Positions 1-64,000 of a DNA stretch of 64,000 bases are shown here, piece by piece. Source of the stretch: Clostridiaceae bacterium (GTDB lineage: Bacteria > Bacillota > Clostridia > Saccharofermentanales > Saccharofermentanaceae); assembly GCA_012718915.1 (NCBI GenBank), contig JAAYBI010000078.1, forward strand, positions 1-64,000, read 5' to 3'. Made by a program: the position numbers and the translations under genes. Numbering within the stretch: position 1 is the stretch's first letter; the number at the start of each line of letters is the position of its first letter. The notes beneath the pieces are model-generated. The model did not search any database. It was not told the origin of the DNA and was given only the letters and a program-made list of their open reading frames with translations.

Positions 1-113
1 AGATTATCTACGATAGCTGTGATAATTTTGCCAAAAGCAGCACCGATTACGACTGCAACGGCTAAGTCAATGACATTCCCCTTTGTGATGAACGCTTTAA
101 AATCTTTGAACAT
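1..113 (-). CDS. mscL: Large-conductance mechanosensitive channel MscL, N-terminal part (cut by window edge)
   Basis: The visible 37 codons start [20 protein letters not shown] and continue into [17 protein letters not shown], which is the amphipathic N-terminal helix and the first, pore-lining transmembrane helix of MscL. MscL is a homopentameric membrane channel that opens under osmotic downshock. The ATG at 113-111 (- strand) is preceded by an AAGGGGG ribosome binding site about 8 bases upstream. The rest of the gene lies left of the window. It sits downstream of a terminator that separates it from the small P-loop gene, so it probably has its own promoter. Confidence 0.93.
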
Positions 114-214
114 AATACAAACCCCCTTATTTGTGTCATATAAGTCATTTTTATCATATATCTTTGAGAGAGAAAAGAAAAGCGTTCAGACCAGGTTTCA
201 TCAGAAATCCGGAC

Positions 215-256
215 AAACAAAAAATATAACAGGCATCTTCCTAAGAAGATGCCTGT
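215..256 (-). terminator. Rho-independent terminator of the P-loop gene
   Basis: A perfect 12-bp inverted repeat (229-240 with 245-256, loop CTAA) is followed on the - strand by a run of T (complement of 216-228). It lies 73 bases beyond the stop codon of the gene at 329-739 and separates it from mscL. Confidence 0.85.
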
Positions 257-328
257 CATATTGGTTTCGGCTAAAAAACTATTATGATAGTGAATCTATC
301 AACAAGTCACATGACACATTCAATGAAA

Positions 329-739
329 TCACGTGAATTTGCGAATGCTCTCGTCCAAAGATTCAATGGAGCTACTGCAGATAATGGTAACAGCAATGTT
401 TTTGTCTTTGAGAAATGCATCAAGCTGTTCAAGGAAAGCGGCGAAATCTTTCATTTCCTCTGATTGCGCAACCTTGAAAATACTGTCAATGTAAATGTGC
501 GTTATATCAAAATCTTTAGCATATATGCCACTAATAAAACTAAGCAGCTGGTCAAAGCTGCTACACGGGTACTCGTTCATGTCCACGAGTCTGACTTGAT
601 ACTTTAGAAGGCGGTCTAGGCGATTTCCTCTCTCGATACATACAATGTTGTTGTTTTCTGTGACGGCTTGTGCGTTGATGTCATCGACAAGTTGAGCAGT
701 CTTACCGGTCCCTTTTTCACCTGCAATTACTCTTATCAT
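329..739 (-). CDS. Small P-loop NTPase of unknown function
   Basis: This 136-residue protein begins MIRVIAGEKGTGKT, so a Walker A motif (GEKGTGKT, residues 7-14) lies at the very N-terminus. A hydrophobic strand ending in Asp (ITHIYID) in the middle may be Walker B. The rest is alpha/beta with no recognisable second domain, so it is a stand-alone minimal ATPase fold. I chose the second ATG (739-737): the ribosome binding site GGGAG abuts the upstream ATG at 748 but is 9 bases from this one. The gene is transcribed alone, divergently from rimP, and ends in its own terminator. I do not recognise a characterised homologue; the function is unknown. Confidence 0.7.
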   Translation of the reverse strand: MIRVIAGEKGTGKTAQLVDDINAQAVTENNNIVCIERGNRLDRLLKYQVRLVDMNEYPCSSFDQLLSFISGIYAKDFDITHIYIDSIFKVAQSEEMKDFAAFLEQLDAFLKDKNIAVTIICSSSIESLDESIRKFT

Positions 740-945
740 TGGCAACATCTCCCTTAAGTGTATTTCCCAAAGATTATCTGGGATTAATTTATTTTAACCT
801 ATAATCTGGATAATTTGAATAGTAAAAGCACATCACTTTTCAAACTGTTTGTGACAATTGTATAAATCTGAAGATTCGTAGATAAAAATATAAGCTTTCT
901 ATAAAGTCGTATATTATATCTATAATAAAGAACTTGGCTAGTGTA

Positions 946-974
946 TTGCATCAGGCGATTATTCATGCTAAAAT
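946..974 (+). promoter_or_regulatory. Probable promoter of the rimP-nusA-infB operon
   Basis: TTGCAT (946-951), a 17-base spacer and TAAAAT (969-974) fit a sigma-A promoter. The predicted RNA start near 981 lies just before the leader hairpin and about 70 bases before rimP. The rest of the 740-1052 intergenic stretch is AT-rich; apart from this promoter and the leader hairpin I see only an imperfect inverted repeat near 773-815. Confidence 0.6.
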
Positions 975-996
975 TTCCGTGTAGTATCGGTATTTT

Positions 997-1028
997 GAAA
1001 GAGTGGGTTGTGCCCGCTCTTTCTTTTA
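997..1028 (+). ncRNA. rimP leader hairpin (terminator-like 5' UTR element)
   Basis: An 11-bp stem (997-1007 with 1013-1023, one T-G pair) with loop TTGTG is followed by TTTTAT, so it looks like an intrinsic terminator placed between promoter and first gene. Strong GAGTGGG-type hairpins ahead of rimP recur in Firmicutes, and a rimP-leader motif has been described. Because rimP is followed by nusA and infB, an attenuation role is plausible but inferred. Confidence 0.65.
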
Positions 1029-1052
1029 TAATCGGAAAAAGGAGAGATTGAC

Positions 1053-1514
1053 TTGGCCAATCGATCAAAGATTGCACAGATCGCATTCGAGCTCGCTGAA
1101 CCGCTGGTTTCGGGACTTGGTTACGATTTGGTGGATGCGGAATACAAAAAAGAAGGACCCGCTTACTTTTTGCGTATATTTATTTACAAAAAGGGCGGTA
1201 TAGGAATCGAAGATTGCGAACAGGTCAGCAAGGTATTAGATCCTATTTTCGATCAATCCCTTCCGACGACTCCGGATTATTTTGAAGTATCCTCTCCCGG
1301 ATTGGATCGACCTCTGACAACAGAGGCGGATTTTGAAAGATATGTGGGAGAAGAGGTAGAGGTCACTTTGTCGAATCCCATTGATGGCGTGACAAAGGTG
1401 GAGGGGATAATTCTGAGAATAGATTCGGGAATCCTCTATCTTTCTGCTAAGGATAAAGAGGTTCAAGTTTTATTCGACCATATTACTTCAGCCAAAAGAT
1501 GCATTCGTTTTTAG
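1053..1514 (+). CDS. rimP: Ribosome maturation factor RimP
   Basis: RimP binds the free 30S subunit and assists late maturation of 16S rRNA. The 153-residue product has the usual two-domain length; the family stretch SSPGLDRPL is visible in the middle and a beta-rich C-terminal domain follows. The start is TTG at 1053, with AAAAAGGAGAG 8 bases upstream; no ATG fits as well. It is the first gene of the translation operon and is followed by nusA, the standard Firmicutes arrangement. Confidence 0.95.
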   Translation: MANRSKIAQIAFELAEPLVSGLGYDLVDAEYKKEGPAYFLRIFIYKKGGIGIEDCEQVSKVLDPIFDQSLPTTPDYFEVSSPGLDRPLTTEADFERYVGEEVEVTLSNPIDGVTKVEGIILRIDSGILYLSAKDKEVQVLFDHITSAKRCIRF

Positions 1515-1573
1515 TAAACCTGCAGAGTATAGTCATAGAGAACATTTATTAATGATCGAGAGGAGATCTTAAC

Positions 1574-2722
1574 ATGAATGAAGAACTGATCGGTGCGATT
1601 AAGCTTCTGGCCAAGGAAAGAGGTATTGATGAGGAAGTGCTCTTCATAGCTATTGAGGAGGCTATTGTCGCCGCTTTTAAGAGAGAGTTTTCGGACGCCA
1701 GACAAAATGATAACGTCTATGCGGAGATTGATCGCGAGACCGGGGAGATGGAAGTTTTCGAGGAGCGAGAAGTCTGTGCGGTAGTTGATAACCCTAAGAC
1801 TCAAATTTCTCTTGAAGAGGCCAAGATGATTGACAATGAATTAGAAGAGGGCGACACCATCGGATTAACCATTCCGGTTGAGTCTTTGGGAAGATTGGCT
1901 GCTATTGCGGCCAAGAGTGCCATCAATCAAAAATTGCGCAGTGCGGAACACGTCCGAATTCAAGAAGAGTTTTCTGACCGTATCGGTGAGCTGGCTTCGG
2001 GAATTATTCAGAGAAAAGACAGCAAATTCGTTTTTGTTGACATTGGAAGAGCAGAGGCAACACTTACTCGCCAAGAGCAAGTCAAAGACGAGAAATATAA
2101 TTTTAATCAACACATGAAGTTCTTGATTCTCAAAGTAGAAGAGCACAATGGTCGTCCGGTAGTTTACGTGTCAAGAAGTCATCCGAATTTAGTTCGTAAA
2201 CTTTTCGAGCAAGAGGTTCCGGAAATTGCAAACGGAATTGTCGAGATTGTTTCGGTTGCTCGTGAGGCCGGCTCAAGAAGCAAGCTTGCGGTGATGAGCC
2301 GTGATGAGGATGTAGATCCGCTCGGCGCTTGCGTCGGACAACGGGGATCTCGTGTTCAGGCTATCATGGATGAGCTTGGGCAAGAAAAGATTGATGTCAT
2401 AGAATGGGACGAGGATCCGGCCGTGTTTATCAGTAATGCATTATTGCCGGCGAAAGTTATTCGAGTTGACACAGAAATTAACACGAAAGATGACGGTTCA
2501 AGAGATTTGTCCGCCAAAGTAGTCGTTCCTGATCATCAGTATTCTTTGGCTATCGGTCGTGCCGGTCAAAATGTACGCCTCGCGGCTCGATTAACCGGTT
2601 GGAAAATTGACATCAAGAGTGAATCGCAGTATCAAGAAATGCTTCAAAATGAATTCATGTCTAATTTTACAGTCGCAGATGAAGAGAGCGAACCAATTGA
2701 AGATGAAGGAAATGACGGCTGA
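1574..2722 (+). CDS. nusA: Transcription termination/antitermination factor NusA
   Basis: NusA binds RNA polymerase and nascent RNA and modulates pausing, intrinsic termination and rRNA antitermination. The 382-residue protein shows the N-terminal polymerase-binding domain (about 1-125), an S1 domain (about 135-200, containing FVDIGRAEATL) and two KH domains (about 230-345, with GACVGQRGSRVQAI and SLAIGRAGQNVRLAARLTGW). It ends in a short acidic tail and lacks the repeats found at the C-terminus of the E. coli protein, as usual for Firmicutes. An AGGAG site precedes the ATG by 8 bases. Confidence 0.97.
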   Translation: MNEELIGAIKLLAKERGIDEEVLFIAIEEAIVAAFKREFSDARQNDNVYAEIDRETGEMEVFEEREVCAVVDNPKTQISLEEAKMIDNELEEGDTIGLTIPVESLGRLAAIAAKSAINQKLRSAEHVRIQEEFSDRIGELASGIIQRKDSKFVFVDIGRAEATLTRQEQVKDEKYNFNQHMKFLILKVEEHNGRPVVYVSRSHPNLVRKLFEQEVPEIANGIVEIVSVAREAGSRSKLAVMSRDEDVDPLGACVGQRGSRVQAIMDELGQEKIDVIEWDEDPAVFISNALLPAKVIRVDTEINTKDDGSRDLSAKVVVPDHQYSLAIGRAGQNVRLAARLTGWKIDIKSESQYQEMLQNEFMSNFTVADEESEPIEDEGNDG

Positions 2723-2790
2723 TTCTTCTTCGAATCGCAATATAGTCTTCAGGTTTTGAGAAGATTGCTTTGTGAAAAGGAGTGGTTAAC

Positions 2791-3060
2791 TTGAAAAAAA
2801 TCCCTCAGAGAATGTGTGTGGCATGCAAGGCGCGCAGAGACAAAAGTGAATTACTTCGGGTGGTCTTACTGCCGGATGGGCACACCGAGCTTGATCCGAC
2901 GGGCAAAATGCCGGGAAGAGGGGCATATGTTTGCAAAGATGAAGATTGCATTGCTCAAGCGCTTAAAGCCAACCGGTTTCAGAGGGGATTGAAGACACAG
3001 GTTGACTCAGATACGGTAGAACAGCTAAAGACCATCTATCCTAATAAAGAGCAGAGGTAA
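2791..3060 (+). CDS. rnpM: YlxR family RNA-binding protein (RnpM)
   Basis: This small basic protein of about 89 residues carries the YlxR signature RMCVACKARRDKSELLRVV near the N-terminus and GRGAYVCKDEDC in the middle. The family has been reported to modulate RNase P (RnpM). I placed the start at TTG 2791, because AAGGAG (2777-2782) is 8 bases upstream and overlaps the alternative GTG at 2782. It lies between nusA and the L7Ae-like gene, its conserved position. Confidence 0.9.
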   Translation: MKKIPQRMCVACKARRDKSELLRVVLLPDGHTELDPTGKMPGRGAYVCKDEDCIAQALKANRFQRGLKTQVDSDTVEQLKTIYPNKEQR

Positions 3061-3072
3061 CGAAATAAGATA

Positions 3073-3441
3073 ATGGCTGTAAAAAACAATAAATCGCAAT
3101 CCGTTGAGATTGAAATAACGCCGAATCGTGTTTTATCGTTTATTGGTTTAGCGGCAAAGGCCGGAAGAATTATCGCAGGATTTGACAGTGTTTCAATATC
3201 AATTGGACAGAAGACGGCAAAACTTGTTATTATTGCCAGGGATACGTCACCGGGGACAGCTAGAAAAATTGAATCTTTGTGCATCAAAGAACATGTTCCG
3301 GTTTATCGCTTCTTTGATAAAAACTCGCTTGGCGATGCACTCGGAAAGAGTCCCAAAGCGATAGTCGCGGTGATGGACGAGAACTTTGCAAGAGAAATTG
3401 CAGTTAAAATGGATCGGTTAATCCGAAACATTCCAGAGTAA
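3073..3441 (+). CDS. ylxQ: L7Ae-family ribosomal protein YlxQ
   Basis: A 122-residue protein of the L7Ae/L30e/S12e fold. The family stretch FIGLAAKAGRIIAGFDSV is visible near residue 20, and AKLVIIARDTSPGT follows. YlxQ proteins are thought to bind kink-turn RNA, but their cellular job is not settled. The ATG at 3073 has only a weak ribosome binding site, so translation probably depends on coupling with rnpM, which ends 12 bases upstream. infB follows. Confidence 0.9.
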   Translation: MAVKNNKSQSVEIEITPNRVLSFIGLAAKAGRIIAGFDSVSISIGQKTAKLVIIARDTSPGTARKIESLCIKEHVPVYRFFDKNSLGDALGKSPKAIVAVMDENFAREIAVKMDRLIRNIPE

Positions 3442-3479
3442 ATTGAATATATTAGCTTACACAATTTGAGGAGGCATAC

Positions 3480-6458
3480 ATGACAGAAAAAAAGGACTTA
3501 ACCGATCGTAAAAATGATAAGACCGAGCCGGTTACACACTCCGATATGGAGATCACCGGACCGGAAATCATTGTAAGCGGTATTTCCGGAACCAAGACGT
3601 TGCGAGTCGGACGCGTGAATAAAAAGTCACGTGCAACACCGCAAGATAAAGCAGAAGGTGTTGAGGCGAAAGAGCAATCTTCCGTCAAAAGTGTCGAGCC
3701 GGTAAAGGAGTCGATTCCGAAGCCTTCCGAAGAAAAGGTCGTTGGGAAGACGATTGATAAACCAGAGTCACAGGTGTCTGCCTCCGCACAAGTGACCCCA
3801 AAGGAAGCTTTGCCCCCCAAAGAGTCTACTGTTGAAGTGGCTGTTCCGGTTAAGGGAATTGCGCCGGACTCTGTGCAAGAAAAACCAGCGGAGGTCTCAC
3901 CGATTTCAACACCGATGACGGAGAACAGAAATGCTGCTCCGAGCAATCGCGCGAACACGGTTCGTACAGATCGTTCCAGTTATGTTCCGGGATCAGACAA
4001 TCGTCCGAGACAGGGCTATACGGACCGAGGACCCTCGTTTTCGGGACAGCAGGGTAACGGACCGCGTCCAAGCGGCAATAATTTTGGTCAGGGCGGACCA
4101 CGTCCGGGCGGTAATTCATACGGCCAAGGCGGACCACGTCCGGGTGGTAATTCATACGGCCAGGGCGGGCCTCGTCCGGGCGGTAATTCATACGGTCAAG
4201 GCGGACCGCGTCCTGGTGGCGGCAATTTCGGTCCCGGCGGACCACGTCCGGGCGGTAATTCGTTCGGCCAAGGCGGACCACGTCCGGGCGGTGCTTCTTT
4301 TGCTCCGGGTGGTCAGCGCGGACCAGGTCAGAGACCGGATTCGGATCGTCCGGGTCAAGGTCGTCCTTCGTTTTCGAGACCTGCTCCAAAAGATGAAGAT
4401 GATACCATTACTCTCGAAAAGAGCAAAGAAAAGGCTAATTTTGCTGCTCGAGATGCTATTGATAAAAGTCGTAAGGAAGTCAACAAGGATTTCAAGAAAG
4501 ATGCGGTCAGACCGACTGGCACACAGGGAGACAAGCGGGTCGGTAATCAGCGTGCTGTGACTTCAGCCTTTGTCGGTCGCGACGCTACAGATATTCTTGC
4601 AGACGATACCGTTTTGGACGCGTCCTATCCTGTATCACACAAGGGACGTCGTTCGGGACAGAGACGGCGTGGGAATAACGGGCAAGCTCAAGAACAACCC
4701 AAGGCGGTACTTACACATGTTCAGTTGCCCGAAATTATTACGGTAAAAGACTTTTCCGAAGGCATTCAGAAGCGTTCTTCGGAGGTTATAAAAAAGCTGA
4801 TGAAGCTGGGTATGCTTGCAACACTCAATCAAGAAATTGATTTTGATACGGCAACACTGATTGCAGAGGAATTCGGCATTACGACAGAAAAACTCCTTGT
4901 CATCACGGAGGAGGATATCCTATTTGATGATACGGAAGATACGGATGAGAACCTAAGACCGCGTCCGCCTGTCGTTGTTGTTATGGGTCACGTCGATCAC
5001 GGCAAGACCTCCTTGTTGGATCGTATTCGGTCGGCAACTGTCGTCAAAGGCGAGGCCGGCGGCATCACGCAGCATATCGGCGCATATACGGTTCGACTGA
5101 ATGAAAAACGTATTACGTTTTTGGATACTCCGGGTCACGAAGCTTTCACCACAATGAGAGCCAGAGGCGCTCAGGTTACTGATATTGCCATCCTGGTTGT
5201 AGCTGCGGATGACGGTGTCATGCCACAGACTATCGAAGCCATTAATCACGCTCGGGCAGCGAATACCGAGATTGTTGTCGCAATCAATAAAATCGACCGA
5301 CCGGGTGCGAATGTCGATAAAGTAAAGCAAGAGTTGTCCGTTCACGGCATTTTGCCCGAGGACTGGGGCGGATCTACGATAATGGTTCCTGTATCTGCTC
5401 ACACCGGAGAAGGAATCGAAGAACTTCTCGAAATGGTTCTTTTGACCGCCGAAGTTATGGACTTAAAGGCTGACCCTGACAAACAAGCGAAGGGTACGGT
5501 TATTGAGGCTAGGTTGGATAAGAATCGCGGACCGGTCGCTACTGTATTAGTGCAACGCGGTACGCTTAGAAGCGGAGATACGGTCGTTACCGGATCGACG
5601 GTCGGACGCGTTCGTGCTATGACAGACGACAAGGGTGCTGAGGTCAAAAAGGCCGGACCGTCTGTTCCGGTTGAAATCTTAGGTTTATCGGAAGTTCCGG
5701 AAGCCGGAGAGATATTCTACGCGGTTACGGATGAGAAGGTCGCACGTCAATTAGCCGAAAAGCGTCGTGTAAAACAACGTGAAGATCAGTTGAGAAAATC
5801 ATCACGTATGTCGCTCGAGACATTGGCACAGACCTTGGCGGCCGGAGAAATTCATGATTTGAACTTGATTGTCAAGGCGGATGTTCAGGGTTCTGTTGAA
5901 GCAGTAATCCAGTCTCTCGAAAAATTGACTAACGACGAAGTCCGTGTCAGAGTGGTTCATGGTGCCGTCGGTGCAATTACCGAAGCAGATGTCACGCTGG
6001 CGGATGTCACAAACGCAATAATAATCGGATTTAATGTTCGTCCTTCGGCAATGATCGTCGAAATGGCAAAAGAGGCCGGGGTTGATATTAAGTTGTATCG
6101 CGTTATTTATAATGCGATTGAGGATATTGAGGCCGCGATGAAGGGACTCTTAAAACCTAAATTTGAAGAGGCTATTCTCGGTCACATTGAAATTCGACAG
6201 ATTTTCAAAGTGTCGAGCGTCGGTACAATCGGTGGAGCTTACGTTCTTGACGGTAAGGTTTTACGTTCTTCGGAGGTTCGTATAGTTCGATCCGGCATCG
6301 TCGTGCACGAAGGAAAGCTTGCATCTTTGAAGCGATTTAAAGATGACGTCAAAGAAGTTAACGCAGGATACGAGTGTGGTATTTCAATCGAGGGATATAA
6401 CGACATCATAGAAGGTGACGTCATTGAAGCATTTGAAATGCGCGAAAAAAAGCGCTGA
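3480..6458 (+). CDS. infB: Translation initiation factor IF-2
   Basis: IF-2 is the GTPase that brings fMet-tRNA to the 30S subunit and promotes subunit joining. At 992 residues it is longer than typical Firmicutes IF-2 (about 700-850) because of a long, low-complexity N-terminal half. This has a charged region, then Gly/Pro/Arg/Asn repeats (about 203-274), then an IF2N-type domain near residues 415-480. The G domain begins about residue 495 with GHVDHGKT (503-510), DTPGHEAF and NKID; domains II-IV follow to the end. The start ATG is preceded by GAGGAGG. It lies in the usual place between ylxQ and rbfA. Confidence 0.98.
4086..4301 (+). repeat. Six tandem 36-bp repeats inside infB
   Basis: Six consecutive in-frame 36-bp units encode variants of [12 protein letters not shown] (IF-2 residues 203-274). 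Units 1-3 (4086, 4122, 4158) are almost identical, while units 4-6 have diverged, which suggests recent copying of the first ones. Less regular copies flank both sides. They create long false reading frames on both strands. Confidence 0.95.
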
Positions 6459-6507
6459 TTCTCCACTTCTAGAATAACGATTTTGCGATAATTCCGGGAG
6501 GATACTT

Positions 6508-6870
6508 ATGAGAAGAGACAGATCTGCTCGAGTTGGCGATGAAATGCAAAAAATGATTGCCGATATTTTGAGAAATGACATTAAAGATCCTCGCATTCCC
6601 GTGATGACGTCAGTTGTTGAAGTGAAAATGTCAGCTGACTTGTCACATGCGACGGTCTATCTATCAGTGATGACCGATGATAAGGGCAAAAAAGATTTTT
6701 CGGAAGCGATTAATAAAGCCTCCGGCTTCATACGCAGGGAGGCAAGTCAGAGAATCAATCTTCGTGTAGCACCTGAACTCCATTTTGTCATTGATGATTC
6801 TATTGAAAAAGGCATGCGCCTTATGAAGCTCATCGATGATACGATTAAGGAGGATCAGTCGCGTGGGTGA
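6508..6870 (+). CDS. rbfA: 30S ribosome-binding factor RbfA
   Basis: RbfA is a cold-shock 30S assembly factor with a single KH-like domain. The 120-residue protein has family features: RVGDEMQKMIADILRNDIKD at the N-terminus, LSHATVYLSV in the middle and PELHFVIDDSIEKGMRL near the C-terminus. GGGAGG precedes the ATG at 6508. Its last codons overlap the nrnA start by 8 bases, so the two are translationally coupled. Confidence 0.96.
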   Translation: MRRDRSARVGDEMQKMIADILRNDIKDPRIPVMTSVVEVKMSADLSHATVYLSVMTDDKGKKDFSEAINKASGFIRREASQRINLRVAPELHFVIDDSIEKGMRLMKLIDDTIKEDQSRG

Positions 6871-7879
6871 AGTTGCCGACTCTATTGTAGATCTTTTGTT
6901 GTCCGAGGATATTTCCGGGAAGGTTATTTTTGTCTATCCTCATGTTCGTCTGGATGGTGATTGTATCGGATCCGCGGCAGCATTAGTTGCTGTTCTTCGC
7001 AATATTAACCGTAGAAGTTACGTTATGTTGGAGGAGCCGATTCCGGAGCGTTTGGCGTTTATGAATATTCCGGATGATTTATACCGCATATATTCTTCTG
7101 ATAACCATAACCAATTATCACAAGAACAGGGACTCGCTGTCGCGGTGGATTGTTCAGATGCCGGAAGAATGGGTTCTGCAGGCACTCTTTATGAGGTGTC
7201 ATCGTCAAAAGCAGTTCTTGATCATCATGTATCAAGCGGAGAAGCAACGGGCACCAGGTTAGTGGTTCCTCAAGCTGCGGCAACCGCTGAACTCGTATTG
7301 CATATCATTCGGATTATAGAAACTCGCACCCATAAATCTCTGCTCAATGAACAAATTGCGAATTTCCTGATGGTTGGAATTCAATCGGATACCGGTCGTT
7401 TTTCTTACCAGAATACGACGCCGGATACGCTTCGTGCGGCGGCGGATCTTTTGGAAGCCGGTGCGAATTTGTACCTCAACGCATATCATCTTTTTGATTT
7501 GACGAGTGTTGAAAGAATGCGCTTGATTTCTAAAGCACTTTCCGGAGCAAGGATGTTCTACGACGGAAAAATGGCGATGACGGCGGTCACACAGGAGATG
7601 ATTCGCGATGCGAATGCTTCCGATTATGCGGCTGACGGTCTGGTATCGAATCTTCGAGATATCGAAGGAGTCGTGGCTTCATTTGTTGTCAGGGAGTCTG
7701 GTGATGGCGAAATTCGTGTCAATATCAGAAGTAGAGAACCCTTTGATTCAGCCGCTTTTGCCGAGATTTTTGGTGGCGGAGGTCATCACAGGGCAGCAGG
7801 TTTTTCTGTCCGGGATTCTTCAGTTAATGAGGTCTGTAAGTCCATCATTCATCAAGCTGAATCTTTTTTTACGGAGTAG
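6863..7879 (+). CDS. nrnA: DHH-family nanoRNase / pAp phosphatase NrnA
   Basis: NrnA degrades 2-5-mer RNAs and dephosphorylates 3'-phosphoadenosine 5'-phosphate. The protein (338 residues) has the DHH domain motifs RLDGDCIGSA, AVDCSDAGR and LDHH, which bind two metal ions, and the C-terminal DHHA1 substrate motif FGGGGHHRAAGF. I start it at GTG 6863: AAGGAGG (6846-6852) lies 10 bases upstream and the longer in-frame extension has no ribosome binding site. It follows rbfA and precedes truB, as in most Firmicutes. Confidence 0.93.
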   Translation: MGEVADSIVDLLLSEDISGKVIFVYPHVRLDGDCIGSAAALVAVLRNINRRSYVMLEEPIPERLAFMNIPDDLYRIYSSDNHNQLSQEQGLAVAVDCSDAGRMGSAGTLYEVSSSKAVLDHHVSSGEATGTRLVVPQAAATAELVLHIIRIIETRTHKSLLNEQIANFLMVGIQSDTGRFSYQNTTPDTLRAAADLLEAGANLYLNAYHLFDLTSVERMRLISKALSGARMFYDGKMAMTAVTQEMIRDANASDYAADGLVSNLRDIEGVVASFVVRESGDGEIRVNIRSREPFDSAAFAEIFGGGGHHRAAGFSVRDSSVNEVCKSIIHQAESFFTE

Positions 7880-7882
7880 AAG

Positions 7883-8854
7883 ATGACTGAAAACCGATTA
7901 GTGAGCGGTCTTATTCTTGCGGACAAGCCCGAAGGTATTTCGTCTTTTCGATTGGACAGTCTGATCAGAAGATTTTCGGGTGTTAAGAAAGTAGGACACG
8001 TAGGGACTCTGGATCCATTTGCTACTGGTTTGTTGCCCATTTGTGTCGGTGCCTCGACTCGGCTTATACGCTATATGGATGATTACGATAAGACATACGA
8101 GTGCGAGGCGATTTTCGGTGCGTTTTCGGATACTCAAGATCGTACCGGTAAATTATTCGGCGGAAGAACGCCGACAGAAGCCGAACTGAATGAGATGCGA
8201 CAAGACAACTATCTGCTTATCAGATCATTTTTTGATCGCTTGGTTGGGGAACAATTTCAACAGCCACCCCAATTTTCTGCAATAAAAATTGCGGGAAAAC
8301 CGGCGTATTCTTATGCGCGACAAGGCCTTAATGTGGATATTAAGCCTCGAAGAATCGAGATATATTCTTCCGAAGTGATGTCAATCTCTTGTGAACCAAG
8401 TTTATCCGTTGTTTTTCGAGTTCGATGCTCAAAAGGTACGTACATCCGTACTATATGTCAGGATTTGGGCGAATATACCGGTTTTGGCGCGTATGCGTCA
8501 TCTTTGAGACGAGTGGCTTGCGGAGGTCTTCGTGTTTCGGATTCATTGACCCTCGAAAAACTTGAGGCATTATCTCAAGAAGGTCAATTTGCTAAGGCAT
8601 TTGTCAGTGATCTTGTGTGTGTGGAGCACTTACCGGCGATTGAGCTAACTGCAGACGAGATGCATAATATTCGACAGGGTAAAAAACTGCCTCTTCACCT
8701 TTTCGAAGACAGATTACCATATGGTAGCATGAGTAATGAAGAAATTGCCCGTCATCGAGCAATGTTTGAAGGGACACTGATTGCAGTCGTTTATCCGAGA
8801 GTATCGGAAGAAGAGCAAATACTCAAAATTGAAAGGATGCTATACACAAAGTGA
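7883..8854 (+). CDS. truB: tRNA pseudouridine-55 synthase TruB
   Basis: TruB makes pseudouridine 55 in the T-loop of tRNAs. The catalytic Asp is D44 in GHVGTLDPFATGLL; KTYECEAIFG and RCSKGTYIRTICQDLG are further family motifs. The 323-residue length is normal for the Firmicutes form with a C-terminal PUA-like extension. GGAG lies 6 bases before the ATG. It overlaps ribF by 4 bases (GTGA). Confidence 0.96.
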   Translation: MTENRLVSGLILADKPEGISSFRLDSLIRRFSGVKKVGHVGTLDPFATGLLPICVGASTRLIRYMDDYDKTYECEAIFGAFSDTQDRTGKLFGGRTPTEAELNEMRQDNYLLIRSFFDRLVGEQFQQPPQFSAIKIAGKPAYSYARQGLNVDIKPRRIEIYSSEVMSISCEPSLSVVFRVRCSKGTYIRTICQDLGEYTGFGAYASSLRRVACGGLRVSDSLTLEKLEALSQEGQFAKAFVSDLVCVEHLPAIELTADEMHNIRQGKKLPLHLFEDRLPYGSMSNEEIARHRAMFEGTLIAVVYPRVSEEEQILKIERMLYTK

Positions 8855-9837
8855 CTCGTTTTATATTTGGTGATGGTAATCTCGCTGAGGGCCTTGTTCC
8901 ACAGGGCTTCGACAGCAAAATTAATCGAATTATTGCGCTTGGGTATTTTGACGGCGTACACCTTGGCCATCGTAAAATAATGGATACGATGTTGCGGGAG
9001 GCCAAAGAGTTAGGCCTTTGTTCGGCGGCGCAGACTTTTTCGTCGATTCCGATTTCAAAGCGAAAATCGAATCCGCACCAAGAGCTTCTTTCAACCATTG
9101 AGGAACGGTGTGCCGTCATGGAAGGCTTAGGTGTATCAGAGATTATCGTTTTTCCGTTTTCTGAACGATTTTCAGAAATAAGTGCGATGGATTATCTAAA
9201 CTTAATCGTTAAAGATTTGTTGGGAGCCAAGGCAGTTGTCGTCGGACACGATTTTCGATTTGGAGCCGGTGGTATCGGGAATGTTGAGATGCTTTCCGCA
9301 TGGGGCGAAAAGAATGATATTCGAGTTATTTCGGTCGATCCGGTTCTTTATCAGGGACAAGTTATTTCGAGTTCTTGGATAAAGGACGTTTTGGGGAGCG
9401 GTGATGTAAATACCGTCGGTGCTCTTTTAGGTCGCCCTGTTTCTTATTCGGGAAAAGTGGTCAAGGGCAAGCAATTGGGTAGAACTTTTGGGTTTCCGAC
9501 AGCAAATATTCTCCCGCCCGATAATCGTTTGTTGCCACCGATGGGTGTTTATGTTTCTCGACTATGCATAAATGAAGTGAGTTATCCATCGGTTACGAAT
9601 ATCGGTATTCGTCCGACGGTAGACGGAATTAACCTCGATACTACGATTGAAACCCTTGTAATCGGTGAAACCCTTGATTTATATGATCAACAAATATCGG
9701 TCTTTTTACTGGATAAACTTCGCGACGAGATTCGTTTTTCCGATTTCGATCAGCTTAAAAAACAAGTTGAGGAAGACAAAAAAGCGGCTTCGGATTACCA
9801 TCGACTCAGCGGAATTTATTCTCAACCGTCTTGCTGA
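8851..9837 (+). CDS. ribF: Bifunctional riboflavin kinase / FAD synthetase RibF
   Basis: RibF converts riboflavin to FMN and then FAD. The N-terminal nucleotidyltransferase domain shows GYFDGVHLGHRKIMD (about residues 30-45) and VVGHDFRFGAGG. The C-terminal riboflavin kinase domain (from about residue 190) shows VVKGKQLGRTFGFPTANI. Length (328 residues) is typical. It starts with GTG at 8851, overlapping the truB stop codon. It is the last gene of the translation operon seen here; rpsO and pnp, which often follow, are absent. Confidence 0.95.
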   Translation: MTRFIFGDGNLAEGLVPQGFDSKINRIIALGYFDGVHLGHRKIMDTMLREAKELGLCSAAQTFSSIPISKRKSNPHQELLSTIEERCAVMEGLGVSEIIVFPFSERFSEISAMDYLNLIVKDLLGAKAVVVGHDFRFGAGGIGNVEMLSAWGEKNDIRVISVDPVLYQGQVISSSWIKDVLGSGDVNTVGALLGRPVSYSGKVVKGKQLGRTFGFPTANILPPDNRLLPPMGVYVSRLCINEVSYPSVTNIGIRPTVDGINLDTTIETLVIGETLDLYDQQISVFLLDKLRDEIRFSDFDQLKKQVEEDKKAASDYHRLSGIYSQPSC

Positions 9838-9892
9838 TGTGTTATGATAAGCGCAAAATCTTTACGGACTAATCGTTATTGGAGTGATAAAT

Positions 9893-10816
9893 ATGACTGA
9901 ATTTCTAAATACGTTTACCGATGTTGATTTCCCGGGATTAGGCATTGAAGGCATCCGAATCAACAATGTAGCTTTCGAAGTTGGACCCTTTACGGTGTAT
10001 TGGTACGGTATTATCATTGCAATCGGTCTCTGCACTTGCGCTCTGATGGCGATGAAGCAAGCGAAAAGATATGCATTCACTTCTGACCATGTGATTGATT
10101 ATGTCATATTTTGCTTTCCCGCTGCCCTTATAGGCGCCCGGTTGTATTACGTGTTCTCCGAGTGGCCATCCTACAAAGGGGATATTATTCGAATTATTCG
10201 AGTTCAGGACGGTGGTCTTGCGGTTATCGGCGGTGTTCTCGCTGCAGTTTTCGTAGGTTACATTGTCACGAGATGGAAGAAGATGCCAATCAATTATGCT
10301 TTCGATTATCTTATAGTATATATACCTCTTGGACAGGCAATCGGTCGCTGGGGTAATTTTTTCAATCAGGAAGCGTTTGGCACAAACACCACTTTGCCCT
10401 GGGGAATGATAAGTGAAAAGACATCGGATTACTTGGCATATTGTTGTCCTGAACTGGATCCGAGCCTTCCGGTTCATCCGACGTTCTTGTATGAGTCGAT
10501 TTCGAACATGTTTATTTTTGGCATCCTGCTTCTTATTCGCAAGAAGTCAAAAATCGCATTTTCTGTAACTTCCTTCTACCTTATCCTATATGGATTTGCA
10601 AGGTTTTTCATTGAGGCGTTGCGGACCGACTCACTATATATCGGTAATACCGGCTTGCGGACGTCTCAAGTAGCTTCTGTGCTTATGGTGTTCGTGGGAA
10701 TTGGACTAATATGCGTTTCAAAATACAAGGGCTGGAAGAGTGCGACTTATATCGGTAGACATGACGTCGGCGAGCACGCATCAGCTGAAGAAGATTTATC
10801 GAAGTCAGAGGACTGA
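9893..10816 (+). CDS. lgt: Prolipoprotein diacylglyceryl transferase Lgt
   Basis: Lgt transfers diacylglycerol from phosphatidylglycerol to the lipobox cysteine of prelipoproteins in the membrane. The protein has about seven hydrophobic segments and the Lgt signature GRWGNFFNQEAFG near the middle, plus HPTFLYESISN and RTDSLYIG. GGAG (9881-9884) is 8 bases before ATG 9893; the upstream GTG at 9884 overlaps that site and is unlikely to be the start. It is followed 13 bases later by rodA. Confidence 0.95.
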   Translation: MTEFLNTFTDVDFPGLGIEGIRINNVAFEVGPFTVYWYGIIIAIGLCTCALMAMKQAKRYAFTSDHVIDYVIFCFPAALIGARLYYVFSEWPSYKGDIIRIIRVQDGGLAVIGGVLAAVFVGYIVTRWKKMPINYAFDYLIVYIPLGQAIGRWGNFFNQEAFGTNTTLPWGMISEKTSDYLAYCCPELDPSLPVHPTFLYESISNMFIFGILLLIRKKSKIAFSVTSFYLILYGFARFFIEALRTDSLYIGNTGLRTSQVASVLMVFVGIGLICVSKYKGWKSATYIGRHDVGEHASAEEDLSKSED

Positions 10817-10829
10817 GAGAGGATAAATC

Positions 10830-11960
10830 ATGGCAACGGGTAAGTCCGGTATAGTTCAACTTCGAAACAATTATTTCAGATCAGTAGATTATTTTCTACT
10901 GATACCGGTGGTCGTGTTGACGATCATCGGAATCTTTGTGCTTGATCGAGTTCTTTCCGAAGGGTATGAAGGATATCCGCAAGTTTTGTATCGCCAGGCT
11001 ATCGCAGGTGTCTTAGGCATGTCGATAGCCTTGTTGATCTGTCTGATTCATACACATTTTTTAAAAATAATCGGTTGGATCATTTATGCGGTTTCAACGA
11101 TGCTTCTGATTCTTGTTTTGATTGATAATTTCTCAATGGTTAATACTTGGGGTGCAGATTCATGGCTGAATCTACCTGTCGTCGGTACTTTTCAACCCTC
11201 CGAATTGTCGAAAATCGGCCTGATCGTGGTTACCGCTTATCTCCTTGAGGCGATCAAAGACAAAGAAATTCCTTATTTTAGGGGGATCGCACTAATTATC
11301 GCTGTCTATGCAGTGCCGGTAGGATTGATTATGAAGCAACCGGATTTTGGCACGACCATGGTCATTATGTTTTCACTTGCGTGTATGATCTTTGTCTGGG
11401 GAATTAAATATCGCTACTTGTTCTTATCTATATCCGGAGCTGTCGTAGTCTTACTGCCTTTGATGTGGCAATTCTTTCTCGAGCCCTATCAAAAAACCAG
11501 AATATTATCGTTTGTTTTCGCGGGATCTGACCCACATGGTGAGTATAATTTGATTCAATCCAAGACGGCAATTGCATCCGGTGGGTTGATTGGCAATCGC
11601 ACCGGAAGCGTTGTATGGGTTCCTGTAAAGCAGTCAGACTTCATATATTCAGCCGTATCAGAGCATATGGGTTTTATTGGAACCACTGCGGTCGTGTTTC
11701 TGGCATTTTTCTTTTTAGCTCGTTGTTTGTACGTTGGAGCAAAGACTCGTCAGAAGTCATATTCTTATGTACTCGTCGGACTTTGTGGAAGTTTTGCATT
11801 CCATTTCATCGAGAACATCGGAATGGGAGTTGGGTTATTGCCAATCACGGGTATTCCGCTACCGTTTATTAGTTTGGGCGGTACGTCGTTGATGGTCAGT
11901 TATATTTCATTTGGCATTATTTTGAATATTGCTATGGAGCGAAAATCTCCTCAAACATAG
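10830..11960 (+). CDS. rodA: Peptidoglycan glycosyltransferase RodA (SEDS family)
   Basis: SEDS proteins polymerise lipid II in the membrane; RodA serves cell elongation together with a class B PBP. The 376-residue protein has about ten transmembrane segments and SEDS hallmarks: QPSELSKIGLIV, MKQPDFGTTMVI, SDFIYSAVSEHMGFIG and LPITGIPLPFISLGGTS. The window has a second SEDS protein (19807-21132) in the division cluster. This copy, paired with lgt and outside that cluster, is therefore probably the elongation enzyme. A terminator follows. Confidence 0.88.
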   Translation: MATGKSGIVQLRNNYFRSVDYFLLIPVVVLTIIGIFVLDRVLSEGYEGYPQVLYRQAIAGVLGMSIALLICLIHTHFLKIIGWIIYAVSTMLLILVLIDNFSMVNTWGADSWLNLPVVGTFQPSELSKIGLIVVTAYLLEAIKDKEIPYFRGIALIIAVYAVPVGLIMKQPDFGTTMVIMFSLACMIFVWGIKYRYLFLSISGAVVVLLPLMWQFFLEPYQKTRILSFVFAGSDPHGEYNLIQSKTAIASGGLIGNRTGSVVWVPVKQSDFIYSAVSEHMGFIGTTAVVFLAFFFLARCLYVGAKTRQKSYSYVLVGLCGSFAFHFIENIGMGVGLLPITGIPLPFISLGGTSLMVSYISFGIILNIAMERKSPQT

Positions 11961-12028
11961 CGTTTCATGGATTTACGATAATTTCATTCGACTAATAGTC
12001 TATTAAAGCTTGCTATACACCGAACGAC

Positions 12029-12065
12029 AAAGGGCAGTCTTGAGAAATCGAGGCGGTCTTTTTTT
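12029..12065 (+). terminator. Rho-independent terminator after rodA
   Basis: The arms 12031-12043 and 12048-12060 pair with several G-T pairs and one mismatch around a GAAA tetraloop, and are followed by seven T. It isolates lgt-rodA from the division cluster. Confidence 0.75.
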
Positions 12066-12160
12066 ATGAAAAAGCTGTTTGTCGATCAGTCTTATTTGTC
12101 TGTCATTTTCGGAATAAGGTTTCACTTGTGTTTCAAATGGCAAGAATTGTTGTGAAGTGC

Positions 12161-12189
12161 TTGAATTGTCAGTTTTCAACGTGTAAAAT
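12161..12189 (+). promoter_or_regulatory. Promoter of the division/cell-wall cluster (PmraZ)
   Basis: TTGAAT (12161-12166), a 17-base spacer and TAAAAT (12184-12189) form a near-consensus sigma-A promoter. The predicted start near 12196 runs straight into the GTGG-box array. Together with the rodA terminator, these elements account for the whole 11961-12272 intergenic stretch. Confidence 0.75.
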
Positions 12190-12197
12190 ACAAACAA

Positions 12198-12246
12198 GTG
12201 GTGAAAAGTGGAGAGTTTTATATCCAACGTGGTGAAGTGTGGGGAA
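12198..12246 (+). promoter_or_regulatory. GTGG-box array, probable MraZ operator
   Basis: Two related 17-18-base units (12198-12214 and 12229-12246) start 31 bases apart. Each has two GTGG boxes 10 bases apart (12198, 12208, 12229, 12239), so all lie on the same helix face. E. coli MraZ binds TGGG-type direct repeats with a 10-base period upstream of its own gene. The array lies just downstream of the promoter, so bound MraZ would block early transcription. Confidence 0.65.
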
Positions 12247-12272
12247 AACTCTGGGGATAATGGGGATAAATA

Positions 12273-12707
12273 ATGGCTCGTTTTACAAACAAAGTCGACG
12301 TCAAGGGAAGAATTTTTCTTCCGTCTAGACTCAGAGACACACTCGGACGTAGTGTGCATGTGACGTTGAGCCTGGATTCCGGGTATTTGTGTGTCTACAC
12401 AGATGAGCGTTTCAAAAAAATCCGCGAGCAATTTGAATCATTGAATAGCATGGATCCACATGTTCGGCGCGTCATGAGAATGATTATCGGTGAAGCATTG
12501 CAATGCGACACGGATTCTCAAGGCAGAATTTCTATAACGTCCGAGTTGTGGAATCACATTGGTGTTGAGCCCGGAGAAGAGATTTGCATTATGAATATCG
12601 GAGACAAACTCGACATTTGTTCAAAGGAGTTCTACGAGAGAGAGAAAGAGGCCATTGGTGCAGTTATGCAAATGGACCTAACACAATACAATGTCACAGG
12701 ACTTTGA
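12273..12707 (+). CDS. mraZ: Transcriptional regulator MraZ
   Basis: MraZ is a ring-forming DNA-binding protein that regulates its own division/cell-wall cluster. The 144-residue product has two SpoVT-AbrB-like halves: VDVKGRIFLPSRLRDTLG at the N-terminus and DSQGRISITSELWNHIG in the second half. Its ATG follows two copies of the 9-mer TGGGGATAA, the second of which supplies the ribosome binding site. It overlaps rsmH by 17 bases. Confidence 0.95.
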   Translation: MARFTNKVDVKGRIFLPSRLRDTLGRSVHVTLSLDSGYLCVYTDERFKKIREQFESLNSMDPHVRRVMRMIIGEALQCDTDSQGRISITSELWNHIGVEPGEEICIMNIGDKLDICSKEFYEREKEAIGAVMQMDLTQYNVTGL

Positions 12708-13668
12708 TTTTTCCCATCTCTCTGTATTATTTGCGGAGTGCATAGAAGCACTGTCAATTAAGAGCGACGGAGTTTATGTGGATTGTACTGCCGGTGGCGG
12801 CGGACACAGCATGGGTATATTGAAGCAACTTGGAGAAGATGGCGTATTAATATCTCTCGACAAGGATCCGACGGCATTAGCCGTTTGTGAAAGTAAAAAA
12901 GCAAGTGAAAAATATCGAGGAACGTGGCACATCATCCGTTCTGATTTTTCGCAAATAAGGAATGTCTTAGAACAATTGAACATTGAAAAAGTAGATGGCG
13001 TACTGGCTGATTTAGGCGTTTCTTCGCACCAATTGGACACGGATGAGCGTGGGTTTTCATACATGACTGAGGGGCCTCTGGATATGCGAATGGATTACGA
13101 GCAAGGTATCAGCGCAAGAGAAGTCGTCAATGAGTATGATGCCGCCGAACTCGTCAACATCATTCGAAATTACGGAGAAGAGAGATACGCAGGTCGTATT
13201 GTATCCGCAATTATCCGAGAACGCGAAAAGGAGCCGATTACGACGACAACGAGACTGGCGGAGATTGTAACCAGAGCGATGCCGGCAGCTGCAAAAAAAG
13301 AGAAACAACATCCGGCAAGAAGGACTTTTCAGGCTGTACGCATCGAAGTGAATCGTGAGTTGACGGCAGTCGAAAAGCTATTGGATGAAGTTCCGGAACT
13401 TTTGTGTCCGGGAGGAAGATTCGCAGTGATATCTTTTCACTCGCTTGAAGATCGATTAGTTAAGGATGCATTTAAGAATCTGAGACAGCCCTGCACGTGT
13501 CCGAGATCGTTTCCGGTTTGCATTTGTGACAAGAGGCCAATGGGTAACATCATAACGACGAGACCGATTATAGCTTCGGATGAGGAACTTAAAATTAACA
13601 AACGATCAAAAAGCGCGAAGCTCAGAGTGTTCGAAAGGAATGACGAAGAATGGAAGCCGCTGCACTAA
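12691..13668 (+). CDS. rsmH: 16S rRNA m4C1402 methyltransferase RsmH
   Basis: RsmH (MraW) N4-methylates C1402 of 16S rRNA using SAM. The 325-residue protein shows the SAM-binding motif VDCTAGGGGHSMGIL near residue 30, GVLADLGVSSHQLD and FAVISFHSLEDRLVK. The start ATG lies inside the end of mraZ and has no clear ribosome binding site, so coupling is likely. It overlaps ftsL by 19 bases. Confidence 0.97.
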   Translation: MSQDFDFSHLSVLFAECIEALSIKSDGVYVDCTAGGGGHSMGILKQLGEDGVLISLDKDPTALAVCESKKASEKYRGTWHIIRSDFSQIRNVLEQLNIEKVDGVLADLGVSSHQLDTDERGFSYMTEGPLDMRMDYEQGISAREVVNEYDAAELVNIIRNYGEERYAGRIVSAIIREREKEPITTTTRLAEIVTRAMPAAAKKEKQHPARRTFQAVRIEVNRELTAVEKLLDEVPELLCPGGRFAVISFHSLEDRLVKDAFKNLRQPCTCPRSFPVCICDKRPMGNIITTRPIIASDEELKINKRSKSAKLRVFERNDEEWKPLH

Positions 13669-14258
13669 AGGATTGGGATGATATCGAATATAAATATTAC
13701 GGGACTAACAACAGCTTAGTTCGTAGCTATGCTTCAGCGAGTGCTTCCGAGCGGGGTTGGATTGATATCAAGCAGGAGCGAAGAAGAATGGCCGCGGAAG
13801 CGGAGCGTCTTGAAAAGGAACGTTGCAAATCGTTGCTTATTGAGCATCGCCAGAAAGAGCACACGATTTCTTTGAAGCGTGCTCGGGAAGCATTCTTTGT
13901 TATACTCGGCATTTGTGTTGCGACAATGATGTTTGCATCTGTGTTATATATGCAAGCACAAATTACAGCTATGAATTATCAAAACAATTCAGCACAAAGG
14001 CGGATTGAAAGAATACAGCAGGAAACCGCGCAGCTTAAAGAAGCGATGATTGCGGCTGCTGACTTGGATCAGATAAGAATTGAGGCGACGGAGCGATTGG
14101 GGATGCAAGACCCCGGAGCGTATCAAACAGTCTCCCTGAAATTGCCGGGAAATGATAAACTGGTATCCGGAAAAGCATATAATAAAGCGTATGCATCTTC
14201 TGTGGACGTAGAGCAAGCCAAGGAGGATTTGGCAAACTACTATATGCAGCTATCCTGA
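13650..14258 (+). CDS. ftsL: FtsL-like septum formation protein
   Basis: By position (between rsmH and the division PBP) and topology this is the FtsL subunit of the divisome. It has a cytoplasmic N-terminal part of about 80 residues rich in Arg, Glu and Lys, one membrane segment (about 81-103), and an extracellular coiled coil (about 104-155) followed by ERLGMQDP. At 202 residues it is longer than usual FtsL (about 100-130), mainly through the basic/acidic cytoplasmic part. Primary sequence conservation in FtsL is low, so the call rests mostly on context. Confidence 0.8.
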   Translation: MEAAALKDWDDIEYKYYGTNNSLVRSYASASASERGWIDIKQERRRMAAEAERLEKERCKSLLIEHRQKEHTISLKRAREAFFVILGICVATMMFASVLYMQAQITAMNYQNNSAQRRIERIQQETAQLKEAMIAAADLDQIRIEATERLGMQDPGAYQTVSLKLPGNDKLVSGKAYNKAYASSVDVEQAKEDLANYYMQLS

Positions 14259-14269
14259 AAGGCAATCAA

Positions 14270-16795
14270 ATGAGTAATATCGACATGCGAAACCGAAATG
14301 GTTCCGGAAGCAAAATAATAACTTTGCAAAATAAACAACCGACTAAGACGAAACCCTCCGGTTCGTCTTTGTCTATTAATGGGTTGGTGGTTGTTGGGTT
14401 ATTGTTGGTATTGGGCACATTGTTCGCAGGAATGTTGATATATAAACTTTACGACATTCAAATCAACCATCATGAAGAGTATGCCTTAATGGGGTCATCT
14501 ATGCACTGGAATCGAATTAAGGATGTGCCTCTCCGAGGGGACATTTTGGACTCAAAAGGTAATGTTCTTGCCGGAACGACTTACGAGTATAATATTGGCG
14601 TCACGCCCAAAGATGTTAAGTCGCTGAAAGACAAGTCGATCACGACAGAGATGATTGCGCAAGAGATTGCATCGATATTCTCGCTTGAGTATACGGAGGT
14701 ATTGGATAACCTCAACCAAAAAGACTCAATTTATGTTCAAATCGCCAAGAAGCGTCCTCGAAATGAGATTGATATATTAAAAACATATTTGGAAGAAAAC
14801 CAAATCGGGGGAGTTCGGATTGATCCCGTTCCGAAAAGGTATTATGTTCACGATTCATTCGCTTCCCAAGTTATTGGGTTTGCGGATCAGAATGACAATA
14901 CATTGATTGGTCAATATGGAATAGAAGCTTATTATAACGACATTTTGACCGGGACTGAAGGCTATACTTACGCAGAAACTGACAGGAATCAAGGCGCACT
15001 TCCGTATTCTCCCCCAACGACAATTGAAAAGCAAGATGGCCTGAATGTCGTTCTTAATATTGATCCTACCATTCAGGCAATCGCTACAGATGCTTGCCGC
15101 GAGGCATACGAAGCGTATCACCCAAAAGAGGGTGTCGGCGTCATTGTCATGAATCCATATACCGGATCCGTATATGCGATGGTATCATTGCCTGATTATA
15201 ATCTTAATGAACCCCGATCTATTCCATATGCAATGGACGAAGAGACTTGGGCACTGATGAGTGATGAAGAGAAAACCAACTATTTGATGTCGTCAGTATG
15301 GAGAAACAGAACGATTTCGGACACATATGAGCCGGGCTCGACATTTAAGGTGCTTACAACGGCTATTGCTCTTGAGGAAGGGTTGACATTCGAAGAAGAA
15401 ATGTTCAGTGATGAGCCGATTGAAGTGTCAAGTTTGCACACAATCTCTTGCTGGCGGCAAAAGCATGGAGGCAATCACGGTACAGAAACGCTGAAGCAGG
15501 CTTTTGAAAACTCGTGTAACCCGGTTTTTGTTCAGTTGGCGATGCGAATCGGAATTAACAAATATTATCAATATGTTCGGAATTTTGGCTTTTACGACGT
15601 AACCGGAATTGATTTGCCGGCAGAAGGATTGGGATTGTTTCACAGTGAACCGAGCAGTGTTGACTTGGCAACGCTTTCGTTCGGCGAATCATCAACAGTG
15701 ACACCAATACAATTAGCCAATGTTTTTTGTGCCTTGGTTAATGGCGGCACATTGATGAAGCCTCAGGTCGTTAAGGCATTGACGGATCGTAATGGCGATA
15801 TTATTCATGAATTCGCGCCTGTGGCAATTAAGACCGTATTTTCCGAAAATACGGCGAATCGTGTCAAGGAGATGATGAAATCGGTTGTTGCCGAAGGAAC
15901 CGGATCGGCCGGATATGTTGAGGGATATACCGTCGCAGGAAAAACAAGTACATCAACCATTGATATCGGTGAAGATCAGGGCATGCATGTATTGTCATTT
16001 GGATGTTATGCGCCGTTTGATAATCCGCAGATTGTGGTTTTGGTTATTATAAATAAGCCTCTGGACAAGGAACTTGGCTCAAGTGCGGCTGCTCGAGTAG
16101 CTGCACAAATCATTTCGCCGACTTTGGAGTATTTGGGTGTGCCCAGAGAACTAACCGACGAAGACTACGAAAAGATAACCATTAAGTATGCTATTCCTGA
16201 GTTAAAAGGAAAGACGGTTGCAGAGGCAAAACAAATATTATATACGAATCATTTTGAAGTTATTTTGGGTGAAGAAGGTATGACGGACAAAAGTATTGTC
16301 ATGTCGGTTTATCCCGATCCTTCTGTCTCAATACTATATCGAAACGGCAGTGTTGTGTTATATTCATCAGAGATCGTAGAGGAAGCTATGATGAGACAGG
16401 TCTCCGTGCCTGATTTTGTCGGTAAGAGTCTCACTGATTGTATATCTATAGCTCAATTTGCAGGTGTCAACATTGATATAGTCGGAAATCCTAAAGGTGT
16501 AGTCGTTTCCCAAGACCCACAATACGGCTTTGTGGATTCAGCGACGCCCTCTGATGATGGAATGAACACCGAATCCAATGTCGAAGACGGAGAATCCGTC
16601 TTCGAAGAAGAGGGTTCAGACGTATCGACCGTAACGCCGGTTCCTACTTCGACAGCTGACCAAAATAATCAAGAGGACGATGGCGAGGCTGATGCGGATT
16701 CTGTCATTTCGACGCCGGAACCGACAGTCGATTTGGGAGAAAAGCAAAGAATTAAGGTCCCTTGTGGGGCAATTATCAAATTGACAATGGAGTAA
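14270..16795 (+). CDS. Division transpeptidase (class B PBP, PBP2B/SpoVD type) with PASTA domains
   Basis: Class B penicillin-binding protein that cross-links septal peptidoglycan. The 841-residue protein has a short cytoplasmic tail, a membrane anchor (about 36-62), a dimerisation domain and a transpeptidase domain. Active-site motifs are STFK with Ser357 as nucleophile, SCN at 415-417 and KTS at 558-560. The last is normally KTG or KSG. After it come two PASTA repeats (about 640-760), an acidic Ser/Thr-rich linker and a final short strand. Its partner SEDS enzyme is probably FtsW at 19807. Whether it corresponds to PBP2B or SpoVD cannot be decided; no sporulation genes lie nearby. Confidence 0.92.
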   Translation: MSNIDMRNRNGSGSKIITLQNKQPTKTKPSGSSLSINGLVVVGLLLVLGTLFAGMLIYKLYDIQINHHEEYALMGSSMHWNRIKDVPLRGDILDSKGNVLAGTTYEYNIGVTPKDVKSLKDKSITTEMIAQEIASIFSLEYTEVLDNLNQKDSIYVQIAKKRPRNEIDILKTYLEENQIGGVRIDPVPKRYYVHDSFASQVIGFADQNDNTLIGQYGIEAYYNDILTGTEGYTYAETDRNQGALPYSPPTTIEKQDGLNVVLNIDPTIQAIATDACREAYEAYHPKEGVGVIVMNPYTGSVYAMVSLPDYNLNEPRSIPYAMDEETWALMSDEEKTNYLMSSVWRNRTISDTYEPGSTFKVLTTAIALEEGLTFEEEMFSDEPIEVSSLHTISCWRQKHGGNHGTETLKQAFENSCNPVFVQLAMRIGINKYYQYVRNFGFYDVTGIDLPAEGLGLFHSEPSSVDLATLSFGESSTVTPIQLANVFCALVNGGTLMKPQVVKALTDRNGDIIHEFAPVAIKTVFSENTANRVKEMMKSVVAEGTGSAGYVEGYTVAGKTSTSTIDIGEDQGMHVLSFGCYAPFDNPQIVVLVIINKPLDKELGSSAAARVAAQIISPTLEYLGVPRELTDEDYEKITIKYAIPELKGKTVAEAKQILYTNHFEVILGEEGMTDKSIVMSVYPDPSVSILYRNGSVVLYSSEIVEEAMMRQVSVPDFVGKSLTDCISIAQFAGVNIDIVGNPKGVVVSQDPQYGFVDSATPSDDGMNTESNVEDGESVFEEEGSDVSTVTPVPTSTADQNNQEDDGEADADSVISTPEPTVDLGEKQRIKVPCGAIIKLTME

Positions 16796-16799
16796 GAAC

Positions 16800-18323
16800 A
16801 TGACAAAACGGCTTTCAGAAATCCTTTCGGACATGAGTTGCAGAGTTATCGGCGACGCTGAAAAGGTAGAAATATCTTCGATTGTTTACGATTCTCGTGA
16901 AGTGCAGGCAGGATCATTATTTGTTTGCATCAGAGGTGCAACTAAGGATGCGCATCATTTTATCCCGGAAGTCATTAAGAACGGTGCGAAGGTTTTGTTG
17001 ATTCAGGGCGATCAGGACGTATTCGAAGAGTCTTCGCTGGTCGCATTTTCTGTGACCAATGATGTGGTATTCGTTGTTTGTGAAAATACGAGGCTGGCTT
17101 TAGCAAAAATCAGCGATGCTTATTACGATTATCCTTCGAGATTGATGCAATTGTTAGGTGTCACCGGAACAAAGGGAAAAACTACAACAACCTTTATATT
17201 GCATGAGATTCTATCTGCTGCTGACCCCAAAGTCGGCTTGATCGGGACGGTATATAATATCGTCGACGGTGTTCGTATTAAAGCCAGTCGCACAACACCG
17301 GAAGCCAATGAACTTCAATATTTTTTCAGAAGAATTGCAGATTCCGGAGCTCGTTCTTGTGTTATTGAGGTGTCTTCTTTAGGGTTGGCCTATGACCGAG
17401 TCGCCGATTGTCACTTTTTCGCGGGTGCTTTTACGAATCTTTTTCATGACCATATAAGTAATAGTGAACATAAAGACATGGAAGACTATCTGAACGCGAA
17501 ACTTAGATTGTTTGATCGCTGTGAACACGCTGTTGTCAATTTGGATACGGAGGTATCAGAAGTGGTTATCAATCGAGCTTCTGCTTCGTGTCGAGTTTGG
17601 ACATACGGATTGACCGATGAAGCAAATTGCGTTGCTTCGGAGATTCGCTCAAAGAGAAAGCGCGGCGTTTCCGGAACACAGTTTCACGTTAAATCTCCTT
17701 GGTACGAAGGAGAGGTGTTTCTGTCATTGCCGGGGCGTTTTAATATTTACAATGCATTATGTGCTATTTGTATTTCCGGACTGATGGGGATTCCGTTTGA
17801 GCAAGTGAAACAGGGTCTTTTGGATGTGAGCGTTCCCGGACGCATGCAGGCGGTTCCGAATGATTTGGATCTTTCGGTTTATGTTGATTATGCGCATAAT
17901 GCCGGCAGTTTAGAGACCGTACTTAAGATGCTCAAAGAGTACGCAAAAGGTCGTGTCATTGCAGTGTTCGGCTGTGGCGGCAATCGGTCGACCACGAGGC
18001 GTTTTGAAATGGGAGAGGTATCCGGGCGATATAGTGACATTACGGTTGTCACTTCGGATAATCCGAGAGACGAAGCTCCCGAACTGATCATTAAGGATAT
18101 TCTTGAAGGCGTTCGTACAACTCAAGGTCAATATGTTGTAGAAGAAGATCGGACACTTGCGATTCGGGCAGCGATTAGAATGGCCGGTCCGGATGATGTT
18201 GTACTGATTGCCGGAAAAGGGCATGAAGATTATCAGATTTTCGGGGATAAGAGAATTCATTTCGATGATGTTGAAGTAGCACGAGCCGAGTTGTCGGCGT
18301 TGGAAAGAGATAGGGAAAAGTGA
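16800..18323 (+). CDS. murE: UDP-MurNAc-tripeptide synthetase MurE
   Basis: MurE adds the third residue to the peptidoglycan stem peptide. The ATP-binding motif VTGTKGKTTTT is near residue 120, and the specificity motif DNPR (in SDNPRDEAP, near residue 420) indicates meso-diaminopimelate rather than lysine. Length (507 residues) is normal. It begins 5 bases after the PBP gene and ends one base into murF (TGATG). The cell wall is therefore probably of the mDAP type. Confidence 0.96.
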   Translation: MTKRLSEILSDMSCRVIGDAEKVEISSIVYDSREVQAGSLFVCIRGATKDAHHFIPEVIKNGAKVLLIQGDQDVFEESSLVAFSVTNDVVFVVCENTRLALAKISDAYYDYPSRLMQLLGVTGTKGKTTTTFILHEILSAADPKVGLIGTVYNIVDGVRIKASRTTPEANELQYFFRRIADSGARSCVIEVSSLGLAYDRVADCHFFAGAFTNLFHDHISNSEHKDMEDYLNAKLRLFDRCEHAVVNLDTEVSEVVINRASASCRVWTYGLTDEANCVASEIRSKRKRGVSGTQFHVKSPWYEGEVFLSLPGRFNIYNALCAICISGLMGIPFEQVKQGLLDVSVPGRMQAVPNDLDLSVYVDYAHNAGSLETVLKMLKEYAKGRVIAVFGCGGNRSTTRRFEMGEVSGRYSDITVVTSDNPRDEAPELIIKDILEGVRTTQGQYVVEEDRTLAIRAAIRMAGPDDVVLIAGKGHEDYQIFGDKRIHFDDVEVARAELSALERDREK

Positions 18324-19810
18324 TGCCGATTTTTACATTTGACGAAATTTGTGTTGCGACAGGCGGCCGGCTATTTAATTATTCAGGAGATTCTGAGGGA
18401 TTATCCGTACGTCAGACCACGAGCGTAAGTACGGATACTCGAGATATCCGGGCGGGAGCTCTGTTTGTGGCGCTTAAGGGAGAACGGTTTGACGGGCATC
18501 GTTTTTGTCAGATTGCGGCCGATAAAGGTGCGGCGCTGCTTTTGGTTTCGGATTGTTCGAACTTGCCGTCAGGGCTTCCGTATTTGTTGGTTTCGGATAC
18601 ACTATTAGCATTGGGTCAAATTGCTAAGTATTATCGTATTCGCCTGGGATGCAAGGTCATCGGAGTTACCGGAAGTGTGGGAAAGACATCCACTCGCAGG
18701 ATGATAGAATCGGTCTTCGGCAAGAGCATGAAGACACATGCAACAAAAGATAATAATAATAATGAAATCGGTCTGCCTATGACAATACTGTCCGCCCCTG
18801 AGGATGTTGAGCTGATAATATTGGAAATGGGTATGAGACTTAAGGGCGAGATTTCTTATCTGACGCACATAGCGATGCCGGATGTTGCCGTCATTAGTAA
18901 TATCGGTGTTGCACATATTGAGCGATTAGGCAGCAAAGAAGCGATTCTGGAGGCAAAGCTCGAAATATGCGAAGGACTAATCAACGAAAAGCTGCTTGTA
19001 ATTAACGGAGAAGACAGTCTGTTGTCACAACGTTTGCTCAAATCAGGAGAAAAGACATGGGGTGAACTCGGGGTTGCATTTTCGGCTGTTAATTTGTTAG
19101 AGGATAATCCTCCTATCGTTTCTGCCGCAAATCAAGTCGTAAAGCTCATGTCTGCTCGCTATTTCGAATCCGGATCAGAATTTTTAGTCAGGTGGTTTTC
19201 TGAGAACGAAGAGCAAGAAATCAGTTTCAGACTAAATGTAGCAGGACAGCACCATGTCAATAACGCTTTGCTTGCTATATTATGTGCGCTGCATTTTGAT
19301 GTTTCGGTACAGGCAATATGCGAGGGACTCGAAGAATTCTCTGTACTCGACGGGCGCGGTAAACTATTAAAACTAGGCCGATACCTCATATACGACGACG
19401 CTTATAACGCCGGTCCGGAGTCCATGGCGGCTTCTTTCGATAGTCTGAAACTATTGGCTCCGAATTCAAGACGAGTCGCGGCGGTCGGCGGGATGTTGGA
19501 ACTCGGTGATTATGCGAAACAATATCATTTTGAAGCCGGAATCGCAGCGGCAAAATCAGGGCTGTCACTGATCGCGGTTTGCGGTCAGCACAAAGATGCT
19601 TTTATTGAAGGCGTGCGAACAATATCTACAGATATTCAAGTTATCATGTGCGAAGACAAGGACGAGATGGTGGATGTATTAGCCCAAAAACTTCAACCGG
19701 AAGATGCGTTGCTCATAAAGGCATCACACGCTTTTGGCTTTCATACACTCGCAAGTGAACTGCTGAATAAAATAAATGAGAATCAAATCAAATCGGAGGC
19801 GAATAAATGA
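18323..19810 (+). CDS. murF: UDP-MurNAc-tripeptide D-Ala-D-Ala ligase MurF
   Basis: MurF completes the cytoplasmic stem pentapeptide. The Mur ligase P-loop VTGSVGKTSTRRMIE lies near residue 115; DNNNNEIGLP and DDAYNAGPESM are further MurF motifs. Two starts are possible, GTG 18320 and ATG 18323; I prefer the ATG because the weak AGGG site is 7 bases away and it gives a TGATG junction with murE. The gene overlaps ftsW by 4 bases. mraY and murD, which usually come next, are absent. Confidence 0.96.
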   Translation: MPIFTFDEICVATGGRLFNYSGDSEGLSVRQTTSVSTDTRDIRAGALFVALKGERFDGHRFCQIAADKGAALLLVSDCSNLPSGLPYLLVSDTLLALGQIAKYYRIRLGCKVIGVTGSVGKTSTRRMIESVFGKSMKTHATKDNNNNEIGLPMTILSAPEDVELIILEMGMRLKGEISYLTHIAMPDVAVISNIGVAHIERLGSKEAILEAKLEICEGLINEKLLVINGEDSLLSQRLLKSGEKTWGELGVAFSAVNLLEDNPPIVSAANQVVKLMSARYFESGSEFLVRWFSENEEQEISFRLNVAGQHHVNNALLAILCALHFDVSVQAICEGLEEFSVLDGRGKLLKLGRYLIYDDAYNAGPESMAASFDSLKLLAPNSRRVAAVGGMLELGDYAKQYHFEAGIAAAKSGLSLIAVCGQHKDAFIEGVRTISTDIQVIMCEDKDEMVDVLAQKLQPEDALLIKASHAFGFHTLASELLNKINENQIKSEANK

Positions 19811-21132
19811 GTAATAGACATTCTCATATTGAGGATTCGTCTTTCGACTCGAGAAAAATTGAGCTCGAGTCGCCTTATCGATTAAATATACCGATGTTGT
19901 TATTGACAATCGTCTTAATATGTTACGGCTTAATTATGTTGTTTTCTGCGAGCATTTCGGTGGGATACAATAAAATGCAGAATCCACTCTACTTTGTGGT
20001 TTTTCAAGGTCAGATGACTTTTGTAGGCGTTATTTTCATCGCTATTTTACTTTTTATCCCCATCAAGACCTTTAACAGGATTTCTCTGGTCGTCATAGCG
20101 ATGTCCGTCTCAGTAGCATTACTTGTATACACATGGCAATTCGGTATGGCATTAAATGGTGCCCGTCGTTGGATCGAAGTCGGATCTAAATCATTTCAGA
20201 CTTCTGAAGTAGTAAAAGTGGCATTAGTTTTTTCCATTGCGGGCTATCGTTCTTATGTCATTCGTATGAGACAGGCAGGCAGACTTCTTACCCGCAACCC
20301 GAAGTGGCAAGACATTTTTGACAGCTTTATTGATATTGTCTTGCCTGTATCTGTAATTGCAATCTGTCTGTTGCTTGTATTGATGCAGCCCCATGTTTCG
20401 AGTTTTGTCATCTTGTCTGCAATTACGTTGATTTGTTTTCTGGTGTCCGGAATTAAGCTTAAGTCATGGTTTTATGGTGGGAGCATATTAATAATTGCCG
20501 GAATTGTACTTGGATCGTGTTTCTATCTTGTATCTAGTGAATCTCAAAAGGAGAAAATCGAAAAGAATTTTGCTCATGTATTCGTCCGGCTAAATATCTT
20601 TGAGACAATGACGTCAGATGATGATGAGTCGGTGGAAAATGATACTCAACCGGATTCGACAGATGATAGTTCCCTTTACCAAAACAAACAATCAACGATT
20701 GCGATCGGATCCGGAGGACTTAGGGGCTTAGGGTTCGGGAATAGTCGTCAGAAATACATGTACTTACCTGAGGCACACAACGATTTTGTATATTCTATTG
20801 CTTGCGAAGAGTTGGGCTTAATCGGAGGCAGTTCAATCATACTCCTCTTCTGGGCATTTTTTGTTGGCGGGATGGCGATTGCGTGGCGAACAAAAGATGT
20901 TTATTCGAGAATATTAGCTGTCGGGTATACATCACTAATTACAATCCAGGCATTTCTGAATATTGCTGTTGCGATCGGCGCGATCCCTCCGACGGGAGTT
21001 ACTTTGCCTTTTTTTAGTGCAGGTGGCTCGGCAAATTTATTTTTCTTGGTTGCGGTTGGCATGATTCTTTCTGTTTCCCGTTCGGGGGTTAAGCGAAAAA
21101 AGACAATTATTGTGAGTGAGGTAATGAGATGA
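19807..21132 (+). CDS. ftsW: Division SEDS glycosyltransferase FtsW
   Basis: FtsW polymerises septal glycan strands and works with the class B PBP. The 441-residue protein has about ten membrane segments and SEDS motifs including FQTSEVVKVALV, HNDFVYSIACEELGLIGG and PPTGVTLPFFSAGGSA. A polar, Asp-rich loop of about 30 residues (near residues 265-295) lies on the outside before the SEDS motif, longer than in typical FtsW. The reading frame starts inside the murF stop (ATGA) behind GGAGG, and ends in an ATGA overlap with murG. Confidence 0.93.
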   Translation: MSNRHSHIEDSSFDSRKIELESPYRLNIPMLLLTIVLICYGLIMLFSASISVGYNKMQNPLYFVVFQGQMTFVGVIFIAILLFIPIKTFNRISLVVIAMSVSVALLVYTWQFGMALNGARRWIEVGSKSFQTSEVVKVALVFSIAGYRSYVIRMRQAGRLLTRNPKWQDIFDSFIDIVLPVSVIAICLLLVLMQPHVSSFVILSAITLICFLVSGIKLKSWFYGGSILIIAGIVLGSCFYLVSSESQKEKIEKNFAHVFVRLNIFETMTSDDDESVENDTQPDSTDDSSLYQNKQSTIAIGSGGLRGLGFGNSRQKYMYLPEAHNDFVYSIACEELGLIGGSSIILLFWAFFVGGMAIAWRTKDVYSRILAVGYTSLITIQAFLNIAVAIGAIPPTGVTLPFFSAGGSANLFFLVAVGMILSVSRSGVKRKKTIIVSEVMR

Positions 21133-22226
21133 GCATAACAGTGTTGATTGCCGGTGGAGGAACTAGCGGACATATCAACCCGGCAATTGCGATTGCCGAT
21201 AGAATACGCCTTGAGTGGCCGGATGCAATTATTGTCTTTTGCGGTACGGAACGTGGGCTTGAGAGTTCGCTGGTACCGAGCAACGGATACACATTTGAAA
21301 AAATTCGTGCCAGTGGATTTCCGTCGAGGCCTTCAGTCAAATTGATTCGTGCTGTGAGTGATTTTTTTGCCGGTCGCAAGGCCTGTATTTCATTAATTGA
21401 GCAGTATAAACCGAATATTGTCATTGGAACGGGAGGATATGTTTGTGGCCCTTTAGTTTCGGCTGCAAAAAAGAAAAATATACCGATTCTATTACATGAG
21501 CAGAATGCGTTTGCCGGACGTGCGAATCGCGTGCTCTCGAGAGGCGTAAGTTCAGTTTGCACCGGTTTTCCGGATATGGAGAGTGCTTTTCCGTCAGCAA
21601 AGGAAGTCATTTATACAGGAAATCCGATACGCTCGGCCTTTCATACCTCCGATCGGGTGAGTTCGCGCAAGGCGATTGGTGTAGAGAAAGAATTCTATGT
21701 GCTCTGTATGGGCGGAAGTCTCGGTTCGAAAACACTTAACGAGACGATGGTCGAATTATCGAAAAAATTGCCTTCGGATGGTTCTTTCAGAATTGTATTG
21801 TCTTCCGGTAAACAACAGCACCGGTTGCTCACCGAAAAATATAACGTTCAAGATTTGAACATGGAGATTTTTGAATACATTGATGATACCAAAACATATA
21901 TGGACGCAGCGGATCTAATCATTTGCCGAGCGGGCGCAATCACATGTGCCGAAGTGGCAGCACTCGGAGTTCCTGCACTGTTCGTGCCCTACCCGTATGC
22001 TGCCGGAGATCATCAAACTTATAATGCTAAGGTATTTTCAGATCGTCGTGCAGGCTTTCTAATTGCAGATGCAGATTTGTCTGCAGAAAAAATTGTAGAC
22101 ATTATTGATCATTTGAAAAATGATCACGAGCAAGCGGCTCAACTTCGAATGGCTTCAAAATCGCTTTGTGTGGTCGATGCGGCAGACAGAATCATGAATG
22201 TCATTAAGAAAGTGATTAAGCAGTGA
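21129..22226 (+). CDS. murG: Lipid II synthase MurG
   Basis: MurG adds GlcNAc to lipid I at the inner face of the membrane. The 365-residue GT-B fold enzyme shows GGGTSGHINPAIAIAD at the N-terminus, HEQNAFAGRANR near residue 120 and the donor-binding segment with ICRAGAITCAEVAALG near residue 265. It is tightly coupled to ftsW and ftsQ by 4-base overlaps, so SEDS polymerase, its substrate-making enzyme and a divisome scaffold are made together. Confidence 0.97.
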   Translation: MSITVLIAGGGTSGHINPAIAIADRIRLEWPDAIIVFCGTERGLESSLVPSNGYTFEKIRASGFPSRPSVKLIRAVSDFFAGRKACISLIEQYKPNIVIGTGGYVCGPLVSAAKKKNIPILLHEQNAFAGRANRVLSRGVSSVCTGFPDMESAFPSAKEVIYTGNPIRSAFHTSDRVSSRKAIGVEKEFYVLCMGGSLGSKTLNETMVELSKKLPSDGSFRIVLSSGKQQHRLLTEKYNVQDLNMEIFEYIDDTKTYMDAADLIICRAGAITCAEVAALGVPALFVPYPYAAGDHQTYNAKVFSDRRAGFLIADADLSAEKIVDIIDHLKNDHEQAAQLRMASKSLCVVDAADRIMNVIKKVIKQ

Positions 22227-23092
22227 ATGATATTAAAAGAGAAAGAAAAGTGCCGGAGTTATTGATTTCGGAGCAAAGGTCTCAAATAAATGAGCGAGTG
22301 ATGAGCAAAAAAGCACTTGTAGTCATTTTGAGTATTTTGATTCTTCTGATAGTGGGAGTGCTTGTTTGGGTGTTGCCACCCTTTTATGTAAAAAAAATTA
22401 TTGTCAGCGGCACCAGGGAATTGTCAGAAGAAGAAATAATCAATTCGATGGGTATAGAAATGACAGATCATCTCTTATCGAACATCGGGGGTGACTTTTT
22501 TCAGATTGTGGGACTCAGGTACGGTAATATTGAGGAAGAGTTGCGCGAGAGTTTTCCGTATATTGAGTCAGTGAAAATTCGTTTTTCTCTGCCCTCAACG
22601 GTAAAAGTTGAAGTCATCGAAAGACAGAAAATCGGATACATTGATCTTCCGGACGGGTATGCTGTCATTGATAAAAACGGAACGGTGGTAGAATTACAAA
22701 CAACTGATGAATTGCCGGATGTCCCTATGATGCTTGGATTGCCGATAAATAGTGTTCGTCTTGGCGAAAAAATCGGAATGGATAATTTCGATGGATTTGA
22801 TCTTTGTATCGTGGTTTTTGCTGCCGTGATTGATGCGGATAAATCAAATGTTGCGGATAAGGAATTTCAGCTGATGAAGTGCGTGCGCTCTGTGCGATAC
22901 GTTGACAACAAAACAATTTTTCTGACTATGGTGTTACCGGAGACCACACGCACGATATCCGTTAAAATCGGCGGACTGCAAAATTTGAAGGACGATATGA
23001 ATTGGTTGAGACACGCCGTCTCCATACATGCTTTTGATGAAATGCAAGGTACTATGTTGGATATGACAGGCACCCAGTACTCGCTCAGATAG
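22223..23092 (+). CDS. ftsQ: Cell division protein FtsQ/DivIB
   Basis: FtsQ/DivIB is the bitopic protein that, with FtsL and DivIC, controls the septal FtsW-PBP pair. The 289-residue product has a cytoplasmic tail (1-30), one membrane segment (about 31-52), then a POTRA domain (about 53-125, beginning VKKIIVSGTRELSEEEI) and a beta domain. Start is GTG at 22223 overlapping the murG stop codon. murB, often found before this gene, is not here. Confidence 0.9.
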   Translation: MNDIKRERKVPELLISEQRSQINERVMSKKALVVILSILILLIVGVLVWVLPPFYVKKIIVSGTRELSEEEIINSMGIEMTDHLLSNIGGDFFQIVGLRYGNIEEELRESFPYIESVKIRFSLPSTVKVEVIERQKIGYIDLPDGYAVIDKNGTVVELQTTDELPDVPMMLGLPINSVRLGEKIGMDNFDGFDLCIVVFAAVIDADKSNVADKEFQLMKCVRSVRYVDNKTIFLTMVLPETTRTISVKIGGLQNLKDDMNWLRHAVSIHAFDEMQGTMLDMTGTQYSLR

Positions 23093-23104
23093 GAGGAATA
23101 GAAA

Positions 23105-23506
23105 ATGATACCGTTGCTCGGATTGATTATCGGACTCGTAATAGGTTTTTTTATTAATGTGGATATTCCGCAAGTATATGCGCCATATATCGCAATTCTT
23201 GTGTTGGCGATGCTATGTTCTCTGACCGGTGCAGCAAAAGCGAGCTTGAAAGGTGAATTTAATACGAGATCGTTTTTGGCCGGATTAACGATGAACAGTA
23301 TTTTTGCTCTGGTTTTGACATCCATAGGAGAGCAACTCAAGATGCCTCTGAGCTATGCAGCGATTTTCGCTTTTGGCCACCAAATGTACTATCATTTGGT
23401 CATCATTCGCAAATTGTTACTGGAATATTACGACAAGAAAAGGCTCGAAAGGGCGCAGGAAGAAGGTGGTGGCGATTCCGAGCCCGAGGCAGACGATTCT
23501 TTGTAA
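23105..23506 (+). CDS. sbp: Small basic protein Sbp (DUF1290 family)
   Basis: A 133-residue membrane protein with three hydrophobic segments starting MIPLLGLIIGLVIGFF. Genes of this family lie between divIB/ftsQ and ftsZ in many Firmicutes, where B. subtilis calls it sbp; its function is unknown. GGAGG is 8 bases before the ATG. The C-terminus is a short acidic, Glu/Asp-rich tail, so the name basic fits poorly here. Confidence 0.85.
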   Translation: MIPLLGLIIGLVIGFFINVDIPQVYAPYIAILVLAMLCSLTGAAKASLKGEFNTRSFLAGLTMNSIFALVLTSIGEQLKMPLSYAAIFAFGHQMYYHLVIIRKLLLEYYDKKRLERAQEEGGGDSEPEADDSL

Positions 23507-23534
23507 CACAAACGAAACAATAGATCAAATTCTA

Positions 23535-23563
23535 TTGCTTGACCACTACATTTAGTGTAGAAT
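23535..23563 (+). promoter_or_regulatory. Promoter of ftsZ-nrdR
   Basis: TTGCTT (23535-23540), a 17-base spacer and TAGAAT (23558-23563) fit a sigma-A promoter with a start near 23570 and a leader of about 70 bases. A palindrome fills most of the spacer and overlaps the -10 box. This gives ftsZ and nrdR a promoter separate from the upstream cluster. Confidence 0.65.
23543..23558 (+). promoter_or_regulatory. Candidate NrdR box inside the ftsZ-nrdR promoter
   Basis: CCACTACATTTAGTGT matches 13 of 16 positions of the NrdR consensus ACACTATATATAGTGT as I recall it. NrdR boxes usually come in pairs about 31 bases apart; here only a partial half-site (ACTACA, 23574-23579) follows. The position over the -10 box suggests repression. 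NrdR itself is encoded downstream in the same transcript. Confidence 0.45.
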
Positions 23564-23638
23564 CGAGAAGAATACTACAAAACAAGAGTTTTTGGATATC
23601 AGTCTTACCCCAATGAATTTATATGGAGGACTCCTTTC

Positions 23639-25153
23639 ATGTCAGATTACAGACTTGGATTTTCGCTCGAAGAGGAACCTTTTGCAGCCATTAAGGTTGT
23701 AGGTGTAGGCGGCGGCGGATGTAATGCTGTTGACCGAATGATTGACAGTGCCGTTCAGGGCATAGACTTTATTTCTATTAATACAGATCATCAGGCTTTA
23801 GCTCGTTCTAAGGCTCAGACACGCATCCAAATCGGCGAGAAAATAACACGCGGTTTAGGCTGTGGTGCCGATCCGTCAGTCGGAGAGAAGGCTGCCGATG
23901 AGTCCAAAGACGAAATTGCACAAGCAATTCGCGGAACTGATATGCTGTTTATTACTGCCGGTATGGGCGGTGGTACCGGAACCGGTGCTGCTCCTGTTGT
24001 AGCTCAGATTGCAAGAGAATTGGGAATCCTGACAGTTGCCGTTGTAACTCGTCCTTTCCGTTTCGAAGGTCCTCGACGTATGCAGAATGCAGAAAGAGGT
24101 ATCCGGGAAATTGAGAAGTATGTGGATTCTCTGATTATCGTTGCCAACGATAAATTACTCGAAATTACGGATGAAGATACTTCTATAGATGAAGCATTCA
24201 ACATGGCTGATCAGGTTCTGAAGTTTGGTGTAGCGGGTATTTCCGATCTTGTTGCTATCCCCGGACTCATCAATCTTGACTTGGCGGATGTTCGCCGGGT
24301 TATGACGGATGCGGGTATCTGCCATATGGGTATCGGACGTGCTTCAGGAGAGAACAGAGCGGCTGTTGCCGTTAAGCAAGCAATCAGCAGTCCGCTTTTG
24401 GATACGACAATCGAGGGGGCTCGCGGTGTAATTCTGAACTTCACCGGCGGAAGAAGCATGAAGCTTCATGAAATTGACGAGGCGGCTTCCGTTGTTCGCG
24501 ATTCTGTATCCAGCGATGCAGATATCATTGTCGGTGCCGTTATTGATCCGACGCTTGAAGATGAGATTATGATTACGGTCATCGCTTCCGGATTTGATAA
24601 CGACGATATCGTATCCGGTTTCAGACCGACGACATCGACAATTTCCAGAACCACACCTCCTGTATCGGTTCGCGAACCGGCTCGTTCAAGTGGCGGTTCC
24701 TTGTTTGATCGTTCAACGGCGACCGCTCCGGTTGCGGCACCGAAGCCCAAGAAATCCGAAGTGCCACAGTTTCTTTTCGGTGATCCTCCGGAAGAGATCG
24801 ATGATACGAAGATTGCGCCGATGCCATCGGCCGGATATCCGCCGATCGAGCCTTACAGATCTGCACCGCCGGCGCATTATGCTGCCGGACATGGACAGGC
24901 TCCGGCGCCTCAGCAGGCACCGACTCCGGTTGCGCCCCAGCATAATCCGCAATACGCGCCATATCCTCAGCAAGGACAAGCGAATCCGAATCCTCAGCGC
25001 CCGACCGGACGCCCGCAGCCCAATGTTGCGCCTTCGAAGCCTAACCGACCGGTTGCGCCTCAGCCGGATCAGTCGGCCGCACCTCGCGCTCCGGAAAAGA
25101 AGAACAGAGTACTGCCTTGGTTTCTGACCGACAACGACAATGCGGAAGAGTGA
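23639..25153 (+). CDS. ftsZ: Cell division GTPase FtsZ
   Basis: FtsZ forms the cytokinetic ring. The GTPase core (about 1-320) shows VGGGGCNAVDRMI and the tubulin signature GGGTGTGAAPVVAQ. It is followed by an unusually long linker (about 330-485) rich in Pro, Gln, Ala and Arg, and a C-terminal peptide around RVLPWFLTD that should bind membrane tethers or SepF. The 504-residue length (typically about 370-400) is due to the linker. GGAGG lies upstream of the ATG. No ftsA is present next to it; sepF is at the right end of the window. Confidence 0.98.
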   Translation: MSDYRLGFSLEEEPFAAIKVVGVGGGGCNAVDRMIDSAVQGIDFISINTDHQALARSKAQTRIQIGEKITRGLGCGADPSVGEKAADESKDEIAQAIRGTDMLFITAGMGGGTGTGAAPVVAQIARELGILTVAVVTRPFRFEGPRRMQNAERGIREIEKYVDSLIIVANDKLLEITDEDTSIDEAFNMADQVLKFGVAGISDLVAIPGLINLDLADVRRVMTDAGICHMGIGRASGENRAAVAVKQAISSPLLDTTIEGARGVILNFTGGRSMKLHEIDEAASVVRDSVSSDADIIVGAVIDPTLEDEIMITVIASGFDNDDIVSGFRPTTSTISRTTPPVSVREPARSSGGSLFDRSTATAPVAAPKPKKSEVPQFLFGDPPEEIDDTKIAPMPSAGYPPIEPYRSAPPAHYAAGHGQAPAPQQAPTPVAPQHNPQYAPYPQQGQANPNPQRPTGRPQPNVAPSKPNRPVAPQPDQSAAPRAPEKKNRVLPWFLTDNDNAEE

Positions 25154-25156
25154 GTT

Positions 25157-25612
25157 ATGAAGTGCCCTTTTTGCGGACATGATGAAGATCGGGTCATCGA
25201 CTCAAGGCCTGCCGAAGAAGGCGCGGCGATTCGAAGAAGAAGAGAGTGTATCGGCTGTTGCGGCCGCTATACGACATACGAAAAAATCGAATCACTTCCA
25301 CTTCTGGTCATTAAGAAAGACGGGACGCGAGAGCCGTTCTCCAGAGACAAGATTCTCAACGGTCTTTTGAAGGCTTGTGAAAAGAGGCCGGTATCCAATG
25401 ATCAGCTTTACGAGATATTGTCTTTCGTTGAAGCTCGCATTCAGAGTGCGCCAAACAGAGAAATTTCTTCGGGAGACATTGGTGAACTTGTGATGGTGCG
25501 TCTTAAGGATGTTGACGAAGTCGCTTACGTTCGTTTTGCGTCTGTATATCGGCAATTTAAGGATGTTCATTCTTTTATGGAAGAGCTCACGCAAATGCTG
25601 AGCAAGAAGTGA
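25157..25612 (+). CDS. nrdR: Ribonucleotide reductase repressor NrdR
   Basis: NrdR represses ribonucleotide reductase genes when dATP is high. The protein (151 residues) has an N-terminal zinc ribbon with CPFC at 3-6 and CIGC at 31-34, followed by the typical GRYTTYEK, and then an ATP-cone domain (about 47-137, starting [17 protein letters not shown]). It starts 3 bases after ftsZ and is almost certainly cotranscribed with it. In spore formers spoIIGA-sigE-sigG commonly lie between the two genes. Confidence 0.97.
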
Positions 25613-25622
25613 GGTAATTAAG

Positions 25623-26339
25623 ATGAAAAAAGTATTAGTTGTCGATGATGATCCGAATATTGTTGAGGTTCTGAGACTTTACTTTGATAAAGATGGATTT
25701 GCCGTCATTAGTTGTCTTTCAGGGGATCGTGCCGTGGATACTTTCATGGCAGCTAAACCGGACCTTGTCGTTTTAGATCTCATGTTGCCGGGTAAGGATG
25801 GATATGATATTTGTCGGGAAATCAGAAAAACGTCGGATGTGCCGATTATCATGCTCACGGCCAGGACGGATACCCTCGACAAAGTGGTCGGACTTGAATT
25901 AGGTGCTGATGATTATGTACAGAAGCCATTTGAGCCCAAAGAACTTCTTGCACGTGTTAAGGCAGTTCTGCGTCGTGTCGAAAAGAAGGATGACGCCCCT
26001 GTATCATTACCGGAGCAACCGGAAAATGCCGAGGTGGTTCAGTACAGAGGCTTGACAGTTGATAAAGCAAGATATGTCGTATTAGTCGATGAGAAAGAGA
26101 TTGAGATGCCGCCAAAGGAGCTCGAACTTTTATTTTTCCTTGCTTCTCATCCCAATCGAGTATTTACGCGGGAGCAATTGCTTGAGAATGTTTGGGGATA
26201 TGATTTTTACGGAGAGTCACGTACTGTTGACGTACACGTCAAACGCATTCGCGAAAAAATTGAGAGTCCGGACAAGGATGTCAATTGGCAAATTAAGACC
26301 GTATGGGGTGTCGGCTATAAGTTCGAAGCCAACAACTGA
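25623..26339 (+). CDS. OmpR/PhoB-family response regulator
   Basis: A 238-residue DNA-binding response regulator. The receiver domain (1-120) has the acidic pocket DDD at 8-10, the phosphorylation site Asp52 in VVLDLMLPGKDG, Thr in MLTAR and Lys in QKPFEPKELL. The winged-helix domain (about 140-236) ends with the typical VWGVGYKFE. It is followed 23 bases later by a histidine kinase, forming one two-component system. The signal and target genes cannot be told; it resembles general PhoP/YycF-like regulators but I would not assign a name. Confidence 0.93.
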   Translation: MKKVLVVDDDPNIVEVLRLYFDKDGFAVISCLSGDRAVDTFMAAKPDLVVLDLMLPGKDGYDICREIRKTSDVPIIMLTARTDTLDKVVGLELGADDYVQKPFEPKELLARVKAVLRRVEKKDDAPVSLPEQPENAEVVQYRGLTVDKARYVVLVDEKEIEMPPKELELLFFLASHPNRVFTREQLLENVWGYDFYGESRTVDVHVKRIREKIESPDKDVNWQIKTVWGVGYKFEANN

Positions 26340-26362
26340 TGTCGGTAGCGAGCGGGTCATAA

Positions 26363-27883
26363 ATGTCTGATAAAAGCAGCAGTTCGGTATATTTTCGTAC
26401 AGTTTTGTCGTTGGCTTTGGTCACGGTATTTGTATTTTCGGTGCTTTCTTTTGTCTATTTCCAACGTATTTCGGCTTCGATCATTAACACCGAAAAAAAG
26501 AATGTTATGCTTACTGCACGAAATATATCCGGCGGTCTCGGCAGAATTCGCATCGAAGAAAATGTGGATGCCGGTGGCATAGAGTTGTCTTTTAACGAGC
26601 GCAATTTTCTAGAAGCTAATGCGATGTCTCAAAACTGTGTCGTATGGTTGGTTGATACGAACGGTAGAATTGAGTACTCGACATCTTTGCCCAAAGAGGT
26701 TCTGGCAAAACTCGACCAACGTGGGTCGTTTTTTCACCTACCCGATGATTTATTTAAAAATATCGTCAACGCAAATGAAGATCAAGGGTATGTTGCATCC
26801 GGGAACGGCTTGTTTTCGGATCCGAAGTCGGTCTGGGTGACCGCTTCCATAAAGCTTGATCTCTACGGTCAGTTCTTGATTATTCATGAACCGGTCGATG
26901 TTGATAATCAGGCTTTTCAAATGCTGTCAAGTGCGCTCGCGTTACCCCTTTCAATCTCCTTTGTTTTGGCATTAATACTGTTCATGCTGATGACCAGGTC
27001 CATTGTTCGTCCGATTCGATTGCTTTCGGATGTCGCGGGGAGTGTCGCTCGCGGAGATTTAACGCGTAGAATTGATATCGCTGAAGCACCGGGGGACTCT
27101 CCGTTTAAAATATTGATCTCTGACGAAATTACCAACATGGTTCATACCGTAAATAACATGATCGAGCAATTGGAACGACAAGCTTCGGACCGAAGAGTGT
27201 TCATTTCAAGTATAGCTCATGATCTCAGAACTCCGCTAACGTCGATAAATGGTTTTTTAACGGCAATCATGGATGGAACGATTCCGCCGGATCGCTGTAA
27301 TCACTATATGCAAATCATCAAAACTGAGGTTGAGCGCATTCAGAACCTTACCAATATGATGACCGAGGCCACTTCTTTTGGGCAAAGCGGTCAGACAAAT
27401 TACGAAATATTCGATATTAATGAATTGATAAGTGACACATTAACTGCTCTTGAAAATCAACTGTATGACAAAAATCTTGGCGTTCAAGTGGATTTGTTTA
27501 AAGATGATAAGGGACGCTTATTGGCCTCAGCAGAAAGACAGGCAATTATGCGTGTCGTTTATAATCTGTTGGCTAATGCCGTCAAATTTACCCCCAAGGA
27601 CGGAAACATCTCGATCAGTACGTATTATGAACCCAAAACAAATCTCATTTCCGTTTCGGTTGAAGATTCCGGCGAAGGTATACCGGAGGAGCATCGTTCG
27701 CGAGTATTCGACAGCTTCTACAAAATCGATAAATCCCGCACAGAATCCGGTTCCGGTCTCGGACTATATATCTGTAAAGAAATTCTAAAGTCACACAATC
27801 AGGATATTTATGTTAAAACCGGAAAAGAATGGGGAGGAGCGACTTTCGTTTTTACGGTAAGTGGCGCCAATAAGAGGGATTAA
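26363..27883 (+). CDS. Sensor histidine kinase
   Basis: A 506-residue membrane kinase: first membrane segment about 10-30, an extracellular sensor domain of roughly 155 residues, second membrane segment about 187-210, then a HAMP domain with RPIRLLSDVAG. The HisKA domain has the phosphorylated His286 in SIAHDLRTPLTS, and the HATPase domain has NLLANAVKFTP, DSGEGIP and GSGLGLYICKEI. It is paired with the response regulator directly upstream. The ribosome binding site is weak. Overall architecture is like PhoR/WalK but without a PAS domain that I can recognise. Confidence 0.92.
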   Translation: MSDKSSSSVYFRTVLSLALVTVFVFSVLSFVYFQRISASIINTEKKNVMLTARNISGGLGRIRIEENVDAGGIELSFNERNFLEANAMSQNCVVWLVDTNGRIEYSTSLPKEVLAKLDQRGSFFHLPDDLFKNIVNANEDQGYVASGNGLFSDPKSVWVTASIKLDLYGQFLIIHEPVDVDNQAFQMLSSALALPLSISFVLALILFMLMTRSIVRPIRLLSDVAGSVARGDLTRRIDIAEAPGDSPFKILISDEITNMVHTVNNMIEQLERQASDRRVFISSIAHDLRTPLTSINGFLTAIMDGTIPPDRCNHYMQIIKTEVERIQNLTNMMTEATSFGQSGQTNYEIFDINELISDTLTALENQLYDKNLGVQVDLFKDDKGRLLASAERQAIMRVVYNLLANAVKFTPKDGNISISTYYEPKTNLISVSVEDSGEGIPEEHRSRVFDSFYKIDKSRTESGSGLGLYICKEILKSHNQDIYVKTGKEWGGATFVFTVSGANKRD

Positions 27884-27884
27884 G

Positions 27885-28532
27885 ATGTTGTCAAAGGCAA
27901 AAGTTAATATTATTCTGTCCATTCTCGAAGAGATGTATCCGGTGGCTGAGTGTTCTTTAGATTTTGACGGGAACGATTTCCATTTCCTTGTCCGAGCAAT
28001 ACTTTCAGCTCAGTGTACGGATAAACGTGTTAATGAAGTGACAAAAACACTTTTTGATAAATATCCTTCCGTCTCATCTTTTGCCCAAGCGCAACAAGAA
28101 GCTTTAGCGAAGGACATCAAAACTTGCGGCCTTTATAATTCGAAATCAAGAAATATTATTAAGACGTCTCAGATTCTGGAAGAGATGTATGATGGCCAAA
28201 TTCCGATAGAATCGGAAGATCTTGAATCTCTTCCCGGAGTCGGACGAAAAGTAGCTAATCTGATTCGCGGAGAACTCTTTTCGATTCCTGCAGTTGTTGT
28301 GGATACACATTGCATGCGAGTAGCGAAACGACTTGATTTTGCCGATAGTGATCAGCCTTTACGTGTGGAAAAGGACCTGTCGTCTTGCGTACCTAAAGAC
28401 AAATGGATTACACTGGGACATAGATTTGTTGCGCACGGTCGAGCTCTTTGTTCGGCGCGTTCGCCAAAATGCAATTCTTGTGCACTTGAAGAGGTATGTA
28501 AGTATGGGCGTAGCCAAGCAAGAAAGCGATAA
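27885..28532 (+). CDS. nth: Endonuclease III (DNA glycosylase/AP lyase)
   Basis: Nth removes oxidised pyrimidines and cleaves AP sites. The protein (215 residues) has the helix-hairpin-helix LPGVGRKVAN with the catalytic Lys, the catalytic Asp in VVVDTHCMRVAKRL, and a C-terminal [4Fe-4S] cluster of the form C-x6-C-x2-C-x5-C (CSARSPKCNSCALEEVC). I start it at ATG 27885, directly after the kinase stop, because AGAGGGA lies 6 bases upstream. It overlaps recG by 29 bases. Confidence 0.95.
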   Translation: MLSKAKVNIILSILEEMYPVAECSLDFDGNDFHFLVRAILSAQCTDKRVNEVTKTLFDKYPSVSSFAQAQQEALAKDIKTCGLYNSKSRNIIKTSQILEEMYDGQIPIESEDLESLPGVGRKVANLIRGELFSIPAVVVDTHCMRVAKRLDFADSDQPLRVEKDLSSCVPKDKWITLGHRFVAHGRALCSARSPKCNSCALEEVCKYGRSQARKR

Positions 28533-30609
28533 TTCTCACCACCGGGACATACTCAGTCAACCGGTTGGTAAGATATGCAAGTTAACGCCTCATCGTCTCG
28601 GATTATTAGACAGACTGGGTATAGTTACGATATATGATCTTCTCAATCATATACCTTCCCGATACGAAAATTGGACGGATATCAAAGCGGTCGCATCACT
28701 TGAAAATGCCTCGGATCAGGCATTTGAAGCAGAAGTTATTCGAGTTCCTTCGTTACATCGAAAAGGGAAGTTTTCGTCTCTGAGCACCATGTTGTCTGAC
28801 GGTACGGATTCGATTAAGGCCGTCTGGTTCAATCAACCCTATTACAAAGACAAATTACGCAAGGGTGACCGGTATTTGTTTTTCGGCCGAGTGAAAAGAA
28901 TAAACGGCAATTTTGAAGTGATTAACCCGGCCTTCCGACCGGCGGACGAATTTAGTGAATTAACGTATTTGCCGGTATACCCATTAACAAAGGGATTGAC
29001 TCAATCTGCACTTCGAGGATATCTTAAGGCTTGTCTGCCCAAGGTTATTCCAAGCCTTCCCGAATTTCTTCCTCAAGATATTGTACAGTCAGAACGGCTG
29101 ATTGATTCTCAAGAAGCTTACGCTATCATCCATTTTCCTAAAAACGAGTCAGATTTATCGGCGGCTCGGGATCGATTAGCATATGAAGAATTATTTCTGG
29201 TATTAGCAAAGTTTTCTTTGATGAAGCGGAAAAAGGCCGGAAAGAACAGTGCGATTCCGATTCGAATGAGTCGCGATAAGGCGGAGCTTTTCAAGAAGAA
29301 GGTTGAATCACTGCCTTACGAGCTGACAGCGGATCAGAAAAAAGCCATAAATGACATTGTTTCGGACATTTCTTTGAATCGGCCGATGAGCCGTCTGGTG
29401 CAGGGCGATGTCGGATCCGGGAAAACAATCGTCGCCGCACTTGCGATGTACGCTGTTGCGTTGGCAGGTATGCAAAGTATTATGATGGTGCCGACTTCCG
29501 TCCTGGCAGAACAGCATTACCGCAATTTCAAGGCTCTGTTCTCGAACGATGATTTCTCTGTCGATTTAATGCTTGGAAGTACTTCCGCTCATGAAAAAAG
29601 AGCGATCCGGGAGCGTCTTTCTACAGGTAAAACATTGATATTGATTGGTACACATGCGGTGTTATCCGAGCAGAATGAATTCATGGCACCGGCGCTTCTT
29701 GTGACGGACGAGCAGCATCGTTTTGGTGTGCGCCAGCGTACGTTATTACTACAGAGAAGCGGAAGAGACATCCACACCTTGGTGATGTCCGCCACACCTA
29801 TTCCGCGCACGCTGGCTTTGATAGTGTATGCAGATCTCGATTTATCCAATATTACGACACCTCCTGCCGGGCGCCCAAAAATTGAAACTTACTTAGCCGG
29901 AGAGTCGGATGAGGATCGCGTATACGATATTGTTATGCGGCAATTAATTGAAGGACGCCAAGTTTACTACGTATGTCCGTCTATTGAATCCGAAGAAGAC
30001 AGCGACAAAGTCTCCGCTGTTGAGCTTTACGATAATTTGTCGAAGGGTCGCTTTTCAGGTTACCGTGTCGGCCTATTACACGGAGCTCTGAAACCAGACG
30101 AAAAAGAACGTGTCATGCATGATTTTCTGGAGCATAAGGTTGACCTGCTTATATGTACGACTGTGGTTGAAGTCGGTGTAGATAATCCGAACGCGTCACT
30201 GATTGTTATCGAAAATGCGGAGTGTTACGGATTGGCAACGCTGCATCAATTGAGAGGCCGCGTGGGAAGAGGATCCTATCGGTCGGTATGTATTCTCAAA
30301 AGCAATGCAGAATCAGATAAAATCAAGGAGCGGCTGCGTTTTGTGTGTGCGAACTCCGATGGATTTGCACTGGCTCAGAAGGATCTGGAGACAAGAGGTC
30401 CGGGGGATTTCTTCGGCACTCGTCAACATGGGTTGCCGACGCTTCGTTTTTCTGATTATCATACCGATATGCCTAAGATGCAACGCGTGGCGAAGCAAGT
30501 TGAAGCATATATCGATCAGATTGCGGATTCAAACCACAGATCATCAGAAGAATTAGCGACGCTTTTTGAACTTCGATACGGCATATTCTGTAGCCAGTCG
30601 TCTATTTAG
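28504..30609 (+). CDS. recG: ATP-dependent DNA helicase RecG
   Basis: RecG remodels stalled replication forks and Holliday junctions. The protein of about 701 residues has an N-terminal wedge/OB domain, then helicase motifs: GDVGSGKTIVAALAM (Walker A), DEQHRFGVRQR (motif II), SATPIPRT (motif III), and TTVVEVGVDNPNA with QLRGRVGRG (motifs V and VI). The open frame extends further left, but ATG 28504 has GAGG 9 bases upstream and gives the expected length. Coupling to nth groups two repair genes. Confidence 0.95.
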   Translation: MGVAKQESDNSHHRDILSQPVGKICKLTPHRLGLLDRLGIVTIYDLLNHIPSRYENWTDIKAVASLENASDQAFEAEVIRVPSLHRKGKFSSLSTMLSDGTDSIKAVWFNQPYYKDKLRKGDRYLFFGRVKRINGNFEVINPAFRPADEFSELTYLPVYPLTKGLTQSALRGYLKACLPKVIPSLPEFLPQDIVQSERLIDSQEAYAIIHFPKNESDLSAARDRLAYEELFLVLAKFSLMKRKKAGKNSAIPIRMSRDKAELFKKKVESLPYELTADQKKAINDIVSDISLNRPMSRLVQGDVGSGKTIVAALAMYAVALAGMQSIMMVPTSVLAEQHYRNFKALFSNDDFSVDLMLGSTSAHEKRAIRERLSTGKTLILIGTHAVLSEQNEFMAPALLVTDEQHRFGVRQRTLLLQRSGRDIHTLVMSATPIPRTLALIVYADLDLSNITTPPAGRPKIETYLAGESDEDRVYDIVMRQLIEGRQVYYVCPSIESEEDSDKVSAVELYDNLSKGRFSGYRVGLLHGALKPDEKERVMHDFLEHKVDLLICTTVVEVGVDNPNASLIVIENAECYGLATLHQLRGRVGRGSYRSVCILKSNAESDKIKERLRFVCANSDGFALAQKDLETRGPGDFFGTRQHGLPTLRFSDYHTDMPKMQRVAKQVEAYIDQIADSNHRSSEELATLFELRYGIFCSQSSI

Positions 30610-30636
30610 TGCATAATATATACAGCGGAGGGATTC

Positions 30637-31197
30637 ATGCCAAGAATTATTGCCGGTGATAATAAAGGGATGATTTTGAATGCGCCCAAAGGCGATCGAA
30701 CTCGTCCGACTACGGATAAAGTAAAAGAAGCAATATTTTCAATTATTCAAGTCCGCGTACCGAATGCCTCATTTTTGGATTTGTTTGCCGGCAGTGGGCA
30801 GATGGGGCTTGAGGCTTTGAGCCGGGGGGCGTCTAAGGCCGTATTTGTTGAAAAGAATCGACAGAGTATTTATGTTATTCAAGAAAATATAGCCAAGGCC
30901 GGAAGAATACAAGAATCGGAGATCGTTGCCGGAGATGTCGCATCTGCGCTGCGTCGAATTGCGGACAGAAATGAGTCATTTGATATCATTTTTATGGATC
31001 CGCCTTACAAAGAAGCCAAGAAGATGTTGGACATCGTCGCAGATCAAGTATGCAAGAATAGTCTCTTGTCCGAAGATGGCGTTTTAATCATTGAGCATGA
31101 TTCTGATGATATATTTGATGAAACTGTAATCAATTTGACATTGAGCAGACGTTGTAAGTACGGTAGTACAATGCTAACATTTTATCAGATATTATGA
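30637..31197 (+). CDS. rsmD: 16S rRNA m2G966 methyltransferase RsmD
   Basis: RsmD methylates G966 of 16S rRNA. The 186-residue protein starts MPRIIAGDNKGMIL, followed by RPTTDKVKEAIFSI. The SAM site is FLDLFAGSGQMGLEALSRGA and the catalytic DPPY motif is in IIFMDPPYKEA. GGAGGG precedes the ATG. It is followed by coaD, a very common pairing. Confidence 0.96.
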   Translation: MPRIIAGDNKGMILNAPKGDRTRPTTDKVKEAIFSIIQVRVPNASFLDLFAGSGQMGLEALSRGASKAVFVEKNRQSIYVIQENIAKAGRIQESEIVAGDVASALRRIADRNESFDIIFMDPPYKEAKKMLDIVADQVCKNSLLSEDGVLIIEHDSDDIFDETVINLTLSRRCKYGSTMLTFYQIL

Positions 31198-31218
31198 TGT
31201 TGGGGGTATTCTGCTACT

Positions 31219-31713
31219 TTGAAGACGTTTGTGTTTCCCGGAAGTTTTGACCCGTTTTCATTGGGTCATCTTGATATCGCTAAACGAGCGACGAAGCTTT
31301 GTGATCGTTTGATTGTCGCGGTAATGAATAATAGCGTCAAGCATCCGACATTCACTTCTCAAGAACGTAAATATATGGCAGAGAAGTGTCTTGAAGGTAC
31401 TCCCGGAATCGAAGTGATTTCACACGACTCTCTTTTGGTTGATTTGTTTGTTAAAGTAGATGCGGCGGCGGTCGTCAGAGGACTGAGAAGCGAATCAGAT
31501 TTTCGGAATGAGGCGGAAATGGCCGCAGCCAACAAACTTTTGTTGCCGGAATATGACGTTATTCTATTGCCGTGTAGCGCGGATCTTGCATTTACAAGTT
31601 CGACCATCATTAAGGAAGTGGCGTTTTACGGTGGAAATATTTCTAAAATGGTTGCGCCGAGTATCGTTGATTTCGTTACTGCTGCAATCTCAGAAAGAAG
31701 CAAAAGGGATTAA
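31219..31713 (+). CDS. coaD: Phosphopantetheine adenylyltransferase CoaD
   Basis: CoaD makes dephospho-CoA from phosphopantetheine and ATP. The 164-residue protein begins KTFVFPGSFDPFSLGHLDIA (nucleotidyltransferase H-x-G-H-like motif as SLGH) and has AAVVRGLRSESDFRNEAEMA and SSTIIKEVAFYGG. The start is TTG at 31219 behind a GGGGG stretch about 12 bases upstream, a rather long spacing; no better start is seen. It overlaps the RBS region of the next gene. Confidence 0.95.
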   Translation: MKTFVFPGSFDPFSLGHLDIAKRATKLCDRLIVAVMNNSVKHPTFTSQERKYMAEKCLEGTPGIEVISHDSLLVDLFVKVDAAAVVRGLRSESDFRNEAEMAAANKLLLPEYDVILLPCSADLAFTSSTIIKEVAFYGGNISKMVAPSIVDFVTAAISERSKRD

Positions 31714-31727
31714 TGGAGGGGAACAGT

Positions 31728-32201
31728 ATGCCAGATATGCCACGTCAGTATAGATCCGGCGAAGGAGATATTATTGATTTGCTGGATCAGCTTCAATCGA
31801 CAGTATCGGAAGCAAAGGGCTTGCCATTTTCTGACAATTGTATTGTAGACAGACAAGACGTTTTGTACTGGATTAACCAGATTCGAGATGCACTTCCCGA
31901 AGAAGTTCGTCAAGCAAGATGGATTGTTGAGCAGAACCGACAAGTTGTTGCGAGCGCTCGACAAAAGGCTGAGAGTATTCTTCGCGAGTCCGAACAACAA
32001 TCGGCAATGATGATTGATGAACACGAGATAACATTGCAGGCTCGAGCTGTGGCTGATAAGATGATTGAAGAGGCGAATCAGACCTCTTGGGAAATGCGGG
32101 TTGCATCGACAGAATATGCAAGACAGCGCCTCTCAGAAATAGAGAATCATTTAACAGAAATGCTCGTTAAGGTTCAGAAAAACAAGAAGGAGCTCAAGTA
32201 G
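31728..32201 (+). CDS. Conserved coiled-coil protein downstream of coaD
   Basis: This 157-residue soluble protein has GEGDIIDLLDQLQSTV near the N-terminus, a middle motif VDRQDVLYWINQIRDALPEE, and a long C-terminal helix rich in Gln, Glu, Ala and Arg that should form a coiled coil, like F0-ATPase subunit b. Proteins of this type follow coaD in many Clostridia and are often annotated simply as ATPase; no nucleotide-binding motif is visible. I start it at ATG 31728 because GGAGGGG (31715-31721) lies 6 bases upstream. Function unknown. Confidence 0.75.
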   Translation: MPDMPRQYRSGEGDIIDLLDQLQSTVSEAKGLPFSDNCIVDRQDVLYWINQIRDALPEEVRQARWIVEQNRQVVASARQKAESILRESEQQSAMMIDEHEITLQARAVADKMIEEANQTSWEMRVASTEYARQRLSEIENHLTEMLVKVQKNKKELK

Positions 32202-32213
32202 CTCCTTTTCTTC
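32187..32213 (+). terminator. Terminator overlapping the end of the coiled-coil gene
   Basis: The 8-bp stem AAGGAGCT/AGCTCCTT (32187-32194 with 32200-32207), loop CAAGT, is followed by TTCTTCTT. The stop codon lies in the loop. It separates the coaD operon from the ATPase/TOPRIM pair. Confidence 0.65.
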
Positions 32214-32229
32214 TTAGGAGGTGAGCTCA

Positions 32230-33438
32230 TTGCTTCTCGGTATCAAAATAAACAATTACTCCATATTTCTCGAGGATAAAATCGGCGCTTTGATCGAAGA
32301 TTTTCAATCAGGGCTTGTCAAAGATACATCTGCACTTTCTTCAGGCGTATCGATTGCATTCCCGCTTTCGGGAATCAATGCATTAATCGGTCGCAACCAG
32401 ACCGGAAAAAGTCTATTCCTCGATATTCTATCCTTCGTTTCGGATTCGACGGTAAAGGGTTGTGCGGAGGCATCTGTCATAAGGGGTCGAAAGGGTTTTT
32501 CTAATTTGCCCAATGCAGCGCTTGAGCCAATTGAATTTGAATTGTGCTTTGAGGTCAAACTAAAAGATTCTCCATACAACTTATCTGCGGTGCTTGTGCG
32601 TTACTTATTCTCGCTAACATCCGATGCGCATGGCCGTCCATCATATAGCCATGAACAGGTCGACGTATTTTCGGGAGAAGATTATTCATTGCTGAAAACG
32701 GTATTAGACATTAATAACGGTAAGGGTGTCTTTCGTTTTCGAGATCAAGAAAGTGAAGCTGAAATATCGGATTCAAGATTTTCTGCCTTGCGGACGTATG
32801 GCAGCATGCCGCAATGTCCTGTTTTGAATCGCCTCTATCATGAGATCTCTCGTTGGTATTTTTGCAAATTCTCATCGCCGAGTAATGGCAACGGCACGCG
32901 GACAGCGGTTGCCCCGGGTGGGCACAAACATCTTGATAGTTATGGCACAAACGTTCAGAATGTTCTCGATTATATTCGAATAGAAAACCCGGAGCATTTT
33001 GAGCGATTGACTGCAAGGATTTATAGTAAGATTCCGAGTGTCGGTAAATTAAAAGACAAACTTCCTGATAGCTTCAGGCAAAGTCCTAACAAACTCTTTT
33101 TGTACTTGTTGCTACTTGAGGACCCAAGGCCAAGACCGATGATATGTATCGAGACACCGGATATGGGATTGTATCACGATATGGTAGATGTATTGTCTGC
33201 AGAATTGCGTGCATATTCAATTCGGCACCCGGAGTGTCAAGTAATTTTCACAACACACAACCCGTACATTTTAGAATCGATTGCTCCTGAAGAGGTTTGG
33301 ATTTTTAAAAGAGATATTGCGGAACAGGAGAGTGCGGTTGAAGTTACACCTGCCGCAGCCGATCCTTTGGTTGTTGAAATGTATGAACAGGGCGTCGGAA
33401 TGGGCGCGATTTGGTACTCCGGACATTTTGATGATTGA
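32230..33438 (+). CDS. ABC-type AAA ATPase (AAA_21-like), first gene of an ATPase/TOPRIM pair
   Basis: A 402-residue ATPase. Walker A is GRNQTGKS (about residues 54-61). Far downstream come a Walker B-like strand ICIETPDMGL (Glu308) and the H-loop FTTHNPYIL (His343). A Walker A and B that flank a long middle region, with a final TTHNP motif, mark the OLD/RecF-like AAA_21 group of stand-alone ABC ATPases, seen in many defence systems. A perfect AGGAGGTG lies 6 bases before the TTG at 32230; the GTG at 32221 overlaps it. The stop codon is followed 32 bases later by a TOPRIM-like gene. I cannot assign it to a named system. Confidence 0.8.
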   Translation: MLLGIKINNYSIFLEDKIGALIEDFQSGLVKDTSALSSGVSIAFPLSGINALIGRNQTGKSLFLDILSFVSDSTVKGCAEASVIRGRKGFSNLPNAALEPIEFELCFEVKLKDSPYNLSAVLVRYLFSLTSDAHGRPSYSHEQVDVFSGEDYSLLKTVLDINNGKGVFRFRDQESEAEISDSRFSALRTYGSMPQCPVLNRLYHEISRWYFCKFSSPSNGNGTRTAVAPGGHKHLDSYGTNVQNVLDYIRIENPEHFERLTARIYSKIPSVGKLKDKLPDSFRQSPNKLFLYLLLLEDPRPRPMICIETPDMGLYHDMVDVLSAELRAYSIRHPECQVIFTTHNPYILESIAPEEVWIFKRDIAEQESAVEVTPAAADPLVVEMYEQGVGMGAIWYSGHFDD

Positions 33439-33470
33439 CGGCAACAGATGACAATAATTCGAAGGTGTGT

Positions 33471-34142
33471 ATGAGATTTGAAGTATTAACCGAAGATCGA
33501 TCGGGCGGAATGGTGCTTGATCAAATTCTTCCGAAAATGATTCGAAAATATGACATGGATGTGGATGTACACATACGTCCGCATCGTGGATTGGGCGATT
33601 GGCCGTCCAATGACAGCGAAGATCCGCAACCTTACGCTTCCGGTCTGCTTGACTTGCTTCCGGCAAAGTTGCGTGCTTATGAACACGTCTATGCCGGTAC
33701 GGAGACGATTGTTATTGTTGTCATGGATTCTGACAGTTATTCTCCTGCGCAGATATTTAATCGACTGCGAAGTTTATGTCAACGAAATGCACCAAACCTT
33801 GTATATGTCATAGGTGTTTGTGTTGAAGAAATGGAGTCCTGGTTGCTCGGTGACAAGTCGGCGGTTCTTGCTGCATATCCTGATGCGGATGTTTCGGCAA
33901 TCAATCAATATGAGCAAGATAGTATTTGCGGGACTTGGGAGACACTCTGTCGTGTGATACTGAAAGATCGTGCTGATCGAACAATCCGAATCGGTTATCC
34001 TGCGGTAGGGCAATTGAAGAGCGAATGGGCAGAGAATATTGCGGTACATATGAATCCGGAAGTGAATAAATCACCGAGCTTTGACCGCTTTTCTCATGCA
34101 GTCGATTATGCGGTTAAGAAGATAAAAGGATTTCATCGATGA
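33471..34142 (+). CDS. DUF4276-like protein with TOPRIM-type acidic motifs
   Basis: A 223-residue protein starting MRFEVLTEDRSGGMVLDQIL. The Glu at residue 8 (LTEDRSG) and the D-x-D at 86-88 (VVMDSDSYS) fit the metal-binding motifs of TOPRIM folds. A later GVCVEEMESWLLGD is typical of DUF4276, a family often found next to AAA_21 ATPases. I prefer ATG 33471 (AAGG 5 bases upstream) to the upstream TTG 33435. Together with the ATPase it resembles split OLD-type or PARIS-type ATPase/TOPRIM pairs, so a nuclease or nucleotide-acting effector is likely but not shown. It overlaps hemW by 4 bases. Confidence 0.7.
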   Translation: MRFEVLTEDRSGGMVLDQILPKMIRKYDMDVDVHIRPHRGLGDWPSNDSEDPQPYASGLLDLLPAKLRAYEHVYAGTETIVIVVMDSDSYSPAQIFNRLRSLCQRNAPNLVYVIGVCVEEMESWLLGDKSAVLAAYPDADVSAINQYEQDSICGTWETLCRVILKDRADRTIRIGYPAVGQLKSEWAENIAVHMNPEVNKSPSFDRFSHAVDYAVKKIKGFHR

Positions 34143-35293
34143 GCTGTATTCGCTCGGCCTATATCCACATTCCGTTTTGTGTAAGTAAATGCCTTTATTG
34201 TGATTTTACTTCCTTTTCGGCGAGCGAATCACAAATAGACCGTTACGTCGAAGCGCTGATTTTGGAAATGCGGCGTTTTGCGGAATTCGAGTCAATTCAA
34301 TCAGCCGGAGTTCTTCCGGCGCTTAAAACACTTTATATCGGTGGAGGCACCCCGTCGTTGCTTTCGAATAATCATATTTTTCGTATTGTCGATACGGTAA
34401 GGGCGCTCTTTGGTTTTGTGCCTGATCCTGAAATTACCGTTGAAATGAACCCGAATACGTCCGGTATAGATTTTCTGAATTCATTTATCGAGGCAGGCGG
34501 AAACAGAGTGTCGCTCGGCGTTCAATCGCTCGACGAAGACTTGCTGGCCAGTATGGGCAGAGCACATACTGCCCAAGAAGCTCTTGACGCGATTGGGCTT
34601 ATACAGCAAGCAGGTATTCTGAATATCTCATGTGATTTGATAATCGGACTTCCTAACCAAAAAATAGATCAAGTCATTTCTGACATTGATATTCTCGTCC
34701 AAAAAGGCATCCGACATATTTCTGTATACTCGTTGTCTCTTGAAGAAGGAACCGTGTTTGCGCAGAGGTACGCCGAATCGATTGAACGTTTGATGCCGGA
34801 GGACTATGAGAGAAAAATGTATCATGCGGTTCGAAATCACTTGATATCTTTAGGTTACCGACATTATGAAATCAGTAATTTTGCCATTCCCGGTTTTGAG
34901 AGTCGTCACAACAGTATGTACTGGAGTGCTTCGGAATATTATGGTTTCGGATTGGCGGCACATTCATACGTCCACTCGAATCGAATCGGCCACATCGAAG
35001 ATTTGGATACATATTTATCTAATGTAACGGGCAATCCGGAGGCTCTTGTATCCGAATGCGTTTCAATTGATGTGGAAGAAGAGCAAAAAGAATTCTTTTT
35101 ACTTGGGCTGAGAATGATTGATGGTGTAAGTGTCAATCATTTCATCGAACGTTTTGGGAAGTTACCGGAAGACCTTTTTCGGATACTTGAAAAGCATGTT
35201 TCAGATGGTCTGCTCGAGCATCAATTCGACCGCTATTATCTTACCCTTAAAGGTCTCGATTTTGCTAATCTCGTTTTCAGAGATTTTGTTTGA
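34139..35293 (+). CDS. hemW: Radical SAM heme chaperone HemW
   Basis: HemW is a heme-binding radical SAM protein related to coproporphyrinogen dehydrogenase HemN. The 384-residue product starts with YIHIPFCVSKCLYCDF, giving the C-x3-C-x2-C cluster at residues 14-21. YIGGGTPSLL, NRVSLGVQS and GLPNQ follow, then the HemN C-terminal domain. It normally sits directly upstream of hrcA, as here; the start overlaps the TOPRIM-like gene (ATGA). Its stop codon lies within the -35 box of the heat-shock promoter. Confidence 0.93.
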   Translation: MSCIRSAYIHIPFCVSKCLYCDFTSFSASESQIDRYVEALILEMRRFAEFESIQSAGVLPALKTLYIGGGTPSLLSNNHIFRIVDTVRALFGFVPDPEITVEMNPNTSGIDFLNSFIEAGGNRVSLGVQSLDEDLLASMGRAHTAQEALDAIGLIQQAGILNISCDLIIGLPNQKIDQVISDIDILVQKGIRHISVYSLSLEEGTVFAQRYAESIERLMPEDYERKMYHAVRNHLISLGYRHYEISNFAIPGFESRHNSMYWSASEYYGFGLAAHSYVHSNRIGHIEDLDTYLSNVTGNPEALVSECVSIDVEEEQKEFFLLGLRMIDGVSVNHFIERFGKLPEDLFRILEKHVSDGLLEHQFDRYYLTLKGLDFANLVFRDFV

Positions 35294-35318
35294 CATTCTC
35301 TGACTATGATGGTAAAGT
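35290..35318 (+). promoter_or_regulatory. Heat-shock operon promoter
   Basis: TTGACA (35290-35295), a 17-base spacer and TAAAGT (35313-35318) form a sigma-A promoter. The -35 box overlaps the end of hemW. Predicted transcription starts within the CIRCE element. Confidence 0.85.
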
Positions 35319-35322
35319 CATC

Positions 35323-35349
35323 TTAGCACTCGAAGGGCTTGAGTGCTAA
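35323..35349 (+). promoter_or_regulatory. CIRCE operator (HrcA binding site)
   Basis: TTAGCACTC (35323-35331), nine bases, GAGTGCTAA (35341-35349): a perfect CIRCE element. HrcA, encoded by the first gene downstream, binds it and represses the operon until heat or unfolded protein titrates GroEL. Confidence 0.98.
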
Positions 35350-35372
35350 GATAATTGCAGGGAGATGATGGC

Positions 35373-36437
35373 ATGACGCTGGAGGGAAGAAAAAAACATA
35401 TTCTTCAAGCGATTGTTGACGATTACATCGAGACAGCCGAGCCGGTTGCATCGAAGTCTTTGTTGTCGCGCCATCCGTTTAATTTAAGTTCAGCGACACT
35501 TCGAAACGAAATGTCTGACTTGGAACAGTTGGGCTATTTAGAGCAACCTCATACCTCAGCCGGCAGAGTTCCTTCAGATAAGGGATATAGAGAATATGTC
35601 GATTCTCTTATGAGAATTGATCAATTATCCGATGTCCAGGCGGATGAGATCCGACAAAGAATCAGCACGAGTTTTAGCGAGCTCACGCAATTACTCAAGA
35701 ATGCGTCGAGCGCTCTGTCTGAGCAAACCGGATATGTGTCCGTTGCGTTGACCCCTCGGCTCAGGAGCAGTTATCTCAAACAGCTCAAGATGATGATGAT
35801 TGAGCCCGGAAAGGTACTGGTCGTTGTTGTTTTGTCTGCCGGAGTAGTTAAAGATAAATTGGTTCGTATCCCGGATTACCTTACTGCGGAACAGTTGTTT
35901 GAAGTATCGACTGCAATTGAGCAAGGTCTGTGTGGATTGTCATTAGAAGATATTACGTTGGTTACGATAACATCGGCGGTTAAGGATACCCCCATTCCGG
36001 ATTCCATACTTAATCAGGTCCTTTTCGAGGCATATACTGCGATTAAGCAAGCAGACCATCTGGAATTATATATAGACGGCTCGCATCGCTTGCTGTCTTT
36101 GCCGGAGTTTAGGGATGTAGACCGGGCCAAAAATGTATTTGACACTTTATCAAGAGACGGCATGGTTGCGGGCTACTTGGATGAGCTGTCCGGTCGGAAC
36201 GGCCCCGATGGCACGTATATGATTCGGATTGGCCAAGAGATCACGCTCCAAGGACTCTCGGATTGTAGTTTTGTTACCACCACCTACAATGTAGATGATA
36301 AAATAGTCGGGAATATCGGTGTAATCGGACCTAAGAGAATGGACTATTCCAAAGTGGTCTCACAGATGAATTTTGTGAGAGTGCTTATTGATAAGCACTT
36401 AAAAAATGACAATAACAGAATGGAGGATATTGGCTAA
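35373..36437 (+). CDS. hrcA: Heat-inducible transcription repressor HrcA
   Basis: HrcA represses class I heat-shock genes through CIRCE. The protein (354 residues) has an N-terminal winged helix (LQAIVDDYIETAEPVASKSL, SSATLRNEMSDLEQLGYLEQ, TSAGRVPSDKGYREYVD) and a C-terminal GAF-like dimerisation domain. I place the start at ATG 35373, 8 bases after GGGAG; the open frame begins earlier at a TTG without a suitable site. grpE begins immediately after its stop codon. Confidence 0.97.
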   Translation: MTLEGRKKHILQAIVDDYIETAEPVASKSLLSRHPFNLSSATLRNEMSDLEQLGYLEQPHTSAGRVPSDKGYREYVDSLMRIDQLSDVQADEIRQRISTSFSELTQLLKNASSALSEQTGYVSVALTPRLRSSYLKQLKMMMIEPGKVLVVVVLSAGVVKDKLVRIPDYLTAEQLFEVSTAIEQGLCGLSLEDITLVTITSAVKDTPIPDSILNQVLFEAYTAIKQADHLELYIDGSHRLLSLPEFRDVDRAKNVFDTLSRDGMVAGYLDELSGRNGPDGTYMIRIGQEITLQGLSDCSFVTTTYNVDDKIVGNIGVIGPKRMDYSKVVSQMNFVRVLIDKHLKNDNNRMEDIG

Positions 36438-36992
36438 ATGGCTAAATCTAAGAACAACAAAGCAGCTCGGGAATCAGAAATCGAAAAGGATCGGGAGGAA
36501 GCACAATTCGAAGCGGAAGCAATGGTTTCTGAGCAGCAGGAGGAAACGGTGTCCGCCGAAGAATTCAATACTCTTTCAGATCAACACATCCGATTGCTGG
36601 CAGAGTATGATAATTATCGAAAACGTACGGTCAAGGAAAAAGAGTCTCTTTATGCTGAGGCGCTGGCAGAAATTGCAAAAGAATTTCTCCCGGTTGTCGA
36701 CAATATTGAGCGTGCGATTTGTCATTCTAAGAACATATCAGATACGACGGCAGCAAAAGTTGCCGAAGGTATCGATATGATTTATAGACAGGTACAGGAC
36801 GTATTTAATAAGCTCGGTATTGAGCCGATTGACTGCGAAGAAGGATCTGATTTTGATCCGGAACTTCACGAGGCGGTTATGCATGTTGAAGATGAGGAAT
36901 TCGGGGAGCAATGTGTTGTTCAGGTTTTTCAAAAAGGCTATAAAGCCAAAGACAAAATTATTCGTCACACAGTCGTTAAGGTAGCAAACTAA
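36438..36992 (+). CDS. grpE: Nucleotide exchange factor GrpE
   Basis: GrpE releases ADP from DnaK. The 184-residue protein has an acidic N-terminal tail, a long dimerising helix ([20 protein letters not shown]) and a beta domain with the GrpE signature at the C-terminus ([20 protein letters not shown]). It starts directly after hrcA, with GGAGG about 13 bases upstream. Instead of dnaK, the next gene is clpP. Confidence 0.96.
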
Positions 36993-37015
36993 ATTATGCA
37001 AGAGGAGAACTATTT

Positions 37016-37621
37016 ATGAGACATGAAAGCATTCAATCCAGCTTGGTTCCGACCGTCATTGAATCGACAAACCGTGGTGAAAGAGCCTACGATATTTTTT
37101 CCAGACTACTTAAGGAAAGAATTATTATTCTCTCCGAAGAGGTTAATCACATTACTGCGAGTTTGATTACCGCTCAGCTCCTTTTTCTCGAAGCTGAGGA
37201 TCCGGACAAAGATATTCAGTTTTATATCAACAGTCCGGGCGGTTCGGTCTCCGACGGCTTGATGATTTACGACACAATGCAACACATTAAGCCGGATGTC
37301 CAGACCATCGGAATGGGTATGGCAGCATCGATGGGTTCATTTCTGTTGGCAGCCGGTGCGAAGGGTAAGCGGTTTATTTTGCCCAATGCCGAAGTCATGA
37401 TTCACCAGCCATCGAGCGGGACACAAGGCCAAGCCAGTGACATTGAGATTGCGGCGAAGCACATTATCAAGATGAGAGAAAAGCTCAATCGACTGATGTC
37501 GGAAATGACCGGGCAGAAGATTGAGGTTATCGAAAAAGATATGGACAGAGACAATTGGATGACGGCGGAAGAGGCTATGAAATATGGCATCGTTGATCAC
37601 ATAATGACAAAAAGAATCTAA
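37016..37621 (+). CDS. clpP: ATP-dependent Clp protease proteolytic subunit ClpP
   Basis: ClpP is the serine protease chamber used by ClpX and ClpC. Catalytic residues are visible: Ser105 in [11 protein letters not shown], His130 in [10 protein letters not shown] and Asp179 in DRDNW. The 201-residue length is typical, with no extra domains. AGAGGAG precedes the ATG. The position between grpE and dnaK is unusual: clpP normally stands alone or next to clpX. Here it should be under HrcA/CIRCE control. Confidence 0.97.
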
Positions 37622-37648
37622 GAAACAGAGAATTTGGAGGATATTAAT

Positions 37649-39484
37649 ATGGCTAAAGTAATTGGAATTGATCTTGGAACTACTAACTCTTGCGTTGCGG
37701 TTATGGAGGGCGGTGAAGCCGTCGTTATCCCGAATCCGGAAGGCAACAGAACGACACCGTCTGTCGTTGCATTTTCGAAAACCGGCGAACGTCTAATCGG
37801 GCAGGTTGCTAAGCGTCAGGCTGTGACCAATCCGGATCGTACCGTTCAATCCATCAAAAGAGAGATGGGTACGAATTTTAAAGTCAGCATTGATGATAAG
37901 CAATACTCGCCGCAGGAAATTTCTGCGATGCTTTTAACTAAGCTCAAGCAAGATGCTGAGGCGTATTTGGGACAAACTGTAACGCAGGCCGTTATTACGG
38001 TTCCGGCATATTTCTCTGATGCCCAGCGTCAGGCAACCAAGGATGCAGGTAAGATTGCGGGACTTGAGGTTCTTCGTATCATCAACGAACCGACAGCTGC
38101 TTCTTTGGCTTACGGTCTCGACAAAGAAAGCGATCAGAAAATTCTGGTTTTTGACTTGGGCGGCGGTACATTCGACGTATCAATTCTCGAAATCGGTGAC
38201 GGCGTTTTTGAAGTCCTTGCAACAGCCGGTAACAATCGACTTGGCGGAGATGACTTTGACAACAGAATCGTGGATTTCCTCGTTGATTCTTTCAAAAAAG
38301 ATCAAGGCGTCGACCTTCGTGCAGATAAAATGGCGATGCAAAGACTTCGTGAAGCAGCGGAAAAAGCAAAGATTGAGCTATCCGGAGTCACTACGACCAA
38401 TATCAATTTGGCATATATCACTGCTGACGCAACGGGTCCGAAGCATATGGATATGAATTTGACGCGTGCGAAGTTTGATGAGTTGACCGGAGATCTTGTT
38501 GAGAAGACCATGGAGCCGTTAAAGCGTGCCATGAGTGATTCCGGTGTATCTCCGAGCGATATTCACAAGATTCTTTTGGTCGGCGGATCGACACGTATCC
38601 CGGCGGTCCAAGACGCAGTCAAGAAGTATTTCGGAAAAGAGCCTTTTAAGGGGATTAACCCGGACGAGTGCGTCGCGGTGGGAGCTGCAATCCAAGCCGC
38701 AGTATTAACCGGTGAGGTTAAGGGCTTGCTTCTCTTAGATGTTACCCCTCTTTCGCTGGGAATCGAGACGCAGGGCGGCGTATTCACCAAGATGATTGAG
38801 AGAAATACAACGATTCCTTCCAAGAAGAGTCAGGTTTTCTCGACCGCAGCGGACGGACAGACACAAGTTGATGTTCACGTTCTCCAAGGCGAGCGTGAAA
38901 TGGCAGCCTACAATAAGACGCTCGGTAATTTCATACTTGATGGTATCGCACCGGCGCCCAGAGGAGTACCGCAAATTGAGGTCACTTTTGACATCGACGC
39001 AAATGGTATCGTTCACGTCACGGCGAAGGACATGGGTACAGGTCGCGAGCAAAAGATTACGATCACGGCTTCTACTAATATGACTGAAGAAGAGATCCAG
39101 AAAGCCGTCAAAGATGCAGAGCTTCATGCGGCTGAAGATTCAAAGCGCAAAGAAGAAATCGAGATCAAGAACCATGCAGAGTCGTCGGTCTACCAGACTG
39201 AAAAGACCCTGACCGATCTTGCAGATAAGATTGACGCTGCAGACCGTGCCCCGGTTGATGAGGCTCTCGAGCGTCTTAAAGCAGCGATTGCCGCTAACAA
39301 TTATGACGATATGAAAAAAGAGACTGAGGCGGTTCAACAGGCTTTCTACAAGATCAGCGAAAAGATTTATTCTCAGGGCAATCCGCAGGGCGGAGCCGGC
39401 CAGCCGAATCCTGAAGATTTCACCGGATACTCGGATCAGAACCCGGATTCGGAAGGATTTAAGAACGCCGGCGGCGATTTCTAA
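37649..39484 (+). CDS. dnaK: Chaperone DnaK (Hsp70)
   Basis: DnaK is the central Hsp70 chaperone. The 611-residue protein starts [19 protein letters not shown], has the ATPase signatures [14 protein letters not shown] and [14 protein letters not shown], a substrate-binding domain and a helical lid. Its Gly/Asn/Pro-rich tail is followed by residues GFKNAGGDF rather than the usual EEVD-like end, as in other Firmicutes. ATG 37649 lies 8 bases after TTGGAGG. A hairpin separates it from dnaJ. Confidence 0.99.
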
Positions 39485-39506
39485 ACACACAATAATATTC
39501 GATTCG

Positions 39507-39545
39507 GCATAAATGCGGATTATTCCGCATTTATGCTGTTTTGAT
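39507..39545 (+). terminator. Intercistronic hairpin between dnaK and dnaJ
   Basis: A perfect 13-bp stem (39507-39519 with 39524-39536, loop TTAT) is followed by TGTTTTG. It resembles a leaky terminator or an RNA-stabilising hairpin and would set dnaK expression above that of dnaJ and prmA. Confidence 0.65.
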
Positions 39546-39573
39546 CTTAATACGAATTGAGGAGGGCACGTCT

Positions 39574-40713
39574 TTGGCAGAGCAGAAGCGTGACTATTAT
39601 GAGGTTCTGGGCGTAGGTAAAAGTGCGACGGATGATGACTTAAAAAAAGCCTATAGAAAACTTGCGAAAAAATACCATCCGGATCTCAATCCAAATGACA
39701 AGGAAGCCGAAGCAAAATTTAAAGAGGCTAATGAGGCCTATGCGGTACTGTCTGATGGAGATAAACGGCGACAGTATGATCAATTCGGACATGCCGGTAT
39801 GGATGGACAAGGATTTTCCGGATTCGGTGGTTTTAATGCAGCCGATATTGATTTGGGAGATCTTTTCGGTTCGTTTTTCGGGGGTGCTTTTGGCGGCGGC
39901 GGACGTCGTCGCAGCGGTCCTGTAAAAGGCGCGAACCTTAAGTACGGCATGACGCTTGATTTCATGGAGGCGGCATTCGGTGTCGAAAAGACTATCAATT
40001 TCAGCAAAGAAGATGTTTGTGAAGTCTGCAGCGGCGCCGGCACGGCGGCAGGCTCTTCTCCGGAGACGTGTCCGACCTGTAAAGGCGCCGGAAGAATTCA
40101 GCAACAGACTCAAACACTTTTTGGAATCACAATGGTTACGAAGGATTGTCCGGCTTGCGGCGGCAGAGGGACGATTATTCGAAATCCATGTTCTTCTTGC
40201 GGTGGACGTGGGCGGAAGGTTAAGAAAAAGGATTTGAAAATCAAAGTACCGGCAGGTGTCGACACCGGAGATATGCTTCCGATTCCCGGAGAGGGAGAGC
40301 CCGGTCAGCGCGGCGGCCCATACGGTGATTTGTACATTCAGATCAAAGTGAAGCCTCATCCGGTATTTGAGCGCAAAGGATACCACACATACTGCGATGT
40401 TCCGATTACTTATGCACAGGCTGCGTTGGGTGCAGATATAGATTTGCCGACGATTGACGGCAAAGTTACCACGCACATTAAGGAAGGAACACAGCCATTT
40501 GATACAATCTCACTGCGAGGTAAGGGTATTCCGATCAAAAATCGTCCCGGTAACAGAGGCGATCACATATGTCGATTTATACTTGAAGTTCCTTTGCATC
40601 TTAATGAAGATCAAAAAGCCGTTCTCAAGCAATTTGAGTCGACGCTCAACGAAAAAAATTACCAGAAGAGAAGCGGTTTTTTCAATAAAGTGAAGGATAT
40701 TTTTGGTATTTGA
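39574..40713 (+). CDS. dnaJ: Co-chaperone DnaJ (Hsp40)
   Basis: DnaJ delivers substrates to DnaK and stimulates its ATPase. The protein (379 residues) has the J domain ([23 protein letters not shown] motif in KKYHPDLNP), a Gly/Phe-rich region, four CxxCxGxG zinc-finger repeats (about residues 147-210) and a C-terminal client-binding domain. The start is TTG 39574, 7 bases after GGAGGG; the frame open further upstream has no ribosome binding site. Confidence 0.97.
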
Positions 40714-40714
40714 T

Positions 40715-41734
40715 ATGCAATGGGAAGAGTACACGATTATTACGGATCACGATGCTTCAGAAGTCATATGCGAACTTTTAGCTCAATGGGGTGCAGTCGG
40801 TTTGGCGGTTACCGACAAAGAGGACATTCGACTTATTCTTGAGGATCCAAACTCCTTATCCTATGCAGATGAGGGATTTCTGGAATCACAAGAAGACGAA
40901 GTGACTGTTCGGGCATATTTCCCCAGATTGAATGACATGGTATTCGTCCGCAACGTTGAGGACGATTTTGAGTTAAATTTTGACAGTCGACTATATGACT
41001 ACAATAGCGGTATTCCGATGGAACCGGAGTCTTTAATGCAAAAAATGTCCGACCGTTTTTCGAAGATATCTGAATTCCTTCCGGTCGGTTCCTTACAGAT
41101 CTCTCATATCACGGTCCATCAAGAAGACTGGGAAAATAACTGGAAGCAGGACTATAAACGCTTTGTCTTGTCAGAACGGATCGCCGTTTGTCCGACTTGG
41201 GAAAGAAATATTTCACCAAATGAGACGGGCATGATCGAGATATATTTAGATCCGGGTTCTGCTTTTGGTACGGGAACGCATGAGACGACAATGATGTGTG
41301 CTCGTTTTTTGGACCGTTTAGTAACTCAAGACAGTTGTGTTTTGGATTTAGGTTGCGGCTCAGGAATTCTCTCCATCGTCGCTTCAAAACTGGGTGCTTC
41401 TCAGGTTGAGGCAATCGATATCGATCCTCAAGCAGTGGTTGTCGCTGATCAGAATGTTCGAGATAATAACGTAACCGTAAATTGTCATTCCGGCGAACTT
41501 AAAGACGCACACAGGCAAAAATACTCATTAGTCGTAGCCAACATTATTGCGGATGTACTGGTTGATCTTTCAACGGTAATCGGAGATTATCTTGAAGATG
41601 GCGGCAAAATCATTGTGAGCGGCATTATATCCGGCAAACGTCAATTAGTATTGGATGCGTTTCTGGCTAATCAGTTTACTGTTTACGATGAGACGGAGCT
41701 CAATGACTGGCATGCGATTGTTTTTGCTCGGTGA
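40715..41734 (+). CDS. prmA: Ribosomal protein L11 methyltransferase PrmA
   Basis: PrmA trimethylates ribosomal protein L11. The 339-residue protein has an N-terminal substrate domain and a SAM domain with GSAFGTGTHETTMMC, VLDLGCGSGILSIVASKLG and VVANIIADVL. The start could be ATG 40715, one base after the dnaJ stop, or TTG 40703, which has AAGGA 5 bases upstream; I use the ATG because it matches the family's N-terminus. prmA is the usual last gene of the dnaJ operon. Its 3' end overlaps mutY on the other strand by 35 bases. Confidence 0.94.
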   Translation: MQWEEYTIITDHDASEVICELLAQWGAVGLAVTDKEDIRLILEDPNSLSYADEGFLESQEDEVTVRAYFPRLNDMVFVRNVEDDFELNFDSRLYDYNSGIPMEPESLMQKMSDRFSKISEFLPVGSLQISHITVHQEDWENNWKQDYKRFVLSERIAVCPTWERNISPNETGMIEIYLDPGSAFGTGTHETTMMCARFLDRLVTQDSCVLDLGCGSGILSIVASKLGASQVEAIDIDPQAVVVADQNVRDNNVTVNCHSGELKDAHRQKYSLVVANIIADVLVDLSTVIGDYLEDGGKIIVSGIISGKRQLVLDAFLANQFTVYDETELNDWHAIVFAR

Positions 41735-42863
41735 TTGCTTGAAAAAGATAATCTTTATAAGTCTTAAGTGCCGTTGGGAATGCTAGCCCTGCGGCATTTT
41801 CTATCTCATAAAATTGAAGTGGCGCTTGATGGATGTCCGGATGCAATTCCGTCCCGTATGAATACTCTGTCTCTCTCAATGACAGAATTTCGGTATTAAT
41901 CAATGACGAATTAAGATCAACTTGAAAAGCTTTCATGTCCCAGATTAAGTGCGAAAATTTGAAAGAATCATTTTCAAGCGCACGGATGGAGAGGATGTGT
42001 TCGCGTTGTATTCCGAAATGGCGCTCAAGAGTATCGGTGCAGCTTTCTTCCGGACAATGGCCAATAATCGATGGAAATTCATATAAGCGACCAAGAAGTC
42101 CGTGATCGGGTCTGCGACGAACTGCAATGCGATTTTCGGAGAATATTATGAAGATGGTTCGTTCCTCAATCCGCACCTTGGTTGCGGTTTTTTTGAGTGG
42201 AAAATCAGTCTCTTTTCCGAGCTGATGGGAGTGACACACTTGAGACAGCGGGCAATGATCACAAGTCGGAGATTTGGGGGTGCAAATCATCGCGCCGATG
42301 TCCATCAAGGCTTCGTTAAAATCCCCGGGGCGGTCGCAGGGCATCATTTCCCTGAGTTTTGCTTGTACAGTTCGAAGGGCTTCCGATGAGCCCGGAACGA
42401 TCATTAGTGCAAATAGACGGGCGATGACTCGAATCAGATTTCCGTCGACGGCCGGTTCCGGCTGATTGAATGCCATCGAAAGAATAGCTCCGGCAATGTA
42501 CTGGCCGATCCCGGGCGCTTTTATAAGGTCGCTCTTATTATCGGGAATCATTCCGTTGTGTAGTTGCGTAAAGTAATCGGCACCTTTTTTGAGATTTTTG
42601 GCACGTGAATAGTAACCAAGTCCCGCCCAGTGAGACAGTACATCATCAATGCCGGCTTCGCTTAATGCTTTAATATCCGGAAAATCGCGCATGAATTTCT
42701 CATAATACGGAATGACGGTTATGGCTTGAGTCTGCTGTAACATGACCTCTGAAATCCATGTCGAGTAGGGGGTTCGATATTTACGCCAAGGCAAATCTCT
42801 GGCATTCTCGTCATACCAATCCAAAATTAACTGAGAGTAATAAGAAAGATCTGTTTTTGCCAT
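41700..42863 (-). CDS. mutY: Adenine DNA glycosylase MutY
   Basis: MutY removes adenine mispaired with 8-oxoguanine. The 387-residue protein shows the N-terminal DLPWRKYRTPYSTWISEVML with the catalytic Glu, LQQTQA, the HhH motif APGIGQYIAGAI followed by VDGN, and the [4Fe-4S] ligands C-x6-C-x2-C-x5-C (CTPKSPTCDHCPLSQVC). A C-terminal NUDIX-like domain recognises the lesion. It is convergent with prmA, with overlapping 3' ends and no terminator between them. Confidence 0.96.
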   Translation of the reverse strand: MAKTDLSYYSQLILDWYDENARDLPWRKYRTPYSTWISEVMLQQTQAITVIPYYEKFMRDFPDIKALSEAGIDDVLSHWAGLGYYSRAKNLKKGADYFTQLHNGMIPDNKSDLIKAPGIGQYIAGAILSMAFNQPEPAVDGNLIRVIARLFALMIVPGSSEALRTVQAKLREMMPCDRPGDFNEALMDIGAMICTPKSPTCDHCPLSQVCHSHQLGKETDFPLKKTATKVRIEERTIFIIFSENRIAVRRRPDHGLLGRLYEFPSIIGHCPEESCTDTLERHFGIQREHILSIRALENDSFKFSHLIWDMKAFQVDLNSSLINTEILSLRETEYSYGTELHPDIHQAPLQFYEIENAAGLAFPTALKTYKDYLFQAITEQKQSHASH

Positions 42864-42998
42864 TAATATTGTCCCGTCTTAAGAGATTCTTGTTACTTGT
42901 AGGCAGTATATCATAAGCTTTTTGACTTTACCGCAAGCACTCAATTAATCAGTTTAGCTTTTCGGGAAAATAGATAAAGATGAGTCATTTTGAAATTA

Positions 42999-43027
42999 TT
43001 GACTTTCATTCTTTCCTGTAGCATACT
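42999..43027 (+). promoter_or_regulatory. Promoter of the T-box-trpB transcript
   Basis: TTGACT (42999-43004), 17-base spacer, CATACT (43022-43027). Predicted start near 43034, at the 5' edge of the T-box leader. The 42864-42998 stretch between mutY and this promoter is AT-rich and shows nothing else. Confidence 0.65.
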
Positions 43028-43033
43028 CTTATC

Positions 43034-43306
43034 TATCTATATGATAAAACCGATGATCAGGGATAGTAGTGTCTGTTCAGCCTCAAATAGCGAGTTGCGG
43101 ACGGTGGAAGCGCGATGGAGTCTATGACATGAATGGGCCTGAGAGGGCAGTGGCGAAAGGCAATCCGTAGCCGCTGACGGGGACTTTACCCGTTATAAGG
43201 GAAGCACACACTAGTGTGACCAAAGTGGGTTGTTAATACGACCAATTTGGGTGGTACCGCAGGTGCATTTTGCTCTTGTCCCTTTTCTGGGATAGGAGTT
43301 TTTTTT
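43034..43306 (+). promoter_or_regulatory. T-box leader responding to tRNA-Trp
   Basis: T-box leaders read the charging state of a tRNA and switch a terminator. The T-box itself is GGGTGGTACCGC at about 43249-43260. Upstream lies a long stem I; its specifier loop carries GAA followed by TGG (43134-43136), the tryptophan codon. The terminator is a 10-bp stem (43273-43282 with 43289-43298) followed by eight T (43299-43306). When uncharged tRNA-Trp accumulates the antiterminator should form and trpB be expressed. Confidence 0.92.
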
Positions 43307-43357
43307 GTCATCATTTTGGTTGGTGGGCAACCGATGCTCACGTGAAAGGAGATAATT

Positions 43358-44740
43358 ATGTCACGAAAAGTACCGAAAAGAGTTTTTTTAACAGAGGATC
43401 AGATGCCGACGAAGTGGTATAACGTTCGCGCCGATATGAAGGAGCAGCATGCGCCTTATCTGCATCCCGGCACAATGCAACCGGTGACGCTTGACGACTT
43501 ATTGCCGATTTTCTGTACCGAGTTGGCAAAGCAAGAAGCCGATAATGTAACTCGTTATATTGATATTCCTGAAGAAGTTCAGGATTTTTACAAGATTTTC
43601 CGCCCATCACCATTGATTCGCGCCTATGAGCTTGAAAAAGCTTTGGATACGCCTGCAAAGATTTACTACAAATTCGAAGGCAACAATACTTCGGGAAGTC
43701 ACAAATTGAATTCGGCAGCTGCTCAAGTATACTACGCAAAGGAGCAAGGTCTTTCGGGTTTAACGACTGAGACCGGAGCGGGACAGTGGGGAACGGCATT
43801 GGCGATGGCTTGCGCTTATTTCAATATTCCGCTGTCCGTATTTATGGTTAAGGTCAGTTCTGAGCAGAAGCCTTATCGGAAGGCTATCATAGAAACATTC
43901 GGTGCAGACCTGATTCCTTCACCATCTGACACGACAAATATCGGCCGTAAAATTTTGCAAGAGCACCCGGGAACCGGCGGAAGCTTAGGTTGCGCTATTT
44001 CCGAAGCGATTGAGCGGGCGGTTTCCACCCCCGGATACCGATACGTATTGGGTTCGGTTCTCAACCAGGTTCTGTTGCACCAGTCTATCATCGGTGAAGA
44101 AGCTAAGATGCAGATGGAAGTGATTGATGAGTATCCGGACATTGTTATAGGTTGTGCCGGTGGCGGATCGAATCTCGGAGGCATTATGGCTCCGTTTATG
44201 AGAGATCGGCTGGAAGGCAAGAGGCACCCGTACTTTATTGCCGTCGAGCCGGCTTCGTGCCCTTCTTTGACCCGCGGCAGATATGCATACGATTTCTGCG
44301 ATACCGGACACGTGACGCCTCTCGCAAAGATGTACACTCTCGGTGCAGGCTTCATGCCTTCTCCGAACCATGCCGGCGGACTTCGTTATCACGGTATGTC
44401 TCCGATCATCTCTAAGCTTTATCACGACGGATATCTTGATGAGGCAGTGGCGGTTGAGCAGACCAAGGTCTTTGATGCAGCTACTATTTTCGCCAAAAAT
44501 GAGACTATATTGCCCGCTCCGGAGTCTTCGCACGCCATAAGAGTGGCCATCGATGAAGCTCTCAAGTGTAAGGAATCCGGCGAAGCCAAGACGATTCTCT
44601 TTAATCTGACCGGTACAGGATACTTTGATATGCACGCGTATATGGATTACAAAGAAGGAAAAATGAACGATTATGTTCCTACCGATGCGGATCTTGAACA
44701 GGGATTTGCAACATTGCCGAGCATACCCGGAATTCAGTAA
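43358..44740 (+). CDS. trpB: Tryptophan synthase beta-like protein, TrpB2 type
   Basis: TrpB condenses indole and serine to tryptophan using PLP. The 460-residue length and sequence (GTMQPVTLDDLLPIF, RPSPLIRAYELEKAL) identify the TrpB2 subgroup, which does not need TrpA. The PLP lysine is Lys116 in SGSHKLNSAAA; GCAGGGSNLGG binds the phosphate. No trpA or other trp gene is nearby. With a Trp-specific T-box in front, the enzyme probably makes tryptophan from scavenged indole when tryptophan is short. Confidence 0.93.
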   Translation: MSRKVPKRVFLTEDQMPTKWYNVRADMKEQHAPYLHPGTMQPVTLDDLLPIFCTELAKQEADNVTRYIDIPEEVQDFYKIFRPSPLIRAYELEKALDTPAKIYYKFEGNNTSGSHKLNSAAAQVYYAKEQGLSGLTTETGAGQWGTALAMACAYFNIPLSVFMVKVSSEQKPYRKAIIETFGADLIPSPSDTTNIGRKILQEHPGTGGSLGCAISEAIERAVSTPGYRYVLGSVLNQVLLHQSIIGEEAKMQMEVIDEYPDIVIGCAGGGSNLGGIMAPFMRDRLEGKRHPYFIAVEPASCPSLTRGRYAYDFCDTGHVTPLAKMYTLGAGFMPSPNHAGGLRYHGMSPIISKLYHDGYLDEAVAVEQTKVFDAATIFAKNETILPAPESSHAIRVAIDEALKCKESGEAKTILFNLTGTGYFDMHAYMDYKEGKMNDYVPTDADLEQGFATLPSIPGIQ

Positions 44741-44783
44741 TTCTTAGGCGGAGTATGTCCGGAATAAATACACTTGACAAGAC

Positions 44784-44811
44784 AAAGGTCCCGAATTGCT
44801 TCGGGACCTTT
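44784..44811. terminator. Bidirectional terminator between trpB and the AIM24 gene
   Basis: A perfect 12-bp stem AAAGGTCCCGAA/TTCGGGACCTTT (44784-44795 with 44800-44811), loop TTGC. It ends in A and T triplets on either side and serves two convergent genes. No long T-run follows on either strand. Confidence 0.8.
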
Positions 44812-44834
44812 GTTGTCTGAGGGGTTGGGTTGAA

Positions 44835-45512
44835 TCAGGATTTTGTAACGATATAGGGAGCCAGAGACTTGGCAACGTTGTTGATAGGCATGGTTTGAAT
44901 CCATACACGACCGGGTCCGGTTACTTTGGTCAGGAAGAAGCCCTCGCCGCCGAGAAGTTTGTTTTTGAGACCTTTGACGGTCTGAATGTCCATCGTGACT
45001 GAGGCGTCCATCATGGCCAAATAGCCGTTGTCAATTAACATGCTTTGCCCTGCCGCAAGCTGATAGTCAACTATGGAACCATCAATTTCGATGAAAGCAA
45101 GACCCTGTCCGGATAGTTTTTGCATGATAAACCCTTCACCGCCAAAAAGACCGGCGCCGAATTTTTTCTGGAAATGGATTGAAAGCTCAACCCCCGATTG
45201 AGAAGCCAGAAATGCGGATTTCTGAACTACCATGCTGGAATTAGGCTCGATGTTTATCGGCAGAATTTGGCCGGGAAAGCTGGATGCAAATGCAATCATT
45301 CCTTGTCCGCCTTCGGCAGTATACTTGTTGAGGAAAAGTGATTCTCCGGAGAACATACGTCCCAAAGATTTTCCAAGACCACCACTGACGGTATCCATGA
45401 CCATGTTCGGCGTCATCCAGGACATTGAACCGCTTTCTGTAATCAGGCTCTCTCCGGGCTCTACCTCACAGATGACAACAGGAAGAGGGGCGCCTTTGAT
45501 TTCGTACTTCAT
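44835..45512 (-). CDS. AIM24 family protein
   Basis: A 225-residue beta-rich protein of the AIM24/TIGR00266 family, starting MKYEIKGAPLPVVICEVEPG and containing the Gly-rich stretches SGGLGKSLGRMFSGE, GGEGFIMQKLSGQG and LLGGEGFFL. The fold is a trimeric beta-roll of the tryptophan RNA-binding attenuation protein type (TRAP-like); its bacterial role is unknown. The start is the internal ATG (45512-45510), 8 bases from GGAGG. It is monocistronic and divergent from rsmE. The TRAP resemblance next to a Trp-regulated gene is probably coincidental. Confidence 0.88.
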   Translation of the reverse strand: MKYEIKGAPLPVVICEVEPGESLITESGSMSWMTPNMVMDTVSGGLGKSLGRMFSGESLFLNKYTAEGGQGMIAFASSFPGQILPINIEPNSSMVVQKSAFLASQSGVELSIHFQKKFGAGLFGGEGFIMQKLSGQGLAFIEIDGSIVDYQLAAGQSMLIDNGYLAMMDASVTMDIQTVKGLKNKLLGGEGFFLTKVTGPGRVWIQTMPINNVAKSLAPYIVTKS

Positions 45513-45547
45513 AAATATTACCTCCATTTAAATCCTCAGATATATTA

Positions 45548-45576
45548 ATTATAAAGATGTCAACAAAAATAGACAA
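45548..45576 (-). promoter_or_regulatory. Promoter of the AIM24 gene
   Basis: On the - strand TTGTCT (45576-45571), a 17-base spacer and TATAAT (45553-45548). On the + strand a TATAAT at 45599-45604 probably serves rsmE, though its -35 box is poor. Confidence 0.65.
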
Positions 45577-45642
45577 TCACTTTTTGTCTTGTTTATCGTA
45601 TAATCGTGATAAATTTTATAAATCTCTTATAGGAGACAAATA

Positions 45643-46455
45643 ATGACCCGAATTTTTATATCTGATTCATTGCGTTCAGATCAAGTCGAACTGAGGCTCG
45701 ATAAAGAGCAACAAAAATATCTCAAGAGTGTACTTCGCATGAATCATGGTGATATCATCATCGTTTGCGATAAGTCGATGACAGACTATACCTGTGCCAT
45801 AGATAATTTTGATTCGGAGGGCGTGAATTTACGAATCATTGGCTTCAAGAAGAACGATTCCGAGCCCAATTATCGAGTTATGCTATTTCAGAGTGTATCC
45901 AAAGGAGAGCGAATGGACTACACCATTCAAAAGTCTGTAGAATTGGGCGTTGACACGATTATTCCTGTTGACTCAGCTCGAACCATAGTTAAAGTCAAGG
46001 ATAAAGATGGCTCAGGCAAGTTGGATCGATGGTCGAAAATAGCACTTGAGGCAAGCAGACAAAGTGGTCGAGGCAAGGTGGTTGAGGTGACATCCGTAGT
46101 AAGATTTCAAAAAGCTCTGGAAATGGCCAAATCAATCAGCGATATAGTGATTATTCCTTGGGAAAATGAGACGGACAAGTCCTTTGGCCAAGTGCTCGAA
46201 TCATTTTTTTCTCACAAGCGCGAGTTACTCGACTTTCCGAATCCGGCTCTCGCCGAAAATTCTTCGGAAGAGGGTATTTACAGGCCGTCGATTTCTGTAT
46301 TTATCGGGCCGGAGGGCGGATTCGAAAAAGAAGAGGTCGAGGCTGCAATTCAATCGGGAGCCATCCCGGTGACACTTGGCAAAAGAATTCTTCGTACGGA
46401 GACCGCCGGGCCTTCTGTATTAGCGATGTTGCTCTATCGGTTTGAGCTGAACTGA
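45643..46455 (+). CDS. rsmE: 16S rRNA m3U1498 methyltransferase RsmE
   Basis: RsmE methylates U1498 of 16S rRNA. The 270-residue SPOUT-family protein has an N-terminal PUA-like domain and the knot motifs SVSKGERMDYTIQKSVELGV, SARTIVKVK, EASRQSGRG, FIGPEGGFEKEEV and LGKRILRTETAG. A segment of about 25 residues (from SHKRELLDF to GIYRPS) inserted before the GPEGG motif is longer than in E. coli. TAGGAG precedes the ATG. prmA, which often precedes rsmE, is 3.9 kb upstream here. Confidence 0.95.
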   Translation: MTRIFISDSLRSDQVELRLDKEQQKYLKSVLRMNHGDIIIVCDKSMTDYTCAIDNFDSEGVNLRIIGFKKNDSEPNYRVMLFQSVSKGERMDYTIQKSVELGVDTIIPVDSARTIVKVKDKDGSGKLDRWSKIALEASRQSGRGKVVEVTSVVRFQKALEMAKSISDIVIIPWENETDKSFGQVLESFFSHKRELLDFPNPALAENSSEEGIYRPSISVFIGPEGGFEKEEVEAAIQSGAIPVTLGKRILRTETAGPSVLAMLLYRFELN

Positions 46456-46512
46456 TGTATAATATTTTGTTGCAGGGTTTTTCCGTGCGAATACGATCAG
46501 GAGTTTTTATTC

Positions 46513-47793
46513 ATGAAATTAAGCCTCCCCAAAGGTACTAAAGACATATTACCGAATCAGATTCATCTCTGGCAAAAAGCAGAACGCGTTTTTGCCGAAG
46601 TGTGCGCACAATATGGCTTCTCTGAAATACGAATTCCGACTTTTGAGCATACGGATATTTTCGAACGTGGTGTCGGGAATGCCACGGATGTCGTCCGTAA
46701 GGAAATGTACACGTTTGAAGACAAAGGTGGCCGAAGCATTACTTTGCGTCCCGAAGGTACGGCCGGAGTAGTCAGAAGCTTTATCGAAAACGGAATGGGA
46801 TCAATGCCCAGTCCGGTTAAGCTTTTTTACAATATTACGGCGTTTCGTTATGAGAAAATGCAAAAGGGTCGATATAGGGAGTTTCACCAATTTGGCGTTG
46901 AGGCTTTCGGTTCTTCGGGACCTGAAATTGATGCGGAAATTATTAGTCTTCTTTGCACGTTTTTCGAGCGAGTCGGAATCGCTCAAACGCGACTATGTAT
47001 TAACAGCATTGGTTGCCCCTCTTGTCGGCCGATCTATCATCAGGCATTAGTCGAGTATTTTTCGGATAAGGTTGCGGCTATGTGCGATGACTGTAAAGCA
47101 CGTTATGAGATTAATCCTCAGAGGATGATTGACTGTAAGGAACAGCGTTGTAAGCCATTTGTTACAGAAGCACCGCGACAGATAGAGTATTTGTGTCAGG
47201 ATTGTCGTACACATTTTAGTGGATTGCAGGCGTCTTTATCTTCTCTTGATATCACGTATGAGGTTGATCCGTCTATTGTTCGCGGACTCGATTATTATTC
47301 GCGAACCGTATTTGAATTCGTATCCGATCATGTCGGCACGCAGGGTACAATATGCGGCGGAGGTCGATATGATCGTTTGGTTGAGACTATGGGAGGACCG
47401 TCGGTTCCCGGCATAGGCTTTGCAATGGGTGTTGAGCGATTCTTAATGGAAGCTGAATCTCAAGGTGTCGTATTATCGGAGCGAGAGCCCGTTAAGCTTT
47501 GTTTGGTTCACATGTCAGACGCCTCATACCAAAAGGTTTTTCAACTTGCACATCGATTGCGCCGGGCAGGCATTTCCTGTGAAGTTGATTTGATGGGTCG
47601 TAGTTTTCGCGCACAGATGAAATATGCCAACAAGTTAGGCATACCATATATGATTGTAATCGGTGACGACGAAGTGGCTTCCGGAAAGGCCAAGATCAAG
47701 CGCATGAAGGATGGTTTCGAAATGGACATCGAGATTTCCGATTTGCCGGAGCAGGCTGCGTTATTTATGAATGAATCCAAGAAGGAGATTTGA
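46513..47793 (+). CDS. hisS: Histidyl-tRNA synthetase
   Basis: Class II synthetase charging tRNA-His. The 426-residue protein starts with PKGTKDILP and has motif 2 in YNITAFRYEKMQKGRYREFH, the histidine-specific motifs RGLDYYSRTVFEF and GGGRYDRLVE, motif 3 GIGFAMGVERF, and a C-terminal anticodon-binding domain. Sequence CIGCPSCRPIYHQ-like cysteines near residue 175 are common in Firmicutes HisS. AGGAG lies about 11 bases before the ATG. It is followed by aspS, a frequent Firmicutes pair. Confidence 0.97.
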   Translation: MKLSLPKGTKDILPNQIHLWQKAERVFAEVCAQYGFSEIRIPTFEHTDIFERGVGNATDVVRKEMYTFEDKGGRSITLRPEGTAGVVRSFIENGMGSMPSPVKLFYNITAFRYEKMQKGRYREFHQFGVEAFGSSGPEIDAEIISLLCTFFERVGIAQTRLCINSIGCPSCRPIYHQALVEYFSDKVAAMCDDCKARYEINPQRMIDCKEQRCKPFVTEAPRQIEYLCQDCRTHFSGLQASLSSLDITYEVDPSIVRGLDYYSRTVFEFVSDHVGTQGTICGGGRYDRLVETMGGPSVPGIGFAMGVERFLMEAESQGVVLSEREPVKLCLVHMSDASYQKVFQLAHRLRRAGISCEVDLMGRSFRAQMKYANKLGIPYMIVIGDDEVASGKAKIKRMKDGFEMDIEISDLPEQAALFMNESKKEI

Positions 47794-47798
47794 GTATT

Positions 47799-49583
47799 AT
47801 GGCAGAACATATTGTTGGGATGAAGCGAACGGATTACTGCGCGGAATTGGGTGAAGCGGATATCGGCAAGAATTGCACATTAATGGGGTGGTGTCATAAA
47901 TCCCGGGATTTGGGCGGTTTGACGTTCATCACTCTTCGTGACCGGACGGGTGAAATTCAGCTGGTTGTATCACCTGAGAGTAATCAGGAAGTCAGGAGTA
48001 AGGCGTCGAGAATCAGAAGTGAGTATGTTTTGGCTTGCTCAGGCAAAATTTCTCGAAGAAGCGCTCCGAATGCGGCAATGAAGACCGGACAGATCGAGGT
48101 CATTGTCGATGAGATTCGAATTCTGTCAGAATCGCAGACCCCTCCATTCTATATCGAAGAAGGAGTAGATGCGAATGAAGCATTGAGATTGAAGTACCGT
48201 TATCTCGACTTGAGAAGACCGGACATGCAACGTAATTTGATGCTCCGTCATCGCATTGCCAAGTGTGCGAGAGATTATTTTGATAATAACGGTTTTGTTG
48301 AAATCGAAACACCGATGCTTGGCAAAAGCACACCGGAGGGAGCACGTGACTATTTAGTTCCCAGTCGCGTGAAAAACGGTTCGTTTTTCGCACTTCCGCA
48401 ATCACCGCAGCTTTATAAGCAATTATTGATGGTTTCGGGATACGATCGATACATGCAGATTACGAAGTGTTTTAGGGATGAGGATTTACGAGCGGACCGT
48501 CAGCCTGAATTTACACAGATCGATCTGGAGATGAGTTTTGTCGACAGTGACGATGTAATGTCTGTGACGGAAGGTTTCCTTGCAGAAGTATTCGATAAAA
48601 TTATGGGTCGCCCGATACAGCTTCCTATTCCAAGGCTGACTTATCAGGAAGCAATGGATCGTTTCGGCTCCGATAAGCCGGACATTCGTTTTGGTCTGGA
48701 GCTCAACAACATAAGCCAAATCGTCTCGGATATAGCATTTCCTCCTTTTGAAACAACGCTGTCTTCAGGTGGCAGTATTCGAGCAATTTGTGTGCCCGGG
48801 GGCGCATCGCTTTCCAGAAGAGAAGTCGACGCCTTCGCGGAAGTAGCGAAGACCTATCGTGCCGGCGGGTTGGCTTGGTTGGTTGCTTCTGAACCTGCAA
48901 GAGGATCATTCCTAAAATTCTTGAGTCCGGATCAGATTGATCGAATCAAAAATTCGATGAACGCGACTGCGGAAGATTTAATATTGATCGTGTCCGGTGA
49001 CAATCAGACGGTCTATGATGCGCTCGGTGCGGTTCGGTGTGCTGTCGCAGAGAAGATGAACCTGATTCCGGAGTCTATGTTTGCACCACTTTGGGTTACC
49101 GAATTTCCGCTTCTTGAGTATGACGGAGAAGAGGACCGTTTTGTGGCTAAACACCATCCATTCACAAGCCCGATGCCGGAAGATATGGCTATGCTTGAGA
49201 AGGATCCGGCGGCCGTGAGATCGAACGCTTACGATATCGTTCTCAACGGAACAGAGCTCGGCGGCGGAAGCATACGTATTCACGATCAAGCATTGCAAGA
49301 AAAAATGTTCATGTTGCTCGGTTTTACCAAAGAACAAGCTAATGCTCAGTTTGGCTTCTTGCTTGATGCGTTTAAATATGGTGTTCCTCCGCATGGAGGT
49401 TTGGCATTTGGATTAGATCGCATGGTTATGCTTCTCGCCGGGACCAAGAGTATTCGAGATGTCATCGCTTTCCCCAAAGTTCAAAATTCTTCGTGTTTAA
49501 TGACAGAGGCCCCTGCACCGGTTGCCGATAAGCAACTGGAAGAATTGGGCATTTCTGTTAAGGAGTTAAGTGATGAAGAGTAA
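47799..49583 (+). CDS. aspS: Aspartyl-tRNA synthetase
   Basis: Class II synthetase charging tRNA-Asp. The 594-residue bacterial-type protein has an N-terminal OB anticodon-binding domain, the core with QSPQLYKQLLM and FTQIDLEMSFV, a bacterial GAD insertion (about 290-410), and motif 3 GLAFGLDRMVMLLAG followed by SIRDVIAFPK. ATG 47799 is preferred to TTG 47790, since GGAG (47784-47787) is 11 bases from the ATG but only 2 from the TTG. Whether it also charges tRNA-Asn is not visible. Confidence 0.97.
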   Translation: MAEHIVGMKRTDYCAELGEADIGKNCTLMGWCHKSRDLGGLTFITLRDRTGEIQLVVSPESNQEVRSKASRIRSEYVLACSGKISRRSAPNAAMKTGQIEVIVDEIRILSESQTPPFYIEEGVDANEALRLKYRYLDLRRPDMQRNLMLRHRIAKCARDYFDNNGFVEIETPMLGKSTPEGARDYLVPSRVKNGSFFALPQSPQLYKQLLMVSGYDRYMQITKCFRDEDLRADRQPEFTQIDLEMSFVDSDDVMSVTEGFLAEVFDKIMGRPIQLPIPRLTYQEAMDRFGSDKPDIRFGLELNNISQIVSDIAFPPFETTLSSGGSIRAICVPGGASLSRREVDAFAEVAKTYRAGGLAWLVASEPARGSFLKFLSPDQIDRIKNSMNATAEDLILIVSGDNQTVYDALGAVRCAVAEKMNLIPESMFAPLWVTEFPLLEYDGEEDRFVAKHHPFTSPMPEDMAMLEKDPAAVRSNAYDIVLNGTELGGGSIRIHDQALQEKMFMLLGFTKEQANAQFGFLLDAFKYGVPPHGGLAFGLDRMVMLLAGTKSIRDVIAFPKVQNSSCLMTEAPAPVADKQLEELGISVKELSDEE

Positions 49584-50535
49584 TTCGAATGAAAATAATC
49601 ACTCGCCATTGGTACCGTCGTTACTTAATAACGACGAGGCTCATGAAGAGGTTCTTACCGGAATCGAGAAGAGCGAAAAAACACTCGTATCTCCGATGCG
49701 GGATAATTCAGCCGGTCAGGCGAATGCAGACACGGATTCTTCATATATCGGAAAGATTATATCGGTTTCTGAAGAAGAAGAAGATTCAGAGACGAGTCAC
49801 GTAGCAATGGATCATACTTCTAATTCCATGTCAGAATATTCCATTGAGGGTTCGATTCTTGCAAATGAGCGCATTGACGAAAATGTCCCTTATGAAATGC
49901 CGGCTGCTTCTGTAAAGAGAGTCGGTGTCGCTCAAGCGGATAAAGAAGGAGCCTCTCGGGAAAAAACCGGTTTGGCATATGCAATTCTCGATACCGTGAG
50001 GTTCATCACGCTGGGTCTTATTATCGGTATTCTACTGATCGTATTCGTTATTCAGCGCAACGACGTTTACGGCGATTCGATGCAACCGACATTGTATGAC
50101 GGAGACGCCGTATTCGTCGAAATGATTTCGAAGTATACCTCGTCTTTTGATCACGGCGACATCGTAACTATTAATGCCGATGGCATTCCGGGTTTTTTCG
50201 GTGAGGAAAAAATGCTCATCAAAAGAATCATTGGTGTCCCCGGAGATACGGTGCTCATTACAGATGGCAAGGTCTATTTGAACGGACAGTTGCTCGACGA
50301 GCCTTATCTTCTTGAGGGAACGGAGACAACTGTACGCTCTGAGGGCGTGATGAACGGGTATGACAATGTCACTTTGGGCGAAAATGAATATTATTGCATG
50401 GGAGATTATCGAGGAGTCAGTAATGATAGCCGGCGATTAGGTCCTTTTCATATCGACAGAATTAAGGCAAAGGTCTTGGTCAAGGTATTTCCTTTCAGCG
50501 ATTTAAAGTTTTTGGCCGCAACTCCTCCACAATGA
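49573..50535 (+). CDS. lepB: Type I signal peptidase LepB with a long N-terminal extension
   Basis: Signal peptidase I cleaves signal peptides of exported proteins. The catalytic dyad is Ser169 in GDSMQPTLYDGD and Lys217 in EEKMLIKRIIGVPGD; GDYRGVSNDSRRLG is the conserved box E. Unusually, about 140 cytoplasmic residues, acidic and Ser-rich, precede the single membrane segment (about 143-161); the family normally has 10-25. ATG 49573 is preferred to the GTG at 49570 for spacing from GGAG. It overlaps the end of aspS by 11 bases. Confidence 0.93.
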   Translation: MKSNSNENNHSPLVPSLLNNDEAHEEVLTGIEKSEKTLVSPMRDNSAGQANADTDSSYIGKIISVSEEEEDSETSHVAMDHTSNSMSEYSIEGSILANERIDENVPYEMPAASVKRVGVAQADKEGASREKTGLAYAILDTVRFITLGLIIGILLIVFVIQRNDVYGDSMQPTLYDGDAVFVEMISKYTSSFDHGDIVTINADGIPGFFGEEKMLIKRIIGVPGDTVLITDGKVYLNGQLLDEPYLLEGTETTVRSEGVMNGYDNVTLGENEYYCMGDYRGVSNDSRRLGPFHIDRIKAKVLVKVFPFSDLKFLAATPPQ

Positions 50536-50566
50536 TAACAAGATGAGAGTAGGACGATAAGAGACA

Positions 50567-52372
50567 ATGGATAGACAAAAATTAATACGCAACTTCAGCA
50601 TCATCGCCCATATTGATCATGGCAAGTCCACTCTGGCCGATCGTCTGATCGAGAATACGGGTGTACTGACAACACGAGAAATGCAAAATCAGGTTCTGGA
50701 CAATATGGATATTGAGCGCGAGCGTGGCATTACGATTAAGGCACAGGCGACGCGCATGATGTATAAATCAAAAGACGGTCAAACCTATCTTCTCAATCTA
50801 ATTGACACGCCCGGACATGTCGATTTCAATTACGAAGTATCTCGAAGTCTTCGTGCTTGCGACGGTGCTGTGCTGGTGGTCGATGCGGCTCAAGGCATAG
50901 AGGCGCAAACCCTGGCAAATGTCTTTTTAGCGCTTGATGCAGATCTAGAAATTCTTCCGGTCATTAATAAGATTGATTTACCATCGGCACAGCCCGAAGA
51001 AGTTCGAAAAGAAATTGAAGACGTCATCGGATTGGATGCGTCGTATGCTCCTTTGATTTCTGCAAAGAGTAATATCGGAATTGAAGAAGTACTCGAAAAT
51101 ATCGTCAAGTATTTGCCGCCGCCACAAGGCGATGATGAAAAGCCTCTCAGTGCGCTCATTTTTGACTCAAAGTATGATACCTATAAGGGTGTTATTGTTA
51201 ACGTCCGCATTTTTGATGGTCAGGTGGCTATCGGTGACAAGATACGAATGATGCACACCGGAAAAGAATTCATTGTTACAGAACTCGGATATTTTCATCC
51301 GGGTATCTTTATACCCACCGATAAACTTTTGGCCGGTGAAGTCGGATATATTTGCGCCTCCATTAAAAATGTCAGAGATACGGCACCTGGCGATACGGTG
51401 ACACATGCTGACCGCCCTGCAAAAGAAGCGCTTCCGGGATATAAAAAGATTCAGCAAATGGTATTTTGCGGTCTGTACCCCGTCGATGGCGCCAAATATC
51501 CGGATTTAAGAGATGCATTGGAAAAGCTTCGACTTAATGATGCTGCCTTGTCTTTTGAAGCGGAGACTTCGGTTGCGCTCGGATTTGGTTTTCGATGTGG
51601 TTTTTTGGGCCTTTTGCATTACGAGGTTGTGCAAGAGCGACTTGAGCGCGAATTCAATCTCGAACTTATCTCGACGGCCCCGTCTGTTGTTTATAAGCTT
51701 TTTACGATACGTGGTGAAGAGATCCGAATGGATAACCCGACTAATATGCCCGACCCTTCAGAAATCGATTATATTGAGGAGCCGATCGTAAAAGCAACAA
51801 TCATGACGCCCAAGGAATACGTCGGAAATATTATGGATCTCTGTCAGGATCGACGCGGCGAATATATCAACATGGAATATATGGATGAACTGCGTGTTAT
51901 GCTGCATTATCGCATGCCGCTTAACGAGATCATATATGACTTCTTTGATGCTCTGAAATCCAGAACCAGAGGTTACGGATCTCTTGACTACGAGATGGAT
52001 GGTTATCAAAAATCCGATCTTGTGAAACTCGACATTTTGCTTAAGGGCGAAGTGGTTGACGCATTGTCATTTATTGTACACCGAGAAAAAGCATACGATC
52101 GCGGACGAAGAATGGCTGAAAAACTCAAGGACAACATTCCGAGGCAGCAATTTGAAATTCCGGTGCAGGCATGTATCGGAGGCAAAGTCATCGCCCGAGA
52201 GACTATTCGCGCTTATCGAAAAGATGTTCTCGCCAAGTGCTATGGCGGTGACATCACTCGAAAGAAGAAACTCTTGGAAAAGCAAAAAGAAGGAAAGAGG
52301 AAGATGCGCCAGGTTGGCAGCGTTGAGGTCCCTCAAGAAGCATTCATGAGTGTATTAAGACTTGATGAGTAA
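50567..52372 (+). CDS. lepA: Elongation factor 4 (LepA)
   Basis: LepA/EF4 is a ribosome-dependent GTPase acting in initiation or back-translocation. The 601-residue protein has G motifs [22 protein letters not shown] and [11 protein letters not shown]-like domains II, III and V and the LepA-specific C-terminal domain with [20 protein letters not shown]. It follows lepB, the same pairing as in enterobacteria (there lepA precedes lepB). No good ribosome binding site is directly upstream. Confidence 0.97.
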
Positions 52373-52387
52373 GAAATACCAGCTTTT

Positions 52388-52552
52388 CTAATTGATAGAG
52401 GAATATAATATATGCGCTTCTGTCGAGGTATCGGCGGAGGCGTATATTTTTTCGATCTCTGACTTTCTCATAAATTTCTCGATAATTCTGGCGATGACAA
52501 AAATACCGATAACGTAATTGAACTCGAAATCGTATTTCGCACTTGAATTCAT
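52388..52552 (-). CDS. Possible 54-residue small protein
   Basis: Between lepA and tRNA-Leu an open frame on the - strand encodes a protein-like sequence of 54 residues, starting MNSSAKYDFEFNYVIGIFVI and continuing ARIIEKFMRKSEIEKIYASA. It has a hydrophobic helix then a charged helix, reminiscent of SHOCT-type small proteins. There is no Shine-Dalgarno sequence before the ATG and no promoter I can see. It could be a real small gene, a decayed remnant of a longer one, or chance. Confidence 0.3.
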   Translation of the reverse strand: MNSSAKYDFEFNYVIGIFVIARIIEKFMRKSEIEKIYASADTSTEAHILYSSIN

Positions 52553-52592
52553 CAGAGTAAAGATGATAGTATTATTAAGTTCATAATTTATG

Positions 52593-52675
52593 CGGATGTG
52601 GTGGAATTGGCAGACACGCTGGATTTAGGTTCCAGTTCGCGAGAGTGCAGGTTCAAGTCCTGTCATCCGCACCAG
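52593..52675 (+). tRNA. tRNA-Leu (anticodon UAG)
   Basis: Acceptor stem GCGGATG (52593-52599) pairs with CATCCGC (52665-52671), followed by A and an encoded CCA. The D-loop has GGAATTGGCAGACACGC. The anticodon loop TTTAGGT (52625-52631) gives anticodon TAG for leucine CUN codons. The long variable arm between anticodon stem and the GGTTCAAGTCC T-arm marks a class II tRNA. Confidence 0.97.
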
Positions 52676-52680
52676 ATTCG

Positions 52681-52761
52681 AAAAGCCCCTTCTTCCGGCG
52701 TTCGGACAAGTCCTCGGATCGCAAGCGATCCTGCGGAACTCCGGCGGGAGAAGGGGCTTTT
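52681..52761 (+). terminator. Branched terminator after tRNA-Leu
   Basis: The outer stem pairs AAAAGCCCCTTC (52681-52692) with GAAGGGGCTTTT (52750-52761), and continues five more pairs inwards (to 52697/52745). Inside, GTTC/GAAC (52700-52703/52736-52739) encloses two small hairpins, 52704-52713 and 52716-52731, both with CAAG loops. A T-rich tail (TCTCTTT) follows. It ends the tRNA transcript, but is far larger than needed for that. Confidence 0.75.
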
Positions 52762-52832
52762 CTCTTTATGGCGGAGCTTAATACACGAAAGATTGTGACG
52801 TATTTATCAAGACTTATCGGAGAAATGCGATA

Positions 52833-52851
52833 CACAAATTTCTGATTTGTG
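52833..52851 (+). promoter_or_regulatory. Inverted repeat over the DUF368-gene promoter (possible operator)
   Basis: CACAAAT (52833-52839), five bases, ATTTGTG (52845-52851): a perfect 7-bp inverted repeat with 12-base centre-to-centre spacing. Its right arm covers the -35 box (52847-52852), the usual place for a repressor site. The regulator is unknown. Confidence 0.45.
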
Positions 52852-52875
52852 CTATCGGTTTGGTTCTGCTAGAAT
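52847..52875 (+). promoter_or_regulatory. Promoter of the DUF368 gene
   Basis: TTGTGC (52847-52852), a 17-base spacer and TAGAAT (52870-52875). Predicted start near 52882, 43 bases before the ATG. Confidence 0.6.
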
Positions 52876-52924
52876 TCATATCGTGTTTGTTCTATCAATA
52901 TCTATTCAGCAATAGGAGATACAG

Positions 52925-53782
52925 ATGAAAAACAACAAAATAGTCGACTGGATAATCCGTTTTATTAAAGGTATGTTTATTGGAACCGGAGCCATTTTGC
53001 CGGGTGTAAGCGGTGGCGCCTTAGCGGCGGTTTTTGGCATTTATGAGAGAATGATCGAATTTCTTGCAAACCTTTGGAAGGATTTCTGGAAGAACGTGCT
53101 CTTCTTCATTCCGGTCGGGCTCGGCGGAATTTTTGGATTTTTCATATTGTCGATTCCGCTGGTATATCTGGTGGGCACGGAAGAAGTCCCTGGAGTGGCA
53201 GTGATTCAGACGATCTGGTGTTTTATCGGATGTATTCTCGGCACAATGCCTTCTCTTTATAAGGAAGCAGGCAAAGAAGGCCGTAAACCAAGGCATTTAG
53301 TTATTGCAGTTGTTACTGCTATTCTGGTATTTGCAGGTCTGCTGTGCGCAAAGCAATTCCTTGACACGGAAGTTCCGTTGAATTTTTTTACATGGATCAT
53401 GGCAGGAGCCATCTTTGCACTCGGTGCAATTGTTCCCGGACTGAGTCCGTCAAATTTCCTTATTTATCTCAAGATGTACGGTCCCCTGATGCAGGGCGTC
53501 AAAGACCATGATTTATCCGTTATCATTCCCGTCGGCATCGGCGGTGTCTTATGCGTGTTGGGTTTTGCCAAGCTGATGAAGTATATTCTGAAAATTGCAT
53601 ACGCCAATGTATTTCACGTAATTCTCGGTGTTGTAGTTGCTTCGACCGCAATAATTGCCTTCACGCCCGATTACTCCGGCATCAATGCAGGCATCATTAT
53701 TGTCAGCAGCATTTTGTTTCTGGCCGGGCTGGCTCTCGGACTATTCATGGGCAAACTCGAAGCGAAATACAAACACGAATAA
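52925..53782 (+). CDS. DUF368 family membrane protein (PopT-type undecaprenyl-phosphate translocase)
   Basis: A 285-residue integral membrane protein with about eight hydrophobic segments and two similar halves. The N-terminal motif IGTGAILPGVSGGALAAVFG is echoed in the second half by GAIVPGLSPSNFLIYL, typical of DUF368. Members of this family (PopT) have been shown to recycle undecaprenyl phosphate across the membrane for wall synthesis. AATAGGAG lies about 8 bases before the ATG. It appears to be a single-gene transcript with its own promoter. Confidence 0.88.
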   Translation: MKNNKIVDWIIRFIKGMFIGTGAILPGVSGGALAAVFGIYERMIEFLANLWKDFWKNVLFFIPVGLGGIFGFFILSIPLVYLVGTEEVPGVAVIQTIWCFIGCILGTMPSLYKEAGKEGRKPRHLVIAVVTAILVFAGLLCAKQFLDTEVPLNFFTWIMAGAIFALGAIVPGLSPSNFLIYLKMYGPLMQGVKDHDLSVIIPVGIGGVLCVLGFAKLMKYILKIAYANVFHVILGVVVASTAIIAFTPDYSGINAGIIIVSSILFLAGLALGLFMGKLEAKYKHE

Positions 53783-53962
53783 AGGGACGCAACCGGATAC
53801 GGTCTTTTGAGGGGACTCCCTGAACCGGAGATTTTCGATCAAGGAAGAAGTTACGCTACGCTTCGAATAAGTGAGGGGTATCGTATTTGAACACAACAAA
53901 TAAATAATCAAATACAATTATTCGAAATCGTTCATTTTCTGCTGATAAATGTCATAAAACAT

Positions 53963-53991
53963 TTGAAACGATGATTAATCTTTGCTATCAT
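53963..53991 (+). promoter_or_regulatory. Promoter of the symporter gene
   Basis: TTGAAA (53963-53968), a 17-base spacer and TATCAT (53986-53991). A 6-bp inverted repeat AAATGT/ACATTT (53947-53952, 53959-53964) touches the -35 box. The rest of the 53783-54054 gap shows no other feature. Confidence 0.5.
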
Positions 53992-54054
53992 CAATGGGTT
54001 GACTGCGCCGTGCAGTTATTGTAGCGTCTGATGATAGACAGGAGGATGGTAGTT

Positions 54055-55686
54055 ATGTGGCAAAACAAAGACACTTTCTATGCAATTTTCATTTTACTTT
54101 TTTTTGCAATTACAATTTCTGTAGGTATATATACCAGCAGAAATTCGAAAGATGTCGGGTCCTTTGTACTCGGCGGACGTTCCGTAGGGCCGTGGTTGAC
54201 GGCATTTTCGTACGGTGCGACTTATTTTTCTGCAGTAGTGTTTATCGGATATGCCGGAATGTTCGGATGGAACTTCGGTATTTCAGCTATTTGGATCGGC
54301 TTGGGTAATGCCTTTATAGGCAGTTTGCTCGCCTGGCGTGTCTTAGGTCGTCGGGCCAGAGTGATGACCAAGCATTTGGATGCAAACACCATGCCGGATT
54401 ATTTCGGCAGCAGATATGATTCTAAGAAGCTTCGTACTGCAGCTGCCGGCATCGTATTTATTTTCTTGATTCCATATACTGCTTCAGTATTCAACGGTCT
54501 CTCGTACTTGTTTACTAAATCACTAGATCTTGGACGAATTTCCAATGGATTTGAAATCTGCATTATTGTTATAAGTTTATTTGCAGCATTATATGTTATT
54601 TTAGGCGGGTATTTATCCACAGCGACTAATGATTTTATTCTGGGAACCATCATGCTGGTCGGCTTAGTTATTTTAGTGGGATCTATACTAAATGATCACG
54701 GCGGATTAATGGGGTCACTCACTGCACTGTCACAATTTGAGTCTCCGACTTCTGATATGAAAGGTGTTTATTCGTCTATCCTGGGTCCGGAGCCGCTCAA
54801 TCTACTGGGCGTTGTTATTTTGACTTCTCTTGGTGCATGGGGCCTGCCGCAGATGGTTCAGAAGTTCTATTCGGTCAAAGATGAAAGATCTGTTCGTGCG
54901 GCAACGGTCATTTCTACGATATTTGCAATAGTTGTTGCAGGCGGATCGTATTTTATCGGTTCGTTTGGGCGTATTTTTGTTACACCAGATGAGGTCACAA
55001 ATCCGGTGACCGGATTGTTTTCTTCAGATATGATCGTTCCCGAAATGCTGGATAAGGCTGTCGCACCTGCGCTGATCGCGCTGGTAATCGTATTAGTTTT
55101 GTCTGCTTCAATGTCAACTTTATCCTCTTTGGTGATGAGTTCGAGTTCAACGATAACGCTTGATCTGATTGCTCCGAATCTTAAGAAGCCGCTTTCTGAG
55201 AAGAAGAAGGTGACGTTGATTCGCGTTTTTCTGGCATTTTTCATACTCGTTTCTGCTACATTAGCCATCTATTCGTACCGGACTAATGACATGTACATTG
55301 CCAGATTGATGTCCATTTCATGGGGCGCTTTGGCAGGATCATTCCTGGCTCCGTTTCTTTACGGGTTGTTCTGGAAGGGCGTCACTAAGGCCGCTGTGTG
55401 GGCATCATATTTCAGCGGTGTCGGACTTACCCTGACCCATCTGGTTTTATCTAACGGAGCGTTGTTCGGACACGATTTCGTGTTTCCGACCGGGCTTCCT
55501 ATTAATCTGGCTTCGCCGATAAATGCAGGAGCATTTACAATGCTCTTCGGGTTGATATTAGTTCCGATTGTTTCGTTCCTGACGCCAAAAATTAAAAATG
55601 ACGTTGTTGAACATGCTTTTGAAGGATACTCGATCAAAGTAACCGCGGAACAAAAGCTTCAATTGCCTGAAGAGGAAGTTAAATAA
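54055..55686 (+). CDS. Sodium:solute symporter (SSS family)
   Basis: A 543-residue transporter with about 13 membrane segments. SSS hallmarks include the N-terminal VLGGRSVGPWLTAFSYGATYFSA-type segment and GAWGLPQMVQKFYSVKDERS in the middle. AGGAGG lies 9 bases before ATG 54055; the upstream ATG at 54031 has no ribosome binding site. It is 26 bases ahead of the CoA-ligase gene and probably cotranscribed. It may import the organic acid or amino acid used by the downstream enzymes, but the substrate cannot be read from the sequence. Confidence 0.88.
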   Translation: MWQNKDTFYAIFILLFFAITISVGIYTSRNSKDVGSFVLGGRSVGPWLTAFSYGATYFSAVVFIGYAGMFGWNFGISAIWIGLGNAFIGSLLAWRVLGRRARVMTKHLDANTMPDYFGSRYDSKKLRTAAAGIVFIFLIPYTASVFNGLSYLFTKSLDLGRISNGFEICIIVISLFAALYVILGGYLSTATNDFILGTIMLVGLVILVGSILNDHGGLMGSLTALSQFESPTSDMKGVYSSILGPEPLNLLGVVILTSLGAWGLPQMVQKFYSVKDERSVRAATVISTIFAIVVAGGSYFIGSFGRIFVTPDEVTNPVTGLFSSDMIVPEMLDKAVAPALIALVIVLVLSASMSTLSSLVMSSSSTITLDLIAPNLKKPLSEKKKVTLIRVFLAFFILVSATLAIYSYRTNDMYIARLMSISWGALAGSFLAPFLYGLFWKGVTKAAVWASYFSGVGLTLTHLVLSNGALFGHDFVFPTGLPINLASPINAGAFTMLFGLILVPIVSFLTPKIKNDVVEHAFEGYSIKVTAEQKLQLPEEEVK

Positions 55687-55712
55687 TTATACGTAAATGG
55701 GAGGAGTATATC

Positions 55713-57014
55713 ATGTTCTGGAGTCCGTCAGAAACATTGTCAAGATCCGAAATTGAAGCTGTTCAATTGGAACGTCTCAAATGGCAGGTCGCCTACGCTT
55801 ACGAAAAAGTGCCGTTTTACAAAGAACGCATGGATGGAGCAGGAGTTCGCCCGGATCATATTTCCACCCTATCCGATATATCCAAGATTCCGTTTACCGT
55901 TAAGACGGATTTGCGAGACAATTATCCGACCGGCTTATTCGCTGTTCCGAATAAAGATATCGTGAGATTTCACAGTTCTTCAGGAACAACAGGAAAGCCG
56001 ATCGTTGTCGGATATACAAGAAATGACATGGATAACTGGACAGAGTGTTGTGCCCGGATGTGTACCGCCGCAGGAGTAACTCATGATGACGTTGCTCAAG
56101 TCGCATTCGGATATGGACTATTCACAGGCGGATTCGGTCTTCACTATGGACTTGAGCGCGTAGGTGCTTCGGTGCTGCCGATATCGTCAGGAAATAGTGA
56201 GCGGCAAATCATGTTTATGAAGGACCTGAAGACAACGGTTCTGATCGCAACCCCCTCATATGTTCTTCACTTGGCCGAAATTATGGCGGATATGGGGGTT
56301 ACAAAGGACGATATTTATCTCAAGACCGGAATGTTTGGCGGAGAGGGACATACTCCGGAAATGCGCGCCCAAATTGAGGATCGACTTGGCATCACTGATA
56401 CACAGAACTACGGTTTGACTGAACTATGCGGGCCCGGATTGTCTTACGAGTGTTTGCACCACACAGGCATGCATATCAATGAGGATTTTTTCCTTGCTGA
56501 AATTATTGATCCGTCGACAGGAGAAGTCTTACCGGAAGGAAGCGAAGGTGAACTGGTCATATCAACACTGACCAAAGAAGGCATTCCGATGCTTCGTTAT
56601 CGAACCAAGGACATTACTACGTTGACTTACGAAAAATGTGCTTGCGGAAGAACATTTGCGCGGATGGATCTCGTCCGTGGGCGTTCAGACGATATGATGG
56701 TCATCCGAGGAGTCAATGTTTTTCCGTCTCAGGTCGAGGCGGTACTCATGGGTATAGAGGGTATAGGTCAACATTATCAGCTCATTGTTACGACAGAGAA
56801 GTATATGGATAAGATGGAAGTTCAGGTCGAGCTTCTCGATGGAAGCATTCTGGACAGTTATTCGAATCTCGAAAAACTATCCAACGAGATTCGACACAAG
56901 ATTCGAACCGTCCTTCAAATCGATGTTAAGGTCACGCTGCTGAATCCCAAAACACTGGAGAGAACAGCAGGGAAATCCCATCGAGTTGTTGATCGTCGGG
57001 GCAAATCCTTCTGA
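55713..57014 (+). CDS. Phenylacetate-CoA ligase-like enzyme
   Basis: An adenylate-forming enzyme of the PaaK family, 433 residues. The AMP-binding loop is SSSGTTGKPIVVGYTRND (near residue 90), followed by YGLTELCGPGLSYEC and a C-terminal lid domain with RGVNVFPSQVEAVLM. PaaK joins arylacetates to CoA. Next to IorAB it may act in reverse, releasing acid and ATP from arylacetyl-CoA, as described for some archaeal and clostridial IOR operons. GGGAGGAG precedes the ATG. Confidence 0.9.
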   Translation: MFWSPSETLSRSEIEAVQLERLKWQVAYAYEKVPFYKERMDGAGVRPDHISTLSDISKIPFTVKTDLRDNYPTGLFAVPNKDIVRFHSSSGTTGKPIVVGYTRNDMDNWTECCARMCTAAGVTHDDVAQVAFGYGLFTGGFGLHYGLERVGASVLPISSGNSERQIMFMKDLKTTVLIATPSYVLHLAEIMADMGVTKDDIYLKTGMFGGEGHTPEMRAQIEDRLGITDTQNYGLTELCGPGLSYECLHHTGMHINEDFFLAEIIDPSTGEVLPEGSEGELVISTLTKEGIPMLRYRTKDITTLTYEKCACGRTFARMDLVRGRSDDMMVIRGVNVFPSQVEAVLMGIEGIGQHYQLIVTTEKYMDKMEVQVELLDGSILDSYSNLEKLSNEIRHKIRTVLQIDVKVTLLNPKTLERTAGKSHRVVDRRGKSF

Positions 57015-57043
57015 TAATTTATGATGAAGCCAAAAATCCTGTG

Positions 57044-57052
57044 TGGTATACT
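57044..57052 (+). promoter_or_regulatory. Possible extended -10 promoter of iorA
   Basis: TGG followed by TATACT (57044-57052) is an extended -10 element; the -35 region (ATGAAG, 57024-57029) is weak. It would start RNA about 30 bases before iorA, giving the iorAB genes expression separate from the symporter and ligase. Confidence 0.4.
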
Positions 57053-57087
57053 GACTTCTGAAATAATCGGTAAAAGGTGGGATGATT

Positions 57088-58854
57088 TTGGAAAAGATCC
57101 TTTTGGGTAATGAAGCTGTCGCACGCGGTGCTTTTGAAGCTGGAGTGAAGGTAGTTTCGTCGTATCCGGGTACGCCAAGTACTGAGATTACGGAATCAAT
57201 AGCATCGTACGATCGCATTCGATGTGAATGGGCGACTAACGAGAAAGTCGGTGCAGAAGTCGCTATTGGGGCTTCTCTACGTGGAGCCAGAGCCATGACA
57301 TGTATGAAGCATGTCGGTATGAACGTTGCTGCAGACCCATTGTTTACGGTATCTTACACCGGAGTGAACGGCGGACTGGTATTTGTTGTAGCAGATGATC
57401 CCGGGATGCATAGCTCACAAAATGAGCAGGATAGTCGTCATTATGCGCGGGCCTCGAAGGTGCCCATGCTCGAACCGTCTGATGCTCAAGAATGTAAGGA
57501 CTTTACGATCAAAGCTTTTGAACTATCCGAGAAATACGACACGCCAATCATCATCCGCATGCATACAAGAGTATCTCATTCCCGCTCTATCGTTCAGCTG
57601 GAAGATCCGCAAGACATCGTAATAAAGGACTATGTTAAGAATATGGCGAAAACTGTCATGATGCCTGCGATGGCTGTCAAAAGACATGTTTTTGTGGAAG
57701 ATCGCCTTCAAAGAATGGCACGAGACGCTTCTTCGGAAGTGGGTGTCGGATGTTTTGAATGGATTAAGGGTGATGATGAGATTGGTATTATCACGGCCGG
57801 TGCTTCGTATCTTTATGTGAGAGAAGCTCTGCCAAACGCCAGTGTACTTAAGCTGGGGTTGGTCTATCCTATTCCTTCTGATCTGATCAGGAAATTTGCC
57901 AACAGTGTAAAAAGACTAATTATAGTTGAAGAACTTGATCCTTTTCTCGAAAATGAAATCAAAGCATTAGGTATCGCTTGTGAAGGCAAATCTCTCTTTT
58001 CTCTTCAAGGTGAGTACAAGACTTCGATGATTCAAAAAGCGATATTGGGGTTGGAGAGCAATGTCGGAGAAATAGATACAAGCGTACTGTGTCAGGCGCC
58101 TAACCGGCCGCCGGTCATGTGCGCGGGATGTCCGCATAAGGGTCTGTTTATGGCGTTATCTCGCCTCAAAGCTCAAGTCATGGGGGATATTGGTTGTTAT
58201 ACGCTGGGCGCATTGCCGCCGACTTCTGCAATAGATGCTTGTGTTTGTATGGGTGCGTCTGTTGGTATGGCTCACGGCTTTGATTTGGCCACCGACGGCG
58301 TTGACTCTGAGAGAACAGTTGCCGTAATCGGAGACTCGACGTTTCTTCATTCCGGAATCACGAATCTCATTAATGCGGTATATAATCAGAGCAATATTAC
58401 GGTGATTATTCTTGATAACTCCATAACCGGAATGACAGGACACCAACAAAACGCTGCGACGGGTATGGATATTCGATTGAATCCTGCACCGGCGGTTAAC
58501 TTAGAAGCGCTGTGCGAGAGCGTCGGTGTTAAGTCCGTTCGTATCGTCGATCCTGTAGATACAGCTCTTTCTCAAAGTGTCATCAAAGAGGCCATGAAAG
58601 AGACCGGCGTATCCGTCGTCATCGCAAGACGTCCCTGTGCTCTGATTCCGACAGGAAAAGGCCCTAAAAGTATGACCGTTCTTGTTGATAAAGAGAAGTG
58701 TACCGCTTGCGGACAATGCATTAGAATTATGTGCCCGGCATTAGTTGCCGGCAAGGACAAGAAGCCGGTCATTGATCCGGAGACATGTAACACTTGTGGT
58801 CTTTGTATCAATGTGTGTCGGTTTGGTGCATTAGGTGTCGGAGGTGCAGAATAA
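57088..58854 (+). CDS. iorA: Indolepyruvate ferredoxin oxidoreductase, alpha subunit
   Basis: IorA with IorB oxidises aryl pyruvates (indolepyruvate, phenylpyruvate) to arylacetyl-CoA, reducing ferredoxin. The protein has about 588 residues: pyrimidine-binding and transketolase-like domains at the N-terminus (SSYPGTPSTEITE, CEWATNEKVG), a TPP-binding domain with GDIGCYTLG and DNSITGMTGHQQ, and two C-terminal [4Fe-4S] motifs (CTACGQCIRIMCP and CNTCGLCINVCRFGAL). I place the start at TTG 57088, 7 bases after AAAGGTGG, rather than ATG 57082. Confidence 0.93.
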   Translation: MEKILLGNEAVARGAFEAGVKVVSSYPGTPSTEITESIASYDRIRCEWATNEKVGAEVAIGASLRGARAMTCMKHVGMNVAADPLFTVSYTGVNGGLVFVVADDPGMHSSQNEQDSRHYARASKVPMLEPSDAQECKDFTIKAFELSEKYDTPIIIRMHTRVSHSRSIVQLEDPQDIVIKDYVKNMAKTVMMPAMAVKRHVFVEDRLQRMARDASSEVGVGCFEWIKGDDEIGIITAGASYLYVREALPNASVLKLGLVYPIPSDLIRKFANSVKRLIIVEELDPFLENEIKALGIACEGKSLFSLQGEYKTSMIQKAILGLESNVGEIDTSVLCQAPNRPPVMCAGCPHKGLFMALSRLKAQVMGDIGCYTLGALPPTSAIDACVCMGASVGMAHGFDLATDGVDSERTVAVIGDSTFLHSGITNLINAVYNQSNITVIILDNSITGMTGHQQNAATGMDIRLNPAPAVNLEALCESVGVKSVRIVDPVDTALSQSVIKEAMKETGVSVVIARRPCALIPTGKGPKSMTVLVDKEKCTACGQCIRIMCPALVAGKDKKPVIDPETCNTCGLCINVCRFGALGVGGAE

Positions 58855-59510
58855 TGGACAAGCAAATAGAACCGGTATTTCCGATTCGTTCATTTGAAGA
58901 CGGACGCGTTCTTTCTATTGTACTTGCGGGCGTCGGAGGCCAGGGGACTTTGATCGCGGGGAAACTTCTGGGAATACTCGCTCTAAAACTTGGCTTAGAT
59001 GTCAAAGTGTCGGAAGTCCATGGCATGAGTCAACGTGGCGGATCGGTCATCACTTACGTCCGTATCGGCAAAAAAGTCTATTCTCCTATAATTGATGAAA
59101 GGACTGCTGATTTCTGTTTAGCTTTTGAATCGCTTGAGTCACTTCGATGGGCCGGGCTTCTCAAGAACAGCGGACGTATGATTATTAATACGCAGCAAAT
59201 AGCTCCGCTTCCGGTTCTCATGGGACAACTGGATTATCCGGATGCCATTTCTGATTCGCTATGCGGAGCTTGCGCGAATCCGTCAACCGTTCTTTCTCTG
59301 GACGCGCTGTCGATGGCTAAGGAAGCCGGAAGCGCGAAGGCTACGAATATTGTATTGCTCGGTGCACTAAGTGTATTTTCGGATTTTCCGGAAGAACTGT
59401 GGCATGACTCAATCAAAGAGGCTTTTGCACAGAAACCAGCAACAGTTCCAATGAATATTAAGGCTTTCGAAATGGGTCGGGACTTCGCAAGAACATTCAT
59501 GTATAATTAA
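58854..59510 (+). CDS. iorB: Indolepyruvate ferredoxin oxidoreductase, beta subunit
   Basis: The gamma-type subunit of the 2-ketoacid:ferredoxin oxidoreductase. The 218-residue protein has the family motif LAGVGGQGTLIAGKLLGILA near the N-terminus and KVSEVHGMSQRGGSVITYVR. ATG 58854 overlaps the last base of iorA and lies 7 bases after GGAGGTG; the open frame extends further left inside iorA. It is slightly longer than usual at the N-terminus by about 15 residues. Confidence 0.93.
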   Translation: MDKQIEPVFPIRSFEDGRVLSIVLAGVGGQGTLIAGKLLGILALKLGLDVKVSEVHGMSQRGGSVITYVRIGKKVYSPIIDERTADFCLAFESLESLRWAGLLKNSGRMIINTQQIAPLPVLMGQLDYPDAISDSLCGACANPSTVLSLDALSMAKEAGSAKATNIVLLGALSVFSDFPEELWHDSIKEAFAQKPATVPMNIKAFEMGRDFARTFMYN

Positions 59511-59558
59511 GTCAAAATTCTTTATTTTTGCGCTTAATAGATTGAGGAGGTATGGCTT

Positions 59559-59990
59559 ATGTTAGTCCGTCAAATCAATGTTTTTTTGGAGAATCAATCC
59601 GGTCGTCTAGCCGAAGTCACGAAGACTTTAGGGGATAACGATATTGATATTCGAGCATTATATATCGCTGATACTACGGAATATGGCATTTTGAGAATGA
59701 TTCTGGATAAGCCTGAAAAGGCAGTTGACATATTAACAAAAGCCGGATTTACGGTCAGTAGCACACCGGTCATTGCCCTTGCTATTGCCGATAAGCCGGG
59801 CACTCTCGACCACGCGCTTTCTATCCTTTCAGAGGGATCATTATCTCTTGAGTATCTATATGCTTATGTGGGTCGTTCTTCGGATGACGCGGTCGTTGTT
59901 ATTCGTGTTCAAGATCCTGAATTAGCTTTGACAAAGTTGGAAGAAGCAGGCATTCGAGTCCTTTCCTCTGAGGAGGTCTACGGCGTCTGA
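59559..59990 (+). CDS. Tandem ACT-domain protein
   Basis: A 143-residue protein made of two ACT domains, starting VRQINVFLENQSGRLAEVTK (1-70) and VIALAIADKPGTLDHALSIL (about 72-140). Stand-alone double-ACT proteins next to paaK and iorAB are recurrent and are presumed to bind an amino acid and sense or regulate aromatic amino acid use. GAGGAGG lies about 8 bases before the ATG. It overlaps the next gene by one base. Confidence 0.88.
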   Translation: MLVRQINVFLENQSGRLAEVTKTLGDNDIDIRALYIADTTEYGILRMILDKPEKAVDILTKAGFTVSSTPVIALAIADKPGTLDHALSILSEGSLSLEYLYAYVGRSSDDAVVVIRVQDPELALTKLEEAGIRVLSSEEVYGV

Positions 59991-61270
59991 TGATTAATCC
60001 ATACTCTTCTTTTGGAGTCTCGGATGATACCTTTAAGATGGCGTCCGAACTTATAGAGTCGCTTTCTCAATCGTTTCAGCGAGTGGATGAGATTTGCAGC
60101 CTCAATCAGCTGAAAGTTTTGCGGGCTTTCCAAAATTCAAGGTTATCCGATGTACACTTCGGATATCCGACCGGTTACGGCTATGATGATGTAGGGCGCG
60201 AAAAGATAGAACAGATCTATTCCGAAGTATTTGGTGGAGAAGCCGCGTATGTACGCATCCAAATATCTTCGGGTACTCAAGCAATTTCAGCATGTCTTTA
60301 CGGTATATTGAGGCCCGGTGATGAGATGCTTTGCGCGACCGGAGCCCCTTATGATACTTTACGTACAGTGATTGGATGTATTGCCGGCGCAGCGAACAAT
60401 TACAGCGGTTCACTTAAAGAATTCGGCATCGGATTCTCTCAGGTCGAGCTTAAAGCGGATGGATCAATAGATGTTCAAGCCGTTCTTGCTGCCGTTAGTC
60501 CGACAACAAAACTGATCCTGATTCAGAAGTCAAAGGGCTATTCTACGCGTCCGTGTCTTAATTCAGAACTCATTTCGGAAGCAATCCGTTCAATCAAGAT
60601 TGTATATCCGAATATCGTCATATTGGTGGATAATTGTTATGGCGAATTTGTCGAGGACAAAGAGCCGTGTGAACTTGGAGCAGATCTTTGTGCCGGCTCG
60701 TTAATTAAGAATCCGGGAGGCGGGATATGTCCGTCAGGTGGATATATCGTCGGAAAGAAAGATCTTGTCGAAAAAGTGGCTTCGCATCTGACGGCTCCGG
60801 GTTTAGGCAGCCATGTCGGACCGTCTCTTGGATATAATCGAATTATTGCGCAAGGTCTTTTTATGGCTCCTCATGTAGTCTCCGAGAGTATCAAGGGCGC
60901 CATTTTCGCCAGTGCACTTTTCGAAAAGTTTGGGTTTATTTGTTCTCCTGCCTCGACAGATGTTCGTGGAGACATAGTTCAAAGTATTACTTTTGACAAT
61001 CCGCAGCAAGTGATTGATTTTTGTAAGATTATTCAAGCGTCTTCACCGGTCGACGCTTTTGTAGCTCCTGAGCCTTGGCCGATGCCCGGGTATGACTCGG
61101 ATGTGATCATGGCTGCCGGCACTTTCACACAAGGTGCTTCTATTGAGCTTTCTGCGGACGGACCGATCAAGCCGCCCTACCTTGTGTATATGCAAGGTGG
61201 ACTGGTCAGTGAACAAGTGAAGTTAGCAGCTATGTTGGCTGTTGAAAAAATGGGAGGGCGAATCGCTTGA
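59990..61270 (+). CDS. PLP-dependent lyase of the methionine gamma-lyase / aluminium resistance (YnbB) family
   Basis: A 426-residue fold-type I PLP enzyme of the Cys/Met-metabolism superfamily. HFGYPTGYGYDDVGREKIEQ near residue 60, QISSGTQAIS (phosphate-binding region) and the candidate PLP lysine in AGSLIKNPGGGICPSGGYIVG are visible. The family is annotated variously as methionine gamma-lyase or aluminium resistance protein; the substrate is uncertain. Its ATG overlaps the stop of the ACT gene. Its C-terminus overlaps the next gene by 4 bases, so it links the IorAB module to the division-related genes downstream. Confidence 0.85.
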   Translation: MINPYSSFGVSDDTFKMASELIESLSQSFQRVDEICSLNQLKVLRAFQNSRLSDVHFGYPTGYGYDDVGREKIEQIYSEVFGGEAAYVRIQISSGTQAISACLYGILRPGDEMLCATGAPYDTLRTVIGCIAGAANNYSGSLKEFGIGFSQVELKADGSIDVQAVLAAVSPTTKLILIQKSKGYSTRPCLNSELISEAIRSIKIVYPNIVILVDNCYGEFVEDKEPCELGADLCAGSLIKNPGGGICPSGGYIVGKKDLVEKVASHLTAPGLGSHVGPSLGYNRIIAQGLFMAPHVVSESIKGAIFASALFEKFGFICSPASTDVRGDIVQSITFDNPQQVIDFCKIIQASSPVDAFVAPEPWPMPGYDSDVIMAAGTFTQGASIELSADGPIKPPYLVYMQGGLVSEQVKLAAMLAVEKMGGRIA

Positions 61271-62952
61271 GTGATAAGCCGAAACGTCAGGTTCCGACGG
61301 GTCCTCGAAATTCCCGAAGGGATGTAAAAACTGCAAAAGGTCAACCCGTCGCTCAATCCGGGCGACCTTCGGATCGACTTGCTGATCGTCGGTCGGATTC
61401 GGTATCTGCGAGAATGCGTCAATCCAAGCCGGCGCATGATCCAATTGCAAGACCATCAACAAATCAACCGCATCCCAACACTGCCAAGACGAAAGATTCA
61501 AGAAAGAAGAATGTTAAATCAAAGCCTCCAATTGCAATGCCAGAGGAGCAGAAGAACAGACGATTACCCAATAAGAGTGGATCGTCACCAAATCACGGCA
61601 CCTCGAGTCATCATAATAAAAGCTTGTCGGACTCTCAGAAAAAAGGATATGTTTCATACGAGCATATAGGCCATCTCGAGAAGGTTCGTAAAAAACGAAC
61701 GCTCAGCGCAGCTTTGTTCCTGATTATCGTAACCCTTTTGCTTATGGTAGTGACCGCTTCCGCAATTATCTATATCAATGATTTTGTTGCAGCTAAGCCC
61801 CGGTTTGCTTTTGTATCGACCGGTTCAGTGGAACATTCGGTCGGAACAACAGCTCTGGTTGTTCGAGAGGAATCCGTATTCTATTCTCAGAATTCCGGCA
61901 CGCTTGTCGCTCTGGTTACCGAGGGTAGCCGTGTTGCCAAATTGCAACAGTTGGCGATGGTTATTCCCGAGGGTATGGACATCACAATATCGAATCTTAA
62001 TAATATCCAACAACAAATTGTTGAGATAGAAAGAGAACTCGTAGCTAAGGGTCATGCAGAAAAAGCGAAACTGATTTACAACGAGATGGACAGCGCAATG
62101 CTTCCTGTCATTAATTTGCTTCGAAATGACAGCATGAATGGTCGATTAGCTGACATTCACTCTTATACGTCAACGATTCAAGTCATTATGGATAAAAGAG
62201 ACCAGAGTCTGCAAAACGTCGATTTTAATGATGAACAGTTAATTGCTTTGAGAAATACTAAAACTCAGTATGAGCGAGAATTGTCTTCGGGATCAACGAT
62301 ATTGTCAGCTGTGATGCCGGGCGTTGTTTCGTATAAAATTGATGGCCTCGAAACGGTTTTGACCTATCAGCTTCTTCAGAACATGTTGCCCTCTGAATGT
62401 TCAAAATACATCTCTGAGTCATCGGGAATTATCACAACCGATCCGGAAATATCAAGTGGTGACGCAGTCTTGAGAATCAGCCAAAATGAGACACAATATT
62501 TTGCTTGCACAGTATCTGATGCCAGTGTATATGAGTATCCGTTGGATTCAATACACAAAATTCGAGTTCCGGCCGAAAGTATTCTTATCGAAGATTGTAA
62601 AGTGGTTCGTTCAACCCAATACGAGGACAATGTATTCGTTGTCTTTAAGACAAGCAATTCCATTGAAAGACTGTTGGATCGCCGCTCGATAGACATCGAA
62701 ATAATTAAGACCAGCACGGAAGGATTAAGAGTTCCCGTATCGGCACTGGTTGATCCGGATTACTCTAAAGGTTTCGCAGATATTCTAATCAATTCAAGCG
62801 GATACGCGAGATCTTTGACCGTTATTTTGTTGGATTACGATAGAGAGTATGCCATCATTGCTCCGGTTGAGGGTTTCGACCAACCGAATCATAGTACTAT
62901 AGTAATTACCAATCCTCACACCATAGCGGACGGTGAGAAAGTTGAACAATAA
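61267..62952 (+). CDS. HlyD-like bitopic membrane protein upstream of yggS-sepF
   Basis: A 561-residue protein. The first ~145 residues are basic, rich in Pro, Ser, Arg and Asn, and probably disordered in the cytoplasm; one membrane segment follows (about 146-170). The outside part has a lipoyl/barrel-sandwich half (TALVVREESVFYSQNSGTLV, EGSRVAKLQQLAMV), a helical hairpin and a second half, as in HlyD-type adaptors. No transporter gene is near. Similar proteins occur next to yggS-sepF in other Clostridia, so a role in the envelope or division is possible but unproven. Start TTG 61267 lies 8 bases after GGGAGGG. Confidence 0.8.
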   Translation: MSDKPKRQVPTGPRNSRRDVKTAKGQPVAQSGRPSDRLADRRSDSVSARMRQSKPAHDPIARPSTNQPHPNTAKTKDSRKKNVKSKPPIAMPEEQKNRRLPNKSGSSPNHGTSSHHNKSLSDSQKKGYVSYEHIGHLEKVRKKRTLSAALFLIIVTLLLMVVTASAIIYINDFVAAKPRFAFVSTGSVEHSVGTTALVVREESVFYSQNSGTLVALVTEGSRVAKLQQLAMVIPEGMDITISNLNNIQQQIVEIERELVAKGHAEKAKLIYNEMDSAMLPVINLLRNDSMNGRLADIHSYTSTIQVIMDKRDQSLQNVDFNDEQLIALRNTKTQYERELSSGSTILSAVMPGVVSYKIDGLETVLTYQLLQNMLPSECSKYISESSGIITTDPEISSGDAVLRISQNETQYFACTVSDASVYEYPLDSIHKIRVPAESILIEDCKVVRSTQYEDNVFVVFKTSNSIERLLDRRSIDIEIIKTSTEGLRVPVSALVDPDYSKGFADILINSSGYARSLTVILLDYDREYAIIAPVEGFDQPNHSTIVITNPHTIADGEKVEQ

Positions 62953-62954
62953 GG

Positions 62955-63701
62955 ATGTACGAAGAAAAAGACTCGGCGCAATATAATCAAATTCTTTCTC
63001 TGATGAGAGAGCGTAACCATTTATTCGAAGATACTCTATCTGAAGCGCTTCGCCTTGCGGGTAGATCAAGAGATGAATTGACGGTTATTGGCGTATCGAA
63101 ATTCTTTCCGCCCGACTATGCGAAAGCGGCTTACGAATTAGGGATTAGAAATCTTGGAGAGAATCGAGTACAAGAAATGCTGGAGAAAATCAAGGTGCTT
63201 TCAGATGAGGGAATATATCCGCAATGGCATCTCATTGGAACGCTCCAGACCAATAAAGTTAAATCGATTATCGGAAAAACTACATTGATACATTCTGTGG
63301 ATTCTCTTCGTTTGTTAGATGAAGTATCCGCGAAGTCTTCTTCTTCAGATGTCACGACGGATATTCTACTACAAGTTAATGTATCCGAGGAGTCCACAAA
63401 ACACGGTTTTTCGGCAGAGGAATTGAGTGAAGCAATCGAACGATCAAACGCCGCATCGGGTATTCGATTACGAGGATTGATGACAATGGCACCGATCTTC
63501 GTAGAGCGTCCGTCAGACGAGGCAGATAAATGCTTTTGGGGACTTAGAGAATTATTTGATCGACATGTTTCTACTGTCAAATGCGCTGCGGACTGGACCG
63601 TTCTATCTATGGGCATGAGCCAGGATTATGCGTCCGCTATCAGACACGGAGCGACACATATTCGAGTGGGTACGGCTATTTTCGGACCTCGAACGCTTTA
63701 A
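62955..63701 (+). CDS. yggS: YggS family PLP-binding protein (PLP homeostasis)
   Basis: YggS/PLPBP proteins bind pyridoxal phosphate and control its free level. The 248-residue TIM-barrel protein shows TVIGVSKFFPPDYAKAAYEL with the PLP lysine, NLGENRVQEM, WHLIGTLQTNK and LSMGMSQDYASAIRHGATHIRVGTAIFG. ATG 62955 has AAGG only one base upstream; an internal ATG at 63003 has no better site, so I keep the longer form. It is the gene usually found before sepF. Confidence 0.93.
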   Translation: MYEEKDSAQYNQILSLMRERNHLFEDTLSEALRLAGRSRDELTVIGVSKFFPPDYAKAAYELGIRNLGENRVQEMLEKIKVLSDEGIYPQWHLIGTLQTNKVKSIIGKTTLIHSVDSLRLLDEVSAKSSSSDVTTDILLQVNVSEESTKHGFSAEELSEAIERSNAASGIRLRGLMTMAPIFVERPSDEADKCFWGLRELFDRHVSTVKCAADWTVLSMGMSQDYASAIRHGATHIRVGTAIFGPRTL

Positions 63702-63788
63702 TTCCGACGTTTTCTGTAAGACTGCTGTTATTATTGACGCTTTTTGTTTCCGAGTCATTACATAAGTTTTACGTGTTCCTCTGGCCTA

Positions 63789-63817
63789 TTGAACGTAGTC
63801 TCAAAGATTCCTATACT
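63789..63817 (+). promoter_or_regulatory. Promoter of sepF
   Basis: TTGAAC (63789-63794), a 17-base spacer and TATACT (63812-63817), a close match to sigma-A consensus. The predicted leader of about 80 bases ends in GGAGG before sepF. sepF can therefore be expressed independently of yggS. Confidence 0.75.
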
Positions 63818-63905
63818 GGGTTCATTAGTTCTTTTCGTTTGTTTATTTTACGAATTAATCTATCGAAGAGAATAGTTTATTGAATAAGTGTTGGAGGAAA
63901 TGAAG

Positions 63906-64000
63906 ATGGCGAATATTTTTAAGAAAATGGTAGATAAGCTTTCCGGTTATTCGGATGAAGATTTTGTGGATTACGATGAAGATTATGATTATGATAATGC
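63906..64000 (+). CDS. sepF: Cell division protein SepF, N-terminal part (cut by window edge)
   Basis: The 31 visible codons start MANIFKKMVDKLSGYSDEDF, a membrane-binding amphipathic helix followed by an Asp/Tyr-rich acidic linker, as in SepF. SepF anchors FtsZ filaments to the membrane and polymerises into rings. I start at ATG 63906, 8 bases after GGAGG; the ATG at 63900 is too close to it. With no ftsA next to ftsZ, SepF may be the main FtsZ tether here. The rest of the gene lies right of the window. Confidence 0.85.
   Translation, partial: MANIFKKMVDKLSGYSDEDFVDYDEDYDYDN

Follow-up and report, generated by a model that had tools for sequence, protein, structure and literature searches.

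Two genes resembling an anti-phage system lie directly 5′ of the housekeeping gene hemW in a 64,000-nucleotide stretch of DNA from a Clostridiaceae bacterium (contig JAAYBI010000078.1; this whole stretch is referred to below as the window). The locus raises the question of which family the pair belongs to, and whether it is held beside hemW as a defence system or for some other cellular job. A preliminary description of the DNA had drawn attention to its likeness to split ATPase/nuclease systems and to the linkage of a defence-like pair with a housekeeping gene, and both observations hold.

Organization of the locus

The two genes, termed A and B here, were identified from the list of open reading frames and by direct reading. 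The features of the locus are as follows.

31713–32201, + strand: DivIVA/coiled-coil-like gene (open reading frame; weak DivIVA model match, E 4.5e-4), conserved to the left of the pair within the window's family (f1)
32187–32207, + strand: terminator-like hairpin, AAGGAGCT-CAAGT-AGCTCCTT followed by TTCTTCTT (pattern scan, reported on the − strand, and RNA fold)
32216–32223, + strand: ribosome-binding site of gene A, AGGAGGTG (direct reading)
32230–33438, + strand: gene A, OLD/AAA_21-like ABC ATPase of the HEC-01A lineage, 402 aa, TTG start (profiles, alignment, structure model)
33471–34142, + strand: gene B, DUF4276/HEC-01B protein, 223 aa, predicted TOPRIM-like metal-dependent nuclease (profiles, alignment, structure model)
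34139–35293, + strand: hemW, radical SAM heme chaperone (TIGR00539, E 6e-84, above cut-off)
35323–35349, + strand: CIRCE element (exact match, 0 expected by chance)

As had been noticed, gene A possesses its own ribosome-binding site, separated from the TTG at 32230 by a 6-nt spacer. The statement that gene A follows a terminator was borne out in part: the hairpin has a predicted folding energy of −15 kcal/mol (z −2.4), but it straddles the 3′ end of the divIVA-like gene, and a pattern scan detected no promoter-like site between the hairpin and gene A. The mechanical reading frame of gene B begins at TTG 33435. Because most of the relatives begin at the methionine encoded by ATG 33471, gene B is best started there, and the numbering of E8 and D86/D88 in the resulting protein agrees with that used previously. 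Coupling of gene B to hemW was confirmed, in that the stop codon of the former and the start codon of the latter share the 4-nt ATGA at 34139–34142. Open frames of approximately 635 aa with one stop were considered as potential A-B fusions and were rejected, since they resolved into separate A and B ORFs. At least 76 genomes share the reading frames and motifs of both genes, so that the ORFs do not represent chance occurrences.

The CIRCE element marks the start of a separate hrcA-grpE-clpP-dnaK-dnaJ unit, and the A-B-hemW genes are, therefore, probably situated outside the heat-shock operon; they probably constitute their own unit between housekeeping operons. The location of clpP inside an hrcA-dnaK cluster, with a perfect CIRCE upstream, looks unusual. 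The neighbours of A-B within 7.5 kb in the window are housekeeping genes. No mobility genes were found beside the pair, and no structured RNA was detected in an Rfam scan of window positions 25000–43000.

Family and properties of the two proteins

Gene A and gene B gave full-length matches, in adjacent genes, to the PADLOC models HEC-01A (E 5e-62) and HEC-01B (E 3.4e-63), respectively. HEC-01 (Hma-embedded candidate 1 of PADLOC) is a candidate defence system composed of an AAA ATPase and a DUF4276 protein; a search of the literature on DUF4276 and HEC-01 returned nothing relevant. As judged from the profile matches, the pair is a member of the HEC-01 lineage, and the earlier opinion that it could not be placed in a named system is superseded. 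Mobile relatives on prophages and plasmids share the two-gene plan as well as both protein models. The window's clade differs from them in that it is fixed beside hemW in one order and vertically inherited, and has mostly lost the ABC signature and the catalytic Glu of the ATPase; none of its members was seen on mobile DNA, or in a mobile or defence-island setting.

Comparison with other ATPase/nuclease systems is also informative. The pair shares with PARIS (AriA-AriB, a split class 4 OLD system) the plan of an ATPase gene followed by a TOPRIM-type effector gene, and gene A gave weak scores with AriA models. In contrast, gene B matched no AriB model up to E 1, DUF4435 was not found in the window's genome, and the signature and Walker B motifs of gene A are degenerate. 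PARIS, the likeness to which had been raised at the outset, was rejected as the identity of the pair on the first two of these grounds. Gabija GajA resembles gene A in its OLD ATPase fold (Foldseek E 9.5e-10) and in a probable loss of hydrolysis with retention of nucleotide binding. In Gabija, however, the ATPase and TOPRIM domains are fused and the protein is paired with the UvrD-like helicase GajB, whereas here the genes are separate, there is no helicase, and the gene after B is hemW. Gene A also matched the AbiLi model of the AbiL system (E 7.7e-13), but the second gene is of the DUF4276/HEC-01B type and no AbiLii match was found.

The assignment of gene A as an AAA_21/OLD-like ATPase is upheld by its match to Pfam AAA_21 (E 1.6e-16) and by the structure model (pLDDT 88.6), for which the best PDB match in Foldseek was 6p74, Ts OLD (E 9.5e-12); further matches were to GajA, retron Eco8 and SMC/Rad50 heads. 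Of the motifs attributed to gene A, the Walker A (IGRNQTGKS) and the H-loop (TTHNPYIL) stand. The Walker B-like stretch (ICIETPDMGL) does so by half: Thr occupies the place after the acidic residue where the catalytic Glu is expected (IETPD). The signature position reads RQSP, and with both of these elements lost, an intact ABC ATPase is not supported for gene A. About 20 residues preceding the signature are also missing. In the core set, the Walker A residues G54, G59 and K60 are present in 76 of 76 proteins and the H-loop H343 in 75 of 76. The gene A protein at locus L079 (genome G094) has Tyr in place of the H-loop His (TTYNP), which indicates further wear of the ATP site in that lineage.

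It is apparent that the mobile relatives differ in this regard. The signature SDGT and the catalytic Glu (EEPE or EESE) were each observed in 15 of 15 sequences of the mobile comparison set, in which distant same-phylum genomes stand beside relatives from known mobile settings. The latter are plasmid-borne in Pseudomonas (a conjugative plasmid), Meiothermus (within a type I restriction cluster) and cyanobacteria; further settings are a P2-like prophage of a Rahnella plasmid record, a phage scaffold and viral contigs. Of 118 hemW-linked core A proteins, those of genomes G086 and G092 alone retain SDGT, and these two members are still intact; the catalytic Glu is retained in 11, all from families f2 or f3; no member from the window's family has either, and intermediate forms exist (for example, TSGS with EEPD). 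In a tree of A and B combined, G086 and G092 branch apart from the rest of the core clade (support 99). A tree of B alone, which leaves out the trait's own columns, does not reject a single degenerate clade (p-AU 0.15), nor does it clearly place the intact forms at its base. On the latter tree, the ATPase may equally well have degenerated once or several times.

That gene B is DUF4276-like was substantiated at the level of the family. The single sequence scored below the 30.2 cut-off of Pfam DUF4276 (PF14103; 22.4 bits, E 1.7e-4), and alignment of the gene B relatives with the DUF4276 alignment (hhalign) gave a probability of 99.45% (E 4e-22). Residues E8, D86, D88, E119, E120 and E122 show no variation across the core set, and three viral relatives share them as well. 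In the AlphaFold2 model (pLDDT 90.8), which has an alternating beta/alpha core, E8 follows strand 1 (residues 2–7), the DSD at 86–88 follows strand 3 (residues 79–85) and the EExE follows strand 4. A Glu after strand 1 and a DxD after strand 3 of such a core is the TOPRIM arrangement. The TOPRIM label proposed for gene B thus agrees with the order of the motifs and the predicted topology, but structure searches did not add to it: Foldseek produced no significant match in PDB or BFVD. The hhalign comparison with the OLD TOPRIM was not significant, and the short stretch that it aligned is the DxD motif. The one match with E<0.01 of the B profile to PDB sequences, the 109-residue chain H12, was uninformative (residues 161–223 alone, E 0.005). 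On motifs and predicted topology, then, gene B is probably a TOPRIM protein, and its conserved acidic residues and family suggest a metal-dependent nuclease. A role for gene B as a substitute for RNase M5 was considered and rejected, as rnmV is missing both with and without the pair: the rnmV model (TIGR00334) scored above cut-off in none of 96 genomes of the order, while the same search was positive in Bacillus subtilis.

Distribution, synteny and inheritance

Gene B was found in 76 of 98 genomes of relatives and, over the whole order, in 137 of 188. We take the order to be Saccharofermentanales (GTDB); the relatives include Saccharofermentans, Mageeibacillus, Fastidiosipila and other gut, rumen and digester Clostridia. 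In the window's family, 108 of 115 genomes (counted from the table) have the gene, and the seven lacking it are all 74–86% complete. A class-wide draw contained 13 B-positive genomes, all of them from this order; the approximately 375 genomes drawn from elsewhere in the class were without gene B. In a draw from the phylum, seven genomes besides that of the window gave matches, all distant. A pattern-based viral scan returned only 35–37% relatives and no member of the core clade.

The pair is nearly always present as a single copy. Two B copies were observed in the assemblies G054 (contigs C39 and C10) and G832 (C7 and C73). In G054, hemW beside one of the copies is nearly identical to that of G030, another species, which makes mixed binning likely.

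The gene order in the window's family is RR-HK-nth-recG-rsmD-coaD-divIVA-A-B-hemW, often followed by hrcA-grpE-clpP-dnaK-dnaJ-prmA. In families f2 to f4, the left neighbours are instead genes for an M28 peptidase, NfeD and SPFH/band-7, and A-B-hemW are still together. This M28-NfeD-SPFH group (L103:3203-6196 and its equivalents in f2–f4) lies immediately 5′ of A-B, or of hemW where A-B is missing, and was not observed in the window's family. The choice posed at the outset, between a defence island and a constant position next to hemW, was resolved by this survey: among 75 loci for which all three genes could be positioned, gene B adjoins hemW in 74, with overlaps of mostly 1–8 nt. In the exception, L072 (G056), hemW lies 6 kb downstream of B, which is about the only break of the A-B-hemW link in the survey. 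At one locus beyond these 75 (L104), hemW is inverted yet adjacent.

Genomes without the pair have a clean empty site, in which SPFH or M28 is joined directly to hemW. The interior of a 73-kb contig of G007 has divIVA, a short gap containing ATGCTTCTCGGCAT, and hemW in succession; ATGCTTCTCGGCAT resembles the codons with which gene A of the window opens, which is suggestive of a deletion scar.

In the A+B tree, the hemW-linked proteins group in a single clade (support 100) to the exclusion of nine mobile relatives. The families are largely recovered, f1 and f4 each as one group, and a tree of hemW and chaperone genes contains closely similar families; at least four changes in presence or absence are needed. 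Pairwise dN/dS values for A and B ranged from 0.01 to 0.22, similar to or below those for hemW in most pairs, and are quantitative for close pairs alone, since dS is saturated in the wider ones. Taken together, the trees and substitution rates show A-B to be vertically inherited and under purifying selection. As several lineages lack the pair, it is not essential for the order; the number of presence/absence changes and the clean empty sites show that it is dispensable, as might be expected of a defence gene and of a conditional housekeeping gene alike.

Proposed domestication and its alternatives

The suggestion that the pair might be fixed for maintenance or have a housekeeping function is strongly favoured by the order-wide synteny, vertical inheritance and purifying selection. 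Because of its fixation, its translational coupling to hemW and its absence from mobile DNA, the pair probably has a standing cellular job as its main one. It is somewhat more probable than not that A-B descends from a mobile defence pair of the HEC-01 type and has been domesticated, mainly for such a job. Under this hypothesis, a single acquisition, dating to the base of the order or close to it, would have lodged the pair directly upstream of hemW, where it would have remained single-copy and vertically inherited. The retention of the nucleotide pocket, the missing hydrolysis parts and the full conservation of the nuclease-like partner suggest that gene A is a nucleotide-loaded holder of gene B. 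The gene A protein would bind nucleotide without efficient hydrolysis and serve as a loaded scaffold or switch; the gene B protein, a putative metal-dependent nuclease, would cut nucleic acid once the bound state of A changes, through nucleotide loss or a signal from a partner. The main job would be nucleic-acid surveillance, processing or a stress response, rather than horizontally traded phage defence. Mechanistic models for such holding, by analogy, may be found in PARIS, where AriB is sequestered by AriA until triggered (PMC12409363), and in GajA, where hydrolysis has likely been lost and nucleotide binding retained (PMC12796447).

A precedent from the Archaea is Cran1, a class 5 OLD ATPase-nuclease of the Sulfolobales that is order-wide, vertically inherited and without an apparent defence role, has an active ATPase and could not be deleted (PMC12796447). 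Cran1 and the pair described here are both order-wide, vertical OLD-type ATPase/nucleases outside the defence pool; the latter differs in its split genes, its DUF4276 partner, its degenerate ATPase and its dispensability at the scale of the order. The chances appear about even that the order has made a phage-defence ATPase/nuclease pair into permanent core machinery, with the ATPase as a nucleotide-holding regulator of a live nuclease, that is, a split-gene bacterial counterpart of Cran1.

Counting against domestication are the dispensability of the pair, the HEC-01 label assigned by PADLOC, the lack of a significant PDB or viral fold match for gene B, and the position of the intact forms in the B-only tree. 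The principal alternative, which is tenable and distinctly less probable, is that A-B is an abortive-infection-type anti-phage system that has become chromosomally fixed in the order. Nucleotide-locked A would repress B until nucleotide depletion by a phage, or a phage protein, freed B to cut host or phage nucleic acid. Membership in HEC-01, the AbiL- and AriA-like scores of the ATPase, the settings of relatives (P2-like prophage, conjugative plasmid, type I restriction cluster), and the dispensability of the pair in several lineages are all consistent with resident immunity, as is the fact that GajA, a true defence ATPase, likely dispenses with hydrolysis and uses nucleotide sensing (PMC12796447). 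The absence of turnover and of second loci, the vertical inheritance, the strong purifying selection and the near-universality in the family are, however, atypical of defence genes, and the neighbours are housekeeping genes. Domestication is favoured over resident immunity, although the two are not cleanly separable.

Decay of a former defence pair, its ATPase failing first and its genes kept by their operon position, would account for the degenerate motifs, the losses from several lineages and the possible remnant of A's first codons in G007, but is improbable: it is largely refuted by selection, the dN/dS values being low for both genes, the frames open in nearly all genomes, and the B residues and Walker A invariant over order-level divergence. 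A recent chance insertion of an ordinary mobile HEC-01 pair beside hemW in this genome, with which the PADLOC matches would agree, is highly improbable and is refuted by the same position in four families, the single clade with family-level congruence, and the lack of mobility genes alongside.

Defence genes are expected to turn over, whereas A-B is fixed over a whole order. For the majority of genomes in this order of the gut, rumen and digesters, what surveys of the PADLOC type tally as a 'defence system' may be a core gene pair. The change from a mobile pair with an intact ATPase to a resident pair with a degenerate one can be read in living sequences, which include intact, intermediate and degenerate forms. 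A-B would provide a direct test case for whether immune nucleases become enzymes of cell physiology.
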